Positions 1 to 64,000 of a stretch of DNA of 64,000 nt are shown one piece after another. The translations under genes and the position numbers were made by a program. Origin of the DNA: Micromonospora cremea (lineage in GTDB: Bacteria > Actinomycetota > Actinomycetes > Mycobacteriales > Micromonosporaceae); the NCBI RefSeq assembly GCF_900143515.1, contig NZ_FSQT01000002.1, positions 620,001-684,000 on the forward strand, given 5' to 3'. Below the pieces are notes generated by a model that worked only from the letters and a program-made list of their open reading frames with translations, made no database searches and had not been told where the DNA came from. The stretch's first letter is position 1. Each line of letters starts with the position of its first letter.

Positions 1-656
1 AGGTAGACGAAGACCGAGGCCAGCGCGTACGACATCCCGGCGGCCAGCAGCGGGAAGACCCAGAGCACCGGGCTGCGGTAGACGATCAGCAGGATCACCA
101 GGACCACGACCAGGGTGACCAGCAGCAGTGGCCCGTCGATGGCGGAGAAGACCTCGATCAGGTCGGCGAGCAGACCGGCCGGTCCGGCGACGTCGACGGT
201 GAGCCCGTCCCGGTTCCCGCCGGCGATGTCGCGCAGGTGCTCGACGACCGAGCCGATCTCCTCCCCCTCGGCGTCGTCCACCGGCACGACGACCTGGAGT
301 GCCTGGCCGTCGTCGCTGGGGATCGGCGGGGGGAGCGGGTTGACCACGCCGGGCACCTGGCCGAAACGGGCGGCGTCGGCGCTCACGCGCTGCCGGTCCG
401 CGTCCGTGATGCCCGAGGTCCGTTCGTAGACGACCAGCGCCGGAATGGTCTGCCGGTCGACGAACTCGGCGGCGAGGTCCTGCGCGCGGGTCGCCTCGGC
501 GTCGGTGGGCAGGAAGGCGGCGTTGTCGTTGGTGGCGACCTCGCCGAGGCGCCCGGAGTACGGCCCGGTCACGCCCCCGATCACCAGCCAGGCCAGCACG
601 ACCGCCACCGCGATCAGGGTGGCCCGGCCGTGGCCCCCTCGTCCGGACATCCGCAT
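1..656 (-). CDS. MMPL/RND family transporter, N-terminal part (cut by window edge)
   Basis: Only the first ~218 residues are in the window. The protein opens with a short basic stretch and a hydrophobic helix (ATLIAVAVVLAWLVIGGV), then an extracellular porter-type domain with the typical 'NDNAAFLPTDAEATRAQ' segment, and reaches a second membrane helix (PLLLVTLVVVLVILLIVYRS) at the window edge. This layout is that of MMPL proteins, inner-membrane RND-type pumps that use the proton gradient to export lipids or drugs. ATG at 656 and ATG at 650 are both in frame; neither has a strong ribosome site. The substrate cannot be told from this fragment. Confidence 0.85.
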   Translation of the reverse strand, partial: MRMSGRGGHGRATLIAVAVVLAWLVIGGVTGPYSGRLGEVATNDNAAFLPTDAEATRAQDLAAEFVDRQTIPALVVYERTSGITDADRQRVSADAARFGQVPGVVNPLPPPIPSDDGQALQVVVPVDDAEGEEIGSVVEHLRDIAGGNRDGLTVDVAGPAGLLADLIEVFSAIDGPLLLVTLVVVLVILLIVYRSPVLWVFPLLAAGMSYALASVFVY

Positions 657-765
657 TCACCCCAAGGATCGACGCACCAATCGACGCAGCGGGAGTCTAA
701 GTCGACAGCGACCATCCTGCCGGGCGAGCGGGCCGCGGAAGCCCCAAACCGGTCAGTCCGGATGA

Positions 766-833
766 ATCATGGAGTTATGGTGCCGGGACAAAGGGCACGA
801 ATATGGTTTATGCGGGCACCACGACTCCACGAT
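766..833. repeat. Long inverted repeat, 19-base arms
   Basis: Arms 766-784 and 815-833 are complementary over 19 bases with three mismatches, separated by 30 bases. Read as minus-strand RNA the three mismatches become G-U pairs, so the stem would be continuous in that direction. It lies between the MMPL start (656) and the tRNA-Asn terminator (860) and is clearly AT-richer than its surroundings. It could be a structured element or a dispersed repeat. Confidence 0.6.
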
Positions 834-859
834 CCTGGGTTGGCCACCAACACGAAGAC

Positions 860-884
860 GCCCGTCGGCGTGTTGCCGACGGGC
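860..884 (-). terminator. Hairpin terminator after tRNA-Asn
   Basis: Perfect 10-bp stem (GCCCGTCGGC / GCCGACGGGC) with a 5-base loop, 14 bases beyond the 3' end of the minus-strand tRNA. There is no T-run, as is common in actinomycetes. Confidence 0.75.
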
Positions 885-898
885 GCTGGGCGGAGAAG

Positions 899-971
899 CT
901 CCCCCGATTGGACTCGAACCAATAACCTGCCGGTTAACAGCCGGCTGCTCTGCCAATTGAGCTACAGGGGA
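899..971 (-). tRNA. tRNA-Asn (anticodon GTT)
   Basis: Read on the minus strand this is a full 73-base cloverleaf. The acceptor stem TCCCCTG pairs with CGGGGGA, the anticodon stem is GCCGG/CCGGC around loop CTGTTAA, and the T-arm ATTGG-TTCGAGT-CCAAT follows. The anticodon GTT decodes asparagine. CCA is not encoded. Confidence 0.97.
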
Positions 972-1264
972 CCGTGCATCGCCCGACCCGGGATCTCCCC
1001 GACGCCGTGCGACGGGACAAGAGTACAGGACATCCCGGGGTGGTGGTCCAGTGGGTTGGGCCTCCCGCCTTCCATGATCCAGATGCCCAGGTCAGCAGCG
1101 CGGCCCATCGATAATCGGGGCAAATCGTCATCCGGGCACAAGCAGGTATGAGCGGAGAGCAGGATGGGTAGTTAGCTGCGGACAGAGGACGCAGGCGCGA
1201 ATTGGTCGCTCCCGACGGGGCAGCCCGCCGGGGCGACGGCGCGTCAGGTACGGAAGGAGCCGCC

Positions 1265-1657
1265 ATGCGCGGAAAGATCATGTTTCTTGGCGGGCTGGCT
1301 GCGGGCTTCGTCCTGGGCGCCCGTGCCGGCCGGGAGAAGTACGAAGAGCTGGTCGTCCGAGGCCGCAAGGTGCTCGACCACCCGACCGTCCAGGAGGCGG
1401 CCGGGGTCGCGCAGGCCCAGGCCAACCGGCTCTACAGCGAGGGAAAGGACAAGCTCGGCCAGACCAAGCTGGGCGAAAAGCTGGGCACGGGCAACGGCAG
1501 CACCGGCAAGCAGGAGCTGACCGCCGCCGACGACGCGTTCGCCGGCACGCCCGCCACGGTCGGCGCCAAGTCGGGCTCCGGCACGATCTCCGGGTCGCCG
1601 TCGGCCACCCCCCGCCCCAAGCCGTCCGGCTCGGGCACCAACGCCAGCACCCTGTAG
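1265..1657 (+). CDS. YtxH-like small membrane-anchored protein
   Basis: A 130-residue protein. It starts with one membrane helix (KIMFLGGLAAGFVLGARAG), then the charged segment 'REKYEELVVRGRKVLDHPTVQEA' typical of YtxH-like actinobacterial proteins, an Ala/Gln helix, and a low-complexity Ser/Gly/Pro/Thr tail from about residue 80. The ATG at 1265 follows a good AGGAG site; an upstream in-frame GTG has none. Family members are linked to stress or envelope functions, but no precise role is known. It stands alone and is followed by a strong terminator. Confidence 0.75.
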   Translation: MRGKIMFLGGLAAGFVLGARAGREKYEELVVRGRKVLDHPTVQEAAGVAQAQANRLYSEGKDKLGQTKLGEKLGTGNGSTGKQELTAADDAFAGTPATVGAKSGSGTISGSPSATPRPKPSGSGTNASTL

Positions 1658-1670
1658 ACGCACACCCGAA

Positions 1671-1701
1671 GGGCCCGGCCGCCACTGTGGCGGCCGGGCC
1701 C
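1671..1701 (+). terminator. Strong hairpin terminator
   Basis: Perfect 14-bp stem (GGGCCCGGCCGCCA with its complement) and a 3-base loop, beginning 13 bases after the YtxH-like gene. Confidence 0.85.
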
Positions 1702-1747
1702 GTTCGCGTCTGCGCATGTCAGGGCGGCACACGGCCCCCACTGGGGG

Positions 1748-1772
1748 ACTTTCTCCGATATGGAGCAAAAGT
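1748..1772. promoter_or_regulatory. Possible ROK-type operator before the ThuA/sugar dehydrogenase gene
   Basis: Half-sites ACTTTCT (1748-1754) and CAAAAGT (1766-1772) are separated by 11 bases, with an inner CTCC/GGAG pairing. The layout resembles dyads at 15101-15124 and 30621-30644. It lies about 160 bases upstream of the gene at 1934. Assignment to a ROK regulator is inference. Confidence 0.3.
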
Positions 1773-1933
1773 TCGACCAGTTCATCGAAAACTTCTGCTT
1801 CCAACCTCTTCTCTTTAGTGCCGGCCGCAAATATCGTCCTGCCTAGAACCTGGCCAGGCTCTTGGTACTTCCCGCGACCTCCTCAGCGACGTACCGACGC
1901 TGAGGCGGACCCGCCCGACCAGAGCGAGGTTCG

Positions 1934-4900
1934 ATGCGTAGACCAATCGGCCGAAGAGTCGCCACCTATCTCAGCCTTCTCACCCTCGTCGGCGCGACGC
2001 TCGTCGCGACCGAACCACAACGGGCCACACCGGCGCAGGCCGCGCCTGCGGCCGAGAGCAACGGCATCCAGTACAAGGTTCTCGTCTTCACCCGGTCGGC
2101 CGCCAACAACCACGCGACCACCGACGCCGGAGTCGAGGCGATCCGCCGACTCGCCAACGACCGGCGCTTCACGGTCGAGGTGACCGACGACGCCCGGAAG
2201 TTCGACGAGCCGCACCTGAAGCAGTTCCGTGCGGTGGTCTTCCTGAACACCTCCGGCGACGTGCTGACCGACCGCCAGCAGGCCGCGTTCGAGCAGTACT
2301 ACCGCGACGGCGGCGGCTTCGTCGGTGTGCACTCCGCGATCGAGGCCGAGCCAGGCTGGGCCTTCCTCGACAACGTGCTCGGCACCCGGGCCGTCGGCGC
2401 CCCCGCGCCGGCCAGCCCCGCCACAGTGACCGTCGCCGACCGGGTGCACCCGGCGTCCGCACCGCTGCCGGAGCGGTGGACCACGACCGACCGGTGGTAC
2501 AACTTCGCGGCCAACGTCCGGGGCGTCTCACACGTCCTGGCCACGGTGGACGAGAAGACGTACTCCGGCGGCACCATGGGCATCGACCACCCGGTCACCT
2601 GGTGCAAGGACTACCAGGGCGGCCGGTCCTTCTACACCGGACTCGGCGCCACCCCGGAGAGCTTCTCCGGCGCCGACCTACGCGCCCACCTCGCCGGGGC
2701 GATCCAGTGGGCGTCCGGCGCCACCGACGGCGACTGCGGCGCGACCGTGCTGGCCAACTACCAGATGGAGGTCATCGGCGCGCAGCCCAACGTCAACGAG
2801 CCGATCGGCTTCGACGTGCTGCCCGACGGCCGGGTAATCCAGACCGACCGCCGCGGTGGCGTACGGCTGCACGACCCGGAGACCAACACGACCATTGTGC
2901 TCGCCCAGATCCCGGTCTACACGCACAGCGAGGACGGGATGTACGGGCCGGCGGTCGACCGGGATTTCGCCACCAACCGGTGGGTCTACCTCTACTACGC
3001 CCCGCCGTTAGGCACTCCGGCCGGCGGCGCGCCCACCACCAGCACCGACCCGGCAGCCTGGGACCAGTGGAAGGGCTACTTCCAGCTCTCCCGCTTCAAG
3101 TTCGTCGACGGCGAAACCCCATCGCTGGACGTCGCCTCGGAGCAGAAGATTCTCCAGGTGCCGGTGGACCGGGGCGCCTGCTGCCACGTGGCCGGTGACA
3201 TCGCGTTCGACTCGAAGAACAACCTCTGGCTGGTCACCGGGGACGACACCCCGGCCGGCGGCGGCGGGTCAGGCGGCTTCTCCCCGCACAACGACTCGGT
3301 CAGCGCCACCGGCGTCTACCAGGCGCCGTTCGTGGACGCCCGGCGCAGCGCCGCCAACACCAACGACCTGCGCGGCAAGATCCTGCGCATCGCGGTGGGA
3401 GCCGACGGCAGCTACACCGCTCCCGAGGGGAACATGTTCCCCGAGGCGCAGGACCCGGGCGACAAGACCCGCCCGGAGATCTACGCGATGGGCTTCCGGA
3501 ACCCGTTCCGGATCACCCTTGACAAGAACGACGTCGCCTACATCACCGACTACTCCCCCGACTCGTCGACGGCGGCGGTGGGACGGGGTCCGGCGGGGAC
3601 CGGCCGGATGATGGTGGTGGACAAGCCGGCGAACTACGGCTGGCCGATGTGCGTGCAGCCAAACCTGCCGTACATCGAGATGAACTGGACCACCAACCCG
3701 ATCTCTCCGGTTGCGCCCTTCGACTGCGCGGCGCCGCGCAACACCTCCCGGCACAACACCGGCCTGACCGACCTGCCAACGGTGCAGAAGTCGGAGCTCT
3801 GGTACTCGTTCCAGGCACCGACCCCGTGCCCGGAGTCCTACCTGTCCACCCCGACGCAGACCTGCCCGGTGCTCTTCCCCGAGCTGGGCACCGGCGGCGT
3901 CGGACCGCACGGCGCGGCGCGCTACGACTACGACTCGGAGCTGAGGTCGGAGACGAAGTTTCCCGCGTACTTCGATGGCGCGATCTTCTTCGGCGAGTTC
4001 ACCCGGGACACGCTCAAGGAGATCCGGCTGGACGGCCAGGGCGACATCCTGAAAATCAACAACGTGTTGAACTGCGGTCAGGCGCCCACCACCCCGGCCA
4101 AGCCGTTCCTCTGCGACAACCCGATGGACATGAAGTGGGGTCCCGACGGCAGCTTCTACCTGCTGACGTACGGCGACGGGTTCTTCAACGTCAACCCCGA
4201 CGCGGCCATGCTGAAGTTCAGCTACGTCAAGGGCCTGCGGGCGCCGAACGCCGTGCTCACGGCCGACCGGACCAACGGCACCGCGCCGCTGACCGTCGCG
4301 TTCAGCAGCGAGGGGTCAAAGGACCCGGATCCGGCGGACTCCATCTCGTTCGCCTGGGACTTCGACGGCAACGGCACGACCGACTCCGTCGACCCGAACC
4401 CGACGCACACCTACACCGCCAACGGCGTCTACACCGCGCGGTTGACGGTGACCGACTCCAGCGGCAAGACCGCGTCGGCCAACACCACCATCACGGTCGG
4501 CAACACCGCCCCGACGGTGACCGTCACCACCCCGGTGGAAGGCGGCTTCTTCAGCTGGGGTGACGACATCCCGTGGTTGGTGACGGTCACCGACCCCGAG
4601 GACGGGCCGGTCGACTGCGCCAAGGTCGAGGTGACCTTCGTCCTCGGCCACGACAGCCACGGCCACGGTGAGGCCAACCAGTTCGGCTGCTCGGGCGTCC
4701 TGCCCACGGACCCTGACGACGCGTCGCACGGGGGCTACATCTACGGCGTGGTCAGCGCCTCCTACACCGACAAGGGGGCGAACGGGCAGCCGGCACTGAC
4801 CACGGTGGACCAGCAGATCGTCCAGGCCAAGCGGCAGGAGGTCGAGTTCGCCACGAACGAGTCCGGCACCACCCTCGGCGCGAGTTCCGACACGGGTGGC

Positions 4901-5263
4901 GGGCAGCAGCGCGGCAGCCTCGACCCGGGCGACTGGATCGCGGTGAACAACGGCGTGAACCTGCGGAACATGCAGTCGGTCACGCTGCGCACCTCCGGCG
5001 GCAGCGCGGGCACCGCCGGGCAGCCCCGGTTCGGCGTCCAGCTGCGGCTCGACTCGCCCACCGGCCCGGTGCTGACCACCGCCGTGGTCAACGCGACCGG
5101 CGGCAACAACGCCTTCACCAGCACCACCGTGCCGGTCACCGACCCGGGCGGCACGCACCGGCTCTACCTCGTGTTCACCACCGTCCCGGGCGGTCCGACC
5201 AGCGGTCTCGGCAACCTGAACTGGGTCGAGTTCACCGGTCAGGGCATCGGCGTCGCGCCGTAG
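1934..5263 (+). CDS. Secreted ThuA + PQQ-type sugar dehydrogenase + PKD + carbohydrate-binding protein
   Basis: A 1109-residue exported multidomain protein. A signal peptide spans ~1-37 (cleavage near AQAAPA). Residues ~45-267 are a ThuA-like domain (trehalose-utilisation family, class-I amidotransferase-like fold). Residues ~274-764 form a glucose/sorbosone dehydrogenase beta-propeller, with segments such as 'GDIAFDSKNNLWLVTGDD' and 'LRGKILRI'. Residues ~768-855 are a PKD domain (WDFDGNGTTDS), followed by a beta-rich linker and a CBM6-like module to the C-terminus (DPGDWIAVNNGVNL). The family oxidises sugars outside the cell with PQQ; substrate and cofactor are inferred. The downstream isomerase-like gene (5358) is probably co-transcribed. 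The same domains recur, redistributed, in the genes at 9766 and 11959. Confidence 0.9.
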   Translation: MRRPIGRRVATYLSLLTLVGATLVATEPQRATPAQAAPAAESNGIQYKVLVFTRSAANNHATTDAGVEAIRRLANDRRFTVEVTDDARKFDEPHLKQFRAVVFLNTSGDVLTDRQQAAFEQYYRDGGGFVGVHSAIEAEPGWAFLDNVLGTRAVGAPAPASPATVTVADRVHPASAPLPERWTTTDRWYNFAANVRGVSHVLATVDEKTYSGGTMGIDHPVTWCKDYQGGRSFYTGLGATPESFSGADLRAHLAGAIQWASGATDGDCGATVLANYQMEVIGAQPNVNEPIGFDVLPDGRVIQTDRRGGVRLHDPETNTTIVLAQIPVYTHSEDGMYGPAVDRDFATNRWVYLYYAPPLGTPAGGAPTTSTDPAAWDQWKGYFQLSRFKFVDGETPSLDVASEQKILQVPVDRGACCHVAGDIAFDSKNNLWLVTGDDTPAGGGGSGGFSPHNDSVSATGVYQAPFVDARRSAANTNDLRGKILRIAVGADGSYTAPEGNMFPEAQDPGDKTRPEIYAMGFRNPFRITLDKNDVAYITDYSPDSSTAAVGRGPAGTGRMMVVDKPANYGWPMCVQPNLPYIEMNWTTNPISPVAPFDCAAPRNTSRHNTGLTDLPTVQKSELWYSFQAPTPCPESYLSTPTQTCPVLFPELGTGGVGPHGAARYDYDSELRSETKFPAYFDGAIFFGEFTRDTLKEIRLDGQGDILKINNVLNCGQAPTTPAKPFLCDNPMDMKWGPDGSFYLLTYGDGFFNVNPDAAMLKFSYVKGLRAPNAVLTADRTNGTAPLTVAFSSEGSKDPDPADSISFAWDFDGNGTTDSVDPNPTHTYTANGVYTARLTVTDSSGKTASANTTITVGNTAPTVTVTTPVEGGFFSWGDDIPWLVTVTDPEDGPVDCAKVEVTFVLGHDSHGHGEANQFGCSGVLPTDPDDASHGGYIYGVVSASYTDKGANGQPALTTVDQQIVQAKRQEVEFATNESGTTLGASSDTGGGQQRGSLDPGDWIAVNNGVNLRNMQSVTLRTSGGSAGTAGQPRFGVQLRLDSPTGPVLTTAVVNATGGNNAFTSTTVPVTDPGGTHRLYLVFTTVPGGPTSGLGNLNWVEFTGQGIGVAP

Positions 5264-5273
5264 CGACCGCCAC

Positions 5274-5302
5274 GGCCGGGGTCGCCGCCAGCGGCCCCGG
5301 CC
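5274..5302 (+). terminator. Hairpin between the ThuA/dehydrogenase and isomerase-like genes
   Basis: 8-bp stem GGCCGGGG / CCCCGGCC with a 13-base loop, starting 11 bases after the stop codon. It may partially terminate transcription or stabilise the upstream message, since the next gene follows closely. Confidence 0.45.
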
Positions 5303-5357
5303 CACCGCTCCACCCGTCACCCACACCGAGAACACGTACCAAGGAAGGCAGCAGCAG

Positions 5358-6428
5358 ATGAACGACAGTCAGCACGGAATGAGCCGTCGCCGGATGCTCG
5401 GCGCCCTGGCCGGCGTCGCCGGCGCGGCAGCGGTCGGAGCCACCGGCCTGGCCTCCCCGGCCCTCGCCGGCAACGGCCTGCTGGTCCCAACCGGCAAGCG
5501 CGGCATCATCCTCTACAGCGTCCGGGACCGGATCAGCGCCGTCCCGGACGCCACCGAGGTGCCCTACGGCTTCGAGCGGGTGCTCGGTCGGCTCGCCGAG
5601 ATCGGCTACAAGGAGGTGGAGTTCGCCGGCTACACGCAGCACAGCTCCATCCTGGGCCGGCAGATCACCCCCGAGGAGATCCGCAAGATCCTTGACGACA
5701 ACGGGCTGCGCGCCAACGGCTCGCACGCCTCGGTGCCAGGCACCGTCAACCCGACCACCATCGCGCAGTTCGAGCAGCAGCTGGACATCGCTGAGACGCT
5801 GGGCATGACCCACATCGGCACCGGCAACGACCCGACCGGCAGCAACTACAAGGCCGACTGGGACGCCGCCGTCGACCGGTGGAACACCTTCGGCGAGATG
5901 GCCGCCGCTCGGGGGCTGAAGCTCTACACGCACAACCACGACGCGGCGTACAACTTCCTGCTCGACAGCGGGCCGCTGGACGCCCAGGGCCGGCCGACCC
6001 GGTCGTCGGGGGTGCGGAAGCTGGAGTACTTCATCGGGCTGACCAACCCGGAGTGGGTCTGGTTCGAGATGGACATCTACTGGGCGCACGTGGCCCAGCA
6101 CCGGTTCCGCAGCTACACCGACCCGGACGGGGTGACCCAGACCAGGATCTTCGACCCGCTGGCCGTGGTCGCGGCCCAGCCGATCCGGTTCCCGCTGTTC
6201 CACGCGAAGGACGGCACGTACAACCCGGCCAGCGCGGCCGGGTACGAGATGGTGCCGCTCGGCGAGGGTGACATCGACTACGGGAACTTCTTCGCCAACA
6301 TGGGCGCGAAGGGTTATCACAACCCGATGTGGGAGCAGGACAACGCACCGGGCGGCGCCGCCGACCCGGGCCGCTCGCTGCGGTTCGCGGAGATCAGCTA
6401 CCAGCACATGTCGGGTCTGCGGGGCTGA
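5358..6428 (+). CDS. Tat-exported sugar phosphate isomerase/epimerase-like TIM barrel
   Basis: A 356-residue protein. A twin-arginine signal (SRRRMLGALAG, residues ~9-19, then a hydrophobic stretch ending ALAG) predicts folded export. The rest is an AP-endonuclease-2/xylose-isomerase-like barrel with metal-ligand type segments near the C-terminus (FEMDIYWAHVAQH, FHAKDG, PMWEQD). Such proteins act on sugars or keto-sugars. Partnership with the upstream ThuA/dehydrogenase protein is suggested by adjacency and shared export. AAGGAAGG precedes the ATG. The true reaction is unknown; the name reflects the fold only. Confidence 0.85.
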   Translation: MNDSQHGMSRRRMLGALAGVAGAAAVGATGLASPALAGNGLLVPTGKRGIILYSVRDRISAVPDATEVPYGFERVLGRLAEIGYKEVEFAGYTQHSSILGRQITPEEIRKILDDNGLRANGSHASVPGTVNPTTIAQFEQQLDIAETLGMTHIGTGNDPTGSNYKADWDAAVDRWNTFGEMAAARGLKLYTHNHDAAYNFLLDSGPLDAQGRPTRSSGVRKLEYFIGLTNPEWVWFEMDIYWAHVAQHRFRSYTDPDGVTQTRIFDPLAVVAAQPIRFPLFHAKDGTYNPASAAGYEMVPLGEGDIDYGNFFANMGAKGYHNPMWEQDNAPGGAADPGRSLRFAEISYQHMSGLRG

Positions 6429-6448
6429 CCGACCCGACACGCACGCCC

Positions 6449-6478
6449 GGGGCCGCATCCGTCATCGGATGCGGCCCC
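6449..6478 (+). terminator. Hairpin terminator
   Basis: Perfect 13-bp stem (GGGGCCGCATCCG and complement) with loop TCAT, 20 bases after the isomerase-like gene and before the ROK gene. Confidence 0.85.
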
Positions 6479-6533
6479 TCGCGCCACGCGGCCGAAACAC
6501 CGCCGTGCGAGACTCCGGCCGGAGGTGGTGGCG

Positions 6534-7718
6534 ATGGTGCTCGTCAGGCCGGAGAACACGCACCAGTCCCGGCTGGTCCGGCTGCTGCGCGACGACGGTC
6601 CCCGGTCCCGGGTGGAGCTGGGCGACGTGCTGGGCCTGTCCCGGACGACGCTGAGCGCGGAGCTCGACCGGCTCGTCGAGCGGGGCCTGGTGGAGACCGC
6701 GGGGCCGGCCGCGTCGCGTGGCGGACGCCGCTCCGCGCTCCTGCGCCTCTCCGGCGGGGTGCGCTTCGCCGGCGTGGTCGTCGCCCCCGACCGGATCACC
6801 GTGGCGGTGACCGACGGCGAGCTGAACGTACTCGCCGAGGTCGACGAGCCGGCGGATGTCCGCACCGGGCCGGAACCGGTGGTCGGACGGGCCGTCGAAC
6901 TGGTCGGGAAGCTCCGCGCCGAGCTGGGCATCTCCCAGCTCACCGGGGTCGGTGTCGGCCTGCCCGGGCCGGTCGGCGTCGACGCCGGGACGGCCGTCTC
7001 GCCGCCGGTCCTGCCGGGCTGGCAGCGCTTCGGCGTACGGGACGCGTTCGCCGCCGAGCTGGGCTGCCCCACGCTGGTCGACAACGACGCGAACGTGATG
7101 GCCCTCGGTGAGCAGCACGCGGGGGTCGGTCGGACCTTCGACGACGTCCTCTACCTGAAGCTGGGCACCGCGATCGGCTGCGGCCTGATCCTCGGCGGGA
7201 GCCTCTACCGGGGGTCGACCAGCAGCGCGGGCGACATCGGGCACCTGCCGCTCAGCGAGGACGGGCCCGCCTGCGTCTGTGGCGAGAGCGGGTGCCTGGA
7301 GGCGTACTGCGGCGACCCCGGGCTGGTCCGGGCGGCGCTCACCGCCGCCCGGACGGGCCGGTCCCCCGCGCTGACCGCCCGGCTCGCCGAGGCGGGCACC
7401 CTCACCGTGCGCGACGTCGCCGGAGCGGCGACCGCCGGGGACCCGGCCGCGCAGACGGTGGTACGCGACGCCGCCCGCCGCCTCGGTCGGGTGCTGGTCG
7501 GCCTGGTCAGCTTCTTCAACCCCGGCATCGTCGTCATCGGGGGCACGGCGGACGGCCTCGGGCACATCCTGCTCGCCGAGATCCGCGCCGTGGTCTACCG
7601 CCGATCGGCGCCGCTCACCACCGGCACCATGCCGATCGTCCTGTCCGACCTGGCTGGCCGGCCCGGGGTGGTGGGTGCGGCGCGGCTGGCCAGCGAGTGC
7701 GTCTTCGCCGTCGACTGA
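6534..7718 (+). CDS. ROK family transcriptional repressor
   Basis: A 394-residue protein with an N-terminal winged helix-turn-helix (residues ~8-65, SRVELGDVLGLSRTTLSAEL) and a ROK sugar-binding domain. The zinc-binding signature CVCGESGCLEAYC lies at about residue 246, and 'GVGVGLPGPV' and 'DNDANVMALGE' mark the sugar-kinase-like core. The start was set at ATG 6534 because GGAGG lies 8 bases upstream; two in-frame GTGs just before it overlap that site. ROK repressors usually respond to a sugar and control adjacent uptake or catabolic genes. The isomerase-like and ThuA genes on either side are natural targets. It is similar in design to the ROK gene ending at 29327. Confidence 0.92.
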   Translation: MVLVRPENTHQSRLVRLLRDDGPRSRVELGDVLGLSRTTLSAELDRLVERGLVETAGPAASRGGRRSALLRLSGGVRFAGVVVAPDRITVAVTDGELNVLAEVDEPADVRTGPEPVVGRAVELVGKLRAELGISQLTGVGVGLPGPVGVDAGTAVSPPVLPGWQRFGVRDAFAAELGCPTLVDNDANVMALGEQHAGVGRTFDDVLYLKLGTAIGCGLILGGSLYRGSTSSAGDIGHLPLSEDGPACVCGESGCLEAYCGDPGLVRAALTAARTGRSPALTARLAEAGTLTVRDVAGAATAGDPAAQTVVRDAARRLGRVLVGLVSFFNPGIVVIGGTADGLGHILLAEIRAVVYRRSAPLTTGTMPIVLSDLAGRPGVVGAARLASECVFAVD

Positions 7719-7747
7719 CCGGGGGCCGACCAACGGTCGACCCCCGG
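7719..7747. terminator. Bidirectional terminator between convergent genes
   Basis: 13-bp stem (CCGGGGGCCGACC / GGTCGACCCCCGG, one mismatch) with a 3-base loop, between the ROK gene and the convergent gene ending at 7758. Confidence 0.8.
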
Positions 7748-7757
7748 CAGCTTCGGT

Positions 7758-8765
7758 TCAGTCCTTGCTGCTGAAGGCCGCGTCGAAGGCGGCGGACGGG
7801 GCGTCGAAGGCGAGCCGGCGGACGAACTGCAACGCCTCGGGTGCGCCAACCAGCCGGTCCATCCCGGCGTCTTCCCACTCGATCGAGATCGGGCCGGTGT
7901 AGCCGATCGCGTTCAACGCCCGGAAGCAGTCCTCCCAGGGCACGTCCCCGTGCCCGGTGGAGACGAAGTCCCAGCCGCGGCGCAGGTCCGCCCAGGGCAG
8001 GTGGGAGGCGAGCCGGCCACGCCGGCCGTCCCCGGTACGCACCTTGGCGTCCTTGCAGTCCACGTGGTAGATCCGGTCGGCGAAGTCGAAGATGAAGTTC
8101 ACCGGGTCCAGCTCCTGCCAGACAAAGTGCGACGGGTCCCAGTTCAACCCGAACGCGGGTCGGTTGCCGATCGCCTCCAGCGTCCGCTTCGTCGTCCAGT
8201 AGTCGTACGCGATCTCGCTGGGGTGCACCTCGTGTGCGAACCGCACCCCCACCTCGTCGAACACGTCGAGGATCGGGTTCCACCGGTCGGCGAAGTCCTG
8301 GTAGCCGCGCTCGATCATCGCCGGCGGCACCGGTGGGAACATCGCCAGGGTGTGCCAGATCGACGAGCCGGTGAAGCCCACGACCGTCTTCACCCCGAGC
8401 TTCGCCGCCGCCCGCGCCGTGTCCTTGATCTCCTCGGCGGCCCGCTGGCGGACGCCCTCGGGCTCCCCGTCGCCCCAGATCCGGCCCGGCAGGATGTCCT
8501 GGTGCCGCTCGTCGATCGGGTGGTCGCAGACCGCCTGACCGACGAGGTGGTTGGAGATCGTGAAGACCTCGAGGTTGTGCTTCGCGAGCGTCTCCCGCTT
8601 GCGATCGACGTACGAGTCGTCGGCGAGCGCCTTGTCGACCTCGAAGTGGTCGCCCCAGCAGGCGATCTCCAGACCGTCGTAGCCCCACTCGGAGGCGAGC
8701 CGGCAGACCTCCTCGAACGGCAGGTCGGCCCACTGGCCGGTGAAGAGCGTGATGGGTCGCGCCAT
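7758..8765 (-). CDS. Sugar phosphate isomerase/epimerase-like TIM barrel (cytoplasmic)
   Basis: A 335-residue xylose-isomerase-like barrel without signal peptide. Likely metal-ligand segments are visible: 'GFTGSSIWH', '[13 protein letters not shown]', '[10 protein letters not shown]' and '[11 protein letters not shown]' near the C-terminus. Proteins of this type are found beside Gfo/Idh oxidoreductases in pathways handling inositols or 3-keto sugars. ATG at 8765 follows a GGAGAAGG site; the longer frame to 8843 lacks one. It faces the ROK gene and may be in its regulon. The substrate is not known. Confidence 0.88.
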
Positions 8766-8983
8766 TGTCCTTCTCCCCTGTTGTGATGGGGATTCCTTGT
8801 GCGGACCGGGGCGAGGGTGACCGGTCAGAGCGGTACGCGGCACCGGGACGGGACACCGGTGGGTGCGGAACGCACCTGGGCCCGGCGGGTTGCGCCTCCC
8901 ACCGGGTCACCGGCCACCGTCACGGTCGCCGGTCCCACCCTATTTCCGCCGGACCCCATCGCGAAAGCCCCGCCGCCGGATCG

Positions 8984-9478
8984 TCATTCGGCCATCTCCT
9001 CCGGCGCGGGCAGAACAGCCCGGACGAGGAAGCCACCATCGGGGCGCGGGCCGGCGGAGAAGGTGCCGCCGATCCGCTCGGCGCGCCTGCGCACTGCGAT
9101 CAGACCCCGCCCGGCGTTCCCGGCCGTCGGCGCGGCGCCGGCGCCGTCGTCGCGTACCTCGATGGTGATGCCCGTGGCGTCGTAGCGCAGCCGGACCGCG
9201 ACCGGCGCGCCCTGGGCGTGCCGGTGCGCGTTGGTCAGCGACTCCTCGATGATCCGGTACGCCGCCGCGTCGACCGCGCCGGGCAACGGCCGGGGCTGCC
9301 CGGCCAGCGTCCAGTGCACCGGCTGACCGGCGGCGAATCCCTCCACCAGCGCGTCGAGGCGGTTCAGGCTGGGTGCCGGCCCGGTCGACGTGTCCGGTTC
9401 CTCGGCTCCGCGCAGCGCCCAGCGCAGCCGGTGCCCCTGCGCCCGCACCATCCGGCGCCACCGCGCGAAACGCCCCAT
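8984..9478 (-). CDS. Truncated histidine-kinase-like ATPase domain
   Basis: A 164-residue protein matching only the C-terminal part of NarL-type sensor kinases. It has the linker 'PAPSLNRLDALVEGF', the N-box 'AAYRIIEESLTNAHRHAQ', the G1 motif 'VRDDGAGAAP' and a 'GRGLIAVRRRAERIGG' G2 segment. No sensor domain, membrane helices or H-box histidine are present, and no response regulator is adjacent. It is either a remnant of a kinase gene or a small stand-alone ATP-binding protein. The start at 9478 is uncertain. The reading frame is intact. Confidence 0.6.
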   Translation of the reverse strand: MGRFARWRRMVRAQGHRLRWALRGAEEPDTSTGPAPSLNRLDALVEGFAAGQPVHWTLAGQPRPLPGAVDAAAYRIIEESLTNAHRHAQGAPVAVRLRYDATGITIEVRDDGAGAAPTAGNAGRGLIAVRRRAERIGGTFSAGPRPDGGFLVRAVLPAPEEMAE

Positions 9479-9604
9479 GCCGGTCAAGGTACGGCAGCCG
9501 GCTGTGGCCCGCGCCTGCGGCGTCCCGACCGTCCGTGGGCACACGGGTGCCAAGCAGACCGGCGACCCGGGTTGTCGGCGCGTCGGCGTCCGTCGACGGA
9601 AGTG

Positions 9605-9660
9605 CCGTAAGCGCTATACCTCTGCGTCATAGTTATGACTCAGAGGTATAGCGCTTACGG
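9605..9660. repeat. 56-base near-perfect palindrome
   Basis: 20-base arms (9605-9624 and 9641-9660) are exact inverted copies. Inside them is a second exact 6-base stem (GTCATA/TATGAC) with a 2-base centre, with one mismatch between the two levels. It is much richer in A and T than its surroundings. It sits beyond the 3' end of the gene at 9766 and upstream of the kinase remnant. It could be a terminator-like structure, an operator, or a dispersed repeat. Confidence 0.85.
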
Positions 9661-9765
9661 GGACGACGGCATCCCGCCGGCCGGGGCACACCCGGCGAAG
9701 CGCCGAGGTCGAGTGGCCTGGAGGGGCGGTCCGCCGTGACGGGCAGCCCCTCCAGACTCAGCCGG

Positions 9766-11883
9766 TCAGGGCAGCGTCCACTTCTGGTTGGCCGCGCCGT
9801 TGCAGGTCCAGAGGTGCACGATCGTGCTGTCCGCGGAGTTGTTGCCGGAGACGTCGAGGCACTTGCTCGACGACGCGTTGCGCAGGCTGCCGTCGGCCTG
9901 GGCCGCCCAGTTCTGCGCGCCGGTGCCGTTGCAGGTCCAGAGCTGGATCTTGGTGCCGTCGGCGGTGCCGCTGCCGGACACGTCCAGGCACTTGCCAAGC
10001 GCCTTGATCGTCGAGTTCGGCGTCACAGTCCAGGTCTGCGCCGCGCTGCCGTTGCAGGTGTAGATCTGAATCTGGGTGCCGTCGGCGGTGCCGCTGGAGC
10101 GCACGTCCAGGCACTTGCTGCCCAGACCCTTGATCGCGCCGACCCCCGGGGTGCCGCCACCGCCGCCCCTGACCAGGGTGAAGTCGTCCACGTCGAAGAG
10201 CCCGGTGCCGCTACCGGTGAACGTGAGGTAGAGGTTCTGGGTGCCGGACGGGACGTTCGACAGGACGGTGGTGACGTTGGCGAACGTGGTCCAGCTGCCG
10301 GTGTTCGGCACCGCGACCGAGCCGAGCACCGGGCCGGTGGCCGAACCGGTACGCACCTGGATGGTGCCGCCGGCGCCGCCGGAGACGACCCGGGACGTGA
10401 ACGAGGTGACCCCGGTCAGGTTCACACCGTTGTACGCGGCCCAGTCACCCGGGTCGATGTAGCCGATGGTCTGGCCGCCGTTGGCGCCCGCCTTGGTGAA
10501 CGGGGTGACGCCGTTGGCCGAGCTGAACGCCTCGGCCTGGACGGTGGTGTTCCCGGTCGGCGGCGGCGTGGTGCCCAGCTCCTTGATCCGGATGTTGCGG
10601 AACGAGGCGTCGTCGCCGGTGCCGTGGTTCTGGATGCCGATGTGGCCGGCCAGCGAACGGACCGGGTTCGTGTTGGTGAAGTCGTTGATCTTCACTCCGT
10701 TGAGGAAGATCTGGAGCCGCTCACCCTCGACCAGCAGCTCGTAGGTGTTCCACTCCCCCGCCGCGTTGAGCGCCGCGTCCCGGGCCGCGATGTCGGCGGA
10801 CTTGAACGTGTAGACCGCCCCGGTGGTGCGGTCGGCCGCGTCGGTGGCGTCGATCTGGATCTCGTAGCCGTTGTCCACCGCCGACCACGGGTCACTGGAC
10901 GGTGGGAAACCGATGAAGATGCCGGAGTTGTCGTCGCCGGCCAGCTTCCAGTCCAGCTTCAGCGAGTAGTTGGTGAACTGCTTCGCGTTGTACCAGAACA
11001 GCCCCATGCCGCCCACCGAGGTGAGGGTGGCGTCGGAGTTGGTGAAGTTGCCCGGGCCGGCCTGCGACCAGCCGCTGGTCGAGCCGTTGTAGATCGGGGT
11101 GTAGCCGGTCTCGGGCCGGCAGTCGGCCTTGCTGCGGCCGGCCGCGTACCGGATACCGCCGAGCAGGTGCGCCCGGAAGGCCGGCTCGGCGTACGACGCC
11201 TGGGTGTGCCCGCCGCCGGTGTAGAACGACCGGCCGCCGCTGTAGCTCTTGCACCACGAGTGCGGGTGGTCGGCGCCCATCCCGCCACCGGAGTACGACG
11301 ACTCGTCCAGAGTGGCCAGCACGTGCGCGGTGGATCGGGCGTTGGTCCGGTAGTTGTACCACTCGTCGGTGCGGGTCCAGGTCTGCGGCAGGTGCGCGGT
11401 CGCCGCGTGCCCCCGGTCCTCCACCTTGACGTTGGCCTGCTGGATGGCCGGGTGCGAGGCGAACCACGCGCCGACCAGGTTGCCGTAGAACGGCCAGTCG
11501 TACTCGGTGTCGGCGGCGGCGTGCACGCCCACGTACCCACGGCCGGAGCCGATGTACGACTCGAAGGCCGTCTGCTGGCTGGCGTTGAGCACGTCGCCCG
11601 TGGTGTTCAGGAAGACCACCGCCTCGTACTGGTTGAGGTTGCCGGTGGTGAAGGCGGCGGCGTCCTCGGTGGCGGTGACGGTGAAGTTGTTTCCGGCGCC
11701 CAGGTCGCGGATGGTCTGGATGCCGACCGGGATCGCGTCGTGCCGGAAGCCGGCCGTCTTGGAGAAGACCAGCACGTCGTAGGGGGCGTCGGCGGCGCTG
11801 GCCGGGGTGGCCGGGGTCGTACAGGCCAGGACGGCGAGGACGGCGGTGGCCGCGCCGAGGACGGGTCGCAGGAGTCTGCGCAT
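9766..11883 (-). CDS. Secreted ThuA + DUF1080 (3-keto-disaccharide hydrolase-like) + CBM + ricin lectin protein
   Basis: A 705-residue exported protein. The signal peptide spans ~1-31; VLAC inside it could also be a lipobox. Residues ~34-250 are a ThuA domain (GYVGVHAAADTEYDW). Residues ~259-434 are a DUF1080 domain, the family now called 3-keto-disaccharide hydrolase (SGIFIGF, GYEIQIDATD, HIGIQNHG). Residues ~446-565 are a CBM6-like module, and ~581-705 a ricin-type beta-trefoil with three QxW repeats (QTW, QNW, QKW). It probably binds and cleaves an oxidised glycoside at the cell surface; the substrate is inferred. It lies downstream of the dehydrogenase-ricin gene on the same strand, separated by a long hairpin. 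Confidence 0.9.
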   Translation of the reverse strand: MRRLLRPVLGAATAVLAVLACTTPATPASAADAPYDVLVFSKTAGFRHDAIPVGIQTIRDLGAGNNFTVTATEDAAAFTTGNLNQYEAVVFLNTTGDVLNASQQTAFESYIGSGRGYVGVHAAADTEYDWPFYGNLVGAWFASHPAIQQANVKVEDRGHAATAHLPQTWTRTDEWYNYRTNARSTAHVLATLDESSYSGGGMGADHPHSWCKSYSGGRSFYTGGGHTQASYAEPAFRAHLLGGIRYAAGRSKADCRPETGYTPIYNGSTSGWSQAGPGNFTNSDATLTSVGGMGLFWYNAKQFTNYSLKLDWKLAGDDNSGIFIGFPPSSDPWSAVDNGYEIQIDATDAADRTTGAVYTFKSADIAARDAALNAAGEWNTYELLVEGERLQIFLNGVKINDFTNTNPVRSLAGHIGIQNHGTGDDASFRNIRIKELGTTPPPTGNTTVQAEAFSSANGVTPFTKAGANGGQTIGYIDPGDWAAYNGVNLTGVTSFTSRVVSGGAGGTIQVRTGSATGPVLGSVAVPNTGSWTTFANVTTVLSNVPSGTQNLYLTFTGSGTGLFDVDDFTLVRGGGGGTPGVGAIKGLGSKCLDVRSSGTADGTQIQIYTCNGSAAQTWTVTPNSTIKALGKCLDVSGSGTADGTKIQLWTCNGTGAQNWAAQADGSLRNASSSKCLDVSGNNSADSTIVHLWTCNGAANQKWTLP

Positions 11884-11904
11884 ATCGCTCTCCTAAGAAC
11901 GGTT

Positions 11905-11952
11905 AGGAGGGGCCCCTTGTACAACACTAGGCGTTGACAAGGGGCCCTTCCT
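11905..11952. terminator. Long hairpin between the two ricin-lectin genes
   Basis: 16-base arms (11905-11920, AGGAGGGGCCCCTTGT; 11937-11952) pair with one mismatch, and a short CAAC/GTTG stem lies inside. It follows the stop of the gene at 11959 by 6 bases on the minus strand and ends 21 bases before the next start codon. A terminator is the likely role; the GGGGCCC core also suggests a repeat family. Confidence 0.7.
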
Positions 11953-11958
11953 TTCAGA

Positions 11959-14832
11959 TCAGGGCAGGATCCACTTCTGGTTCGCGGCGGCGGTGCAGGT
12001 CCAGAGGTGCACGACGGTGCTGTCCGCCGAGTTGTTTCCGGAGACGTCGAGGCACTTGCCGGACTGCGCGTTACGCACCGTGCCGTCGGCCTGCGCGGCC
12101 CAGTTCTGCGCCCCGGTCCCGTTGCAGGTCCAGAGCTGGATCTTGGTGCCGTCGGCCGACCCGCCACCCGAGACGTCGAGGCACTTGCCCAACGCCCTGA
12201 TCGTGGAGTTCGGCGTGACCGTCCAGGTCTGCGCTGTACTGCCGTTGCAGGTGTAGATCTGGATCTGCGTACCGTCGGCGGTGGCGGCGTTGCGCACGTC
12301 CAGGCACTTGCCGCCCAGACCCTTGATCGGCCCAGCCCCGCCGGCGGGCGGCGTACCGGTGACGAAGGTGAACGCGTCCAGGTCGTAGAGCGCGCCGGTG
12401 CCCGACCCGGCGAAGGTCAGGTAGAGCGTCGTGGTGCCGGTCGGCGGGTTGGTGATCGCCCCCGTCACCGTGGTGAAGGTTTCCCAGCCTCCGGTGACCG
12501 GGACCGTGGCCGAACCGAGCACCGTGCCGGTGGCGGAGCCGGCCCGGACCTGGAGAGTGCCGCCGGCACCCGCCGAGGAGACCCGGGCGCTGAACGAGGT
12601 CACGTTGCCCAGCCGGTACGGCTGGAACGCGATCCAGTCACCGTTGTTGATGTCACCGACGGTCTTGCCACCCTCGGCCGGGGTCTTGCTGAACACGTTG
12701 ATCCCGGACGAGGTGCCGAAGAACTCGGCCTGCCGGTGCCGCGGCGGCAGCGTGTGCTGCGTGTGCGTGGTCAGCCCACCCGCGTCGGTGTACTCGGCGT
12801 CGAAGATGGCGAAGATGTTCGCCGCGTCGTCGTGCTCACCGTCGACCGGGATGGTGATCGATCCGGAGCAGCCGGTCTTCGAGGTGATCTGGTGCCCGTG
12901 CTGGTCGTGCCCGAGGACGTAGGTCATCTTGACCTTCGTGCAGTCGATCGTGCCGTCCTCCGGGTCGGTCACGGTGATGCTGAACGGCACCGTGTCGCCG
13001 AAGCTGAACAGCTGCCCGTTGCCGGGGCTGTTGATGGTCACGGTGGGCGCGGTGTTGCCAACGTTGATCACCACGCTGGCGGTGCCGGTGGCGCCCTGCG
13101 GGTCCCGCACGGTCAACGTCGCGGTGTAGGTGCCGTTGGCGGTGTAAGTCTTGGACGGGTTGGCTGCCGTGGAACTGGTGCCGTCACCGAAGTTCCACGA
13201 GTACGTCAGCGCGCCGCCCTCCGGGTCGGACGAGCCGGCCGAGGAGAACGTCACCGCCAGCGGTGCGGCGCCGGAGGTCCGGTTCGCGCTGGCCGAGGCG
13301 TTGGGTGCCCGGTTGCCGCCGCCGACGTAGTCGAAGCGGTAGAGCGCGGAGTTGGCGTCGCCGTTGAAGTAGCCGGTGCCGTAGTCGAGCACGTAGTACG
13401 CGCCGTCCGGGCCGAACGCCGAGTCCATCACCTGCTTGCCCACCCACGGGAAGGTGTCGATGACGCCTCGGGAGCCGTCCGCGTTGACGTGGATCGGCTT
13501 GATCCAGCCGCGGCCGAACTCGGTGGCGAAGAACTGCCCGTCGAACGACTGCGGGAACTTCGTCGTCGAGGTGGACGAGGCGTTGTACCGGTAGACCGGG
13601 CCGCCCATCGGTGACTCGGAGCCGCCGCCGAACTCGGGCGGGGTGCCGGCGTCGCCGGCGTACCGGATCCAGGCCGGCTTGGCCGCCGGCAGGGTGCCCA
13701 GGCCGGTGTTGCGGAACGAGTTGTTGGTCGGCCCGCCGGTGCAGTTGTACTTCGCTCCGCCAGTGTTGGTGGCGAAGTCCCACTCGTTGTACGTCTCGGT
13801 GCTGGTGTTGGTGCCGGTGCAGTACGGCCAGCCGTAGTTGCCGGCCGATGGGACCCGGTTGAACTCCACCTGGCCGGACGGCCCGCGGGTGGCGCTGGTC
13901 GAGCCGGCGTCCGGCCCGTAGTCACCGACGTAGACGACGCCGGTGGCCTTGTCCACGCTGATCCGGAACGGGTTGCGGAAGCCCATCGCGTAGATCTCCG
14001 GCCGGGTCCTGGCCGTGCCGGGCGCGAACAGGTTGCCCGCCGGGATGGAGTACGTGCCGTTCGCGTTCACCTTGATCCGCAGGATCTTGCCGCGCAGGTC
14101 GTTGGTGTTGCCGGCGCTGCGCTGCGCGTCGTACCCCGGGTTGCGGTTGGTCCGCTCGTCCAGGGGCGCGTATCCAGCGGAGTCGAACGGGTTGGTGTCG
14201 TCCCCGGTGGACAGGTAGAGGTTGCCGGCGGCGTCGAAGTCGATGTCTCCGCCGACGTGGCAGCACAGGCCGCGATCGGCCGGCACGTCGAGCACGTCGA
14301 CCTTGCTGGCCTGGTTGATGGTGAAGTCGGCGTTGAGGGTGAACCGGGAGAGCCGGTTGACGCCCTGCCAGGCCGAGAAGTTGGTGCCGGTGGCGGGCGC
14401 GTCGCCGCCGGGGGTGGAGAGCGGCGGGGCGTAGTAGAGGAAGATCTGCCGGTTGCTGGCGAAGTTGGGGTCGACCCCGACGCCCTGCAGGCCCTCCTCG
14501 TCGTGGGTGTAGACCGGCAGGGTGCCGATCACCGAGGTGGTGCCGTTGGCGTCGGTGCGGCGCAGGGTGCCGTTGCGGGCGGTGTGCAGGACCGAGCGGT
14601 CCGGCAGCACGGCCAACGACATCGGTTCACCCATGTCGGCCACGCCGCGGGCCAGCTCGACCTGCTGAAAGTCCGTGGCGTTGATGGGGTGGGCCTGGGC
14701 GGGGGTCGGGCCACCGAGCGCGGCCGGGCCGACGCCGAGCGCGACCGTGCCGGCCGCGGCCACCAGGAGCAGTGCCGATCCGGCGGAGAACCATCGTCGG
14801 GACCGGTGAGTGGAAGCGTCCTTTATGGACAT
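11959..14832 (-). CDS. Secreted PQQ-type sugar dehydrogenase + PKD + CBM + ricin lectin protein
   Basis: A 957-residue exported protein. The signal peptide (basic SRRWF, then a hydrophobic stretch ending AQAHP) spans ~1-48. Residues ~50-504 are a glucose/sorbosone dehydrogenase propeller with 'GDIDFDAAGNLYLSTGDD' and 'LRGKILRI' segments, closely matching the gene at 1934. Residues ~507-590 are a PKD domain (WNFGDGT), followed by a beta-rich linker, a CBM6-like module (~697-822), and a ricin beta-trefoil (~830-957) nearly identical to that of the neighbour. ATG at 14832 was chosen because the signal peptide begins there; a longer frame to 15051 adds only unconvincing sequence. Likely oxidises a sugar polymer or glycoside outside the cell. 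Confidence 0.9.
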   Translation of the reverse strand: MSIKDASTHRSRRWFSAGSALLLVAAAGTVALGVGPAALGGPTPAQAHPINATDFQQVELARGVADMGEPMSLAVLPDRSVLHTARNGTLRRTDANGTTSVIGTLPVYTHDEEGLQGVGVDPNFASNRQIFLYYAPPLSTPGGDAPATGTNFSAWQGVNRLSRFTLNADFTINQASKVDVLDVPADRGLCCHVGGDIDFDAAGNLYLSTGDDTNPFDSAGYAPLDERTNRNPGYDAQRSAGNTNDLRGKILRIKVNANGTYSIPAGNLFAPGTARTRPEIYAMGFRNPFRISVDKATGVVYVGDYGPDAGSTSATRGPSGQVEFNRVPSAGNYGWPYCTGTNTSTETYNEWDFATNTGGAKYNCTGGPTNNSFRNTGLGTLPAAKPAWIRYAGDAGTPPEFGGGSESPMGGPVYRYNASSTSTTKFPQSFDGQFFATEFGRGWIKPIHVNADGSRGVIDTFPWVGKQVMDSAFGPDGAYYVLDYGTGYFNGDANSALYRFDYVGGGNRAPNASASANRTSGAAPLAVTFSSAGSSDPEGGALTYSWNFGDGTSSTAANPSKTYTANGTYTATLTVRDPQGATGTASVVINVGNTAPTVTINSPGNGQLFSFGDTVPFSITVTDPEDGTIDCTKVKMTYVLGHDQHGHQITSKTGCSGSITIPVDGEHDDAANIFAIFDAEYTDAGGLTTHTQHTLPPRHRQAEFFGTSSGINVFSKTPAEGGKTVGDINNGDWIAFQPYRLGNVTSFSARVSSAGAGGTLQVRAGSATGTVLGSATVPVTGGWETFTTVTGAITNPPTGTTTLYLTFAGSGTGALYDLDAFTFVTGTPPAGGAGPIKGLGGKCLDVRNAATADGTQIQIYTCNGSTAQTWTVTPNSTIRALGKCLDVSGGGSADGTKIQLWTCNGTGAQNWAAQADGTVRNAQSGKCLDVSGNNSADSTVVHLWTCTAAANQKWILP

Positions 14833-15031
14833 TGGTGTGCTGTCCCTTCCTGACGAATGACTGCCAGGCCGGGCGCGCGCCGTCGCGCCGGGTGCCGTAG
14901 CGGTGGTGGGGATGCGGTCGGCCCACCGGGTGCGTCCCGGCCGGCCGTGACCACCGAGGTGGTGGGGGCCACGTGCTCGGAGGTCACCAGTCGATGGGTT
15001 ACCGCGCCGCCGGTTCACCTCGACGAAACAT

Positions 15032-15068
15032 TGTCGTGTTGGCCACGACACTAAATCGTGGAGTGTCG
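15032..15068. promoter_or_regulatory. Overlapping dyads, likely operators
   Basis: Two overlapping inverted repeats: TGTCGTG-N5-CACGACA (15032-15050) and CGACACT-N9-AGTGTCG (15046-15068), both with exact 7-base arms. The region is AT-richer than its surroundings and lies ~200 bases upstream of the dehydrogenase-ricin gene. The regulator is unknown. Confidence 0.45.
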
Positions 15069-15100
15069 ATGTGTCTATACCTTCCGGCGGATCGCCGTGA

Positions 15101-15124
15101 ACTTTCGTCGATCCGATCGAAAGT
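15101..15124. promoter_or_regulatory. Dyad ACTTTCG-N10-CGAAAGT, possible ROK operator
   Basis: Exact 7-base arms spaced by 10 bases. The architecture matches the element upstream of the ROK gene at 30505 (ACTTTTG-N10-CAAAAGC). It lies ~270 bases upstream of the dehydrogenase-ricin gene. Confidence 0.45.
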
Positions 15125-15193
15125 CGGCAGGCAGCGCCGTTTCCCAGACGCCGCAGGGATGTCCGGGGAACGTGTCCGGCGAGCGCCGGCGGG

Positions 15194-16261
15194 TCAGGCG
15201 CGGCGGTCGATCGCCTGCGCGGCCAGCGCGACCAACGCAGCGCGGGCCTCCTCGGCCACCGCGGCGCTCTCCAGCGCGGCCAGCGCGGCCTCGGTCCGGA
15301 CCCGGATCATCTGCTCGATCCGCTCCCGAGCACCGGTCGCCTCGATGATCCCGCGCAGCTCCGCCGCGCCGTCGGCGTCCAGCGCCGGATTGCCGAACAG
15401 CTCGCGCAGCCGGGCGGTCTGCGGCCGGTCGGCGGCGCTACGGGCCAGCGCCATCATCACCGTCGGCTTGCCCTCCCGCAGGTCGTCCAGGACCGACTTG
15501 CCGGTGACCGCCGGGTCGCCGAAGACGCCCAGCACGTCGTCGCGGAGCTGGAACGCGTCGCCCAGCGGGTCACCGAACTCGCCCAGCGCGGCGATCAGCT
15601 CCGGCCCCGCGCCGGCCAGAGCCGCGCCGATCTGCAGCGGCCGGGTCACCGTGTACCGGGCGGCCTTCATCCGGATCACGGTGAGCGCGCTGGCCACCGA
15701 GCCGTCGCCCACCCCGGACACCAGGTCCAGGTACTCCCCCGCGATCACCTCGGTACGCATCAACGCGAACACCCCGTACCCCCGGTGCACCTGCTCGGTA
15801 CTCAGGCCGCACTCGTGGAACATCTGGTCCGACCAGGCCGCGCAGAGATCCCCGCAGAGCAGCGCCGTGTTGCGTCCGTACGCCTCGGGGTCGCCGCGCC
15901 AGGACGAACGTGCGTGCAGGTCGGCGAAGAGCCGGTGCACCGACGGCTCGCCCCGGCGGCGGTCGCTGCCGTCCAGGATGTCGTCGTGGATCAAGGCGAA
16001 CGCGTGGAACAGCTCCAGTGCCGCCGCGGCCACCACGATCGGGGTGCCGTCGGGCGCCCCGGCACCGCGCCAGCCCCAGTAGCAGAAGAGCGGGCGCAGC
16101 CGCTTCCCGCCGGCCAGCACGAACCGGTACAGCGCGGTGAACACTCCGCGTGGCGCGCCGTCCGGCCAGTCCGGGCCCTGCCGGTCCAGGAACCCGGCCA
16201 GCTCCGCGTCGAAACGCGCCCGCAGCCCGCTCGCGTCGGTGGGCGTGACGGTGACGGTCAT
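15194..16261 (-). CDS. Polyprenyl (isoprenyl diphosphate) synthetase
   Basis: A 355-residue trans-prenyltransferase. The first aspartate-rich motif is 'DDILDGSDRRRG' and the second is 'DDVLGVFGD', both needed for Mg-diphosphate binding; 'GGKRLRP' near residue 52 is the substrate-binding Lys-Arg motif. It condenses isopentenyl diphosphate units into a longer isoprenoid diphosphate; chain length cannot be read reliably. Its ATG overlaps the stop of the upstream phosphatase-like gene by four bases (ATGA), so it is the last gene of the ebo-like operon. It probably supplies the prenyl donor for the UbiA-like enzyme encoded at 21450. Confidence 0.93.
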   Translation of the reverse strand: MTVTVTPTDASGLRARFDAELAGFLDRQGPDWPDGAPRGVFTALYRFVLAGGKRLRPLFCYWGWRGAGAPDGTPIVVAAAALELFHAFALIHDDILDGSDRRRGEPSVHRLFADLHARSSWRGDPEAYGRNTALLCGDLCAAWSDQMFHECGLSTEQVHRGYGVFALMRTEVIAGEYLDLVSGVGDGSVASALTVIRMKAARYTVTRPLQIGAALAGAGPELIAALGEFGDPLGDAFQLRDDVLGVFGDPAVTGKSVLDDLREGKPTVMMALARSAADRPQTARLRELFGNPALDADGAAELRGIIEATGARERIEQMIRVRTEAALAALESAAVAEEARAALVALAAQAIDRRA

Positions 16262-17682
16262 GAACCCTCCCTCGACCGGTCCGCCTCGGCGCCACCGCCG
16301 GGAATCAGCCCGGCCAGCTCCAGCAGCAGTGCCTTCACCTCGGTGGCCGCGATCCGCTCCCGGGCGGCGGCCGGGTCGGAACAGAGCAGCACCGGGGCGT
16401 CCGCCGGGTCGTCCGGCAGCCGACCGTGCGACCCGCGTACCGCCCGCGCCCCGGCGTCCAGGCCGACCGCGCTCATCAGGTAACGCATGCCCAGCTTCTT
16501 GCGGGCCAGCGCGATGCCCGCCCGACGCTTCGCCGCACCCGGCGCGGCCGGATCGAAGAACAGCTCGGCCGGGTCGTAGCCCGGCTTCCGGTGAATCTCC
16601 ACCAGCCGGGCGAAGTCCGGTGCGCGGGCGTCGTCCAGCCAGTAGTAGTAGGTGAACCAGGCGTCCGGCTCGGCCACCAGCACCAGCTCACCGGCGCGCG
16701 GATGATCCAGCCCGTGCGCGGCCTTGCCCTCGGCGTCGAGCACCTCGGCCACTCCGGGCAGCCCGGCGCAGAGCTTCGCCACCGTCGGCACGTCGGCCGG
16801 GTCCCGCACGTAGACGTGCGCGATCTGGTGGTCGGCGACCGCGAACGCCCGGGACGTCCACGGGTCGAGGTACTCCATGCCGGCCTGGGTGTGCACCCGC
16901 AGCAGCCCCTCGGCGCGCAACAGCCGGTTGACGTCCACCGGCCGGGACACGTCGGTGATGCCGTACTCGGAGAGCACCACGACGGTGGCGTCGCGGGCCC
17001 GGGCGGCGTCCAGGAGCGGCCCGAGCACCGTGTCGAGTTCGGCCGCCGCGGCCGCCGCCTGGGCGGAGGACGGGCCGTACCGTTGCAGGTCGTAGTCCAG
17101 GTGCGGGACGTAGACCAGGGTCAGGTCGGGCGACACGGCGGCCAGGATCTGCTCGGCCGCCTGGCAGATCCACCGCGACGAGGGCAGCCCGGCTGTCGGC
17201 CCCCAGTAGGTGAACAGCGGGAAGGTGCCCAGCCGCCCGGTGAGCGCGTCGTGCAGCTCCGGCGGGTCGGTGTAGCAGTCCGGCTCCTTGCGCCCGTCGG
17301 CGTAGTACACGGGCCGTGGAGTGACCGTCCAGTCGACGTCCGCGCCCATCGCGTACCACCAGCAGACGTTGGCGACGGTGTAGCCGGGCTCGGCCCGGCG
17401 GGCCGCCTGCCAGAGCTTCTCCCCGCCGACCAGCGCGTTGTGCTGCCGCCACAGCAGCACCTCACCCAGCTCCCGGAAGTACCAGCCGTTGCCGACGATC
17501 CCGTGTCCGCTCGGCGGCTCGCCGGTGAGGAAGGTGGACTGCACCGAGCAGGTCACCGCGGGCAGCACGGTGCCGAGCTCGGCCCGGAAGCCGCCGTCGG
17601 CGACCCCCCGCAGCCGGGGCATGTGCGCCAGCAGCCGCGGGGTCAACCCGACCACGTCGAGCACCACGAGTCGCCGGCTCAT
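16258..17682 (-). CDS. Alkaline phosphatase superfamily / nucleotide pyrophosphatase-like protein (EboF-like)
   Basis: A 474-residue cytoplasmic protein with no signal peptide. The N-terminal 'VLDVVGLTPRLL' strand supplies the first metal aspartate, and 'PAVTCSVQSTFLTG' holds the Thr/Ser nucleophile region. 'VYVPHLDYDLQRYG' and 'VVVLSEYGITDVSRPVD' are the later metal-binding segments typical of nucleotide pyrophosphatase/phosphodiesterases. In ebo clusters this family is called EboF. It overlaps its neighbours by four bases on both sides (ATGA), which indicates translational coupling. The substrate is unknown; a phosphodiester or phosphate on the cluster's product is a reasonable guess. Confidence 0.85.
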   Translation of the reverse strand: MSRRLVVLDVVGLTPRLLAHMPRLRGVADGGFRAELGTVLPAVTCSVQSTFLTGEPPSGHGIVGNGWYFRELGEVLLWRQHNALVGGEKLWQAARRAEPGYTVANVCWWYAMGADVDWTVTPRPVYYADGRKEPDCYTDPPELHDALTGRLGTFPLFTYWGPTAGLPSSRWICQAAEQILAAVSPDLTLVYVPHLDYDLQRYGPSSAQAAAAAAELDTVLGPLLDAARARDATVVVLSEYGITDVSRPVDVNRLLRAEGLLRVHTQAGMEYLDPWTSRAFAVADHQIAHVYVRDPADVPTVAKLCAGLPGVAEVLDAEGKAAHGLDHPRAGELVLVAEPDAWFTYYYWLDDARAPDFARLVEIHRKPGYDPAELFFDPAAPGAAKRRAGIALARKKLGMRYLMSAVGLDAGARAVRGSHGRLPDDPADAPVLLCSDPAAARERIAATEVKALLLELAGLIPGGGAEADRSREGS

Positions 17683-18884
17683 CGCGACACCCCCGCCGTG
17701 GCCGTCGTGGTCAGCTCCGGGGTCAGGCCCAGACCGACCAGCTCGTCGCGGGCGAAGGCCAGCTCGGCGGCGATGCCGGCGGCCAGCTCCGCGTCGGTGC
17801 CCGGCCGCCGCGCGGCCGGCAGCACCCCCCAGGTGTACGTCTCCACGTCGAGGTGGTCGCAGCCGGCGGCGGGGCCGGCGTAGAGCGCGGCCAGCGCGGC
17901 GCGCAGCACCGGCAGGGTGGACCCGAGTGGTTCCTCGGGTGGGGCGTGCAGCGGCACGTGGTAGTGCACCCGCCACGGCCCGGGCAGCGCCGCGTCGAGC
18001 GCCTCGTCGAGGTCGTCGGCGGCGTACGCCGGGTCGGCCGGGTCGGCCCCGCCGGCGCAGCCGGCACCCCGGGTCTGGTGCAGGAAGCGCGGCTCCACCC
18101 ACCGGCGCAGCGCTTCGGCGCCGCCGGCCGGGTCGGCCGCCTCGACGGCGGCGGAGACCTGCACCTTGACCACCGGCAGGCCGGCCGCCCGCAGCCGGTC
18201 CAGCGCCACCGCCGGCTCCTCCCAGGCACAGGCCAGGTGGGCCAGGTCGAGGCAGACGCCCAGCCGCTCGGTGTCCATCCCGGACAGCAGCGCGGCGGCC
18301 TGACCGGTGCTCTCCACCACGCAGCCGGGCTCCGGCTCGAAGGCGACCCGCACCTGGCGGCCGGTGTCCCGCTGGACCGCGGCCAGGCCGGCCGCGAGCT
18401 GGTCCAGCCGGCGGCGGGCCGCGTCGGCCCGATCGGTGTCCCACGGTTGGCGCCAGGCCAGCGGCAGGGTGGAGATCGAGCCCCGGGCGGCGTCGTCGGG
18501 CAGCAGGTCGGCGAGCACCCGGGCCAGGTTCAGGGTGTACGTCAGTCGCTGCTCGGTGGTCCAGTCCGGCCGGTAGACCTCATGCTTGACCACCGGTGCC
18601 TGGAAGGCGGCGTACGGGAAGCCGTTGAGGGTGACCACCTCCAGGCCACGCGCGTCCAGTTCGGTGCGCAGCCGGCGGCGCAGCGCCGGGTCGGCGGCCA
18701 GTTCGGCGGCGACCGGGGCGGCCAGCCACAGGCCGAGCCCGAGCAGGTCGCTGCCGAGCGCCGCGCGTACCGGCACGGCGTAGGTGTCCAGTTGGGCGAG
18801 GATGCCGGCGAGATCCTCGGCGGGGTGCACGTTGGTGCAGTAGCCGAGGTGCACGGTGTCGCCGCCGGCGTGCCGCAGCCGCAT
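17679..18884 (-). CDS. eboE: Metabolite traffic protein EboE (TIM-barrel)
   Basis: A 401-residue xylose-isomerase-like TIM barrel of the EboE type. The N-terminus 'GYCTNVHPAEDLAGIL' is characteristic, followed by 'EVVTLNGFPYAAFQ', 'VAFEPEPGCVVES', 'GVCLDLAHLACAWEE' and 'HYHVPLHA', which carry the expected metal-binding acids and histidines. In cyanobacteria the ebo genes are needed to deliver a scytonemin precursor to the periplasm; the enzymatic role of EboE is not established. ATG at 18884 shares one base with the stop of the TatD gene, and the stop overlaps the next start. Confidence 0.88.
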   Translation of the reverse strand: MRLRHAGGDTVHLGYCTNVHPAEDLAGILAQLDTYAVPVRAALGSDLLGLGLWLAAPVAAELAADPALRRRLRTELDARGLEVVTLNGFPYAAFQAPVVKHEVYRPDWTTEQRLTYTLNLARVLADLLPDDAARGSISTLPLAWRQPWDTDRADAARRRLDQLAAGLAAVQRDTGRQVRVAFEPEPGCVVESTGQAAALLSGMDTERLGVCLDLAHLACAWEEPAVALDRLRAAGLPVVKVQVSAAVEAADPAGGAEALRRWVEPRFLHQTRGAGCAGGADPADPAYAADDLDEALDAALPGPWRVHYHVPLHAPPEEPLGSTLPVLRAALAALYAGPAAGCDHLDVETYTWGVLPAARRPGTDAELAAGIAAELAFARDELVGLGLTPELTTTATAGVSR

Positions 18885-19738
18885 CAGCTGCCGCCACGCA
18901 GGATCGAGTTGCCGGTCTCCGGGTCGACGGCCGCGAGTTCCAGGTCGGTCAGGTCGAGCCGGCCGGACTGCCCGTAGAACTGCACCGGGTTGCGCCACAG
19001 CACCTGGTCGACGTCGTCGTCGGTGAATCCGGCCAGCAGCATCGCCTCGCCGGTGGCGCGGGTCAGCAGCGGGTCCGAGCGCCCCCAGTCGGCGGCCGAG
19101 TTGACCAGCATCCGTTCCGTCCCGTACTCCCGCAGCAGCTCCACCATGCGTGGCGGTGACATCTTGGTGTCCGGGTAGATGGAGAACCCCAGCCAGCAGC
19201 CGGTGTCCCGGACCAGCTTGACGGTCACCTCGTTGAGGTGGTCGACGACCACCCGGCCCGGGTCGATGCCGGATTCGGTGACCACGGCGAGGGTGCGCTC
19301 GACACCGCGGGCCTTGTCCCGGTGCGGGGTGTGCACCAGCGCCGGCAGGTCGTACGCCACGGCCAGCGCGAGCTGTGCGGCGAACGCCTCGTCCTCCTCC
19401 GGTGTCATCGAGTCGTACCCGATCTCGCCGACCGCGACCACCGCGTCCTTGTCCAGGTAGCGCGGCAGCAGGTCGAGCACCGGCCGGCAGCGGGCGTCGT
19501 TCGCCTCCTTGGGGTTCAGCGCCACGGTGGCGTGGTGCCGCACCCCGAACTGCCCGGCCCGGAACGGCTCCCAGCCGATCAGGGAGTCGAAGTAGTCGGC
19601 GAACGAGGCGGCGCTGGTGCGGGGCTGGCCCAGCCAGAACGCAGGCTCCACCACGGCCCGGACGCCGGCGGCGGCCATCCGTTCGTAGTCGTCGGTGGTG
19701 CGTGAGGTCATGTGGATGTGCGGGTCGAAGATGCGCAT
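18884..19738 (-). CDS. TatD family metal-dependent hydrolase (EboB-like)
   Basis: A 284-residue amidohydrolase-fold protein. 'FDPHIHMTS' at the N-terminus holds the HxH metal pair, 'VAVGEIGYD' the bridging glutamate, 'ALVHTPHRDK' and 'VVDHLNE' further histidines, and 'LVNSAADWG' the final aspartate. TatD-type proteins with this arrangement are the EboB component of ebo clusters. GTG at 19741 and ATG at 19738 are adjacent; ATG was chosen because its A is shared with the EboA stop (TGATG). Substrate unknown. Confidence 0.88.
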   Translation of the reverse strand: MRIFDPHIHMTSRTTDDYERMAAAGVRAVVEPAFWLGQPRTSAASFADYFDSLIGWEPFRAGQFGVRHHATVALNPKEANDARCRPVLDLLPRYLDKDAVVAVGEIGYDSMTPEEDEAFAAQLALAVAYDLPALVHTPHRDKARGVERTLAVVTESGIDPGRVVVDHLNEVTVKLVRDTGCWLGFSIYPDTKMSPPRMVELLREYGTERMLVNSAADWGRSDPLLTRATGEAMLLAGFTDDDVDQVLWRNPVQFYGQSGRLDLTDLELAAVDPETGNSILRGGS

Positions 19739-20376
19739 CACGCCTCCGTGGGGGTGGGACGGTCGACGGTGCCGGTTCCTCCGCTGTGCGCGGTGAGCCG
19801 GTCGAGCAGGTCGGTGGCGTCGGCGGGCAGCTCCCGGCCGGCGGCGTGCCGCTCGGCGGCCAGCGCGGCCAGCATCGCGGCCAGCTCACCGTCGGCGCGG
19901 GCGTCCAGGTCGGCCACAGCGGCCAGCGGCACGCCGGAGAACACGCACTTGAGCACCGCCTGCCGCCACGCCGCCGGGTCGAGGTGCCGGGCGTACGGGC
20001 CGAGCGCGGCGGCGACCAGTCGGGTGTCGTTGGTCCGGATCGCGTCGTGCAGCAACGGCACCCCGGCGGCCCCGATCGGCAGCAGCGGCAGGGCTCGCAG
20101 CACCGCCCGCCGCTCGGCCGCGTCGCCGTGCCGGTAGAGCGTGCCGGCGTGCTCGGCGTGGTCAGCGGGCAGCGCGGTGAGCAGCAGCACCCGGGCCGCG
20201 TCGTCGGCCGTCCAGCCCGGTGCGTCGGGCAGTGCGGCCCGGCCGCAGCGCCGGCCGGCGGCCGGGAAGAGCCGGGCGATCGCGCCGGGCTCTGCCGCGA
20301 CCCGGCGCAGCGCCGTGTCCAGCCAGCCGGGATCGGGTACGCCCCGCAGCGCGGCCCGTAGTGAATCCGGTGTCAT
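19738..20376 (-). CDS. eboA: EboA family metabolite traffic protein
   Basis: A 212-residue, mostly helical, HEAT-like protein of the EboA family. Recognisable stretches are 'GWTADDAARVLLLTALP', 'RHGDAAERRAVLRALPLLP', 'LLHDAIRTNDTRLVAAALGPYA' followed by 'LDPAAWRQAVLKCVFSGVPL', which is the most conserved part. The family has no known activity and defines ebo operons. ATG 20376 has a GGAGGA site. It begins just downstream of an inverted repeat that also covers the end of the preceding gene. Confidence 0.87.
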   Translation of the reverse strand: MTPDSLRAALRGVPDPGWLDTALRRVAAEPGAIARLFPAAGRRCGRAALPDAPGWTADDAARVLLLTALPADHAEHAGTLYRHGDAAERRAVLRALPLLPIGAAGVPLLHDAIRTNDTRLVAAALGPYARHLDPAAWRQAVLKCVFSGVPLAAVADLDARADGELAAMLAALAAERHAAGRELPADATDLLDRLTAHSGGTGTVDRPTPTEA

Positions 20377-20407
20377 CCCGTCTCCTCCCTCGTGCTGCTC
20401 CGCAGGC

Positions 20408-20520
20408 ACCCCAGGCGCGCCCTTTGCTCTGCTTCACTCCACGCGACGGCCACTGTCCGGATATCGGACGGCCGCTGTTGCGTCCGTTGAAGCAGGGCAA
20501 AGGGCGTCTCGGGGCACCTC
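20408..20520. repeat. Imperfect palindromic repeat overlapping a gene end
   Basis: Imperfect inverted repeat centred near 20462 (core GATATC). Outer arms such as CGCCCTTTGCTCTGCTTCA (left) have near-exact counterparts on the right near 20490-20506. It fills the space between EboA and the preceding TIM-barrel gene and encodes the last ~25 residues of that gene. It has the look of a small non-autonomous mobile repeat; other copies cannot be checked here. Confidence 0.65.
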
Positions 20521-21453
20521 GTGCGCGCTGCGCCGGTCAGTCGCCGTCGTGATCGCGGTGGTGCTCCGGGCCGCCGCCGTCGCGACGGCGGCGCGCAGGA
20601 ACTCGATCGACCGGGCGGCCACGGCGGGCGCGGCATGCGAGTCCCGGGGCAGCTCGACGGCGACCAGCCCGCGGTAGCCGGCCTGCGCCAGGGCCGCCAG
20701 CACCGGCGGGAAGTCGATCTCGCCGGAGCCGAACTCCAGGTGCTCGTGCACGCCCCGGCGCATGTCGTCGATCTGCACGTTGACCAGGTGCCCGGCCACC
20801 TCGGCGACGCACTGCGGCACCGGCCACGGCTCCAGGCAGCGGCAGTGCCCGATGTCGAGGGTGATGCCGAAGCGGCCGGGGTCTCCGAGCGCCGCGCGCA
20901 ACCGGCGCCAGCCGGCGATGTCCTCGACCAGCATCCCCGGCTCCGGTTCGAAGCCGAGGGTGACACCGGCGGCGTCGGCGGCGTCGACCACGGTGGCGCA
21001 GCCGGCCACCAGCCGGTCCCAGGCGGTCTGCGCCGGCACGGCGTCGGGGCGGACGCCAGCCCAGAAGGAGACCGCCTCCGCGCCCAGGTCGGCGCCGATC
21101 CGGACGGCCCGGCGCAGGAACTCGATCCGCCGGGTCGGGTCGTCGTGCAGCAGCGTCGGTGCGTGCTTGTGCCACGGGTCGAGCAGGTAGCGGGCTCCGG
21201 TCTCGATCACCACCGCGAGGCCCAGCGCGCTCAGCCGCCGGCCCACCACCGCGATCCGGCGGGACAGACCGGGGGCGAACGGGTCGAGGTGGTCGTGGTC
21301 GAGCGTGAGCGCCACCCCGACGTAGCCGAGGTCGGCGAGGACCGCGAGCGCGTCATCGAGCCGGTGGTTGGCGAAGCCGTTGGTGCCGTACCCGAGGCGC
21401 AGCGTCCGTGGGTCGGCGACCGGCGGTGCGGCGCGGGGCTGGGGGGCGGTCAT
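20434..21453 (-). CDS. Sugar phosphate isomerase/epimerase-like TIM barrel in ebo operon
   Basis: A 339-residue TIM barrel: 'GYGTNGFANHRLDDALAVL' opens the barrel, 'VVIETGARYLLDP', 'GFEPEPGMLVED', 'GITLDIGHCRCLEP', 'VNVQIDDMRRGVHEH' and 'VAVELPRDSH' carry likely metal ligands. It is distinct from EboE but of the same superfamily. The C-terminal ~25 residues after 'HEVPRDALCP' are encoded by an inverted repeat and probably are not native. ATG at 21453 overlaps the stop of the prenyltransferase gene by four bases. Confidence 0.86.
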   Translation of the reverse strand: MTAPQPRAAPPVADPRTLRLGYGTNGFANHRLDDALAVLADLGYVGVALTLDHDHLDPFAPGLSRRIAVVGRRLSALGLAVVIETGARYLLDPWHKHAPTLLHDDPTRRIEFLRRAVRIGADLGAEAVSFWAGVRPDAVPAQTAWDRLVAGCATVVDAADAAGVTLGFEPEPGMLVEDIAGWRRLRAALGDPGRFGITLDIGHCRCLEPWPVPQCVAEVAGHLVNVQIDDMRRGVHEHLEFGSGEIDFPPVLAALAQAGYRGLVAVELPRDSHAAPAVAARSIEFLRAAVATAAARSTTAITTATDRRSAHEVPRDALCPASTDATAAVRYPDSGRRVE

Positions 21454-22382
21454 GTCGGGGAGACCTTCCGGGCCAGCCGCCGGCCCAGCGGCGCCGCCGC
21501 CGCGACGGCCAGCCCGAGCAGGCCGGCTCCGCCGCGCGCGGTGAGCGCTCCCTGCAGGGCGGGCAGTCCGGTGATCCCGGCGCCGACCGCGGCGCGTACC
21601 CGCCCGGCCGACGGGTCCCGGACCACCTGGGCCTGTGCCGCGCCGTAGCGGGCGGCGTACCAGCCGGACAGTATCGCGGGCAGCGCGGCGGCGAGCCCGA
21701 GCGACCGGGCCCGGCCGCCGCCCACACCGGCCCGGTCGTCGGCCGGGCTCCGCCCGGCGCGCCGGGCGGCGGCGCCGGGGGCTGCGACGGCGGCGCTGGC
21801 CGCGACCAGTGCGGTGCCGGCCAGCGTGCGCAGTGGCAGGGCCGCGTCGGCGCCGGTGACCTCGCGGCGGGACAGCGCGGTGACCGTCCAGGTGTGCGCG
21901 GCGACGGTCGCCGCCGCCGGCAGCGCCCGGGTCAGCCGACCGCCGGACGCGCCGAGCAGCACGTCCAGCCCGCGGCAGGCGGCCATCACGGCGGGCCCGG
22001 CGGCCGTGTTCTTGGCCAGCAGGTCGTACCCCCAGATGCTGGCCGCCAGCGGCACGGCGAGCGCGGCGGCGCGGCGACCGCCCACGGCGACGGCCAGGCC
22101 CAGGCCGGCGGCGGTGAGGCCGGCCGCGAGACCAACCGCGGCGGCCGGAGTGACGCGGCCGCTGGGGATGGGCCGCTCGGGCCGCTCGACGGCGTCCAGC
22201 CGCCGGTCGGCCCAGTCGTTGGCGGCCATGCCGGCCCAGTAGAGCAGCACCGAGGCGCCGGCCAGGGCGGGGGTACGCCGGCTCAGCGCGCCGGCCGCCG
22301 CGGCGCCGGCGACCACGTCCCCGGGGACCGAGAGCGCGGCCGGCGCCCGGACCAGCTCGGCGAGGTCAGCCAACGTTGTCAT
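21450..22382 (-). CDS. UbiA-like prenyltransferase, SCO3242 type (EboC-like)
   Basis: A 310-residue integral membrane protein with about eight hydrophobic helices. The prenyl-diphosphate binding motif NDWADRRLD (NDxxDxxxD) lies at about residue 55, followed by 'ERPERPIPSGRV', both hallmarks of UbiA enzymes. It transfers an isoprenyl chain to an acceptor in the membrane. EboC of the ebo clusters is the corresponding member. Its start overlaps the end of the inositol-phosphate synthase gene by 17 bases. The isoprenoid donor is probably made by the polyprenyl synthetase at the operon's end; the acceptor is not known. Confidence 0.9.
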   Translation of the reverse strand: MTTLADLAELVRAPAALSVPGDVVAGAAAAGALSRRTPALAGASVLLYWAGMAANDWADRRLDAVERPERPIPSGRVTPAAAVGLAAGLTAAGLGLAVAVGGRRAAALAVPLAASIWGYDLLAKNTAAGPAVMAACRGLDVLLGASGGRLTRALPAAATVAAHTWTVTALSRREVTGADAALPLRTLAGTALVAASAAVAAPGAAARRAGRSPADDRAGVGGGRARSLGLAAALPAILSGWYAARYGAAQAQVVRDPSAGRVRAAVGAGITGLPALQGALTARGGAGLLGLAVAAAAPLGRRLARKVSPT

Positions 22383-23532
22383 CAGAACCGTCCCGACCGG
22401 CGTGCAGCTGACGGGTGAAGTCGACCAGCCGGGCCCACTGCTCGGCCAGCGAGTGGGTGGGCGCGCCGAGCGGGTCCTTGAAGAAGAAGCCCAGCTCGGC
22501 CAGCGGCCCGACGTGACCGGCGGCGTGCGCGGCGGCGGTGAGCCGGGCCAGGTCGAGCACCAGCGGCGCGGCCAGCGCGGAGTCGCAGCCGTGCCAGGTG
22601 AACTCCATCCGCATCCCGGTGCCGAGGAAGCCGGCGAAGGTGATCAGATCCCAGGCGGTCTTGAAGTCGCCCAGCTCCTCGACGTACTCGATCCGGGTGC
22701 CGCCCTGCGGCAGGTAGCCCAGCGTCTCGCCGAGCACCCGCTGCTTGCTCTGCACCTTGGCCGCGTTGGCGGCCGGGTCGGCGAGGGTGGCGCCGTCGCC
22801 ACCGCCCAGCAGGTTGACCCCGGACCAGGAACGCACGGCCAGGTTCCGCATCGCGAACATCGGCGCGAGCACCGACTTGACCAGGGTCTCCCCGGTCTTG
22901 CCGTCGTGCCCGGCGTACGGCAGCCGGACCTGCTCGGCCAGCGCGGTCAGCGCCGGCAGCCGCAGCCCGGTGGACGGGGTGAAGTCGACGTACGGGCAGC
23001 CGGCCAGCAGCGCCGAGTACGCGTACAGGGAGCTGGACGGCAGCACCTCGTCGGGGCCGGTGAGGGCGGCGCGCAGCGCGTCCGGATCGGCGTGCCCGGG
23101 ATGCGGTGCGGGGGCCGGTTCGGTGGCGGAGACGTTGACGACCACCACCCGGTCCAGCGCGTGCCGCTCACGGAAGGCGGTGAGGTCGCGGACCACGGCG
23201 GCGGCCCGGTCGGCCTGGGTGGCGCCGACCGGCGCGGGGCGCAGCTCCTGCTCGACGGCGGCCAGCTCGTCGGGGAGCGCGGCGACCAGCCGGCCGGGGA
23301 TGACGCCGCTGTCGGCCAGTGCCTCGGCCCGCTTGCACAGCGGGGTGGTGGCCACGTCGTGCCCGCCGAAGACCAGATCGGCGAAGGACGGCAGGGCGGG
23401 GCCGCGTAGCTCCGGCAGCTCGGTGACGCAGCCGGTCGGCCCGGCCAGGCCGGCCCGCAGCGCGAGCCCTCCGACGATGCTGGTGGTCGCGACGGAACCG
23501 CGCGCGCCCACCAACCAGACACCCGTTCGCAT
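22366..23532 (-). CDS. Inositol-3-phosphate synthase family protein
   Basis: A 388-residue protein. It has a dinucleotide-binding N-terminus (VWLVGARGSVATT) and the conserved synthase segments 'DFTPSTGLRLPAL', 'AGHDGKTGETLVKSVLAPMF', 'SWSGVNLLGGGDGATL' and 'HGCDSALAAPLVLDL'. The family turns glucose 6-phosphate into inositol phosphate by an NAD-dependent internal aldol. As first gene of the ebo-like operon it probably serves a dedicated pathway rather than mycothiol or phosphatidylinositol supply, although that is inference. GGAAGGAG precedes the ATG. It could act on a different sugar phosphate. Confidence 0.9.
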   Translation of the reverse strand: MRTGVWLVGARGSVATTSIVGGLALRAGLAGPTGCVTELPELRGPALPSFADLVFGGHDVATTPLCKRAEALADSGVIPGRLVAALPDELAAVEQELRPAPVGATQADRAAAVVRDLTAFRERHALDRVVVVNVSATEPAPAPHPGHADPDALRAALTGPDEVLPSSSLYAYSALLAGCPYVDFTPSTGLRLPALTALAEQVRLPYAGHDGKTGETLVKSVLAPMFAMRNLAVRSWSGVNLLGGGDGATLADPAANAAKVQSKQRVLGETLGYLPQGGTRIEYVEELGDFKTAWDLITFAGFLGTGMRMEFTWHGCDSALAAPLVLDLARLTAAAHAAGHVGPLAELGFFFKDPLGAPTHSLAEQWARLVDFTRQLHAGRDGSDDNVG

Positions 23533-23552
23533 GGTGCTCCTTCCCGTCCAGG

Positions 23553-23610
23553 AGGAACCGTCGGTGTAACTAAATATAGGAATATCAGAATATTACTCGA
23601 AAAGATACGC
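23553..23610 (-). promoter_or_regulatory. AT-rich promoter island of the ebo-like operon
   Basis: The ~45 bases 23565-23607 are strikingly AT-rich in a GC-rich setting. On the minus strand a TATATT box lies ~45 bases before the inositol-phosphate synthase start, and a dyad AATAT-TCTG-ATATT (23581-23594) lies immediately upstream of it. This is probably the operon promoter with an operator; exact transcription start not determined. Confidence 0.5.
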
Positions 23611-24153
23611 CCTTGGTGGATGGGCCCCGCCCGCCCGCCCCGCACGGGATGGCACCGGACTCCGACATCGGCGTCGGCGGCGACGACGCCGGACCGGCTC
23701 CCGGCACGGGTGCGGGCAGACGGGGCTGGTAGGCAGGGTCGGTCGGCGTCTCGACCCTGCCTCCCCCGCATCCGGCCAGCCGGGGCGTTGGCGCGCCCCG
23801 ACCGGACGTCTCAGGCCGCCGTGCCCAGCGGATCGTCGACCGGTGTGCGGCCCGCCGGACGTCGGCGAGCGGAAGCGGTACGGGTGGGGGCAGCGGCGGG
23901 CGGTGCCATCGGGTCCTCCGGATCGCCGAGGGTGGTGGCGGTCCTCCGGTGCGGCCGGGGAATCCCGGTCCGGTCGCACCGGACGACCGTCCTGCTCGTG
24001 CGCTACCGGGCCGTACGGCCCGGCTGCACGCCCTCCGGTGCCGACCTCGTCCCGGCCGCGGGGCGCAAACCGCGGCCGGTCCCTCGCCGGTCGGCTCCGG
24101 AAAGCCGGTCGGGCGATGGCGGCGCGAACACCACCATCGCGGATGGTCAGAGG
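23611..24153. other. Non-coding stretch between operons
   Basis: About 540 bases. Open frames here have no recognisable product and no ribosome sites. It separates the start of the ebo-like operon from the end of the sugar-transport operon (both on the minus strand). No strong terminator hairpin or repeat was seen. Confidence 0.55.
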
Positions 24154-25380
24154 TCAGACAGCCACCGCGGCCAGCGCCGGTTGCACCTCGGTCCAGGAGG
24201 AGCCGATCTCCGCCGAACGGGTCACCGCGTCCAGCACGAGCTGGACCTGCAACGCGTCGGCGAAGGAGGGAGCCGGGTCGGCGCCGGTGGCGACCGCCTC
24301 GATGAAGTCGCGCATCTGGTGGGTGAAGGAGTGCTCGTAGCCGATGATGTGGCCGGGCGGCCACCACGCCGACATGTACGGGTGCTCGCCCTCGGTCACC
24401 AGGATGCGGCTGAAACCCTGTTCCACGCTGGGCCGGGTGGCGTCGTAGAACTCCAGTTCGTTGAGGCGTTCCAGGTCGAAGACCACACTGCCCAGCGAGC
24501 CGTTGATCTCGACACGCAGGGCGTTCTTGCGACCGGTGGCGAACCTGCTCGCCTCGTACGTGGCTAGGGCGCCACCGTCGAGCCGGGCCACGAAGACCGC
24601 GGCGTCGTCGACGGTGACCGGACCGGTGGCCGGGGCGTTGCCGTCCACCGAACCGCTGCCGTCCACCGAGGCCGCCAACCCGCTGGACCCGGCCGGCAAC
24701 GGCCGCTCCTTGACGAAGGTCTCGGTGACCGCGCTGACGCCGGTGATCCGCTGGCCGGTGACGAACTGGGTCAGATCGATGATGTGCGCGCCGATGTCAC
24801 CGAGCGCACCGGAGCCCGCCCTGTCCTTCTGCAACCGCCACACCAGCGGGAACTGCGGGTCCACGATCCAGTCCTGCAGGTACGTCGCTCGGACGTGTCG
24901 AATCACCCCGAGTCGTCCGTCGGCGACCAGCTGGCGCATCATCGTGACCGCGGGAACCCGGCGGTAGTTGAACCCGCACATCGACCGCACCCCGGCTGCC
25001 CGGGCGGTGTCCGCCGCGGCGGTCATCGCCCGCGCCTCGGCCACCGTGTTGGCCAACGGCTTCTCACACAGCACGTGCTTGCCGGCGGCCAACGCGGCGA
25101 GTGCGATCTCGGCGTGGCTGTCACCCGGGGTGCAGACGTCGACCACGTCGATGTCGTCCCGGCTGATCAGGTCACGCCAGTCCGTGGTGTACGCGTCCCA
25201 ACCGAGCCGGTCGGCGGCGTCCGCCACCTTTCCGGTGTCCCGGCCGCAGATCAGCGCCATCCGGGCCCGCGCCGGCAGGTCGTACACGCGGTTCACGGTC
25301 CGCCACGCCTGCGAGTGCGCGGCGCCCATGAACGCGTAGCCGACCATGCCGACCCGCAGTTCTCTGTCTGTCGTGGACAA
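24154..25380 (-). CDS. Gfo/Idh/MocA family oxidoreductase
   Basis: A 408-residue NAD(P)-dependent dehydrogenase. The Rossmann motif is 'VGMVGYAFMGAAHSQAW' at the N-terminus, 'EKPLANT' is the conserved catalytic lysine motif (residue ~106), and 'GDIGAHIIDLTQFV' contains the family's aspartate-histidine pair. These enzymes oxidise or reduce hydroxyl groups of sugars and inositols, often producing or removing a 3-keto group. It is the last gene of a sugar ABC transporter operon, 20 bases after the binding-protein gene. Substrate not known. Confidence 0.92.
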   Translation of the reverse strand: MSTTDRELRVGMVGYAFMGAAHSQAWRTVNRVYDLPARARMALICGRDTGKVADAADRLGWDAYTTDWRDLISRDDIDVVDVCTPGDSHAEIALAALAAGKHVLCEKPLANTVAEARAMTAAADTARAAGVRSMCGFNYRRVPAVTMMRQLVADGRLGVIRHVRATYLQDWIVDPQFPLVWRLQKDRAGSGALGDIGAHIIDLTQFVTGQRITGVSAVTETFVKERPLPAGSSGLAASVDGSGSVDGNAPATGPVTVDDAAVFVARLDGGALATYEASRFATGRKNALRVEINGSLGSVVFDLERLNELEFYDATRPSVEQGFSRILVTEGEHPYMSAWWPPGHIIGYEHSFTHQMRDFIEAVATGADPAPSFADALQVQLVLDAVTRSAEIGSSWTEVQPALAAVAV

Positions 25381-25400
25381 GGTGGGTCTCCCCCCGTGTG

Positions 25401-26453
25401 TCAGAACCCGAGCTTCTCGTAGCTGCTCGCGTTCTCCTTGGTGATCGTCTCCGAGGCGAGGGTCAGTTCCTTGGGCACCTGCAGCTCCGTGAGGTCACCC
25501 AGGCCCCGGCCCTGGGCGATGAGCCGGGCGAGCGAGATCGCCGACGAGGCCATCGACGGGTTGTAGGTGACCGTCGCCTTGAGCACGCTGTTGTCGGCCT
25601 TGATCGCCTCGATCGCGAGCTTCGAGCCCGCGCCGCCGACCATGAAGAACTCCGAGCGGTTGGCCTGCTTGATGGCGGCGAGCACGCCGATGCCCTGGTC
25701 GTCGTCGTGGTTCCAGATCGCGTCGATCTTCGGCAGCGCCTGGAGCAACTGGGCCGCCTCGCGCTGGCCGCTGTCCGAGGTGAACTCGGCCGAGCGGCGG
25801 TTGTTCACCTCGAACCCGTAGGTGGCCAGGGCCGCCGCGAAGCCCGCGCTGCGCTCGACGGTCAGCGGGATCTCCAGACCGGCGATCTCACCGATGATCG
25901 GGTTGGCGACGCCCTTGTCCTTGAGCTGCTTGCCGATGAAGTGCCCGGCGGAGACGCCCATGCCGTAGTTGTCGCCCTTGATGACCAGCCGCGAGGCCAG
26001 CGCGTCGGGGAAGACCCGGTCGAGGTTGACGATCGGGATGCCCGCCTGCATCGCCTGGAGGGCGACCGCGTTGACCTCCTTGCCGTCGTGCGGCAGCACG
26101 ACGATGATGTCCGGCTTCTGGGCGATCAGCGTGCCGAGGGTCGAGCGCTGAGCCTCGGAGGTCGTCCCACCGTCGACCTCCTTGAGCTCCACGTCCGAGT
26201 ACGCGGCGGCCTGCGCCTTGGCGTTGGCGTGGATCGCGCCCATCCAGCCGTGGTCGGCGGCGGGGGCGGAGAAGCCGATGACGACCTTCTTGCCCGGGGC
26301 GTTGTTGCCGGCGCCGTCTCCGGCGGCCTTGGTCTGGGTGCTGGCCGCGGGGGTTTCGTTACTGGTGCAGGCGGTGAGCAGGGTGGCAGCGCCGACGGCG
26401 GCCCCACCGAAAAGCAAGCGACGACGCGACAGGTCGCGACTGTGCTGGGTCAT
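25401..26453 (-). CDS. Sugar ABC transporter substrate-binding lipoprotein
   Basis: A 350-residue periplasmic-binding protein of the ribose/galactose type (peripla_BP_4). The N-terminus combines a twin-arginine motif (SRRRLLFGG) and a lipobox (LLTAC), so it is probably exported folded and lipid-anchored. 'VVIGFSAPAADHGWMGAIH' begins the first lobe and 'IDAIWNHDDDQGIGVLAAI' the second. ATG 26453 follows CAGGAGG. With the permease and ATPase upstream it forms an importer; the ligand is likely a monosaccharide or inositol but is unproven. Confidence 0.93.
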   Translation of the reverse strand: MTQHSRDLSRRRLLFGGAAVGAATLLTACTSNETPAASTQTKAAGDGAGNNAPGKKVVIGFSAPAADHGWMGAIHANAKAQAAAYSDVELKEVDGGTTSEAQRSTLGTLIAQKPDIIVVLPHDGKEVNAVALQAMQAGIPIVNLDRVFPDALASRLVIKGDNYGMGVSAGHFIGKQLKDKGVANPIIGEIAGLEIPLTVERSAGFAAALATYGFEVNNRRSAEFTSDSGQREAAQLLQALPKIDAIWNHDDDQGIGVLAAIKQANRSEFFMVGGAGSKLAIEAIKADNSVLKATVTYNPSMASSAISLARLIAQGRGLGDLTELQVPKELTLASETITKENASSYEKLGF

Positions 26454-26548
26454 GACGACCTCCTGGGAACGGGATGGAGTTGTTGAGGGTGTGCGAGGTC
26501 CGGCCACTGTCGAATGTCTCGACGTCGCCAGGAACAACGTGCGGTGCG

Positions 26549-27676
26549 TCAGGTTGTGGTGGTGAGCCTGTTCCGCGCGAGGAGCCGAGTGAAGGACTTG
26601 AACTGGAACTGCTGGACCAGGACGGCGGCGACGATGATGCCGCCCTTGACCATGTTCTGTGCCTCGATGGAGAGGCCGTTGATGGCGAAGAGGTTGGTGA
26701 TCGTGGCAAAGATGATCACGCCGAGCAGCGAGCCGACGATCGTGCCCCGACCACCGCTGAGCAGCGTCCCGCCGATGATCGCTGCGGCGATCGCGTCCAG
26801 CTCGTAGAGGTTGGCCATCGCCGCCTGGGCCGAGGTGGCCTGGGAGGTGAGCATGATGGCGGCGATGCCGCAGCAGAGGCCGGAGAGCGCGTAGAGCAGC
26901 ATGGTGTGCCGGCGGACGTTGATGCCGGCCAGCCGCGCGGCCTCCGGGTTGCCGCCGACCGCGATGGTCCGCCGCCCGAAGGTCGTCCGGTTGAGCAGGA
27001 CCCACCCGGCCACCACGACCGCGCCGAGGATGTAGACCAGGATCGGAATCCCGAGCACCTTGCGCGCCGCGATGTCGTTGATGAACGTGCTGCTCGAGAC
27101 CTGGGTCTGCTTGTTGGAGATCGACGCCGCGAGCCCGCGAGCGGCCACCAGCATCGCGAGCGTCGCGATGAAGGGCACCAGCCGCCCGTACGAGATGAGC
27201 ACGCCGTTGACCAGACCCACGCAGATGCCGACCACGATCGCGGTGAAGATCATGCCGGCGGCGCCGTAGCTCTGGGTGGCCACCGTGGTGCACCAGACGC
27301 CGGCCAGCGCGACGATCGCTCCGACCGACAGGTCGATGCCGCCGCCGATGATCACGAAGGTCATGCCCACCGTGACCACGCCGACGACCGAGGCGAGCTG
27401 GAGGATGGCCAGGATGTTGTTCCAGACCCAGGTGGGATCGTCGTAGAGGTCGGGCTTGGTGATCGCGCCGACCAGGATGAGCGCGGCCAGCACTCCGATC
27501 AGACCGAGGTTGCGCTTGACACCGTCGCCGTTGTCACCCCGCCACCAGGAGAGCCGCCCCCTGGATGCCGCCTTGTCGCCGGCCACCGCCGTCTCGGCCG
27601 GGTCCACCGGCGGCGACTGCACCGGAAGCTGCGTGCGCTCCGGTGTCGCGGTGGGTGTGGGAGTCGCGTCGCTCAT
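26549..27676 (-). CDS. Sugar ABC transporter permease (ribose type)
   Basis: A 375-residue protein with a ~45-residue charged N-terminal extension and about ten membrane helices. Family markers are 'VTVGMTFVIIGGGIDLSVGAIVAL', here split as GMTFVIIGGGIDLSVG, then 'GLVNGVLISYGRLVPFIATL' and 'AVGGNPEAARLAGINV', the coupling region. It dimerises to form the channel for the importer encoded by its neighbours. Its start overlaps the ATPase stop by four bases. Confidence 0.93.
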   Translation of the reverse strand: MSDATPTPTATPERTQLPVQSPPVDPAETAVAGDKAASRGRLSWWRGDNGDGVKRNLGLIGVLAALILVGAITKPDLYDDPTWVWNNILAILQLASVVGVVTVGMTFVIIGGGIDLSVGAIVALAGVWCTTVATQSYGAAGMIFTAIVVGICVGLVNGVLISYGRLVPFIATLAMLVAARGLAASISNKQTQVSSSTFINDIAARKVLGIPILVYILGAVVVAGWVLLNRTTFGRRTIAVGGNPEAARLAGINVRRHTMLLYALSGLCCGIAAIMLTSQATSAQAAMANLYELDAIAAAIIGGTLLSGGRGTIVGSLLGVIIFATITNLFAINGLSIEAQNMVKGGIIVAAVLVQQFQFKSFTRLLARNRLTTTT

Positions 27677-29298
27677 GCCGGTGCGCCTTCCATCAGGGAC
27701 CCCGCCATCACGAGGTCGAGCACGGTGTTCTCGTCGAGTTCGCCGGCCGGGGCCTCGCGGACGACCCGACCCTCCCGCATGACCAGCACCCGGTCGGCCA
27801 GGCCGAGCACCTCGGGCACCTCGCTGGAGACCAGCAGCACCCCGACGCCCTGTGCGGCCAACGCCCGGATGACCTGGTAGAGCTCAGCCCGGGCACCCAC
27901 GTCCACGCCCCGGGTGGGCTCGTCGAGCAGCAGCAGTTTGGTGCCGCCGAGCAGCCAGCGCCCGACCACCACCTTCTGCTGGTTGCCGCCGGAGAGGGTG
28001 CGCACCGGCCGTCCGACATCCCGGGGCCGCAGCTCCAGGCTCTCGGCGATCCGGTCCGCTTCGGCCCGTTCCTTGGCGGCGTCGGTGAAGCCGAGCCGCG
28101 CGTACCGGCCGAAGGTGGCCAGCGTGACGTTGCGGTAGATCGGTTCACCGAGCAGCAGCGCCTGGCTCTTGCGTTCCTCGGGGGCCATCCCCATGCCGGC
28201 CCGTACCGCGGCGCCGACACTGCCCGGACGCAGCACCCGCCCGGCCATCCGGACCGAGCCGGCCTCCGCGACGCGGGCGCCGTAGATGGTCTCCAGCAAC
28301 TCCGAGCGGCCGGAGCCGACCAGTCCGGCGATGCCGACGATCTCCCCGGCGCGGACGTCGAGCGAGACGTCGGCGAACTCGCCGGGACGGGTCAGCCCCT
28401 CCACCTGGAGCAGCTCGGCGCCGACCGTGTCGTCGGTCGGCCGGTCCGGGAAGACGTACTCGATGGTGCGGCCGGTCATCCGGCTGACCAGGTCGCGGGT
28501 CGGGGTGTCGCGCGCCGGCAGGTTCGCCGCCGTGGTCCGGCCGTCCTTGAGTACGGTGACCCGGTCGCCGATCTCGCGGATCTCCTCCAGGCGATGGGAG
28601 ATGTAGATGACCGCGATGCCCTGTGCGGTCAGCTCGCGGATGATCCGGAACAGGTTGCCGACCTCGTCGTGGGCCAGCACGGCGCTCGGCTCGTCCATGA
28701 TGATCAGCCGGGCCTCGTGCGACAGCGCCCGTGCCATGCTGACGATCTGCTTGCCGGCGGCCGGCAGTGCGCGGACCATCCGCCCGGGCGGGATCTCGCC
28801 GTGGCCGAGCCGGCCGAGGATCTGCCGGGTGTGCCGGGCCATCTTGCCGCGCCGGACGAAACCGAAGCTGCGGTGCTCGTGGCCGAGGAAGGCGTTCTCC
28901 GCCACCGAGAGATCCTCGACCAGGTCGAGTTCCTGGTAGATGGTCGCGATGCCGGCGCGCATGGCGGCCTGCGGATTGGCGAAGCTGACCGGCTCGCCGC
29001 GCCACTCGACCTCGCCGGAGTCCGGCTGGTGCACGCCGGCCAGCACCTTGATCAGGGTGGACTTGCCGGCGCCGTTCTGCCCGAGCAGGCAGTGCACCTC
29101 GCCGGCGCGTACCTCCAGCTGCACGCCGTCCAGGGCGCGTACCCCGGGGAAGGTCTTGACCACGTCGGTGAGGCGCAGGACGACCTCACCGGCGACGGTG
29201 TCGGCGGGGGCTTCGATCAGCGGCGCGTCGGCACCGGTGGCCGTCGGCTCGGTGGCGGCGTTCTCCTCGGAATGGGCCACGGTCTCCTCCTCGCTCAC
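27673..29298 (-). CDS. Sugar ABC transporter ATP-binding protein (two fused ATPase domains)
   Basis: A 541-residue protein of the RbsA/MglA type with a ~38-residue acidic N-terminal tail. Domain 1: Walker A GQNGAGKST (~73), Walker B 'LIIMDEPSAVL'. Its signature region reads 'ALPAAGKQIVSMARAL', lacking the normal LSxGQ. Domain 2: degenerate Walker A 'GLVGSGRSE' (usual for this family), proper signature 'LSGGNQQKVVVG' and Walker B 'LLLLDEPTRGVDVG'. It powers uptake by the adjacent permease. The altered first signature may reduce activity of one ATP site. Confidence 0.93.
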   Translation of the reverse strand: MSEEETVAHSEENAATEPTATGADAPLIEAPADTVAGEVVLRLTDVVKTFPGVRALDGVQLEVRAGEVHCLLGQNGAGKSTLIKVLAGVHQPDSGEVEWRGEPVSFANPQAAMRAGIATIYQELDLVEDLSVAENAFLGHEHRSFGFVRRGKMARHTRQILGRLGHGEIPPGRMVRALPAAGKQIVSMARALSHEARLIIMDEPSAVLAHDEVGNLFRIIRELTAQGIAVIYISHRLEEIREIGDRVTVLKDGRTTAANLPARDTPTRDLVSRMTGRTIEYVFPDRPTDDTVGAELLQVEGLTRPGEFADVSLDVRAGEIVGIAGLVGSGRSELLETIYGARVAEAGSVRMAGRVLRPGSVGAAVRAGMGMAPEERKSQALLLGEPIYRNVTLATFGRYARLGFTDAAKERAEADRIAESLELRPRDVGRPVRTLSGGNQQKVVVGRWLLGGTKLLLLDEPTRGVDVGARAELYQVIRALAAQGVGVLLVSSEVPEVLGLADRVLVMREGRVVREAPAGELDENTVLDLVMAGSLMEGAPA

Positions 29299-29326
29299 GA
29301 CGGTTTTCCGGCTTGCGACTGCGGGC

Positions 29327-30505
29327 TCATGACGCCTCCGCGAAGGCGACGTCGCTGGCGAGCACCGCCGCGCCGGCGACGCCGGCCCGACCGCCGAGCT
29401 CGGAGAGCACGACCGGCAGGTTGCCGGTGGCCAGCGGCAGCGAACGGCGGTAGACCACGCTGCGGATCTCGGCGAGCAGGATGTGCCCGAGCTGGGCGAG
29501 CCCGCCGCCGATCACGATCATCGACGGGTTGGTGAAGCTGACCAGGCCGGCGAGCACCCCGCCGACCCGCCGTCCGCCGTCACGGATCAGCTGGATGCAG
29601 GTCACGTCCCCCTCGACGGCGCCTTCGGCGACGTCGAGTGCGGTCACCACGCCGCGCAGGGCCATCCGCTCGGCGAGCGCCGGCGACACCCCGCTGCGGG
29701 CGGCGGCGGTGGCGTCCTTGGCCAGCGCGGCGCCGCTGAACAACGCCTCCAGGCAGCCGACGTTGCCGCAGGAGCACATCGGACCGTGCGCGTCGACCTG
29801 GATGTGGCCGATGTCCCCGGCGCAGCCGTCGGTGCCCCGGTAGACCTCCCCGGTGAGGTAGATCCCGCACCCTATTCCGGTGCCGATCTTCACGAAGAGG
29901 AAGTCGTCCACCGAGTGGGCCACCCCGCCGTGTCGCTCGCCGATCGCCATGATGTTGACGTCGTTGTCGACCACCGCCGGGCAGCCGTGCTCCCGGCTGA
30001 GCAGCTCGCGCACCGGGAACCGGTCCCAGCCGGGCATGATCGGCGGCGAGACGGGGACGCCGTCGCGGAAGCTGACCGGGCCGGGCACGCCGATGCCCAC
30101 CGCGTCCAGCCGCTCGTACGCGCCGTCGACCTTTGCCTTGTGCAGCAGCTCGTTGACCCGTTGCAGGGTCACCTTCGGTCCGTTGCGGATGTCGGCGGCT
30201 TCGGCGTAGTGGGCCACCGGTTCGAGCCGGCCGTTGACCACCTCGACGTCCATCGAGCTGGCGCCCAGGTCGACGGCCGCGAACCGCAGCTTCGGGTTCA
30301 GCTCGACCAGCGTGGAGCGACGCCCGCCCCGGGAGGCGGCGAGCCCGGCCTCCGCGACGTAGCCCAACGCGACCAGTCGGTCCAGCTCAGCCAGGAGACG
30401 CGGGCGGGGCATCTGCAGCCGGTCGGCCAGCTCGGCCCGGGACACGGCCCCCTCGTCGCGGAGTAACCGCAACAGCCGGACGTGCAGGGGGTCGACGGTC
30501 CGCAC
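29327..30505 (-). CDS. ROK family transcriptional repressor
   Basis: A 392-residue protein built like the ROK gene at 6534: winged helix ~8-60 (SRAELADRLQMPRPRLLAEL), then a ROK domain with 'GIGVPGPVSF', 'DNDVNIMAIGE' and the zinc motif CSCGNVGCLEA. It is the first gene of the sugar ABC operon and probably represses it in the absence of ligand. GTG at 30505 is preceded by GAGGTGAG. Dyads at 30534-30570 and 30621-30644 in its upstream region are candidate autoregulatory operators. Confidence 0.92.
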   Translation of the reverse strand: MRTVDPLHVRLLRLLRDEGAVSRAELADRLQMPRPRLLAELDRLVALGYVAEAGLAASRGGRRSTLVELNPKLRFAAVDLGASSMDVEVVNGRLEPVAHYAEAADIRNGPKVTLQRVNELLHKAKVDGAYERLDAVGIGVPGPVSFRDGVPVSPPIMPGWDRFPVRELLSREHGCPAVVDNDVNIMAIGERHGGVAHSVDDFLFVKIGTGIGCGIYLTGEVYRGTDGCAGDIGHIQVDAHGPMCSCGNVGCLEALFSGAALAKDATAAARSGVSPALAERMALRGVVTALDVAEGAVEGDVTCIQLIRDGGRRVGGVLAGLVSFTNPSMIVIGGGLAQLGHILLAEIRSVVYRRSLPLATGNLPVVLSELGGRAGVAGAAVLASDVAFAEAS

Positions 30506-30533
30506 CCGGACTCACCTCTTCATTGGACTCGTT

Positions 30534-30570
30534 CACATCGGCGCAATGCCGATGTGTTGTGTCCGACACA
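30534..30570 (-). promoter_or_regulatory. Dyads in the leader of the ROK/ABC operon
   Basis: An exact 9-bp dyad CACATCGGC-N5-GCCGATGTG (30534-30556) lies next to TGTGTC-C-GACACA (30558-30570). Both are within 70 bases upstream of the ROK start codon. They may be operators or a leader hairpin. Confidence 0.5.
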
Positions 30571-30620
30571 GTAGGAGCGTTCCGTGCCGCCTGTCCAGAG
30601 CTTCAGCCATTCTGATCCCA

Positions 30621-30644
30621 ACTTTTGTCCGAAAGAACAAAAGC
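30621..30644 (-). promoter_or_regulatory. Dyad ACTTTTG-N10-CAAAAGC, possible ROK operator
   Basis: Seven-base arms (one mismatch) spaced by 10 bases in an AT-rich stretch about 115 bases upstream of the ROK start. The same spacing occurs at 15101-15124. Confidence 0.5.
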
Positions 30645-30718
30645 TACTAGTCGATCAAGAAAAGGATCACCGAGCGCCCGGGTCCGCTCGCCCGATGTGC
30701 CACCGCCGGACACGCGAC

Positions 30719-30751
30719 CGCCCCACCACCCGATATGCAGGTGGCGGGGCG
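30719..30751 (-). terminator. Terminator of the BrkB-family gene
   Basis: 12-bp stem (CGCCCCACCACC / GGTGGCGGGGCG, one mismatch) with a 9-base loop, 16 bases past the stop of the gene at 30767. Confidence 0.75.
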
Positions 30752-30766
30752 ATCGGCGCGGACGGG

Positions 30767-31792
30767 TCAGCGGCGGCGGGCGGAGTTCCGCTTCTTCTTG
30801 AGCTTGCGGTCGTCGCGCAGCTCGACGTACGGCTCCTCGTCGACCGAGTGGCCCGCCGAGATGGCCCGGCTGCGCTCCAGCTCCGCGTCGAACTCGGCGC
30901 CCAGCAGGATCGCGATGTTGCTCAGCCAGAGCCAGACCAGGAAGATGATCACCCCGGCCAGCGCCCCGTAGGTCTTGTTGTACGAGCCGAAGTTGCTCAC
31001 GTAGAAGGCGAACAGGCCGGAGATCACCAGCCAGATCACCACGGCCAGCACACCGCCCGGGCTGACCCAGCGGAACCCGCCGTGCCGTGCGTTCGGCGAC
31101 GCCCAGTACAGGATCGCGAACATCAGGCTGACCAGGATCAGCAGCACCGGCCACTTGGCGACATCCCACACCGTGACCGCCGTCGAGCCGAGGCCGATCG
31201 CATCACCGACCAGCTCGGCGAGACGGCCGGTGAAGACCACGATCACCGCGCTGGCCAGCAGCAGCACCCCGATCACCGCGGTCACGCCGAGCCGGATCGG
31301 CAGCGTCTTCCAGATCGGCCGCCCCTCCGGCACGTCGTAGATGGCGTTGGAGGCGCGCATGAACGCGCCGATGTACCCGGACGCGGACCAGAACGCCGCC
31401 AGCAGACCGAGGATCGCCGCGATGCTGGCCAGGCCGCCGTTCTTGTCCGCTGTGCCTATCGCGTCGGTGATGATCTGCCGGATGTTGCCCTCCGGCACCG
31501 CCTGGTTGACGGTGTCCGTGACGCCCTGGGTGGCGCTCTCGCCGAGCAGGCCGAGGAGGGAGATCAGCACCAGCAGGCCGGGGAAGATGGACAGCACCCC
31601 GTAGTAGGTCAGCGCCGCCGCCCAGTCGGTCAGGCTGTCGTCCTGGAACTCGGTGACCGTCCGGCGCAGCGCCGCCTTCCAGCCGCTGCCGGGCAGGTCG
31701 GCGGGGCTTTCCGGCCCCTCGTCCGGGCCGACCGGCCCACGAGCCGAGTCACGGTCACGCCCGCCGCCAACGGAAGACTGGTCGGAGGCCAT
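30767..31792 (-). CDS. YihY/virulence factor BrkB family membrane protein
   Basis: A 341-residue integral membrane protein with ~6 helices. 'DWAAALTYYGVLSIFPGLLV' at about residue 55 is the family hallmark, followed by 'SASGYIGAFMRASNAIYDV' and 'RWVSPGGVLAVVIWLV'. Both termini are charged; the C-terminus is very basic (KLKKKRNSARRR). The family was once mislabelled as RNase BN and probably works in transport. It is monocistronic, bounded by a terminator. Confidence 0.92.
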   Translation of the reverse strand: MASDQSSVGGGRDRDSARGPVGPDEGPESPADLPGSGWKAALRRTVTEFQDDSLTDWAAALTYYGVLSIFPGLLVLISLLGLLGESATQGVTDTVNQAVPEGNIRQIITDAIGTADKNGGLASIAAILGLLAAFWSASGYIGAFMRASNAIYDVPEGRPIWKTLPIRLGVTAVIGVLLLASAVIVVFTGRLAELVGDAIGLGSTAVTVWDVAKWPVLLILVSLMFAILYWASPNARHGGFRWVSPGGVLAVVIWLVISGLFAFYVSNFGSYNKTYGALAGVIIFLVWLWLSNIAILLGAEFDAELERSRAISAGHSVDEEPYVELRDDRKLKKKRNSARRR

Positions 31793-31854
31793 CGCCCCTC
31801 CTCATCGTCGTGGTGTCGCCTCCGACATGCCCCGAGGAGGGCGGCGGGTAACCC

Positions 31855-32670
31855 CTACCGGTAGAGCAACCTGCCCATCCGGCGGGAAGCGACCAGCAGG
31901 CCGAGCGCCATCATCGCCAGCAGGTAGAGCACGTCGAGCAGCCAGGACCAACCGCTGCCGCCCAGCGCCAGACCGCGGATCAGGTGCACCGACCGGTAGA
32001 GCGGGGTGACCTCGATCAGCCAGTGCAGCAGGGTCGGATAGGCCTGCGCCGGCACGAACGTCCCGGAGAAGAGGAAAAGGGTGAACTGGGCGGACCCCAT
32101 CAGGTCGAAATCCTGCCAGCTGCGCATGAAGGTGGACAGCGCCATGCCGAGCGCACCGAACGCGAACCCGACCAGCGCGGCGGCCGGGAAGGCGGTCAGC
32201 GCCCGGGCGACGGTGGTCAGGTCCAGTGCGACCATCACCCCGAGGAACGCGGCCGAGTAGGCGCTGCCCCGCAGCATCGCCCAACCCAACTCGCCGAGGG
32301 CGATCTCGAACGGCCGTACCGGGGTGGCGATCACCCCGTCGTACAGCTTCATGTACTTCATCTTGCCGAAGAAGTTGAAAGTCGTCTCCGCGAGCGCCCC
32401 GGTCATCGCGGAGGAGGCGAGCATCGCCGGAGCCACGAACTCGGCGTACGGGACCAGCCGCCCGTCGGGCAGCGGGAGGTCGCCGACCAGCGTGCCGACG
32501 CCCACCCCGATCGAGAGCAGGTAGAGCAGCGGCTCCACGAAGCCGGAGAGCAGCAGCAGCCAGTAGACCGACTTCAGCGCCGCGACGTTGCGCTCGACCA
32601 CGGACGCCGACCGCCGGGACGCGGCGGAGACGTCGACCAGCCGAGGCAGGATCAGCGTGACCACGACCAC
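31855..32670 (-). CDS. ABC-2 type transporter permease
   Basis: A 271-residue membrane protein with six predicted helices and the ABC-2 signature 'FSGTFVPAQAYPTLLHWLIEVTPLYRSVHLIRGL' condensed in its last third (FSGTFVP, then TPLYRSVHLIRG). It pairs with the similar permease encoded three bases upstream and the ATPase at 34348 to form an exporter. The cargo is unknown; lipids, polysaccharide or drugs are usual for this family. Confidence 0.9.
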   Translation of the reverse strand: MVVVTLILPRLVDVSAASRRSASVVERNVAALKSVYWLLLLSGFVEPLLYLLSIGVGVGTLVGDLPLPDGRLVPYAEFVAPAMLASSAMTGALAETTFNFFGKMKYMKLYDGVIATPVRPFEIALGELGWAMLRGSAYSAAFLGVMVALDLTTVARALTAFPAAALVGFAFGALGMALSTFMRSWQDFDLMGSAQFTLFLFSGTFVPAQAYPTLLHWLIEVTPLYRSVHLIRGLALGGSGWSWLLDVLYLLAMMALGLLVASRRMGRLLYR

Positions 32671-32673
32671 TCC

Positions 32674-33498
32674 CTAGACGATGAGCTTGCGACGGAACGC
32701 GCGCAGCGCCAGCAGCCAGCCGGCGAGCGACCAGGCCACCAGGTAGAGCAGGTGCCCGGCGACCGACCATTGTGGGGCGACGCCGAGCGTGGCCGCACGG
32801 CAGAGGTCGACGGCGTGCCACAGCGGCGTCGCGTACGCCAGCCAGCGCAGCGCGTCGGGCAACGACTCGACCGGGAAGAACACGCCAGCGAACAGCGTCA
32901 TCGGGATGACGGCGAACCGGAACAGCATCGCCAGCCAGCTGTCGCTGGACACCGACGCGGCGTACGCGAAGGTCGGCGCGGCCACGGCCAGCCCGAGCAG
33001 CGCCACCACCGGTAGGGTGGCCACCGCCCACGCCGAGTGCAGAGCCCCGAACAGCCCGGTGACCAGCAGGAACGCCGCGATCGCGGTGAGCACCCGGAAC
33101 ATCACGAAGGCCAGGTGCCCGGCCAGGATGTCGGCCACCCGCAGCGGGGCCGCGCTCTGGGCGAAGTACGTCTTGATCCACTGGAAGTTGCTGAACACCG
33201 GCCACGTCGAGTCGCCGACGGTCACCTGGAGGGCGGTCGAGGCGATCAGCCCGGGGACCAGCCAGTCGAGGTAACGCACCCCACCGACGCCCTGGTCGAT
33301 GTAGGCGCCGACGCCGAGCCCGAAGCCGAGCACGGTCAGCACCGGCAGCAGGAACGAGGAGAACACCCCGGCCCGCCAGGTGCGCCGGTAACCCACCAGG
33401 AAGTAGTCGAACACGGCGAGCGCCGGCACCCGTGGCAACGCGGGCCGAGCCCGCTCCCGCGCCGAACCCGCCACGCTCACCACGACCACCTCCGCCAC
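32674..33498 (-). CDS. ABC-2 type transporter permease
   Basis: A 274-residue membrane protein, six helices, with 'AGVFFPVESLPDALRWLAY' and 'TPLWHAVDLCRAATLG' matching the ABC-2 C-terminal signature. It is 3 bases from the following permease gene, so the two are translationally linked and probably form a heterodimer. The exact start is uncertain; the first ~25 residues are hydrophilic. Confidence 0.9.
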   Translation of the reverse strand: MAEVVVVSVAGSARERARPALPRVPALAVFDYFLVGYRRTWRAGVFSSFLLPVLTVLGFGLGVGAYIDQGVGGVRYLDWLVPGLIASTALQVTVGDSTWPVFSNFQWIKTYFAQSAAPLRVADILAGHLAFVMFRVLTAIAAFLLVTGLFGALHSAWAVATLPVVALLGLAVAAPTFAYAASVSSDSWLAMLFRFAVIPMTLFAGVFFPVESLPDALRWLAYATPLWHAVDLCRAATLGVAPQWSVAGHLLYLVAWSLAGWLLALRAFRRKLIV

Positions 33499-33633
33499 AC
33501 CACGCCCGTCACGCCGACCTTCCTACCCCCGGGGTACGACAGGCCGCCGGTCACCCTACGGCGACCCCGCCGGCATGTCGCCCGGGTTTCCGGAAGTCGA
33601 GTTGTCCCGACTCGACCGGCTCGTACGCGCCGG

Positions 33634-34173
33634 TCAGGCCGGCCGGTGGGCGCGGACCAGCGCCTGCACGGCGTAGCCGAGCAGCAGCAGCCCCGCGCCG
33701 GTGCCGATCACCAGACCGGCGGACACCGCCGAGGCGAGCGCGGCGACGAGGCCCGCCGCCGCCACCACGCACAGCGCGACGCCGAGCGGCCGCAGCAGTG
33801 GGTCCCGCAGCAACGGGGCGAGCGGGAAGAAGTGCAGCCCGACCACCGCGCAGACCAGCACCGGGACGTACTCGGACCAGCCGGCGGCGGCCAGCACGGC
33901 GGCGCCCAGCCCCGCGGCGGCGAATTCGGCGACGACGATGAGCAGGTACCGCCGGTCGGTAGCCCGGTCCCGGGGGCCGCCCGCGCCCCGGGTGTGGGCC
34001 GACAGCACGCCGCCCGCCACGGCGGTGAGCAGTGCGGCGATGCTGCCCACCACGAGCAGGGCGCGCAACGGCTGCTCCGCGGCCGGCACGCTGAACCAGA
34101 CCATCCCGAAGATGCCCAGGTAGAGGGCAGTCAGCCCGGCCTGGTGCCGGCTGTTGGTCTGCACGTCGGACAT
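33634..34173 (-). CDS. Small membrane protein of unknown function within the ABC exporter locus
   Basis: A 179-residue protein with about five hydrophobic helices and short loops (ALYLGIFGMVWFSV, ALLVVGSIAALLTAVAGGVL, YLLIVVAEFAAAGLGAAVL, YVPVLVCAVVGLHFFPLAPL, and a last Ala-rich pair). No family could be named. The 'VGLHFFPLAPLL' segment looks conserved in kind. It lies between the exporter ATPase and the permeases, but spacers of 130-170 bases on each side suggest it may be independently transcribed. Confidence 0.65.
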   Translation of the reverse strand: MSDVQTNSRHQAGLTALYLGIFGMVWFSVPAAEQPLRALLVVGSIAALLTAVAGGVLSAHTRGAGGPRDRATDRRYLLIVVAEFAAAGLGAAVLAAAGWSEYVPVLVCAVVGLHFFPLAPLLRDPLLRPLGVALCVVAAAGLVAALASAVSAGLVIGTGAGLLLLGYAVQALVRAHRPA

Positions 34174-34347
34174 GAAACCCCCGTGGTCAGCTCCCGGTCG
34201 GACGGGCGCGTCGACCGGGCGCGCAGATGTTACCCATGATCAGCTACGGACAGCGCTCCCCGCTCACGCGCAGCCTCCCCGCCCGGAAAGCGGCCAGAGC
34301 CCACCGAGCCGCGATCGTTGGCGGCTCAGCAGCTCGGCCCGCGACCG

Positions 34348-35280
<933 letters not shown>

Positions 35281-35422
35281 CGTCCGACCCTAGCGGCCGG
35301 GTCCGACAGCTCTCCAGGCAAATTCCACCAGGGGCGGCGGGACGACGCCGACCCCGATCGCACCGCGACGAAACACCCGTCGATGCCCCACCCGCCGCTT
35401 GATCGACGTGTATCGTCCCCTC

Positions 35423-37711
35423 GTGTCGCCCACCCGTTCGCCCGACGGTTCGCCGCCACCCGCACAGCCGGCCAACTCCCCCGCCGATGAGCCCGCACCG
35501 GGCGACGGCGGCGCACCACCCCGACCGAGAGCGGCCGAGGCGAGCGCGCCCGGTCCGGCCGCCAGCGCCGAGCAGACCGGGCTGGCCGACGACGACGCCC
35601 GCATCGACGCCGAACGGGCGACGCGGGACCTGGCCGCCCAGTTCGAGGACGAGAAGCCGGGGCGGGTGTTGTCCGGGCCGGCCGGTCTGCTCCTCACCGC
35701 AGCGGCGCTGGCGGTCGGCGGGCTCGCCCTCTGGCAGGTGTTCCGCCCGCTGGCGCAGGGCAGCAAGTACTACCTGATCTTCTTCCTGGCGGGCGTACTG
35801 CCGCTGGTCTTCCTGGTCTACCCGGCCGACCTGCGGCTGGCAGCCCGGCTGCGGGCCCGGCTGCGCCGCACCGGCGGCACCGACCGACCGGCCGGGCCGG
35901 ACCTGCCACGTCCGGCGCCGGCGCGACCCACCGCAATGGACTGGGCCCTGGTGGCCCTGGCGGTGATCGGCTGCCTCTACCCCGTGCTGCCGATCGGGAT
36001 CGGTACGGGCGGCGGCGGCTACAACGCCTTCCTCGACCGGCAGGGCCTGCTCGCGCCGATGGACCTGGCGATGGGCACCGTCCTGCTGCTCCTGCTGCTC
36101 GAAGCGTGCCGGCGGACCACCGGGTGGATCCTGCCCGCGGTCTGCCTGCTGTTCCTCGGCTACGGCTACTACGGCGGACTGCTGCCGCAGGCCTGGCCGG
36201 TCGCCCACGCGGGGCTCGACTTCAGCCAGCTGGTCGACGCGTTCTACAACTCGGACAGCGGCTTCTACGGCACGCCGTTGGATGTGGCCGCCTCGTACAT
36301 CGTGCTGTTCACCATCTACGGGGCGGTGCTGGAGCTATCCGGAGCCGGGCGGTTCTTCGTCGAGCTGTCCGCGGCGGCGTTCCGCCGCTCGCGCACCGCC
36401 GCCGGGCGGACGGCGGTGGCCTCCGGCTTCCTTCTCGGCACCGTCTCCGGGTCCGGTGCCGCGACGACGGTGAGCATCGGCGCGGTCACCTGGCCGCTGC
36501 TGCGCCGCGCCGGCTATCCCCCGGAGAGGGCCGGCGGCATGCTCGCCGCGGCGGGGGTTGGCGCGATCCTCTCCCCGCCCACCCTGGGGGCGGCGGCGTT
36601 CATCATCGCCGAGTACCTCGGCGTCTCGTATCTCCAGGTGCTGGGCTGGGCCACCGTGCCGACGGTGCTCTACTACCTCGGCATCCTGCTCGCCGTGGAG
36701 ATCGACGCCCGGCGCTCCGGCGTACGCCCGGTGGTGATCGACGTCAGCTCGCCGTGGCGCCTGCTGGCCCGGTTCGGCTACCACTTCGCCTCGCTGATCG
36801 CCATCGTCGTGCTTCTCGCCGTCGGCGTGTCCGCGACGAGGGCGGTCGTCTTCGCCACCCTCCTGGCGGTCGCGCTCTCCTTCCTGGACCGGGCGCACCG
36901 GCTCACCCCGGCCCGACTGGTGGCGGCGCTCGTCACCGGCGTACGCGGGGTGCTGGCGGTGACCGTCGTCTGCGCCGCGGCCGGCATCATCACGGCCACC
37001 ACCACGAAGACCGGCCTCGGGCCGCAGGCGGCGGCGCTGCTGATCGGCGGGGCCGAGGCGGTCACCTCGGACCCGACCCTCGTCCTGGTGCTCACCGCGC
37101 TGCTCGCGGCCGTCGCACTGAGCCTGCTGGGCCTGGCCGTGCCGGTCACCGCCTCGTTCGTGATCGGCTGGGTGATCGTCGGCCCGGCGCTGCTCGACCT
37201 GGGCGTGACGGCGCCGGCGGCGGCGATGTTCGTCTTCTACTTCGCGGTCCTGTCCGAGGTGTCCCCGCCGACCGCGCTCGCCGCGGTGGCCGCAGCGGCG
37301 GTCACCGGCGGCCGGCTGGTGCCGACCATGTGGCAGACCCTGCGGTACGCGTTGCCGGCCTACCTGACCCCGATCGCCTTCGTGATCACGCCGGCCGGGC
37401 TCGGGCTGCTCGGCATCGGTGGCGCGCAGCGGATCGCCTTCGCCGGTGTGGTCACCGCGCTCAGCGTGGCGGTGCTCGCCGTCGCCGCCGGTGGTTGGCT
37501 GCCCGGCGTCGGCCCCGCCGGCGCCCCGGAGCGCGTGCTCGGCGCGGTCGCCGGCGTCACCCTGCTCTGGCTCGAACCCGTGCCGGTCACGGTCGGCGCC
37601 ACACTGGCCGCCGTCGCCGTCGCGGGGGTGCTCGTACGACGCGGAGCCGCCGGCCGGACCGGCGGGCCGCGAGCCGGATCACCAGCTAACCTCCGGGAGG
37701 AGAAACTGTGA
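35423..37711 (+). CDS. TRAP transporter fused permease (TAXI type)
   Basis: A fused 4TM-12TM TRAP permease of ~762 residues. The first ~85 residues are Pro/Ala/Ser/Asp-rich and hydrophilic, unusual for the family. The core has 'FLDRQGLLAPMDLAMG', 'YGTPLDVAASYIVLFTIYGA', 'GTVSGSGAATTVSIGAVTWPLL' and 'LSEVSPPTALAAVAAAAVTGG', typical of DctM-like fused permeases. The start is uncertain: GTG 35423 has a TATCGT box 8 bases upstream and could be leaderless; TTG 35399 is also in frame. The binding-protein gene overlaps its stop by four bases. It imports a small organic acid or amino acid with a sodium or proton gradient; ligand unknown. Confidence 0.9.
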   Translation: MSPTRSPDGSPPPAQPANSPADEPAPGDGGAPPRPRAAEASAPGPAASAEQTGLADDDARIDAERATRDLAAQFEDEKPGRVLSGPAGLLLTAAALAVGGLALWQVFRPLAQGSKYYLIFFLAGVLPLVFLVYPADLRLAARLRARLRRTGGTDRPAGPDLPRPAPARPTAMDWALVALAVIGCLYPVLPIGIGTGGGGYNAFLDRQGLLAPMDLAMGTVLLLLLLEACRRTTGWILPAVCLLFLGYGYYGGLLPQAWPVAHAGLDFSQLVDAFYNSDSGFYGTPLDVAASYIVLFTIYGAVLELSGAGRFFVELSAAAFRRSRTAAGRTAVASGFLLGTVSGSGAATTVSIGAVTWPLLRRAGYPPERAGGMLAAAGVGAILSPPTLGAAAFIIAEYLGVSYLQVLGWATVPTVLYYLGILLAVEIDARRSGVRPVVIDVSSPWRLLARFGYHFASLIAIVVLLAVGVSATRAVVFATLLAVALSFLDRAHRLTPARLVAALVTGVRGVLAVTVVCAAAGIITATTTKTGLGPQAAALLIGGAEAVTSDPTLVLVLTALLAAVALSLLGLAVPVTASFVIGWVIVGPALLDLGVTAPAAAMFVFYFAVLSEVSPPTALAAVAAAAVTGGRLVPTMWQTLRYALPAYLTPIAFVITPAGLGLLGIGGAQRIAFAGVVTALSVAVLAVAAGGWLPGVGPAGAPERVLGAVAGVTLLWLEPVPVTVGATLAAVAVAGVLVRRGAAGRTGGPRAGSPANLREEKL

Positions 37712-38727
37712 GACGAATCGACGTACGGCTCGTGGCGGGCCTGAGCGTGGTGGCTCTCGTCGCGGTCGGCGCCGCGGGTTGCGGGGGCCAGCAGGGCGGC
37801 GCGGCCAAGGACGACGCGGCCAACGAGGTCACCTGTGCGGTGAGCCGGGAGACCCGGGTGGGCATCGCCACCGGAAACGCCACCGGCGTCTACTACGTGG
37901 TCGGCAACGCCCTGGCCGGGCAGCTGTCCGGGGCGACCGGCGGCAAGCTCACCGGCACCGCCGCGGAGACGGGCGCCTCGGTGCAGAACGTCGAGCAACT
38001 GGTCAGCGGCCAGTACGACGTGGCGTTCTCCCTCTTCGACACGGCGGTCAACGCGGTTCAGGGCAAGGGCAGCTTCACCGCGCCGCAGCCAGTCGAGGCG
38101 CTCGCGCGGATCTACGACAACTACACCCAGGTCGTCGTCCGCAACGACGCTCAGATCGGCTCGGTGGCCGACATGCGGGGCAAGCGGATCTCCACCGGGT
38201 CGCCGAAGTCCGGCACGGAGGTGATCGCCAACCGGCTGCTGGAGGCCGCGGGCCTCGATCCGGCCAAGGACATCCGGGCGCAGCGCCTCGACCTGACCAA
38301 GACGGTCGAAGGCATGAAGGATGGCAGCATCGATGGCTTCTTCTGGTCCGGTGGCCTGCCCACCGGCGGCCTGACCGACCTGTTCACCACCTCCGGCGAC
38401 ACGGTGAAGTTCATCGACATCGCGCCGCTGCTGCCGAAGATGAACGAGTTGAGCCCCGCCTACCAGGCCGGGACGATCGGCCGGGACGCGTACCGGACGG
38501 CGGCGGACACCCCGACGATCGTCGTGCCGAACGTGCTGCTGGTCCGCAAGGACCTGGACGCCAACGTCGCCTGCGCGATCACCCGGACGGTGTTCGACAA
38601 GCGGGACGCCCTGGCCCAGGCGAACCCGGCGGCCCGGGGCATCTCGCTGGAGAACGCCCGCAAGACCGAGCCGGTGCCGCTGCACCGCGGTGCCGCCAAG
38701 GCGCTGGAGGATCTCGGCGCCAACTGA
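37708..38727 (+). CDS. TAXI family TRAP transporter solute-binding lipoprotein
   Basis: A 339-residue binding protein with a lipobox (VGAAGCGG). 'GIATGNATGVYYVVGNALAG' is the TAXI family opening motif, followed by 'GASVQNVEQLVSGQYDVAF', 'MRGKRISTGSPKSGTEV' and 'GMKDGSIDGFFWSGGLPTGG'. GTG at 37708 overlaps the permease stop (GTGA) and is preceded by GGAGGAG. It delivers the ligand to the fused permease encoded upstream. Confidence 0.93.
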   Translation: MRRIDVRLVAGLSVVALVAVGAAGCGGQQGGAAKDDAANEVTCAVSRETRVGIATGNATGVYYVVGNALAGQLSGATGGKLTGTAAETGASVQNVEQLVSGQYDVAFSLFDTAVNAVQGKGSFTAPQPVEALARIYDNYTQVVVRNDAQIGSVADMRGKRISTGSPKSGTEVIANRLLEAAGLDPAKDIRAQRLDLTKTVEGMKDGSIDGFFWSGGLPTGGLTDLFTTSGDTVKFIDIAPLLPKMNELSPAYQAGTIGRDAYRTAADTPTIVVPNVLLVRKDLDANVACAITRTVFDKRDALAQANPAARGISLENARKTEPVPLHRGAAKALEDLGAN

Positions 38728-38738
38728 CCTGGCCGGCG

Positions 38739-38766
38739 GGTCGGGCGGTCGACGGGCCGCCCGACC
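38739..38766. terminator. Bidirectional terminator
   Basis: Perfect 10-bp stem (GGTCGGGCGG / CCGCCCGACC) with an 8-base loop between the convergent TAXI and 38769 genes. Confidence 0.8.
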
Positions 38767-38768
38767 GG

Positions 38769-39305
38769 CTAGCCGTCGACCGGTGCGGTGGCGGCACGGG
38801 CGGTGGTCACCAGACGGTCAATCTCGGCGAGCAGGTCCTCGTCGTCGGGCGAGGTGCCGGGGTCGAGTCGGACGGTCCAGGTCAGACCGTCCACTCCGGC
38901 CACGCGCCGAGCCGCCACCCGAGCCGCGCCGCCGGGCACCGGGTGATGCTCGGTGTACGCGACCGAGCGGGTCACCCGGGCCCGGACCTGGTGCGGCAGC
39001 TCGCCGGGGTCGACCAGCAGGTAGGTCTCGGCCGGGCCGTCGGCGACCACCGTGTAGCCGTCGCGTTCGACGAGGGTCTCGGCGGGCGTGACGGTCAGCT
39101 CGCGACCGGACCAGACCGCCTTGAGGATCGCGTGCCAGCCGAGCCGGTGCCCCCGGCCGGGCAGCCACAACCCAAGGTTACTGGCCACCACCACCCCGTC
39201 GCCCTCGCCGTTGCCCGCCGCCGCCCAGGCCAGCACCCGCTCGTCGGCGGCCAGGGGCGGCCGGTCGGCCGGCGGAAGCTTCGGCTTGCGGCTGAACAGT
39301 CCCAT
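38769..39305 (-). CDS. Conserved hypothetical protein downstream of dnaG
   Basis: A 178-residue soluble protein with no signal or membrane helix, N-terminus 'MGLFSRKPKLPPADRPPLAADERVL'. It has beta-rich segments such as 'GVVVASNLGLWLPG', 'LGWHAILKAVWSGRELTV', and an arginine-rich middle. It resembles small PH-like actinobacterial proteins but no family can be assigned with confidence. Its start abuts the dnaG stop, so it is probably translated together with primase. Confidence 0.75.
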   Translation of the reverse strand: MGLFSRKPKLPPADRPPLAADERVLAWAAAGNGEGDGVVVASNLGLWLPGRGHRLGWHAILKAVWSGRELTVTPAETLVERDGYTVVADGPAETYLLVDPGELPHQVRARVTRSVAYTEHHPVPGGAARVAARRVAGVDGLTWTVRLDPGTSPDDEDLLAEIDRLVTTARAATAPVDG

Positions 39306-41204
39306 CTAGAGCCCTCCTGCGGCCTGCTCGCGCAGCGCCCGCGCGTGCTGCTCCAGCGACAGCAGCTCGCCGAAGGCGGCGAAGTACTCGTCCTTGTTGT
39401 TGACCGGGTTGATGCGCTGGATCCGGGACTTGAGGTCCCGGATGCGGGCCGTGACCGACCCGAACTGCACCCGGGCCATTGTGATCGACACGTAGCGCGG
39501 GTCCGGTTCGCCGTCGATCCGCAGCGGCTCCACGGCCAGCTCGCCGACGAGCGCCGCCGACGCCAGGTCGTCGCAGGCGTCGCGGACCGACTCGATCCAG
39601 ACCGCGCCGCCGGTCGCCGACGCGGCCCCGCCGGCCGCCGCGATGGCGGCGCGCACCGCGACGTGCACCGGGTGGCGGTACTCCGTGGCCTCGACCGCGT
39701 CGAACATGGGCCCGGCCAGCACCGGCTGCTGGAGGGCGAGCTTCAACGCCTCCCGCTCGACCATCGACTGCGGGCTGTCCAGCGCCGGCTCGGGGCGGGC
39801 CGGGGCGGGGCGGGCCGCGGATGCGGCGTCCCGAGCGGATGCGGCGTCCCGAGCGCTGGGCGGCGGGGCGGACGCGGCGGCGAGCACCGCCCGCTGCACC
39901 GGCTCGATCTCCATGCCGAGGTCCATGGCGAGCTTGCGGACGTACTCCGGGCGCTTCTCGCGGTCCTTGAGCTGCGCGACCAGCGGCGCGGCCCGCCGCA
40001 TCGCCTCGACCCGGCCGTCGACGGTGTCCAGGTCGTACCGGCTGATCACGTGCCGCAGCGCGAAGTCGACCAGCGGCTCGCGCCGGGCGACCAGGTCGCG
40101 CACCGCCAGGTCACCCTTGGCCAGCCGCAGCTCGCACGGGTCCATGTTGTCCGGGCTGACCGCGATGAACGTCCGGCCCACGAACCGTTGGTCGTCGGAG
40201 AAGGCGCGCAGCGCCGCCTTCTGCCCGGCGGCATCGCCGTCGAAGGTGAAGATGATCTCCCCGGCCACCGAGTCGGTGTCCAGCAGGAGCCGGCGCAGCA
40301 CCCCGATGTGGTCCGCGCCGAACGCGGTGCCGCAGGTCGCCACCGCCGTGGTCACGCCCGCCAGGTGACAGGCCATCACGTCGGTGTAGCCCTCGACGAT
40401 CACCGCGCGGCCCTGCTTGGCGATCTCCCGCTTGGCCTGGTCGATGCCGTAGAGCACGTGCGACTTCTTGTAGATCGGCGTCTCGGGGGTGTTCAGGTAC
40501 TTCGGCCCGTCGTCGTCGTCGAAGAGCTTGCGGGCGCCGAAGCCGATCACGTCACCGGCGAGGTCGCGGATCGGCCAGAGCAGCCGGCGACGGAACCGGT
40601 CGATCAGCGTGCCGGAGCGGGACTCGCGGGACAGCCCGGCGGTGACCAGCTCCTGGTGGCTGAAGCCCTGTTGGCGAAGGTGCTTGGTGAGCAGGTCCCA
40701 GCCCTCCGGCGCGAAGCCGCAGCCGTAGCGCTCGGCGGCGGCCCGGTCGAAACCGCGCTGCGCCAGGAACTCCCGCGCCGGCCGGGCGCCGGCGGTGCTG
40801 AGCTGCGCCCGGTAGAACTCGACCGCGGCGGCGTGCGCGGCCACCAGGCGCTGGCGCTGGCCCTGCTGGGGGCGGGGGCGCGGGGTGCCCTTGTCGTCCT
40901 CGATGTAACGCAGCTGGATGCCGGCGCGCCCAGCCAGCCGCTCGACGGACTCGACGAAGCTGAGGTGCTCGGCGTCCATCAGGAACTTGATCGCGTCGCC
41001 GCCGGCCCCGCAGCCGAAGCAGTACCAGACGTTGCGGGCCGGAGAGACGTTGAACGACGGGCTCTTCTCGTCGTGGAACGGGCACAGGCCCTTGAGGTTG
41101 CCGCCACCGGCGGACTTCAGGGTGACCGTCTCGGAGATCACATCCCCGATCGAGGTGCGTTCCCGGACCAGTGCGATGTCCTCGTCCCGGATCCGCCCAG
41201 CCAT
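39306..41204 (-). CDS. dnaG: DNA primase
   Basis: A 632-residue replication primase that makes RNA primers for Okazaki fragments. The CHC2 zinc finger uses C41, H44, C62 and C65. The TOPRIM catalytic domain is visible as 'AVIVEGYTDVMACH' (with the acidic Glu) and 'FTFDGDAAGQKA' (DxD region). The C-terminal ~150 residues form the helicase-binding domain, joined by an Ala/Pro/Ser/Asp-rich linker near residue 450-490 that includes a short direct repeat (ASARDA). ATG at 41204 fits the usual MAGRI start; the longer frame to 41546 is not plausible. Confidence 0.97.
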   Translation of the reverse strand: MAGRIRDEDIALVRERTSIGDVISETVTLKSAGGGNLKGLCPFHDEKSPSFNVSPARNVWYCFGCGAGGDAIKFLMDAEHLSFVESVERLAGRAGIQLRYIEDDKGTPRPRPQQGQRQRLVAAHAAAVEFYRAQLSTAGARPAREFLAQRGFDRAAAERYGCGFAPEGWDLLTKHLRQQGFSHQELVTAGLSRESRSGTLIDRFRRRLLWPIRDLAGDVIGFGARKLFDDDDGPKYLNTPETPIYKKSHVLYGIDQAKREIAKQGRAVIVEGYTDVMACHLAGVTTAVATCGTAFGADHIGVLRRLLLDTDSVAGEIIFTFDGDAAGQKAALRAFSDDQRFVGRTFIAVSPDNMDPCELRLAKGDLAVRDLVARREPLVDFALRHVISRYDLDTVDGRVEAMRRAAPLVAQLKDREKRPEYVRKLAMDLGMEIEPVQRAVLAAASAPPPSARDAASARDAASAARPAPARPEPALDSPQSMVEREALKLALQQPVLAGPMFDAVEATEYRHPVHVAVRAAIAAAGGAASATGGAVWIESVRDACDDLASAALVGELAVEPLRIDGEPDPRYVSITMARVQFGSVTARIRDLKSRIQRINPVNNKDEYFAAFGELLSLEQHARALREQAAGGL

Positions 41205-41340
41205 GCGCCACCCCCTCGCCGTACATCCTGCCCTGCCGGACCGACGACGCGGCGGCCGGGGGACGCGGGTGTGGCGACGGCCGCTGTCGGCCTCTCCGGT
41301 TCCGGCCCGGGAGCCGGGCCCGCGCGGGGACGATGACCAG

Positions 41341-42548
41341 ATGCCCAGGGTACGGACCGTCAGCGCCCGCTTGCCGGGATGGTTGACCGGTTGGCTGGGC
41401 GTGCGCGGGCCCGCACCGCTGACGGACGAGGCCGGGCACCGGCACGCCACCTGGCTGGAACTCTTCCTGGACATCATCTTCGTGTACGCGCTGGCGGCGG
41501 TGGTGGCCCGGCTGGGCACCGACCCGACCCCGACACCGACAGCCATGCTGGCCGTGATCGGGCTCTTCGTGGTGGTCCAGTGGGCCTGGTTGGGGCAGGT
41601 CTACTACGACACCCGATTCGACCCGGACGACCTGCCGCACCGGCTGTTGGTGCTGGTCGCGCTGGTCGGCGCCGGCGCGATGACGCTCGGCGTGGACGAG
41701 GTGCCGGAGAGCCGGCTGCTGCCGATCGGCTACCTGATCGTCCGTGGCGTACTGCTCCTGCTCTACCTGCGGGCCCGGTCGACCAGCCCGAGGGCCGGGA
41801 CGGTGACCTCGGTCTACCTGCTCGGCTTCGGGCTGGGCTGGTTGATCTGGCTGGTCTCGCTGGTCGTGCCCACCGCACTGCGCCCGGTGCTGTGGATCGT
41901 CGCGATGGCATCGAGCTGGCCACGCCCTGGGTCGGCCGGCACCGGCTCGAGCAGTGGCCGGTCGACCGCCGGCACCTGCCGGAACGGATCGGGCAGTTCA
42001 CCATCATCGTGCTGGGCAGCGCGTTGGCCAGCCTGCTCTTCGCCGTGCCGGACCACCCCCGGCCGCACATGATCCTCACCGCCGGGTTGGCCTTCGTGGT
42101 GCCGGCCGCCGTCTGGTGGGTCTACACCACCTTCGTCACCACGGGCCTGTCGACGACCCGCCTGCTCGGCGGGCAGGCGTACACCTACCTGCACATCCCG
42201 CTCGGCGGTTCGCTGCTGCTGCTCGGCTGGTCGCTCGGGCAGGCGGTCCGGCTGGTCGACACCGGCACGACACGGCTGCCGATGGAGGTGCGGCTGCTGC
42301 TGGCCGCCTCGGTGGTGGTCTGGACGCTGTGCGGGCTGGGCCTGTACGCGCTCTCGAACCGGCCGAGCAGGGCCCGGCTGGCGATCGCCGGCTACGGGGT
42401 GGCCTCGGTCAGCCTGATCGGCGCGACGGTACGCGAGCCGCGTCTGCTGTTGTTCCTGATCGCCGTGGCGATCGTCGGATACGCCGTGCTGCTCAACCGG
42501 CGGCTCACCGCGGTCCGCGAGGAGTGGGAGCGCCGGTCCGGCGGCTGA
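41341..42548 (+). pseudogene. Low temperature requirement protein A-like gene with a frameshift
   Basis: The first ~190 residues (HATWLELFLDIIFVYALAAV, then membrane helices) and the remainder (IELATPWVGRHRLEQW to the end, with ~6 more helices) form one LtrA-family membrane protein, but they lie in different frames. The shift is near 41908-41912, where GCATCGAG lacks one base relative to the expected Ala-Ile-Glu codons. The first frame then runs to a stop at 42072. Either a true disruption or a sequencing error. No domain is lost otherwise, so the inactivation looks recent. Confidence 0.82.
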
Positions 42549-42554
42549 CCGTGC

Positions 42555-43385
42555 TCAGGCGGCCGTGGCCTCCTCGGCCGCCGCCTGCCGGTTCCAGTCG
42601 GCCTTGGTCGAGCGCCAGCCCTCGTCGTCCATGCCGCGCCGCCAGTACCCGGAGATGGAGAGCCGATCGGCGGGCACCCCGCGCTCGGCGCGCAGCAGCC
42701 GGCGCAGCTCCCGGACGAAAATCGCCTCGCCGTGGACGAAGGCGTGCACCTGGCCCGGCGGGAACTCCAGCTCCCGTACCGCCGCCACCAGAGCGGCGCC
42801 CACCGGACGCTCGCCGCGGTGCAGCCAGGTGAGCTGGACCGCGCCCGGGCTGAGCAGCTTCTGCTCCTCCGCCGGATCGGCGATCTCCACGAAGACATGG
42901 GCCGGTGCGCCCAGCGGCAGCCGTTCCAGGGCGGCGCCGATCGCCGGCAGCGCGCTCTCGTCGCCGACCAGCAGGTGCCAGTCCGCGTCCGGGCTCGGGG
43001 CGTACGCCCCGCCGGGGCCGACGAAGTGCACCGGATCGCCCGGGCGCAGCGCGGCGGCCCACGGCCCGGCCAGCCCCTCGTCGCCGTGGTGCACCACGTC
43101 GACGGTCAACTCCTCGGCGAGCGGGTCCCAGCGCCGCACGGTGTACGCGCGCAGCCGGGGCCACTGCTCCCGGGGCAGATCCCGGCGGATCGCGGCGAGG
43201 TCCAGCGGCTGCGGGTACGCGACGCCGGGCTGCGGGAAGACCACCTTGATGTAGTGGTCGGTGAACTCGCCCACCGGCAGGTCGGCCAGCCCGTCCCCGC
43301 CGAGGACGAGCCGGATGAGGTGCGGGGTGGGCCGCTCGGTGCGCAGCACCCGGACCGAGGTGACGTTCCTGGGGCGTTCCGTCAT
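42555..43385 (-). CDS. Siderophore-interacting protein (ferric-siderophore reductase, ViuB/SIP type)
   Basis: A 276-residue flavin reductase-like protein. The FAD-binding domain has 'HYIKVVFPQPG' and the motif 'RLRAYTVRRWDP', and the C-terminal NAD(P)H domain has 'LVGDESALPAIGAALERLP', 'FVHGEAIFVRELRRLL' and the family ending 'SISGYWRRGMDDEGWRSTK'. It frees iron from imported siderophores in the cytoplasm. An IdeR-type box lies 6 bases upstream of its start codon, so iron repression is likely. Confidence 0.94.
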   Translation of the reverse strand: MTERPRNVTSVRVLRTERPTPHLIRLVLGGDGLADLPVGEFTDHYIKVVFPQPGVAYPQPLDLAAIRRDLPREQWPRLRAYTVRRWDPLAEELTVDVVHHGDEGLAGPWAAALRPGDPVHFVGPGGAYAPSPDADWHLLVGDESALPAIGAALERLPLGAPAHVFVEIADPAEEQKLLSPGAVQLTWLHRGERPVGAALVAAVRELEFPPGQVHAFVHGEAIFVRELRRLLRAERGVPADRLSISGYWRRGMDDEGWRSTKADWNRQAAAEEATAA

Positions 43386-43390
43386 GCCAC

Positions 43391-43404
43391 TTAGGCTAGC
43401 CTAA
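43391..43404 (-). promoter_or_regulatory. IdeR/DtxR iron box
   Basis: TTAGGCTAGCCTAA is a perfect 14-base palindrome close to the DtxR/IdeR consensus (TTAGGTTAGGCTAACCTAA). It lies directly before the siderophore-interacting gene and contains the dgt stop codon (TAG 43401-43403). Confidence 0.8.
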
Positions 43405-44669
43405 TCTTCGCCGTCCCCCACGGGCGGTGCGCTGCCGCCGACCAGACGGGTGTGCCAGGTCACCGCCGCCGGGTCGGTGAGCGAGGCGACCTGGTCGATC
43501 ACGACCCGGAGCCGGGCGGCGTCGTCCGGCGCGGCCCGCCACAGCGGGGCGAAGACCGGATCGAGCCCGTCCGGCGCCCGCCGGACCAGCGCGGCCACCA
43601 GCTCGGCCAGCATCGTCCGCTGCAGCTCGTAGCGGCCCCGGAAGCCGGGACGACGCATCACGTAGCGCAGCGCGATGCCCTTGAGCAGGGCGCAGTGGGC
43701 CCGGACCAGCCGCGGCACCACCAGGTCGGCCGCGTAGCGGCGGTGCGGGCCGGGGCCGAACCGCTCCTCGGTGGCGGCCACCGCCGCGGAGACGAACCGA
43801 CCGGTCAGCCCGCTGGTGGTGGCCTTCAGCGCGACCTGCGCCCGGTGGCTGCCGTCGTACCCGGCGAGCGGCGCCAGCAGCGGGTCCGCCAGCAGCTCGA
43901 CCAGCAGCTCGGCCAGGTCGCCCGGGGACTCCCCGGAGTAGGTGGCGGCCACGTCGGCGCAGAGGGCGGCCCGCTCGTCGGCGTCGGCGAGCAGCGGGCG
44001 CAGCGACACGTACCCGCCGTGGATGCCGTCCTCCACGTCGTGCACCGAGTACGCGACGTCGTCGGCCCAGTCCATCACCTGCGCCTCCAGGCAACGCCGG
44101 TCGCCGGGCGCGCCGGCCCGGATCCAGTCGAAGACCGGGACGTCGTCGGCGTACACCCCGAACTTCCGCTGCCCCGGCCGGCGCGCCCAGGGGTACTTGC
44201 CGATGGCGTCGAGCGACGCCCGGGTCAGGTTCAGCCCGGCGGACGAGCCGTCCGGGGCGAGCACCTTCGCCTCCAGCCGGGTCAGCACCCGCAGCGTCTG
44301 CGCGTTGCCCTCGAAGCCGCCGCAGGGCGTGGCGAGCAGGTCCAGCGCCGCCTCGCCGTTGTGCCCGAACGGCGGGTGCCCGAGGTCGTGGGCGAGCCCG
44401 GCGACGTCCACCACGTCAGGGTCGCAGCCCAACCGGGCGCCCATTTCCCGGGCGATCTGGGCGACCTCCAGCGAGTGGGTGAGCCGGGTGCGCAGGAAGT
44501 CGTCGGTGCCGGCGGTGTGCACCTGCGTCTTGGTGGCCAGCCGGCGGAAGGCCGCGGAGTGCAGCACCCGGGCGCGGTCGCGCTCGTACGGTGACCGGCG
44601 GTGGCCGGTGTCCTTGGGGGCCTCCTCGACCAGCCGGGCGTCCGCCGCGGCGGACGGCACTGCGGTCAA
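43401..44669 (-). CDS. dgt: Deoxyguanosinetriphosphate triphosphohydrolase-like protein
   Basis: A 422-residue HD-domain dNTPase. 'RDRARVLHSAAFRRLATKTQV' opens the family core, 'RLTHSLEVAQIAREMG' gives the first His, and 'AGLAHDLGHPPFGHNGE' holds the HD pair; 'DWADDVAYSVHDVEDG' gives the last metal aspartate. It hydrolyses dGTP or other dNTPs to nucleoside and triphosphate. The annotated start is TTG 44669; GTG 44660 is an alternative, neither with a good ribosome site. It follows the VOC gene by 12 bases. Confidence 0.92.
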   Translation of the reverse strand: MTAVPSAAADARLVEEAPKDTGHRRSPYERDRARVLHSAAFRRLATKTQVHTAGTDDFLRTRLTHSLEVAQIAREMGARLGCDPDVVDVAGLAHDLGHPPFGHNGEAALDLLATPCGGFEGNAQTLRVLTRLEAKVLAPDGSSAGLNLTRASLDAIGKYPWARRPGQRKFGVYADDVPVFDWIRAGAPGDRRCLEAQVMDWADDVAYSVHDVEDGIHGGYVSLRPLLADADERAALCADVAATYSGESPGDLAELLVELLADPLLAPLAGYDGSHRAQVALKATTSGLTGRFVSAAVAATEERFGPGPHRRYAADLVVPRLVRAHCALLKGIALRYVMRRPGFRGRYELQRTMLAELVAALVRRAPDGLDPVFAPLWRAAPDDAARLRVVIDQVASLTDPAAVTWHTRLVGGSAPPVGDGED

Positions 44670-44681
44670 CCGGTCACCGAC

Positions 44682-45032
44682 CTAAGCCTTCTGCCGCAAG
44701 ACGCAGAACTCGTTGCCCTCCGGGTCGGCCAGCACCGTCCACTGCACGTCGCCCTGGCCGATGTCGACGTGCCGGGCGCCCATGTCGACCAGCCGCTCGA
44801 CCTCGGCCTCCTGGTCGGCGGGGCGCAGGTCCAGGTGCAGCCGGTTCTTCCGCTCCTTGCCGTCGGCGACCGGCACGAAGACCAGGCCGGGAAGCCGGTC
44901 CGCGGACTGGCGGATCTCCACCTCGTCCGGCTTCTCGGTGGTGATCTGGTAGCCGAGCGCCTCGGCCCACCAGCGGGCCAGTCGGGCCGGATCGCGGGCG
45001 TCGACGGTCAGGCTCTCCCAGACGCTGCTCAT
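44682..45032 (-). CDS. VOC family (glyoxalase/bleomycin-resistance fold) protein
   Basis: A 116-residue vicinal-oxygen-chelate protein: 'VDARDPARLARWWAEALGY' and 'DVQWTVLADPEGNEFCVLR' are the paired family motifs, with the metal-type 'LHLDLRPADQEAEVERL' between them. The exact reaction is unknown; many actinobacterial members bind small molecules without known catalysis. ATG 45032 follows GGAAGGGTGAC (modest ribosome site). Probably co-transcribed with dgt. Confidence 0.88.
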   Translation of the reverse strand: MSSVWESLTVDARDPARLARWWAEALGYQITTEKPDEVEIRQSADRLPGLVFVPVADGKERKNRLHLDLRPADQEAEVERLVDMGARHVDIGQGDVQWTVLADPEGNEFCVLRQKA

Positions 45033-45288
45033 GCAGTCACCCTTCCCCTCGACGGCGTGCGCAATCGGCGGTGTACGAGCGAGCCAAGATTACGCCCGCC
45101 GGAGCCGCCCGGCCTGCCCGCGACGCCACGCCGAAAGGTCCACAACCGCCGATTGGCCGGGAGTTGTCAGCCGATCGCCGAGGGTTACGGCCTCGCGGCC
45201 GGAGGTAGCCGCCGGTAGCGCCCCCAGCGCGGAACGTGACCAACCGATCGCACGACCGGTAGGGAGAGACGCTCGTGGACGCATCGTG

Positions 45289-45324
45289 GCCGGTGGCGGC
45301 CCGGAAGCCCGGGCCACCACCGGC
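45289..45324 (-). terminator. ppdK terminator
   Basis: A ~16-bp GC-rich stem (GCCGGTGGCGGCCCGG with its near-complement, one or two mismatches) and a short loop, 7 bases beyond the ppdK stop. Confidence 0.8.
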
Positions 45325-45330
45325 GACGCG

Positions 45331-48039
<2,709 letters not shown>

Positions 48040-48229
48040 CAGAGCCTCCCACGCGCGCCGGATTGACACTTAACGAAGGTTCAGTTTCCTCATACCCCGG
48101 GACGGACCACCGGTAATCCCGGAGTCGACGCCGATCGGTGGGCGAAGGTTAAGCGAACATCGAGTGGCCTGGGCCCGTTCGGTGACAATAGGCACAGCTA
48201 TCACGACTTTCCGTGTTCGTACCGGTTTT

Positions 48230-48243
48230 TGGGAACGCTTCCA
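48230..48243 (+). promoter_or_regulatory. Possible LacI-family operator before the GH20 gene
   Basis: TGGGAACGCTTCCA is close to the actinomycete CebR-type consensus TGGGAGCGCTCCCA (two changes, imperfect symmetry). It lies 110 bases upstream of the hexosaminidase start. No LacI regulator is in the window. Confidence 0.4.
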
Positions 48244-48352
48244 TGCGCACGATCACGCATCCCGGCCTGTCGCCGTACCCTTGACGGCACAGCCAGCCGG
48301 TGAACCTCACTTTTGCCATAACCGACGCGAATACACCCCCGGAGCCGCCGCC

Positions 48353-50059
48353 GTGTCGACCATCCCCTTCCCCGGACCCACCGCCACCCCCGGCGGGTCC
48401 GGCGCCCCCGACTCGGTGCCGCTGTCTGCTCACGAACCGGACGCGGCCACCCTGGCCCGGTCGGCCGAACAGGCCGCCGGCGAGCTGCTCGCCCCGCCGG
48501 CCCCGGTCCGGCTGGCCGACGTCGTGCCCGCGCCGCAGCAGGTCGAGCCGGACGCGGCCGAGGACTGGCTGCTGCCGCCCGACGCCGTCATCGTGGCCAG
48601 CGCCGACCCCGCCGCGCTGACGGTCGCCGCGCACCTCGCCGAGCTGCTGCGACCGGCCACCGGTTACCCGCTGCCGGTCACCGACACCACCCGACCGGCA
48701 TCGGCCGGTGGCATCGCGCTCGCGCTCACCGACGACGACAGCCTGGGCGCGGAGGGATACCGGCTCGCCGTGACCCGCGCCGGGGTCACCATCACCGCGG
48801 TCACCGCCACCGGCCTCTTCTACGGCGCGCAGACCCTGCGCCAGCTGCTACCGCCGGCGATCGAGAGCCCGGTCCCGATCACCGAACGGTGGATGCTGCC
48901 CGGCGGGACCATCACCGACGCACCCCGGTTCCCGTACCGGGGCGCGATGCTCGACGTGGCACGGCACTTCTTCGCCGTCGAGGACGTGCTGCGCGTCGTC
49001 GACCACCTGGCCCGGTACAAGCTCAACCACCTGCACCTGCACCTCACCGACGACCAGGGCTGGCGGATCGCCGTCGACTCCTGGCCGAAGTTGACCACCG
49101 TCGGCGGGGCGACCGAGGTCGGCGGCGGCCCCGGCGGGCACTACACGAAGGCCGACTACCTGCGGATCGTCTCCTACGCCGCCGCCCACCACGTCACCGT
49201 CGTTCCGGAGATCGACCTTCCCGGGCACACCAACTCGGCGCTGGTCGCGTACCCCGAACTGGCGCCGGACAAGGTCGCGCCGCCGCCGTACACCGGCACC
49301 GAGGTCGGCTTCAGCTACGTCGACCCGACCGACGAGCGGACGTACGACTTCATCGCCGACGTGCTGGGTGAGGTGGCCGCGCTCACCCCCGGCCCGTGGC
49401 TGCACATCGGCGGCGACGAGGCGTTCAAGGTCAAGGGTGAGGTCTACACCGGTTTCGTCGAGCGGACGCAGCGGATCGTCGCCGACACCGGCAAGATCGT
49501 GGTCGGCTGGCACCAGCTCGCGCCGGCCGCGCACGTCGACGGCCGGGTCCTCCAGTGGTGGGGCACGAACGGCGCGGACCCGGGCACCCTCGAAGCGGTA
49601 CGCCGGGGCGCACGATTGATCCTCTCCCCGGGCAACCACGCCTACCTGGACATGAAGTACGACCCGGACACCCCGGTCGGGCACGACTGGGCCGGCCTCA
49701 TCGACGTGCGCCGGGCGTACGACTGGGATCCCGGGTCACACGTGACGGGCGTGCCGGACGCGGCGGTACTCGGTGTCGAGGCACCGCTCTGGACCGAATC
49801 GGTCACCTCGCTGGCCGAGATCGAGTTCATGCTGCTGCCCCGGCTGCCCGCCATCGCCGAGCTGGGTTGGTCGTCCCCGGCAACGCACGACTGGGCCGGG
49901 TTCCGCGACCGGCTGGCCGGGCACGGCCCGCGCTGGGCCACCGCCGGAATCACCTTCCACCGCGCGCCCGAGGTCCCCTGGCCGGCCGAGCAGGCCACGC
50001 CCACCCTGCCGACCCCTCGCGGCCCGGCCGAGGCCGACACCCTCGCCGACAAGCCCTGA
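48353..50059 (+). CDS. GH20 beta-N-acetylhexosaminidase
   Basis: A 568-residue glycoside hydrolase that releases terminal N-acetylglucosamine or N-acetylgalactosamine, as from chitin oligomers. Residues ~30-155 are the GH20b N-terminal domain; the catalytic barrel follows with 'GAMLDVARHFF', 'LHLHLTDDQGWRI', 'PEIDLPGHTNSAL' and the Asp-Glu pair in 'HIGGDEAF' (D354/E355). 'VLQWWGTNG' and 'APLWTES' hold the substrate tryptophans. GTG 48353 has GGAG 8 bases upstream; a longer frame adds no signal peptide, so it is probably cytoplasmic and acts on imported oligosaccharide. Confidence 0.94.
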   Translation: MSTIPFPGPTATPGGSGAPDSVPLSAHEPDAATLARSAEQAAGELLAPPAPVRLADVVPAPQQVEPDAAEDWLLPPDAVIVASADPAALTVAAHLAELLRPATGYPLPVTDTTRPASAGGIALALTDDDSLGAEGYRLAVTRAGVTITAVTATGLFYGAQTLRQLLPPAIESPVPITERWMLPGGTITDAPRFPYRGAMLDVARHFFAVEDVLRVVDHLARYKLNHLHLHLTDDQGWRIAVDSWPKLTTVGGATEVGGGPGGHYTKADYLRIVSYAAAHHVTVVPEIDLPGHTNSALVAYPELAPDKVAPPPYTGTEVGFSYVDPTDERTYDFIADVLGEVAALTPGPWLHIGGDEAFKVKGEVYTGFVERTQRIVADTGKIVVGWHQLAPAAHVDGRVLQWWGTNGADPGTLEAVRRGARLILSPGNHAYLDMKYDPDTPVGHDWAGLIDVRRAYDWDPGSHVTGVPDAAVLGVEAPLWTESVTSLAEIEFMLLPRLPAIAELGWSSPATHDWAGFRDRLAGHGPRWATAGITFHRAPEVPWPAEQATPTLPTPRGPAEADTLADKP

Positions 50060-50514
50060 CCGGGAGGACACCTCCCCCGCTGCCTGTCGAGCTGCCCCGA
50101 ACCTGGACCGGATCGATGTGCGGGTGCCGGCTCCGGCGCCCCACATCCGGGGCAGCTCGACAGGAGCCTCGCGCCCGCCCCGATCCTCGCGAAGTCGGCA
50201 CGCCGAAGACCCGGCTCTGGCGCGCGTGTGACCTCTGTGCAAGGCCGTCCGGTTTGGGGACGCCTGTCCCGTGGGCGGGGCCACTCCCAGGGTGGAATCG
50301 GGGCTGAGCCCCGGTCGTTACACCTGGCATACCGCCGTGGCTCCGCAGCCCGGCGCGACAGCCGCCGGGAACACCCGCCAGGCCGTCGCGGTTAAACCCC
50401 CCGGACACCCGAGCAGGCCCCGGCCGCCGGGCAGATTCCCTTCTGAACTTCCCCGTGCGGCCCGCCCCCTTCGTGCGGGTCGCACGTATCCCCCGAACAG
50501 AGGAGCACGCCATC
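50060..50514. other. Intergenic region between GH20 and C39-like genes
   Basis: No gene seen in 455 bases. Besides the large inverted repeat at 50084-50163 it has a 15-base palindrome CGGGGCTGAGCCCCG (50299-50313) and a leader hairpin (GTGCGGCCCGC 50455-50465 with 50475-50485) just before the C39-like ribosome site. A riboswitch was considered but cannot be supported. Confidence 0.55.
50084..50163. repeat. 80-base inverted repeat
   Basis: Exact 15-base arms CTGTCGAGCTGCCCC (50084-50098) and complement (50149-50163). A second imperfect stem (GATGTGCGGGTGCCGG with 50130-50147) lies inside. It begins 25 bases after the GH20 stop and may terminate transcription; its size also fits a dispersed element. 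Confidence 0.75.
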
Positions 50515-51171
50515 ATGCGTACCGATCTGATCCGCAAGACCGCTCTGACCGCTGCCGGCCTCGCCTTCACGGGCGGTGCCATCGCCGTCCCCATCACCGC
50601 CGCCTACGCGATGTCGGAGGCGAAGCCGGCCACGCAGACCCAGACCGACCGCAAGGGCCACGGCGACCGCGAGCTCAACGTCCGCTACGAGGCCCAGCCC
50701 AACTTCTACTACTGCGGCCCGGCCGCCACGCGTAACGCCCTGTCCGTGCAGGGCAAGAACATCGACGTGGACGCCATGGCCAAGGAGATGGGCACCACCG
50801 AGGCCGGCACCAACTCGATCAACGACATCACCCCGGTGCTGAACAAGGAGACCGGCAAGGACGCGTACCGCAGCGTCGAGATCAGCAGCTCCAGCGCCGA
50901 CGACAAGCAGACCGGCAAGCTGCGCGCCGACATCGTGCACACCGTGGACGAGGGCCGCGCTGTGGTCGCGAACATCGCCGGCACCACCACCGACGTCGAT
51001 GGCGCCGTCCACTCCTTCGAGGGTGGCCACTACATCAGCGTCGTGGGCTACCGCGACGGCGGCGAGACGGTGAAGATCGCCGACTCGGCCGACCCGAACA
51101 TGGCCTCGTACTGGATCAGCGTGGACAACCTGGCCGACTGGATCGCCACCCGCGGTTACTCGGCCTCGTGA
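50515..51171 (+). CDS. Secreted C39-like papain-fold peptidase
   Basis: A 218-residue exported protein with a signal peptide of ~32 residues. The mature part has 'YYCGPAATRNAL' (C67), 'GGHYISVVGY' (H172) and 'IADSADP' (D190), a Cys-His-Asp triad arrangement of C39-type papain-like peptidases. ATG 50515 follows AGGAG by 11 bases. It is monocistronic with a strong terminator. Function is probably extracellular peptide or cell-wall processing; the target is unknown. Confidence 0.82.
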   Translation: MRTDLIRKTALTAAGLAFTGGAIAVPITAAYAMSEAKPATQTQTDRKGHGDRELNVRYEAQPNFYYCGPAATRNALSVQGKNIDVDAMAKEMGTTEAGTNSINDITPVLNKETGKDAYRSVEISSSSADDKQTGKLRADIVHTVDEGRAVVANIAGTTTDVDGAVHSFEGGHYISVVGYRDGGETVKIADSADPNMASYWISVDNLADWIATRGYSAS

Positions 51172-51190
51172 CACAGCGACAACAACGCGA

Positions 51191-51221
51191 AGGGCCGGCC
51201 CCAGCAGGGGCCGGCCCTTTT
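51191..51221 (+). terminator. Intrinsic terminator
   Basis: Perfect 12-bp stem (AGGGCCGGCCCC and complement), loop AGCA, followed by TTTT. It begins 20 bases after the C39-like gene. Confidence 0.92.
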
Positions 51222-51232
51222 CGTCGTCCGGA

Positions 51233-52405
51233 TCAGCCGCCGGAGTCGTCCAGCTCCGCGTCCTCCGGGACGGCGTCGTCGTCCCGGCTCGCGAGCCAAC
51301 CGTCGGGCAGGAAGACCTTGCCCGGGGAGTTCGTCCGGCCGCGCGGCTGGCCGAGGGCGGCCACCGGGAACGGCTCCGCCGGGTCGAGCTTGCCGAGCAG
51401 GTCGTCGAGCTGGGCCAGGCTCTCGATCATCGCCAGCGAGCGGCGCAGCTCGCCGCCGACCGGAAAGCCCTTGAGATACCAGGCGACGTGCTTGCGGAAG
51501 TCGGTGCAGCCGTCCCGCTCACCGCGGGCCGGGTTGCGCGCGCCCGCGACGAACTGGTCGACCAGCAGCTCAGCGTGCCGGCGCATGGTCACCGCCACCT
51601 CGCCGAGGGTGGGCAGCCGCCGCTCCGGCCGACCGTGGAAGGCGGCCTCCAGGTCGGCGAAGAGCCACGGCCGGCCCAGGCAGCCCCGCCCGATCACCAC
51701 GCCGTCGACCCCGGTGTGCGCGACCATCCGTAGCGCGTCGTCGGCCTCCCAGATGTCGCCGTTGCCGAGCACCGGCACGTCGAGGGCCTGCTTCAGGGTG
51801 GCGATGGCGTCCCAGTCGGCGGTGCCCGAGTAGCGCTGCCCGGCCGTCCGCCCGTGCAGGGCCACCGCGGCGACGCCGGCGTCCTGGGCGGCGAGCCCGG
51901 CCTCGACGTACGTCAGGTGGTCGTCGTCGATGCCCTTGCGCATCTTCACCGTGACCGGCACCCCGGCCGGTGCCGCGGCGTCCACCGCGGCCTTCACCAG
52001 CCGGGCGAAGAGCCGGCGCCGCCACGGCAACGCCGCGCCGCCACCCCGGCGGGTCACCTTGGGCACCGGGCAGCCGAAGTTGAGGTCGATGTGATCGGCC
52101 AGATCGCGCTCGACCACGATCCGTACCGCGGCGGCGGTGATCTCCGGATCGGTGCCGTAGAGCTGGAGGCTCCGCGGCTGCTCGTCCGCGCCGAACGCGA
52201 TCATGCGCAGCGTCTTCGGGTTCCGCTCGACCAGCGCCCGGGTGGTGATCATCTCGCAGACGTAGATGCCGCCGCCCTGCTCCCGGCAGAGCCGCCGGAA
52301 CCCGACGTTCGTGATCCCGGCCATCGGCGCGAGCACCACCGGCGGCCACACCTGATACCGCCCGAGCGTCAACGGGCGCAGCACAGGAACGGTCGAGGCA
52401 GTCAC
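51233..52405 (-). CDS. dusB: tRNA-dihydrouridine synthase
   Basis: A 390-residue FMN enzyme that reduces uridines in the tRNA D-loop. 'VVLAPMAGITNVGFRRLCRE' is the Dus start motif, 'DLNFGCPVPKVTRRGGGAAL' holds the catalytic Cys, and 'VKMRKGIDDDH', 'LHGRTAGQRYSG', 'GNGDIWEADDALRM' and 'GVVIGRGCLGRPWLF' form the FMN- and tRNA-binding barrel. Length and motifs fit the DusB subfamily. It lies just downstream of glyS, from which it is separated by a hairpin. Confidence 0.95.
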   Translation of the reverse strand: MTASTVPVLRPLTLGRYQVWPPVVLAPMAGITNVGFRRLCREQGGGIYVCEMITTRALVERNPKTLRMIAFGADEQPRSLQLYGTDPEITAAAVRIVVERDLADHIDLNFGCPVPKVTRRGGGAALPWRRRLFARLVKAAVDAAAPAGVPVTVKMRKGIDDDHLTYVEAGLAAQDAGVAAVALHGRTAGQRYSGTADWDAIATLKQALDVPVLGNGDIWEADDALRMVAHTGVDGVVIGRGCLGRPWLFADLEAAFHGRPERRLPTLGEVAVTMRRHAELLVDQFVAGARNPARGERDGCTDFRKHVAWYLKGFPVGGELRRSLAMIESLAQLDDLLGKLDPAEPFPVAALGQPRGRTNSPGKVFLPDGWLASRDDDAVPEDAELDDSGG

Positions 52406-52416
52406 CGCACAAGTGT

Positions 52417-52459
52417 ACGGGGCCCCGACCGGCGCTTTCCGCGTCGGCCGAGGCCCCGT
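52417..52459 (-). terminator. Terminator between glyS and dusB
   Basis: ACGGGGCC (52417-52424) pairs with GGCCCCGT (52452-52459), with an inner CCGAC/GTCGG stem. It starts 11 bases past the glyS stop. Confidence 0.65.
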
Positions 52460-52469
52460 GCCGACCGTC

Positions 52470-53849
52470 TCAGCAGCCGGGGAGGCGCTCGATCAGGTAG
52501 CGCTCGACCTGGTCCAGGGAGACCCGCTCCTGCGCCATGGTGTCCCGGTTGCGCACCGTCACGGCGTTGTCGTCCAGGGTGTCGAAGTCCACCGTCACGC
52601 AGAACGGGGTGCCGATCTCGTCCTGCCGACGGTAGCGGCGGCCGATCGCCTGCGAGTCGTCGAACTCCACCACCCAGCGCTTGCGCAGCAGGGCGGCGAG
52701 GTCCTTCGCCTTCGGCGACAGCGCCTCGTTGCGGGACAGCGGCAGCACCGCCACCTTGACCGGGGCCAGTCGCGGGTCGAACCGCATCACGGTCCGCTTG
52801 TCCACGCCGCCCTTGGTGTTCGGCGCCTCGTCCTCGTCGTACGCCTCCAGCAGGAAGGCGAGCACCGCGCGGGTCAGACCCGCGGCCGGCTCGATGACGT
52901 ACGGCATCCAGCGCTCGCTCTTGGTCTGGTCGAAGTAGGACAGGTCGACGCCGGAGTGCTTGCTGTGCGTGGAGAGGTCGAAGTCGGTGCGGTTGGCGAC
53001 GCCCTCCAGCTCGGCGAACTCGGTGCCACCGAACTGGAAGCGGTACTCGATGTCCACGGTCCGCTTCGAGTAGTGCGAGAGCTTCTCCTTGGGGTGCTCG
53101 TAGAGCCGCAGGTTGTCCGCCGACAGGCCGAGGTCGAGGTACCAGTTCCAGCGCTCCTGGAGCCAGTACTCGTGCCACTGCTCGTCGGTGCCCGGCTCGA
53201 CGAAGAACTCCATCTCCATCTGCTCGAACTCACGCGTCCGGAAAATGAAGTTGCCCGGGGTGATCTCGTTGCGGAACGACTTGCCGGTCTGCGCGATGCC
53301 GAACGGCGGCTTCTTGCGGGCGACCGTCTCGACGTTCTTGTAGTTGACGAAGATGCCCTGCGCGGTCTCCGGGCGCAGGTAGTGCAGCCCTTCGTCGCTC
53401 TCCACCGGGCCCAGGTAGGTCTTCATCAGGCCGTTGAACATCTTCGGCTCGGTGAAGGTGCCCTTGTTGCCGCAGTTCGGGCAGTTCAGCTCGGCGAGCG
53501 AGGTCAGCGGCTTGCCGTGCTTCTCGGCGTACGCCTCTTCGAGGTGGTCCGCCCGGAACCGCTTGTGGCAGAACTGGCACTCGGTGAGCGGGTCGACGAA
53601 CTCGGCGATGTGACCGGACGCCTCCCACACCTTGCGGGCCAGGATCACGGCGGAGTCGAGGCCGACCACGTCGTCGCGCTGCTGGACCATGGTCTTCCAC
53701 CACTGCCGGCGGACGTTCTCCTTGAGCTCCACGCCGAGCGGGCCGTAGTCCCACGCCGATCGGGTGCCTCCGTAGATCTCGCTGGAGGGGAAGACGAAGC
53801 CTCGGCGCTTGGCGAGGCTGACGACGGCGTCGATACGGTCGGCTGGCAT
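52470..53849 (-). CDS. glyS: Glycyl-tRNA synthetase
   Basis: A 459-residue class II synthetase of the single-chain dimeric type, charging tRNA-Gly. Motif 1 region '[17 protein letters not shown]', a zinc-binding insertion with CQFC and CPNC, motif 2 '[21 protein letters not shown]' spread around residue 215, and motif 3 '[14 protein letters not shown]' are present. The C-terminal anticodon-binding domain starts near residue 350 ([12 protein letters not shown]). Full length for actinobacteria. Confidence 0.97.
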
Positions 53850-53964
53850 GTTTCCTCCTACGCCGGCTGGCGGTCGGCGGGGGCGAGATGTGGATGGATC
53901 GGTCAGTTCGGGGACAACGGTACGACCACCGTCGCCCCGAGCCCAGCAGAATACCGGGGCCGGC

Positions 53965-54444
53965 TCAGCTCACCCCGCAGACCTCCATGCCGCCGGTCTG
54001 GCCGTCCTGGCCCAGGCTGACCTGCTGCTGCTCCCGGTCGCCGCCGTCGAGCGTCACGTCGACCGGCACGGTCAGGCTGGTGGTGTCCACGTCACCGACC
54101 CGGAACGCGGCGACCTGCGGCTCGGCGGCCGCCCGCCGCTCGAACTCGGGGCGGGACTCGCGCCGCTGCGCGTCGTCGCAGAGCTGGTCGTAGGCCCGTC
54201 CATAGTTCCGCTCGACCAGCGCCTGGTAGTAGTCGCTGGTCACCGTGCGGCCCTGTTCCCGGATCGCCTGCACGCCGGTGACGGCCAGGCCGACCACGGC
54301 CGCTCCACCCCCGCCACAGCAGAGCAGCACGGCGAGCGCGCCGACGCCGAGGCCGATCCAGAGCCGGGTCCGACGGCCCTCGGTGGGCGGCGCGGCGAAC
54401 AGCGGCGCCACCCCGGGACCGGGCGGCGGGGCGGGTGCGGTCAT
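53965..54444 (-). CDS. Membrane-anchored protein of unknown function
   Basis: A 159-residue protein: a Pro-rich cytoplasmic N-terminus (~26 residues), one membrane helix ([22 protein letters not shown], first part shown as [16 protein letters not shown]), and an extracytoplasmic domain of ~95 residues with '[19 protein letters not shown]', similar to DUF4878-like lipoprotein domains, which are NTF2-like. Two cysteines in the outer domain may pair. It has no assigned role. Confidence 0.75.
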
Positions 54445-54468
54445 AGGAGCAGCGTAGTGTCCGGCGGC

Positions 54469-54810
54469 TCAGCGGTAAGGACCCGCAGCCCGATCACTCT
54501 CGGCAACCACGACGGCCCCGCCGGGCGCGGCGGTGGCGAGGGCCTCGTACGCGGACGGCTCGTCCACCGACTCGGCGAGCAACGGCACGGCGCTCACCTT
54601 GACCTCGAAGGCGCCCAGCGCCCGCCGGTACGTGCCGACCGACTCCCACTCGGTGACCAGGGACCAGTGGCGGGGGTCGTCCAGTGCCCGGACCAGTTGA
54701 CCGCGCAGGTAGCCGGGGCGGGCGGCCAGCGCGGTGAGGGCGGCGTGCGCCCGTTCGGTGAAGTCGTCGGCGACATCGACGTCGACCACGAACCGGTTGG
54801 TCACCAGCAC
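54469..54810 (-). CDS. Antibiotic biosynthesis monooxygenase (ABM) domain protein
   Basis: A 113-residue ferredoxin-like dimeric fold: 'TNRFVVDVDVADDFTERAHAALTAL', 'PGYLRGQLVRALDDPRHWSLV' and 'WESVGTYRRALGAFEVK' give the ABM pattern of an N-terminal strand, helix, and Trp-centred strand. The start GTG 54810 has GAGGAGG six bases upstream. Such proteins can be quinone or haem-type monooxygenases, but most actinobacterial ones are uncharacterised. It is divergent from the small membrane gene at 54838. Confidence 0.8.
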   Translation of the reverse strand: MLVTNRFVVDVDVADDFTERAHAALTALAARPGYLRGQLVRALDDPRHWSLVTEWESVGTYRRALGAFEVKVSAVPLLAESVDEPSAYEALATAAPGGAVVVAESDRAAGPYR

Positions 54811-54837
54811 CGGGTTCCTCCTCGTAGAGTCTGTGGG

Positions 54838-55095
54838 ATGCAGCGTACGCAGCGCCCTCTGCTGGCTCGGTTGGCCGGGGCGAACCCGACGTCGGTGTTC
54901 CTGCTCACCCTGGTGGTGGTGCTGGTCGCGTTCTTCACGCCGGGGGTGGTCGGCGGGCTGCTGACGCTGGCGCTCGCCGCGGGTCTGATCGCCCTGTTGG
55001 CCACCACCTGGCCGGTTCAGGCCCCGCAGACCCGGCTGATCCGGCTGCTGATGCTGACCCTGCTGGTGACGGTGGGCCTGGCGAAGCTGCTCTGA
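54838..55095 (+). CDS. Small two-helix membrane protein
   Basis: An 85-residue protein with a short basic N-terminus and helices around residues 17-36 (NPTSVFLLTLVVVLVAFFTP, then GLLTLALAAGLIALLATTW) and a last helix near the C-terminus (LLMLTLLVTVGLAKLL). No ribosome site precedes ATG 54838; a TAGAGT box 7 bases upstream suggests a leaderless transcript. Function unknown. Confidence 0.75.
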   Translation: MQRTQRPLLARLAGANPTSVFLLTLVVVLVAFFTPGVVGGLLTLALAAGLIALLATTWPVQAPQTRLIRLLMLTLLVTVGLAKLL

Positions 55096-55113
55096 CATGC
55101 AATCATGCGTTTT

Positions 55114-55128
55114 TGACAATCATTGTCG
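55114..55128 (+). promoter_or_regulatory. Zur box
   Basis: TGACAATCATTGTCG contains a perfect GACAAT-C-ATTGTC dyad and matches the actinobacterial Zur consensus (TGAAAATCATTTTCA). It lies 21 bases upstream of znuA. Confidence 0.85.
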
Positions 55129-55149
55129 TTACCACGGACAGTTGAGGGC

Positions 55150-56103
55150 ATGACCAACCGCACCACGTCCCGTGTCCTGGCCGCCGCGACCGCCCTGCTC
55201 GCCCTGGGTGCCGGCGCCGGCTGCTCCACCGGCGGCGCCGCCGGCGCCGATCCCCAACGGGTCGACGTGGTCGCCGCGTTCTACCCACTCCAGTTCCTCG
55301 CCGAGCGGATCGGCGGCAACGCGGTCCGGGTGACCAACCTCGCCAAGCCCGGCGCCGAACCGCACGACCTGGAGCTCACGCCGAGCCAGGTCGGCCAGGT
55401 CAGCGAGGCCGAGCTGATCGTCTACCTGAAGGGCTTCCAGCCGGCGGTGGACGACGCCGTCGAGCAGAACGGTAACGACCGGGCGTTCGACGTCACCAGC
55501 GTGCAGCCGCTGCTGGACGCGAGCGCCGGCGGGCACAACCACGCGGGCGAGGGCGCGGACGAGCACGCCGAGGAGAAGAACGGCGGCAAGGACCCGCACG
55601 TCTGGCTCGACCCGACCCGCCTGTCCGCCATCGGCGACCAGCTCGCCCAGCGGCTCGGCAAGGCCGACCCGGACCACGCCGCCGACTACACCGCCCGCTC
55701 CGCGGCGCTGCGCGCCGACCTGACGACCCTGGACGGCGAGTTCAACCAGGGCCTGCAGACCTGCCAGCGGCGGGAGATCGTGACCAGCCACGCCGCGTTC
55801 GGCTACCTGGCCGACCGGTACCGGCTCGAGCAGGTCGGCATCACCGGGCTGAGCCCGGACGTCGAGCCCTCGCCGCAGCGACTCGCGCAGGTGATCGAGG
55901 AGGCGAAGGAGCACCGGGCGAGCACGATCTTCTTCGAAACGCTGGTCAGCCCGAAGGTCGCCGAGACCATCGCCGGTCAGGTCGGCGCGCGGACCGCGGT
56001 GCTGGACCCGATCGAAGGGCTCGCCGCCGGCAGCGGCGCGGACTACCTTTCGGTCATGCGTACCAACCTGCAGACCTTGCGGACGGCGTTGAGCTGCTCG
56101 TGA
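55150..56103 (+). CDS. znuA: Zinc ABC transporter substrate-binding lipoprotein
   Basis: A 317-residue zinc-binding protein with a lipobox (GAGAGC). 'KPGAEPHDLELTPSQV' gives the first zinc histidine, a flexible loop 'GHNHAGEGADEHAEE' is His/Asp/Glu-rich, and 'DPHVWLDPTRL', 'TSHAAFGYLADRYRL' and the late 'FFETLVSPKVAETIA' region supply the others. It captures zinc outside the membrane. ATG 55150 follows the Zur box closely. Confidence 0.94.
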   Translation: MTNRTTSRVLAAATALLALGAGAGCSTGGAAGADPQRVDVVAAFYPLQFLAERIGGNAVRVTNLAKPGAEPHDLELTPSQVGQVSEAELIVYLKGFQPAVDDAVEQNGNDRAFDVTSVQPLLDASAGGHNHAGEGADEHAEEKNGGKDPHVWLDPTRLSAIGDQLAQRLGKADPDHAADYTARSAALRADLTTLDGEFNQGLQTCQRREIVTSHAAFGYLADRYRLEQVGITGLSPDVEPSPQRLAQVIEEAKEHRASTIFFETLVSPKVAETIAGQVGARTAVLDPIEGLAAGSGADYLSVMRTNLQTLRTALSCS

Positions 56104-56861
56104 GCGCACCCGTGATCACCGTCGAGCACGGGGTGGTCGGCTACGACGGCCGCCCCGTGCTCCGGGACGTCTCGCTCACCGTGACCGCCGGGGAGGTGGT
56201 CGCGGTGCTCGGCGCCAACGGCTCCGGCAAGTCCACGCTGATCCGGGCCGTGCTCGGGCTGGTGCCGCTCGCCGCCGGCTCGATCACCCTCTTCGACCGG
56301 CCGTTGCGCCAGTTCCGCCAGTGGCAGCGCATCGGGTACGTCCCGCAGCGCCTGGGCGCCGGCGGCGGCGTGCCCGCCACCGTCCGCGAGGTCGTGGCCT
56401 CCGGCCGGCTGGCCCGCCGGGGGGTGCTCCGGCCACCGGGTAGAGCCGACCGGGCCGCCGTCGACGCCGCACTGCGCGCGGTCGGGCTCGCCGACCGGGC
56501 CGCGGACCCGGTGTCCACCCTCTCCGGCGGCCAGCAGCAGCGCACGCTGATCGCCCGAGCGCTGGCCGGCCAACCGGAGCTGCTGATCCTCGACGAGCCC
56601 ACCGCGGGGGTGGACGCGGCCAGCCAGGAAGCGTTCGCCGGCGCGCTGCGTGACTTCGTCGCCGACGGCGGGACGGTGCTGCTGGTGGCCCACGAGCTGG
56701 GCCCGCTGCGACCGGTGATCAGCCGGGCGGTCGTCGTCCACCAGGGCGGCATCTGTCACGACGGTGCCGTGCCGGACCCGGCCGGCCATCATGCGGAGCC
56801 CGACCACGACCATGTGCACCCGCACGGTCCCGACGAGCCCGCCGGGCTGTGGAGCAACTAA
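56100..56861 (+). CDS. znuC: Zinc ABC transporter ATP-binding protein
   Basis: A 253-residue ATPase: Walker A 'GANGSGKST', Q-loop 'GYVPQRLG', signature 'LSGGQQQRTLIARAL', Walker B 'LLILDEPTAGVD' and switch His 'LVAHELG'. The last ~25 residues are very histidine-rich (HHAEPDHDHVHPHG), a metal-binding tail. GTG 56100 overlaps the znuA stop by four bases. Confidence 0.95.
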   Translation: MSAPVITVEHGVVGYDGRPVLRDVSLTVTAGEVVAVLGANGSGKSTLIRAVLGLVPLAAGSITLFDRPLRQFRQWQRIGYVPQRLGAGGGVPATVREVVASGRLARRGVLRPPGRADRAAVDAALRAVGLADRAADPVSTLSGGQQQRTLIARALAGQPELLILDEPTAGVDAASQEAFAGALRDFVADGGTVLLVAHELGPLRPVISRAVVVHQGGICHDGAVPDPAGHHAEPDHDHVHPHGPDEPAGLWSN

Positions 56862-56863
56862 GC

Positions 56864-57730
56864 ATGGAACTCTTCCAGTACCCCTACATGCAGCGCGCCC
56901 TGATCGGCGCGCTGGTGATCGGCCTGGCCGCGCCGGCGCTCGGCATCTACCTGGTGCAGCGCCGGCTGGCGTTGATCGGCGACGGCGTCGGGCACGTGGC
57001 GTTGACCGGTGTCGGCGCCGGCCTCCTGCTCAACCGCTCGCCGGTGCTGGTGGCGGTGATCGTGGCCACCATCGGGGCGATCGCCATCGAGCTGGTCCGC
57101 GCCCGCGGGCGCACCTCCGGCGACCTGGCTCTGGCGCTGCTCTTCTACGGCGGCATCGCCGGTGGCGTACTGCTGGTCGGGCTCTCCAACGCGACCAGCA
57201 CCAACCTCAACGCCTACCTGTTCGGGTCGCTGACCACCATCCAGGTCGGCGATCTGATCACCATCGCGGTGCTGGGTGCGGCGATCCTCGTCACCATGAT
57301 CGCGCTGCGGCCGGCGCTCTTCGCGGTCTGCCACGACGAGGAGTACGCCCGGGTCTCCGGCCTGCCGGTGCGCACACTCAACCTGCTGATCGCGGTGACC
57401 ACCGCGATCACGGTGACCATCGCGATGCGGGCCGTCGGCGTGCTGCTGATCAGCGCGCTGATGGTGGTGCCGGTGGCCACCGCCCAGCAGGTCACCCGGG
57501 GTTTCCGCAGCACGATGACCGCCGCGATGGCGCTCGGGTTCTTCGCCGCCGGCTCCGGCGTGTGGGTGGCGGCCACGGCGGACACGCCGCCGGGCGCCTC
57601 GGTGGTGCTGCTGGCGATCGCCTCGTTCCTGGTGGTGGCGGTGGCGGGCGGGGTCTGGCGGGCGTTGCGCCGCCGGGCCACTCCGGCCGCCGCGCCGGCG
57701 CCGGAACCGCACGAGGTCGTGCTGGGATGA
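56864..57730 (+). CDS. znuB: Zinc ABC transporter permease
   Basis: A 288-residue membrane protein with ~8-9 helices: 'FMQRALIGALVIGLAAPALGIYLVQRR' is the family start (here YMQRALIGALVIG), followed by 'LIGDGVGHVALTGVGAGL', 'FGSLTTIQVGDL' and 'AVGVLLISALMVVPVATA'. ATG 56864 is two bases after znuC with GGAG upstream. It forms the zinc channel with ZnuC. Confidence 0.95.
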   Translation: MELFQYPYMQRALIGALVIGLAAPALGIYLVQRRLALIGDGVGHVALTGVGAGLLLNRSPVLVAVIVATIGAIAIELVRARGRTSGDLALALLFYGGIAGGVLLVGLSNATSTNLNAYLFGSLTTIQVGDLITIAVLGAAILVTMIALRPALFAVCHDEEYARVSGLPVRTLNLLIAVTTAITVTIAMRAVGVLLISALMVVPVATAQQVTRGFRSTMTAAMALGFFAAGSGVWVAATADTPPGASVVLLAIASFLVVAVAGGVWRALRRRATPAAAPAPEPHEVVLG

Positions 57731-57773
57731 GCCTGATCAGCGGGATGTCGGTGGTATTGGTTACCGTTGCAGG

Positions 57774-58070
57774 GTGACCAGCGCAACGGGCTACGAGGGG
57801 TTCGATGGGGCCAGCGAGTTGCTCCGCGCCCTGTCGGCGCCCATCCGGCTGGCCATCGTCAGTGAGCTCGCCGGCGGCGAGCGGTGCGTGCACGAGCTGG
57901 TGGAGAAGCTCGGGGCCGCGCAACCGCTGGTCTCCCAGCACCTGCGGGTGCTGCGCGGCGCGGGCGTGGTGCGGGGTTCCCGCCGGGGTCGGGAGATCGC
58001 CTACAGCCTGGTCGACGAGCACGTCGCGCACATCGTGGCGGACGCGGTCAGCCACGCCGGGGAGGGATGA
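57774..58070 (+). CDS. ArsR/SmtB family zinc-sensing repressor
   Basis: A 98-residue winged-helix protein (HTH 'HELVEKLGAAQPLVSQHLRVL'). The C-terminal helix carries D81, H83, H94 and E97, which is exactly the DxH-x10-HxxE alpha-5 zinc site of SmtB and CzrA, while no alpha-3N cysteine site is present except one Cys (C38). It probably represses a zinc exporter or its own operon. It starts 43 bases after znuB and overlaps the Zur gene. Confidence 0.93.
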   Translation: MTSATGYEGFDGASELLRALSAPIRLAIVSELAGGERCVHELVEKLGAAQPLVSQHLRVLRGAGVVRGSRRGREIAYSLVDEHVAHIVADAVSHAGEG

Positions 58071-58468
58071 TGAGCGAGAGTGGCGCCGCCGTGCGCAACA
58101 CCCGGCAGCGCTCGGCCGTGAGCGCGCTGCTCGCCGAGATGGAGGGCTTCCACAGCGCTCAGGACCTGCACGCGATGCTGCGGCAGCGCGGCGAGCGGGT
58201 CGGCCTGACCACGGTCTACCGCACGCTCCAGGGGCTGGCCGACGCGGGCGAGATCGACGTGATGCGCCCACCGGGCGGCGAGCACCTCTACCGCCGGTGC
58301 AGCGAGGGGCACCACCACCACCTGGTCTGCCGGGCCTGCGGGAGCACGGTCGAGGTGGCCGGCCCGGCGGTGGAGAGCTGGGCCGACCGGGTCGCCGCCC
58401 AGCATGGGTACGACGACGTCAGCCACACCCTGGAGATCTTCGGCACCTGCCCGACCTGCGCCCGCTGA
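58070..58468 (+). CDS. zur: Fur family zinc uptake regulator
   Basis: A 132-residue Fur-family repressor. The winged helix has 'HSAQDLHAMLRQRG' and 'GLTTVYRTLQGLADAGE'; the regulatory metal site includes 'CSEGHHHHLVC'. Structural zinc is held by C87/C90 (CRAC) and C127/C130 (CPTC). It probably binds the Zur box at 55114 and represses znuABC when zinc is plentiful. ATG 58070 is placed 4 bases after GGAGG; ATG 58067 is also possible. Confidence 0.93.
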   Translation: MSESGAAVRNTRQRSAVSALLAEMEGFHSAQDLHAMLRQRGERVGLTTVYRTLQGLADAGEIDVMRPPGGEHLYRRCSEGHHHHLVCRACGSTVEVAGPAVESWADRVAAQHGYDDVSHTLEIFGTCPTCAR

Positions 58469-58547
58469 CGGTGCCGCGCCGGTCCGGGCGTCCCGCCGGC
58501 TGATCCGACAGGTGCCCGGTCCGGCCGTTCGTGGCACGCTGTCCGGC

Positions 58548-59156
58548 GTGAAGATCTACGCCGATCGCTTTCCGACCGCCGCCCGCCAGTTGTTCACCGA
58601 CCTGCTCGTCGTCGCCTGGGTGTACGTCGCGATCCGCGGCGCGCTCTGGCTGCACGACCTGGTGCAGAAGCTCGCCGTACCCGGGCAGAAGCTGGAGGGC
58701 GCCGGCAGCGGGCTCGCCGACAACTTGGGCGACGCCGGCAGCAAGGTCGGCCGAGTGCCGCTGGTCGGCGACGAGCTGACCGCGCCCTTCCAGCGGGCCG
58801 CCGACGCCGCCCGGTCGCTCGCCGACGCGGGCCGCGACCAGCAGCAGCTGGTCGACCAGCTCGCCCTCGCCCTCGCCGTCGCAGTGCTGATCTTCCCGCT
58901 CGGTCTGGTGCTGTTCGGATGGCTGCCCCTGCGGGTCCGCTGGATGCGCCGGGCCTCCTCGGCCGCGAAGCTGGCCGCCGGGCCGGCCGGCCGGGACCTG
59001 CTAGCCCTGCGCGCGCTGGCCACCCAGCCGCTGGGCCGGCTGACCCGGATCGCGCCGGACGTGGCCGAGGCGTGGCGGCGCGGCGACGACGACACCGTCG
59101 ACGCCCTGGCCGCGCTGGAGCTGCGGCAGCTCGGCCTGCGCGGCAGGAGCCGCTGA
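58548..59156 (+). CDS. Two-helix membrane protein of unknown function
   Basis: A 202-residue protein with membrane helices at ~14-35 (LFTDLLVVAWVYVAIRGALW) and ~100-124 (LALALAVAVLIFPLGLVLFG) separated by an Ala/Gly-rich outer loop with 'VPLVGDELTAPFQRAADAARSLA', and a cytoplasmic C-terminal tail. GTG 58548 lacks a ribosome site. No known family could be named. It follows zur in the same direction but 79 bases away. Confidence 0.75.
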   Translation: MKIYADRFPTAARQLFTDLLVVAWVYVAIRGALWLHDLVQKLAVPGQKLEGAGSGLADNLGDAGSKVGRVPLVGDELTAPFQRAADAARSLADAGRDQQQLVDQLALALAVAVLIFPLGLVLFGWLPLRVRWMRRASSAAKLAAGPAGRDLLALRALATQPLGRLTRIAPDVAEAWRRGDDDTVDALAALELRQLGLRGRSR

Positions 59157-59178
59157 GCGGCCCGCTAAGGTCGTCGGC

Positions 59179-59346
59179 GTGTTCTACTTCCTGGTCGTCA
59201 TCGCCGTCCTGCTGCTCGGCTACGCCGCGGTCCTGGTCTCCTTCGTCCGGCGGGGCAGGAAGATCCCGCCCGCGGCGTACCTGGGCCTGGCGGTGCTCAA
59301 CGGCCTGATCCTGGCGGCGGTGCTGGCCTGGGCGGTCGCCCGCTGA
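59179..59346 (+). CDS. Small two-helix membrane protein
   Basis: A 55-residue protein: helix 1 (VFYFLVVIAVLLLGYAAVLV), a basic loop 'RRGRKIPPAAYLG', helix 2 to the end. GTG 59179 has no ribosome site; GCTAAG lies 8 bases upstream, so a leaderless start is plausible. It is followed 34 bases later by the convergent acyl-CoA dehydrogenase. Confidence 0.6.
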   Translation: MFYFLVVIAVLLLGYAAVLVSFVRRGRKIPPAAYLGLAVLNGLILAAVLAWAVAR

Positions 59347-59380
59347 CCGCCCGGCACGGCGACGCGCCGGGCGGCGCCGG

Positions 59381-61387
59381 TCACGGCTTCGGCGGGATAC
59401 GGCGCCGGACGTCGCCGACGGTGGACGGACCGGGTGACCAGCGGGCCACCCAGGGCATCTCGTCGGACGGGGTGATGACGCCCTCCTCCAGGCCCGCGTA
59501 CCGACCGGCGAGGATCCGCTTCGCGGCGGCGGTGCCGACCGAGTCGGTGTTGTCCCAGAGTGCGGCGAACAGCGTGTCCACCCGGACCCGGGCCTGCCGG
59601 CAGAACAGGTCGGCCAGCTCGACGTTCTCCGGCCGGCTGTCCCGCTCGGCGGACGCCCGGACACAGACCGCAGACATCGCGAACAGCTCCGCGCCGATGT
59701 CCACCACCCGGCCGAGGAACGCCTGCTTGCGCTCCATCTTTCCCTGCCAGCGGGACATCGCGTAGAACGTCGACCGGGCAAGCTTGCGCGACGAGCGCTC
59801 CACCTGACGCAGGTGCGCGGCCAGTGGCCCGAACTCGGCGTACGCCGACGGGCTCTGCCCCCGGCCGACGGCCAGGGTGGGCAGCCACTTCGCGTAGAAG
59901 GCCCCGGCTCGGGCGCCGGCTCGGGCCTTGCGACCCAGCCCCGCCTCCGGGTCGATGATGTCGCCGGCCACCGACAGGTGCGCATCGACGGCCTCCCGGG
60001 CGATCAGCAGGTGCATGATCTCGGTGGAGCCCTCGAAGATCCGGTTGATCCGCAGGTCGCGCAGCATCTGCTCGACCGCGGCCGGCCGTTCGCCGCGGGC
60101 GGCCAGCGAGTCGGCCGTCTCGTAGCCCCGGCCGCCCCGGATCTGGATCAGCTCGTCGGCGATCTTCCAGGCCATCTCGCTGGCGTACAGCTTGACGAGC
60201 GCGGCCTCGATCCGGATGTCGTTGCGGTCGTCGTCGGCGAGCAGGCAGCAGAGATCGAGCATGGTCTCCATGCCGTACGTGGTGGCGGCGATGAAGGCGA
60301 GCTTCTGGGCGACCGCCTCGTGCTCGCCGACCGGCCGGCCCCACTGGACCCGGTCGGCGGCCCACTCCCGGGCCACGTTCAGCGCCCACTTGCCAGCGCC
60401 CACGCACATCGCCGGCAGCGAGAGCCGGCCGGTGTTCAGCGTGGTCAGGGCGATCTTGAGCCCCTTGCCCTCGCCACCGATGACATTCTCGGCCGGCACG
60501 AACACGTCGTGGAACCGGGTGACGCTGTTTTCCAGGCCGCGCAGGCCGACGAACTCGTTGCGCCGCTCCACGGTGATGCCCGCGCTGTCGCCGTCCACCA
60601 CGAACGCGGTGATCCCGCCGCGCCGCCCCTCGGTGGCCGGCACCCGGGCCATCACCACCAGCAGGGTGGCGACGATGCCGTTGGTGGCCCAGAGCTTCAC
60701 GCCGTTGAGCCGGTAACCGGTGCCGTCCTCGGTCGGCTCGGCGGTGGTGGCCAGCCGGGCCGGGTCGGAGCCGACGTCCGGCTCGGTGAGCAGGAACGCG
60801 GACACCTCGCCGGCGGCGAGCCGGGGCAGGAAGCGCTGCTTCTGCTCGGCGGTGCCGAACATCTTCAGCGGCTGCGGCACGCCGATCGACTGGTGCGCCG
60901 AGAGCAGCGCGCCGATCGCCGGGCTGACCGAGCCGGCCAGCATCAGCGCGCGGCAGTAGTGCAGGTTGCTCAGCCCGAGACCGCCGTACCTGCGGTCGAT
61001 CTTCATGCCGAACGCGCCGAGGTCAGCCAGCCCGTGGAACACCGCGTCCGGAATGGACGCGTCGCGCTCGATTGCCGCACCGTCCACCTCGGAGGTCAGG
61101 AAGGCGCGGAACCGGCTGAGGAAGTCGTCGGCGCGAGCCACGTCGGCCGGGTCGGACCGGGGCCACGGGTCGATCAGGTCGAGCCGGAACCGGCCGAGGA
61201 ACAGCTCCTTGCCGAAGCTGGGCCGGTCCCAGGCGGACTCGCGAGCCGCCTCGGCGACCTGCCGGGCCTCCTTCTCGGAGACCTGTCCGGCCTCCGCCGG
61301 CAACGGCCCCGCAGCGCCGGCGGTGCTCGGAGCGGGGCCGGGATCGGGGCCGTCCGCTGCCGGTCGGCCGTTCTGCGTCGTGGTCAC
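59381..61387 (-). CDS. Acyl-CoA dehydrogenase family protein (long form)
   Basis: A 668-residue flavoprotein resembling the VLCAD/ACAD9 type, with a ~100-residue N-terminal extension and a ~170-residue C-terminal extension beyond the usual ~390-residue core. 'AFLLTEPDVGSDPARL' is the FAD-binding signature and 'IFEGSTEIMHLLIAREAV' holds the catalytic region. It oxidises acyl-CoA in beta-oxidation; substrate length unknown. GTG 61387 follows GAGGGGG. It is not in an obvious fatty-acid operon. Confidence 0.9.
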   Translation of the reverse strand: MTTTQNGRPAADGPDPGPAPSTAGAAGPLPAEAGQVSEKEARQVAEAARESAWDRPSFGKELFLGRFRLDLIDPWPRSDPADVARADDFLSRFRAFLTSEVDGAAIERDASIPDAVFHGLADLGAFGMKIDRRYGGLGLSNLHYCRALMLAGSVSPAIGALLSAHQSIGVPQPLKMFGTAEQKQRFLPRLAAGEVSAFLLTEPDVGSDPARLATTAEPTEDGTGYRLNGVKLWATNGIVATLLVVMARVPATEGRRGGITAFVVDGDSAGITVERRNEFVGLRGLENSVTRFHDVFVPAENVIGGEGKGLKIALTTLNTGRLSLPAMCVGAGKWALNVAREWAADRVQWGRPVGEHEAVAQKLAFIAATTYGMETMLDLCCLLADDDRNDIRIEAALVKLYASEMAWKIADELIQIRGGRGYETADSLAARGERPAAVEQMLRDLRINRIFEGSTEIMHLLIAREAVDAHLSVAGDIIDPEAGLGRKARAGARAGAFYAKWLPTLAVGRGQSPSAYAEFGPLAAHLRQVERSSRKLARSTFYAMSRWQGKMERKQAFLGRVVDIGAELFAMSAVCVRASAERDSRPENVELADLFCRQARVRVDTLFAALWDNTDSVGTAAAKRILAGRYAGLEEGVITPSDEMPWVARWSPGPSTVGDVRRRIPPKP

Positions 61388-61511
61388 GGCTGCCCCCTCG
61401 AATCTCTCGGTGCGGCTGCGTCGACGTGCGCGACTACCGTCACGCTACCCCCGGGTGTTACTCAGGGGTAGCGGTCCGTGAAGATCGAGTTCAATCCACC
61501 AGGGGGCGGCG

Positions 61512-62012
61512 TCAGGTGGACTCGCTCCGCGGGTTGTCATCCTCGTCGTCGATGTCCTCCTCGCCCCAACTGCGCCGGGCGAACGGCAGGGCCAACCAGA
61601 ACGTGAGGAACCAGAGCCCGGTCAGCGCGCTGAGCACGAACGCGATCGGCCGTTCCAGCACGAAGTCGGTGATCAGCAGCACCGCGCTGACCATCGAGAC
61701 CAGCATGAAGGCCAGCCCGCCGCTGGCCATCCGGTGCGCGAACCGGACCAGCTCCGGCTTGCGCCCCTGCCGGAACAGCGCCCGGTGGAACGCCACCGGC
61801 GAGATGATCAGCGCGGTGGCGGCGGCCGCGGCGAGCAGGGCGACGATGTAGACGTCCCGCTGGAACTCGGTGGTCTCGGTGAACCCGTTGCTGAACGGCA
61901 GCGTGAGCAGGAAGGCGAAGAGGATCTGCACACCGGTCTGGGCGACCCGCAACTCCTGCAACAGGTCGGCGAAGTTGCGCTGCCAACGCTGCTTCTCGGT
62001 CTCCTTGGACAC
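61512..62012 (-). CDS. DUF6328-like membrane protein
   Basis: A 166-residue protein with four membrane helices (e.g. TGVQILFAFLLTLPFSNGF, VALLAAAAATALIISPVAF, GLAFMLVSMVSAVLLITDFV) and a basic-then-acidic tail (EEDIDDEDDN). 'LQELRVAQTGVQILFAFLL' is typical of actinobacterial proteins labelled DUF6328. GTG 62012 follows GGAGG. Function unknown. Confidence 0.8.
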   Translation of the reverse strand: MSKETEKQRWQRNFADLLQELRVAQTGVQILFAFLLTLPFSNGFTETTEFQRDVYIVALLAAAAATALIISPVAFHRALFRQGRKPELVRFAHRMASGGLAFMLVSMVSAVLLITDFVLERPIAFVLSALTGLWFLTFWLALPFARRSWGEEDIDDEDDNPRSEST

Positions 62013-62149
62013 GCGCTACCTCCGCTGCGACGGTACTGCCGGCGGTCCTGGCCGCCGGCAGCAACGCCAATGCCCCACCCGGCCGAGCGCGAAACTGGTT
62101 CACGACACCGGTCGGTCACCTGCCCGACATTAAGCCCGTCCGAGCGGGC

Positions 62150-62899
62150 TCAGGAGCCGCGCCGGATGCGACCCGCGTACCGGGCCTCCAGCGCCGCGTT
62201 GTGCGCGTCGCCGTCCGGGATGTTCGCCGACAGGTAGACCGGGGGCCGCTCCCCCGCCGCCAGCAACCTGGCCACCACTTCCACGGTGACCTGCTGGGCC
62301 AGCAGCGCCGCCGTGATCGAGGAGACCGCGCCCACCGCGCCACCGCCGGGCAGCGGCAGTGTCGCGTCGCCGTACGGCGCGCCGTTGTCGAGCACCACGT
62401 CGGCGAGGTCCGCCAGCTTGCGCCCGGACGGGTGGCGGGAGGTCATCCGGCCGGAGTGCTGGGCGGAGGTGATCGCCACCAGCCCGTGACCGCGCTGCTT
62501 CACCAGCGTGGCGAACTCCACCATCGCTCCGTTGACCCCGGAGTTCGAGGCGAGCACGAAGACGTCGGTGGGCCGCACCGGGGCCAGCTCGTACAGCCGG
62601 TGCGCCACCGCCGGGTCCCGCTCCAGGAACGGGCCGAGCTGGTCGGCCGGTTCGCCGCCGAGCAGCACCAGGTCGCGCAGTGCGATCCGGTTGGTCGGCA
62701 CCAGACCGCCCGCCCGGCCGGCGATCTCCATGGCGAGGGCCTCCGAGTGCCCGGTGCCGAAGGCGTGCACCACCCCGTCCGCGCGCACCGCGTCGGCGAT
62801 CAGGTCAGCGGCCCGCCCCACCGCCGCTCGCTGACTCTCGGCCACCCGGCCGATCGTCTCGGTCACCACGGCCAGGTAGTCCTCGGCACTCACCGTCAT
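62150..62899 (-). CDS. SIS-domain sugar isomerase-like protein
   Basis: A 249-residue phosphosugar-binding protein: 'VVHAFGTGHSEALAMEIAGRAGG' and 'DVFVLASNSGVNGAMVEFA' are the paired SIS motifs that bind a phosphorylated sugar, and 'ITSAQHSGRMTSRHPSGRKL' is the UPF0309/sugar isomerase domain signature. Its ATG overlaps the stop of the AAC(3)-like gene by four bases. The ligand may be an amino-sugar phosphate; activity unknown. Confidence 0.9.
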   Translation of the reverse strand: MTVSAEDYLAVVTETIGRVAESQRAAVGRAADLIADAVRADGVVHAFGTGHSEALAMEIAGRAGGLVPTNRIALRDLVLLGGEPADQLGPFLERDPAVAHRLYELAPVRPTDVFVLASNSGVNGAMVEFATLVKQRGHGLVAITSAQHSGRMTSRHPSGRKLADLADVVLDNGAPYGDATLPLPGGGAVGAVSSITAALLAQQVTVEVVARLLAAGERPPVYLSANIPDGDAHNAALEARYAGRIRRGS

Positions 62900-63702
62900 G
62901 CGTCCTCCGTCGTCCGGTTGCGGGCCAGCCATTGCCCTGCGAAGTCGACCGCCGCCCGCTGGCGCATCAACCTCCCAGTCCCGGTGCCGACCCGTCCGGT
63001 ACGGACCGCTCCGGTCGCCTCCAGGTCCCGGCCCAACGCGCCGAAGTCGGTCTCGTCGAGCCGTACGTCCTGCCACCACACCCATTCGCGGCCACCGTCG
63101 GCGGTGCACACGGCCGCGCCCAGCCGATCCCGGCGCGGGGCCGGACGGCGGTACTCGGCCAGGTGCAGCGAGGTGTTCACCGTGTGATCCACACCGAGCA
63201 GCAGCACGCTGGCGTCGAGATCGTAGAGCCGGGCCAGCGGGGAGCCCTCGCCAAGCATGTCGGCCCGGGTGTGCCCGGCCACCACCTGTTCGGCGGCCGG
63301 GCCGAGGGCTGCGAACGACACGTGGGGGTGCGAGCTGCGCAGCGCTCCGGGCCAGCAGCGGACCGTCTCGGCGAACACGCCCATGAACCGGCTCGGGGTG
63401 ACCGCCGGATCGAATCCGGGCATCTCGGCGCGGATCAGTGGCCACCAGTCCACCGAAACCGGCGGGTTGCGCCACTGCGCGGGGTCGCTGTTGTCGGGGG
63501 TGTGGGTGGGCACCACGATCGTGCCGTCCGGGCCGAGCGCGTCGCGCAGGGCGAGCACGAGCGCGTGCGGCCCACCGCAGACGAAGCCCAGCGGGCGCAG
63601 CGCGGCGTGCACCAGCAGCGTCCCGCCGGGGCGTACTCCCAGCATGCGCAGCTGCGCGGCGATCGAGCGTCGGGTGCTCGGCTCGCCGGCGTCCGTCGTC
63701 AC
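62896..63702 (-). CDS. AAC(3)-like N-acetyltransferase
   Basis: A 268-residue acetyltransferase of the aminoglycoside 3-N-acetyltransferase family: 'LLVHAALRPLGFVCGGP' at residue ~30 and 'VLLLGVDHTVNTSLHLAEYR' at ~170 are its acetyl-CoA-binding and catalytic motifs. GTG 63702 follows GGAGGAG. Coupling to a sugar-phosphate SIS protein suggests acetylation of an endogenous amino sugar rather than drug resistance, but resistance is not excluded. Confidence 0.85.
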   Translation of the reverse strand: MTTDAGEPSTRRSIAAQLRMLGVRPGGTLLVHAALRPLGFVCGGPHALVLALRDALGPDGTIVVPTHTPDNSDPAQWRNPPVSVDWWPLIRAEMPGFDPAVTPSRFMGVFAETVRCWPGALRSSHPHVSFAALGPAAEQVVAGHTRADMLGEGSPLARLYDLDASVLLLGVDHTVNTSLHLAEYRRPAPRRDRLGAAVCTADGGREWVWWQDVRLDETDFGALGRDLEATGAVRTGRVGTGTGRLMRQRAAVDFAGQWLARNRTTEDA

Positions 63703-63725
63703 GGTGCTCCTCCGACCGACACGGC

Positions 63726-64000
63726 TCAGGCCGTTCCGTTGGCTCGGGCCAGGATCGCCTCGGAGAGCGGGCCCGGCGCGGCGTCCGGGATCCAGTGGCT
63801 CACCCCGGGCAGCTGCACGAAGCGGTAGTCCCCGGTGGCGTGGGCGGCGCACGCCTCGGCGGCGGTCCGGCCGATGGCGATGTCCTTGTCGCTCCACACG
63901 TACGTGGTGGGCACCGCGACCGGGCCGACGGCGGCCAGGTCGGCGCGGGACATCGCCCGGTACCAGTTCAGCGCGGCGGTCAGCGCCCCCGGCTCGCGCA
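63726..64000 (-). CDS. Alpha/beta hydrolase, C-terminal part (cut by window edge)
   Basis: The last ~90 residues of an alpha/beta hydrolase. 'ALTAALNWYRAM' is a cap-region helix typical of epoxide-hydrolase-like members; 'VPTTYVWSDKDIAIG' supplies the catalytic Asp and 'LPGVSHWIPDAAP' the catalytic His. The nucleophile and start lie beyond the window. It precedes the AAC(3)-like gene on the same strand by 23 bases. Confidence 0.85.
   Translation of the reverse strand, partial: REPGALTAALNWYRAMSRADLAAVGPVAVPTTYVWSDKDIAIGRTAAEACAAHATGDYRFVQLPGVSHWIPDAAPGPLSEAILARANGTA

Follow-up and report, generated by a model that had tools for sequence, protein, structure and literature searches.

An Ino1-family cyclase in the place of EboD: a variant of the ebo operon in Micromonospora cremea and other actinomycetes

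When considering the ebo operon, the product of which is left open in the consulted passages of papers from 2016, 2018 and 2022, a question about its chemistry arises: does the operon depend on its own sugar-phosphate cyclase, EboD, or can another ring-forming enzyme take its place? The question is raised by a gene cluster of Micromonospora cremea that lies in a stretch of 64,000 nucleotides (contig NZ_FSQT01000002.1, positions 620,001 to 684,000; henceforth, the window). A sequence-only reading of this stretch had listed eight minus-strand genes at 15194-23532, namely, an Ino1-like synthase, a UbiA-like prenyltransferase, a TIM barrel, EboA, TatD (EboB), EboE, a phosphodiesterase (EboF) and a polyprenyl synthetase. 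All eight open reading frames are present there, and the Pfam and NCBIfam models uphold their identities. In the order of transcription, the genes, followed by a putative terminator, are:

22366..23532, minus strand: INO, Ino1-type cyclase (myo-inositol-phosphate synthase family), 388 aa, first core gene (PF07994, PF01658)
21450..22382, minus strand: UBIA, membrane prenyltransferase of the SCO3242 family, counterpart of EboC, 310 aa (NF045897)
20434..21453, minus strand: TIM, xylose-isomerase-like TIM barrel, extra enzyme of the Ino1 version, 339 aa (PF01261)
19738..20409, minus strand: EBOA, EboA-domain protein, helical repeat, GTG start (NF035938)
18884..19741, minus strand: TATD, EboB-type TatD/PTE metallohydrolase, 285 aa (PF01026)
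17679..18884, minus strand: EBOE, TIM-barrel protein EboE, 401 aa (NF035939)
16258..17682, minus strand: PDE, EboF-type phosphodiesterase/nucleotide pyrophosphatase, 474 aa (PF01663)
15194..16261, minus strand: PPS, polyprenyl diphosphate synthase, last gene of the operon, 355 aa (PF00348)
15032..15050, minus strand: terminator-like stem-loop 3' of PPS (a pattern match only; 2 in the region against 1.0 expected)

Overlaps of 1-17 bases, as claimed earlier, are found at six of the seven junctions (INO/UBIA, 17 bases; UBIA/TIM, 4; EBOA/TATD, 4; TATD/EBOE, 1; EBOE/PDE, 4; PDE/PPS, 4). The exception is TIM/EBOA, with a gap of 24 bases, or of 57 if EBOA starts at ATG 20376, which, judging from the start of the consensus of its relatives, is likelier than the GTG.

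As far as the consulted parts of the two descriptions go (Yurchenko 2016, PMC5133447; Klicki 2018, PMC6282210), this cluster shares with eboA-F the EboA domain, the TatD-type EboB, a UbiA-type EboC, the TIM-barrel EboE, the phosphodiesterase EboF and the compact arrangement; it differs in having Ino1 and a second TIM barrel but no EboD, in the NCBI family of its UbiA protein and in being free of scytonemin genes. The cluster is, hence, an ebo operon of an Ino1 type, in which the DHQ-synthase-like EboD has given way to a cyclase from the unrelated Ino1 family. We found no paper in the literature that describes this version: the ebo operon itself, the idea of an isoprenoid-cyclitol product and the SCO3242 family of NCBI are already known, whereas the replacement of EboD by Ino1, usually with an extra TIM barrel, appears to be new.

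The assignment of INO is straightforward: both PF07994 and PF01658 score above their cut-offs, placing the protein in the Ino1 family, and its closest solved relative by score is the archaeal Ino1 1u1i (236 bits), an enzyme of, to our knowledge, no ebo-cluster origin. N240 and the lysines K259, K263, K291 and K352 are conserved in at least 97% of 48 aligned rows; we take these lysines to be the catalytic ones of Ino1, common to INO and 1u1i. The proposal that Ino1 and EboD exclude each other holds in the samples searched. An Ino1 of the cluster type (at least 334 bits, the next best match being 227 bits) occurs in 17 of 396 genomes, each of them EboE-positive (Fisher p 6e-28, not corrected for relatedness). 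A match at the level of EboD was obtained in a single genome of the 396, G381, where EboD sits in a cluster without Ino1 and TIM and the sole Ino1 is encoded elsewhere; none of the 17 genomes with the cluster-type Ino1 harbors an EboD homologue at that level, the finding that would have spoken against the replacement. Among 47 plasmid records with EboE, 29 carry Ino1, 15 EboD (at least 284 bits), none both, and three, from Streptomyces, neither on the plasmid. EboD is found in 1 of the 79 clusters of the phylum survey described below. No EboD was found in the operon of the window, and the genome of M. cremea matches EboD at the AroB level only, through one gene of the DHQ-synthase family above the cut-off.

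The gene arrangement is not fortuitous, since order and strand of the seven core genes (all except PPS) are the same in each of the 67 phylum-survey clusters, out of 79, that have them all and that are spread over 13 families, as well as in 68 of 80 GTDB loci (the best 80 of 234 confirmed relatives, mostly Micromonospora), whereas in the remaining 12 the sequence starts, at a contig end, only within the cluster or shortly ahead of it. The 79 clusters come from 94 Actinomycetota loci that were fetched for their EboE-family gene, comprising 75 loci picked by hand down the list of 98 EboE-positive genomes (out of 394) and all 19 genomes from the 396-genome search; as many near-repeats of the same genus were omitted, the 94 loci are not a random draw. 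The surveys covered Actinomycetota genomes and plasmid records only, and gene presence was scored by tblastn with the proteins of the window at 50 bits, so that diverged genes may be missed. INO is absent from four clusters (L106, L170, L195, L123), the further Ino1 proteins of two of these genomes, G419 (L195) and G279 (L123), belonging to a YcaO-type clade; TIM is absent from L180 and from three otherwise complete clusters (L158, L160, L177). Thus, neither gene is strictly required beside the remaining ones.

The two isoprenoid enzymes call for some correction of what had been supposed. The UbiA protein is confirmed as such (PF01040) but belongs to the SCO3242 family, for which it passes the curated equivalog cut-off (NF045897, 370 bits against 260), and not to the EboC family (NF035940, 118 bits against 250). 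Its motif N55-D56-x2-D59-x3-D63 is conserved in at least 97% of 55 rows, EboC of the EboD-type clusters included. The polyprenyl synthetase, while real, lies outside the core and is lineage-specific: it is found in 67 of the GTDB loci, all of which we assign to the Micromonosporaceae by record title, and, within the same best 80 of 234 relatives, is absent from those of Nonomuraea, [Actinomadura], Sphaerisporangium and Actinacidiphila. Its best NCBIfam model is that of a short-chain farnesyl/geranyl synthase, at 316 bits below the cut-off of 600. Elsewhere, a polyprenyl synthase directly precedes INO on the same strand in three of five loci of family f8 (L105, L159, L178), and a gene that we identified by eye as a type-2 IPP isomerase lies 3' of the EboD-type cluster L109.

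The TIM barrel, which the earlier reading listed among the genes but did not connect with Ino1, usually travels with that enzyme (68 of the 72 phylum-survey clusters that have INO). A structural comparison, made with the inosose isomerase IolI in mind, shows the general fold that sugar epimerases and xylose isomerase share; the score with the model of IolE, the myo-inosose-2 dehydratase, lies far below the cut-off (TIGR04379, 27 bits against 290). EBOA reaches the EboA domain model (NF035938, 160 bits; cut-off 50), while falling below the full family model (NF035937, 76 bits; cut-off 320), and its predicted structure (pLDDT 86) is almost wholly helical. In 7 of 150 loci TIM and EboA share one open frame; EBOA probably serves the TIM barrel as a docking partner. 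In TATD, H8, H10, E106, H140, H168 and D218 are conserved in at least 97% of 56 rows.

What, then, could this operon make? Judging from the enzymes encoded, it probably makes a prenylated, inositol-derived cyclitol lipid at the membrane. Ino1 would produce an inositol phosphate from glucose 6-phosphate; the TIM barrel, docked to EboA, would isomerise or epimerise the ring, with assistance from any nearby Gfo/Idh dehydrogenase; the membrane-bound UbiA protein would attach a prenyl chain, which in Micromonosporaceae the short-chain synthase PPS of the operon itself may supply; and EboE, TatD and the phosphodiesterase would trim or rearrange the product. The resulting lipid would perhaps serve exported oxidative chemistry; a carrier in the membrane for metabolite traffic, as suggested earlier, is a hypothetical role. 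The joining of an isoprenoid to a cyclitol, suggested from the sequence earlier, is the proposal already made for the EboD operon (PMC5133447) and is not new.

The two versions might also reach the same end product, either because EboD uses glucose 6-phosphate, as does 2-deoxy-scyllo-inosose synthase, a distant EboD relative, or because the later enzymes accept either ring, with TIM adjusting the Ino1 product. The downstream enzymes are clear homologues (L109 against the window: EboE, 37% identity; TatD, 40%; PDE, 56%), EboE of both versions passes one NCBI equivalog model (EBOE at 417 bits, NF035939, cut-off 250), and the EboD-type clusters examined yielded no such TIM. We nevertheless consider such equivalence rather unlikely: UBIA stays below the EboC cut-off, the UbiA tree separates the bacterial proteins of the two types (the haloarchaeal UbiA, of the Ino1 type, groups with EboD-type proteins relative to the midpoint root, but the branch that puts it there is very short), the EboE tree separates them as well, as expected if the substrates differ, and EboD is placed phylogenetically near users of sedoheptulose 7-phosphate in the part of PMC5133447 consulted. 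Another doubtful option is that the substrate of UBIA is not the Ino1 product but, for instance, an aromatic compound, with inositol used in a different step, e.g. as a head group. This option draws on Ubi-297 of Maribacter, an ebo-linked EboC relative and, like UBIA, a UbiA-type prenyltransferase, which farnesylates 8-hydroxyquinoline-2-carboxylic acid in vitro (PMC9235831); its cluster is described with EboD, and the acceptors tested were aromatic. Against this option, the seven core genes include no aromatic-pathway gene, and weak NCBIfam matches of UBIA extend to geranylgeranylglycerol-phosphate transferases, enzymes that prenylate a polyol.

That INO, a member of an ordinary enzyme family, just tops up inositol for phosphatidylinositol or mycothiol is most improbable: of 12 genomes checked that have the cluster type, 11 encode another Ino1 (G268 being without), as does M. 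cremea, so that the cluster enzyme is not needed for housekeeping inositol, and in the sample of 396 the cluster type was encountered only alongside EboE. The surroundings invite a further reading, that of a locus for sugar or cyclitol utilisation which would import a sugar for the TIM barrels. The neighbours concerned are:

24154..25380, minus strand: Gfo/Idh/MocA dehydrogenase 5' of INO, recurrent neighbour (PF01408; in 8 of the 79 clusters)
25401..29298, minus strand: ribose-type ABC importer (binding protein, permease, ATPase), recurrent neighbour (PF13407, PF02653, PF00005; parts in 7-8 of 79 clusters)
11959..15051, minus strand: large downstream protein of the glucose/sorbosone dehydrogenase (GSDH) type with PKD, CBM6 and ricin-type lectin domains (PF07995 and others), probably secreted, judging by eye

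With a ROK regulator, the importer and the Gfo/Idh gene adjoin the cluster of the window and some others; for 40 of 79 clusters the stretch retrieved includes a relative of the GSDH-type protein (tblastn, 150 bits; the genome background was taken by Pfam profile), and a ROK gene lies near 14 of 79. Still, utilisation seems highly improbable, given that Ino1 and UbiA are building enzymes and that importer and Gfo/Idh accompany only 7-8 of 79 clusters, against 67 for the seven-gene core. Nor are these two peculiar to the Ino1 version, since two Gfo/Idh genes precede EboD in Ketogulonicigenium and a sugar importer lies near the Azospirillum EboD cluster. The dehydrogenase, a candidate cyclitol oxidiser, best matches 4h3v in the PDB, followed by 6a3f (putative dehydrogenase) and, lower, 5ya8 (scyllo-inositol/L-glucose dehydrogenase); it scores 364 bits with the levoglucosan dehydrogenase model, the cut-off of which is 650.

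An improbable elaboration of the prenylated cyclitol is a redox lipid of the membrane that derives from inositol rather than from shikimate: Ino1 and Gfo/Idh would yield an inosose, the TIM barrels would isomerise and dehydrate it in the direction of a polyhydroxy-benzenoid ring, and UbiA would prenylate this ring to a prenyl-quinol-like lipid serving secreted beta-propeller dehydrogenases, namely, the GSDH-type proteins that neighbour half of the clusters and the ScyE-type protein seen near a few. If true, ebo operons of the two kinds would make, by separate pathways, lipids that help oxidation to proceed outside the membrane, and the part played by ebo in scytonemin maturation would be consistent with this as well.

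The replacement suggests that what the ebo operon requires is a cyclitol ring and not EboD as such. As Ino1 is an ordinary, assayable cyclase present in culturable actinomycetes (Micromonospora, Streptomyces), the ebo product becomes testable by labelling and lipid mass spectrometry. The core is presumably complete in Streptomyces coelicolor as well, where we take SCO3237-3241 to be the five genes accompanying SCO3242 and SCO3243. These two, adjacent in number as in the window, are the namesake of the UBIA family and an annotated myo-inositol phosphate synthase, respectively. Unlike the genes of the window, they are listed in PMC3610822 as CDA-cluster genes and treated as part of an antibiotic cluster.

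The Ino1 variant also links EboA with a TIM barrel and directs attention to archaeal relatives: on haloarchaeal plasmids there is a related Ino1 cluster, in which neither EboA nor a clear EboE was found. The ebo-type TIM occurs beside Ino1 in unrelated YcaO clusters, too; those of Hymenobacter and Roseomonas (L237, L238) share Ino1, a TIM of the same family and Gfo/Idh with the ebo variant but have a YcaO protein and a PIG-L deacetylase of their own, UbiA, EboA and EboE not being annotated. The cluster of Gemmatirosa, finally, is a mosaic, the trees of which disagree.

The window cluster represents a variant of the ebo operon with Ino1 as its cyclase. Upon reading of the window sequence, the positions that the sequence-only reading had assigned to the eight genes were borne out, and assignment to Pfam and NCBIfam families upheld its gene list with two amendments, namely, that the prenyltransferase UBIA meets the NCBI SCO3242 family and misses the NCBI EboC family, and that the EboA protein scores above the cut-off of the EboA domain model but falls short of that of the full-length EboA family. 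In comparison with the canonical operon, whose cyclase is the DHQ-synthase-like EboD, the window operon is thus ebo-type but fails two defining features, EboD and the EboC family. Its parts are already known by name: the SCO3242 prenyltransferase family has been separated by NCBI, and SCO3242 and SCO3243 are listed among the CDA antibiotic genes in a transcriptomic study of S. coelicolor (PMC3610822). In the literature searched, no description was found of the Ino1 version or of its spread, exclusion of EboD or archaeal relatives. The window also contains a tRNA gene:

898-971, minus strand, tRNA-Asn (gtt)

A query with the window EboE against GTDB contigs yielded 234 relatives. Among the best 80 of these, 68 loci show INO-UBIA-TIM-EBOA-TATD-EBOE-PDE in a single order on a single strand, and the remaining 12 start at a contig end, inside the cluster or just ahead of it; the EboE proteins of Micromonospora sp. 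U21 and BL4 are 95% identical to that of the window. EboE was found in 19 of the 396 genomes of a phylum sample (over the cut-off in 18) and in 98 of the 394 genomes of a class sample (over the cut-off in 90). The 94 EboE regions fetched from both samples comprise 79 clusters and 15 lone EboE-like genes. All seven core genes are present in 67 of the 79 clusters, from 67 genomes and 13 families, with identical order and strand in all 67. Twelve clusters fall short of this core: L109 is EboD-type; L176 and L198 are interrupted by a contig end; L158, L160 and L177 lack only TIM; INO is absent inside the full stretch of L106 and L170, the genomes of which possess a second cluster with INO (L108 and L179, respectively); L195 is without INO and TIM; no UBIA, TIM or PDE was found in L180, no UBIA in L214, and no INO or TIM in the frameshifted L123. 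Upstream of L106 and L170, in two genomes of family f4, there are an FAD oxidoreductase gene and an inositol-monophosphatase-like gene, both named by eye from sequence.

As to the lone genes, L184, L205, L208, L219 and L220 encode full-length EboE-like proteins (31-34% identity, above the NCBI EboE cut-off), and in the three of these loci that were read (L184, L219 and L220) the gene stands alone, surrounded by sugar-use genes. The NCBI EboE model seems to pick up non-ebo proteins too. The matches L221-L230, from genomes of family f91, are lone, short or partial and under the NCBI cut-off, nine of the ten being ~50% identical over 242 positions.

The two cyclases appear to exclude each other. 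When the 396 genomes were queried with the window INO, 17 genomes scored at least 334 bits, the next match being 227 bits; all 17 are EboE-positive, and no cluster-type Ino1 without EboE was found in any of the 396. The two EboE-positive genomes without such an Ino1 are G381, which has EboD, and G279, the cluster of which is frameshifted. The EboD of L109, used as a query, found its own genome, G381, at 1009 bits, the next match scoring 141; only its own genome lies above the level of ordinary DHQ synthases (AroB). Among plasmid records, EboE was found in 47, Ino1 in 44 and EboD (at least 284 bits) in 16. The 47 EboE records divide into 29 with Ino1 (25 Streptomyces, 2 Embleya, Nonomuraea and Gemmatirosa), 15 with EboD and three, all Streptomyces, with neither; none of the 47 has both. 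The 16th EboD record is that of Gloeothece, which has no EboE match and in the fetched stretch of which the annotated ebo genes are TatD and EboD only; one Methylobacterium record combines Ino1 with an AroB-level match. The six annotated EboD-type clusters (Deinococcus, Azospirillum, Ketogulonicigenium, Aureibacter, Roseivivax and Mycetohabitans) all contain EboD, EboE, UbiA, TatD and a phosphodiesterase or phosphatase gene, as well as an annotated EboA in all except Deinococcus; Ino1 was not found in any of the six. Only the Ketogulonicigenium cluster is followed by an extra sugar isomerase gene, the product of which is distant from TIM in the tree.

Outside Actinomycetota, plasmids of Halocatena, Halobaculum and Natronococcus (L231, L232 and L233) contain clustered genes for TatD, UbiA, two TIM barrels, Ino1 and PDE, with TatD, PDE and Ino1 showing 40-48% identity to the window proteins. 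No EboA was recognisable in these three clusters, nor does either TIM barrel form a clear group with EboE in the tree, so that the haloarchaeal cluster is considered a relative of the ebo operon and not a complete one. In L231 and L233, a BMP-type importer and additional sugar genes are found close by; the control genome, Haloferax volcanii, matches Ino1 and, under the cut-off, EboE. Plasmid 2 of Gemmatirosa kalamazoonensis carries EboE, TatD, PDE, an EboC-like gene, Ino1 and TIM, and single-protein trees conflict on its placement. This mosaic cluster (L234) combines proteins of the EboD and Ino1 types.

The simplest product fitting these parts would be a prenylated inositol-derived cyclitol, each chemical step being predicted from the gene content; in line with the 2016 proposal for ebo, the window cluster would work like an isoprenoid-cyclitol pathway. 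Of 150 loci, 7 (from Micromonospora, Catellatospora and genomes of families f2, f8 and f92) encode TIM and EboA within one open reading frame. Such hybrids were mentioned in 2016 as "data not shown" (PMC5133447), in the main text of which the word "inositol" is absent. In Hymenobacter and Roseomonas, TIM adjoins Ino1 in a different, annotated cluster with YcaO, Gfo/Idh and PIG-L deacetylase genes; in the Methylobacterium counterpart, only Ino1 and TIM were matched:

L237:7818-14444, YcaO-type Ino1 cluster, Hymenobacter
L238:7977-15329, YcaO-type Ino1 cluster, Roseomonas
L235:9001-15915, YcaO-type Ino1 cluster, Methylobacterium

The product of this cluster looks like an inositol-derived metabolite. 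Since TIM stands beside Ino1 here too and, in a quick tree, forms one family with the ebo TIM, an inositol derivative is its most likely substrate. Genomes G419 and G279, with ebo clusters devoid of a visible Ino1, have a YcaO-clade Ino1 near a TIM gene elsewhere. Separate lineages have prenyl-donor genes close to the cluster: PPS, the polyprenyl synthetase gene, downstream of PDE in Micromonosporaceae, a polyprenyl synthase gene immediately upstream of INO in three of five loci of family f8, and a type-2 IPP isomerase gene, named by eye, directly after the EboD-type cluster (L109:12621-13661).

Judged from sequence, the operon enzymes appear to be active. INO can be aligned with archaeal Ino1, its K263 and K352 corresponding to lysines that are alanine in the solved structures 3qvw and 3qvx, and at least 97% of 48 rows retain K259, K263, K291, K352 and N240. 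The alignments also retain the N-D-x2-D-x3-D motif of UBIA, the histidines and acids of TatD, and E169, D200 and E267 of TIM, the presumed acting residues. TIM has the fold of a sugar-epimerase-type barrel, and EboA that of a helical repeat.

Two glucose/sorbosone-dehydrogenase-type domains are encoded in the window:

2795-3652, glucose/sorbosone-dehydrogenase-type domain
13789-14628, glucose/sorbosone-dehydrogenase-type domain, within gene 11959-15051

A relative of the protein encoded at 11959-15051 occurs within the fetched stretch of 40 of the 79 clusters, which belong to eight families, but in none of the 15 lone-EboE loci. The background is 2 to 14 matches per genome in 22 genomes picked because their cluster has this neighbour, and the chance expectation is ~0.02 per 20 kb; related genomes are not independent, hence no exact probability is attached to these counts. 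A Gfo/Idh dehydrogenase lies near 8 of the 79 clusters, importer parts near 7-8 and a ROK regulator near 14. A tie of the Gfo/Idh and importer genes to Ino1 is disfavoured by their occurrence near EboD clusters, a sugar importer being found near that of Azospirillum. In Ketogulonicigenium, two Gfo/Idh genes (L243:4907-6953) immediately precede EboD; the dehydrogenases therefore go with both cyclase types. On one Streptomyces plasmid (L236), the cluster is flanked by two further genes:

L236:10629-11828, ScyD/ScyE-family protein
L236:20757-22235, multicopper oxidase

This arrangement recalls the periplasmic part of scytonemin synthesis, and L165 and L182 contain a weak match to the ScyE-type protein of L236.
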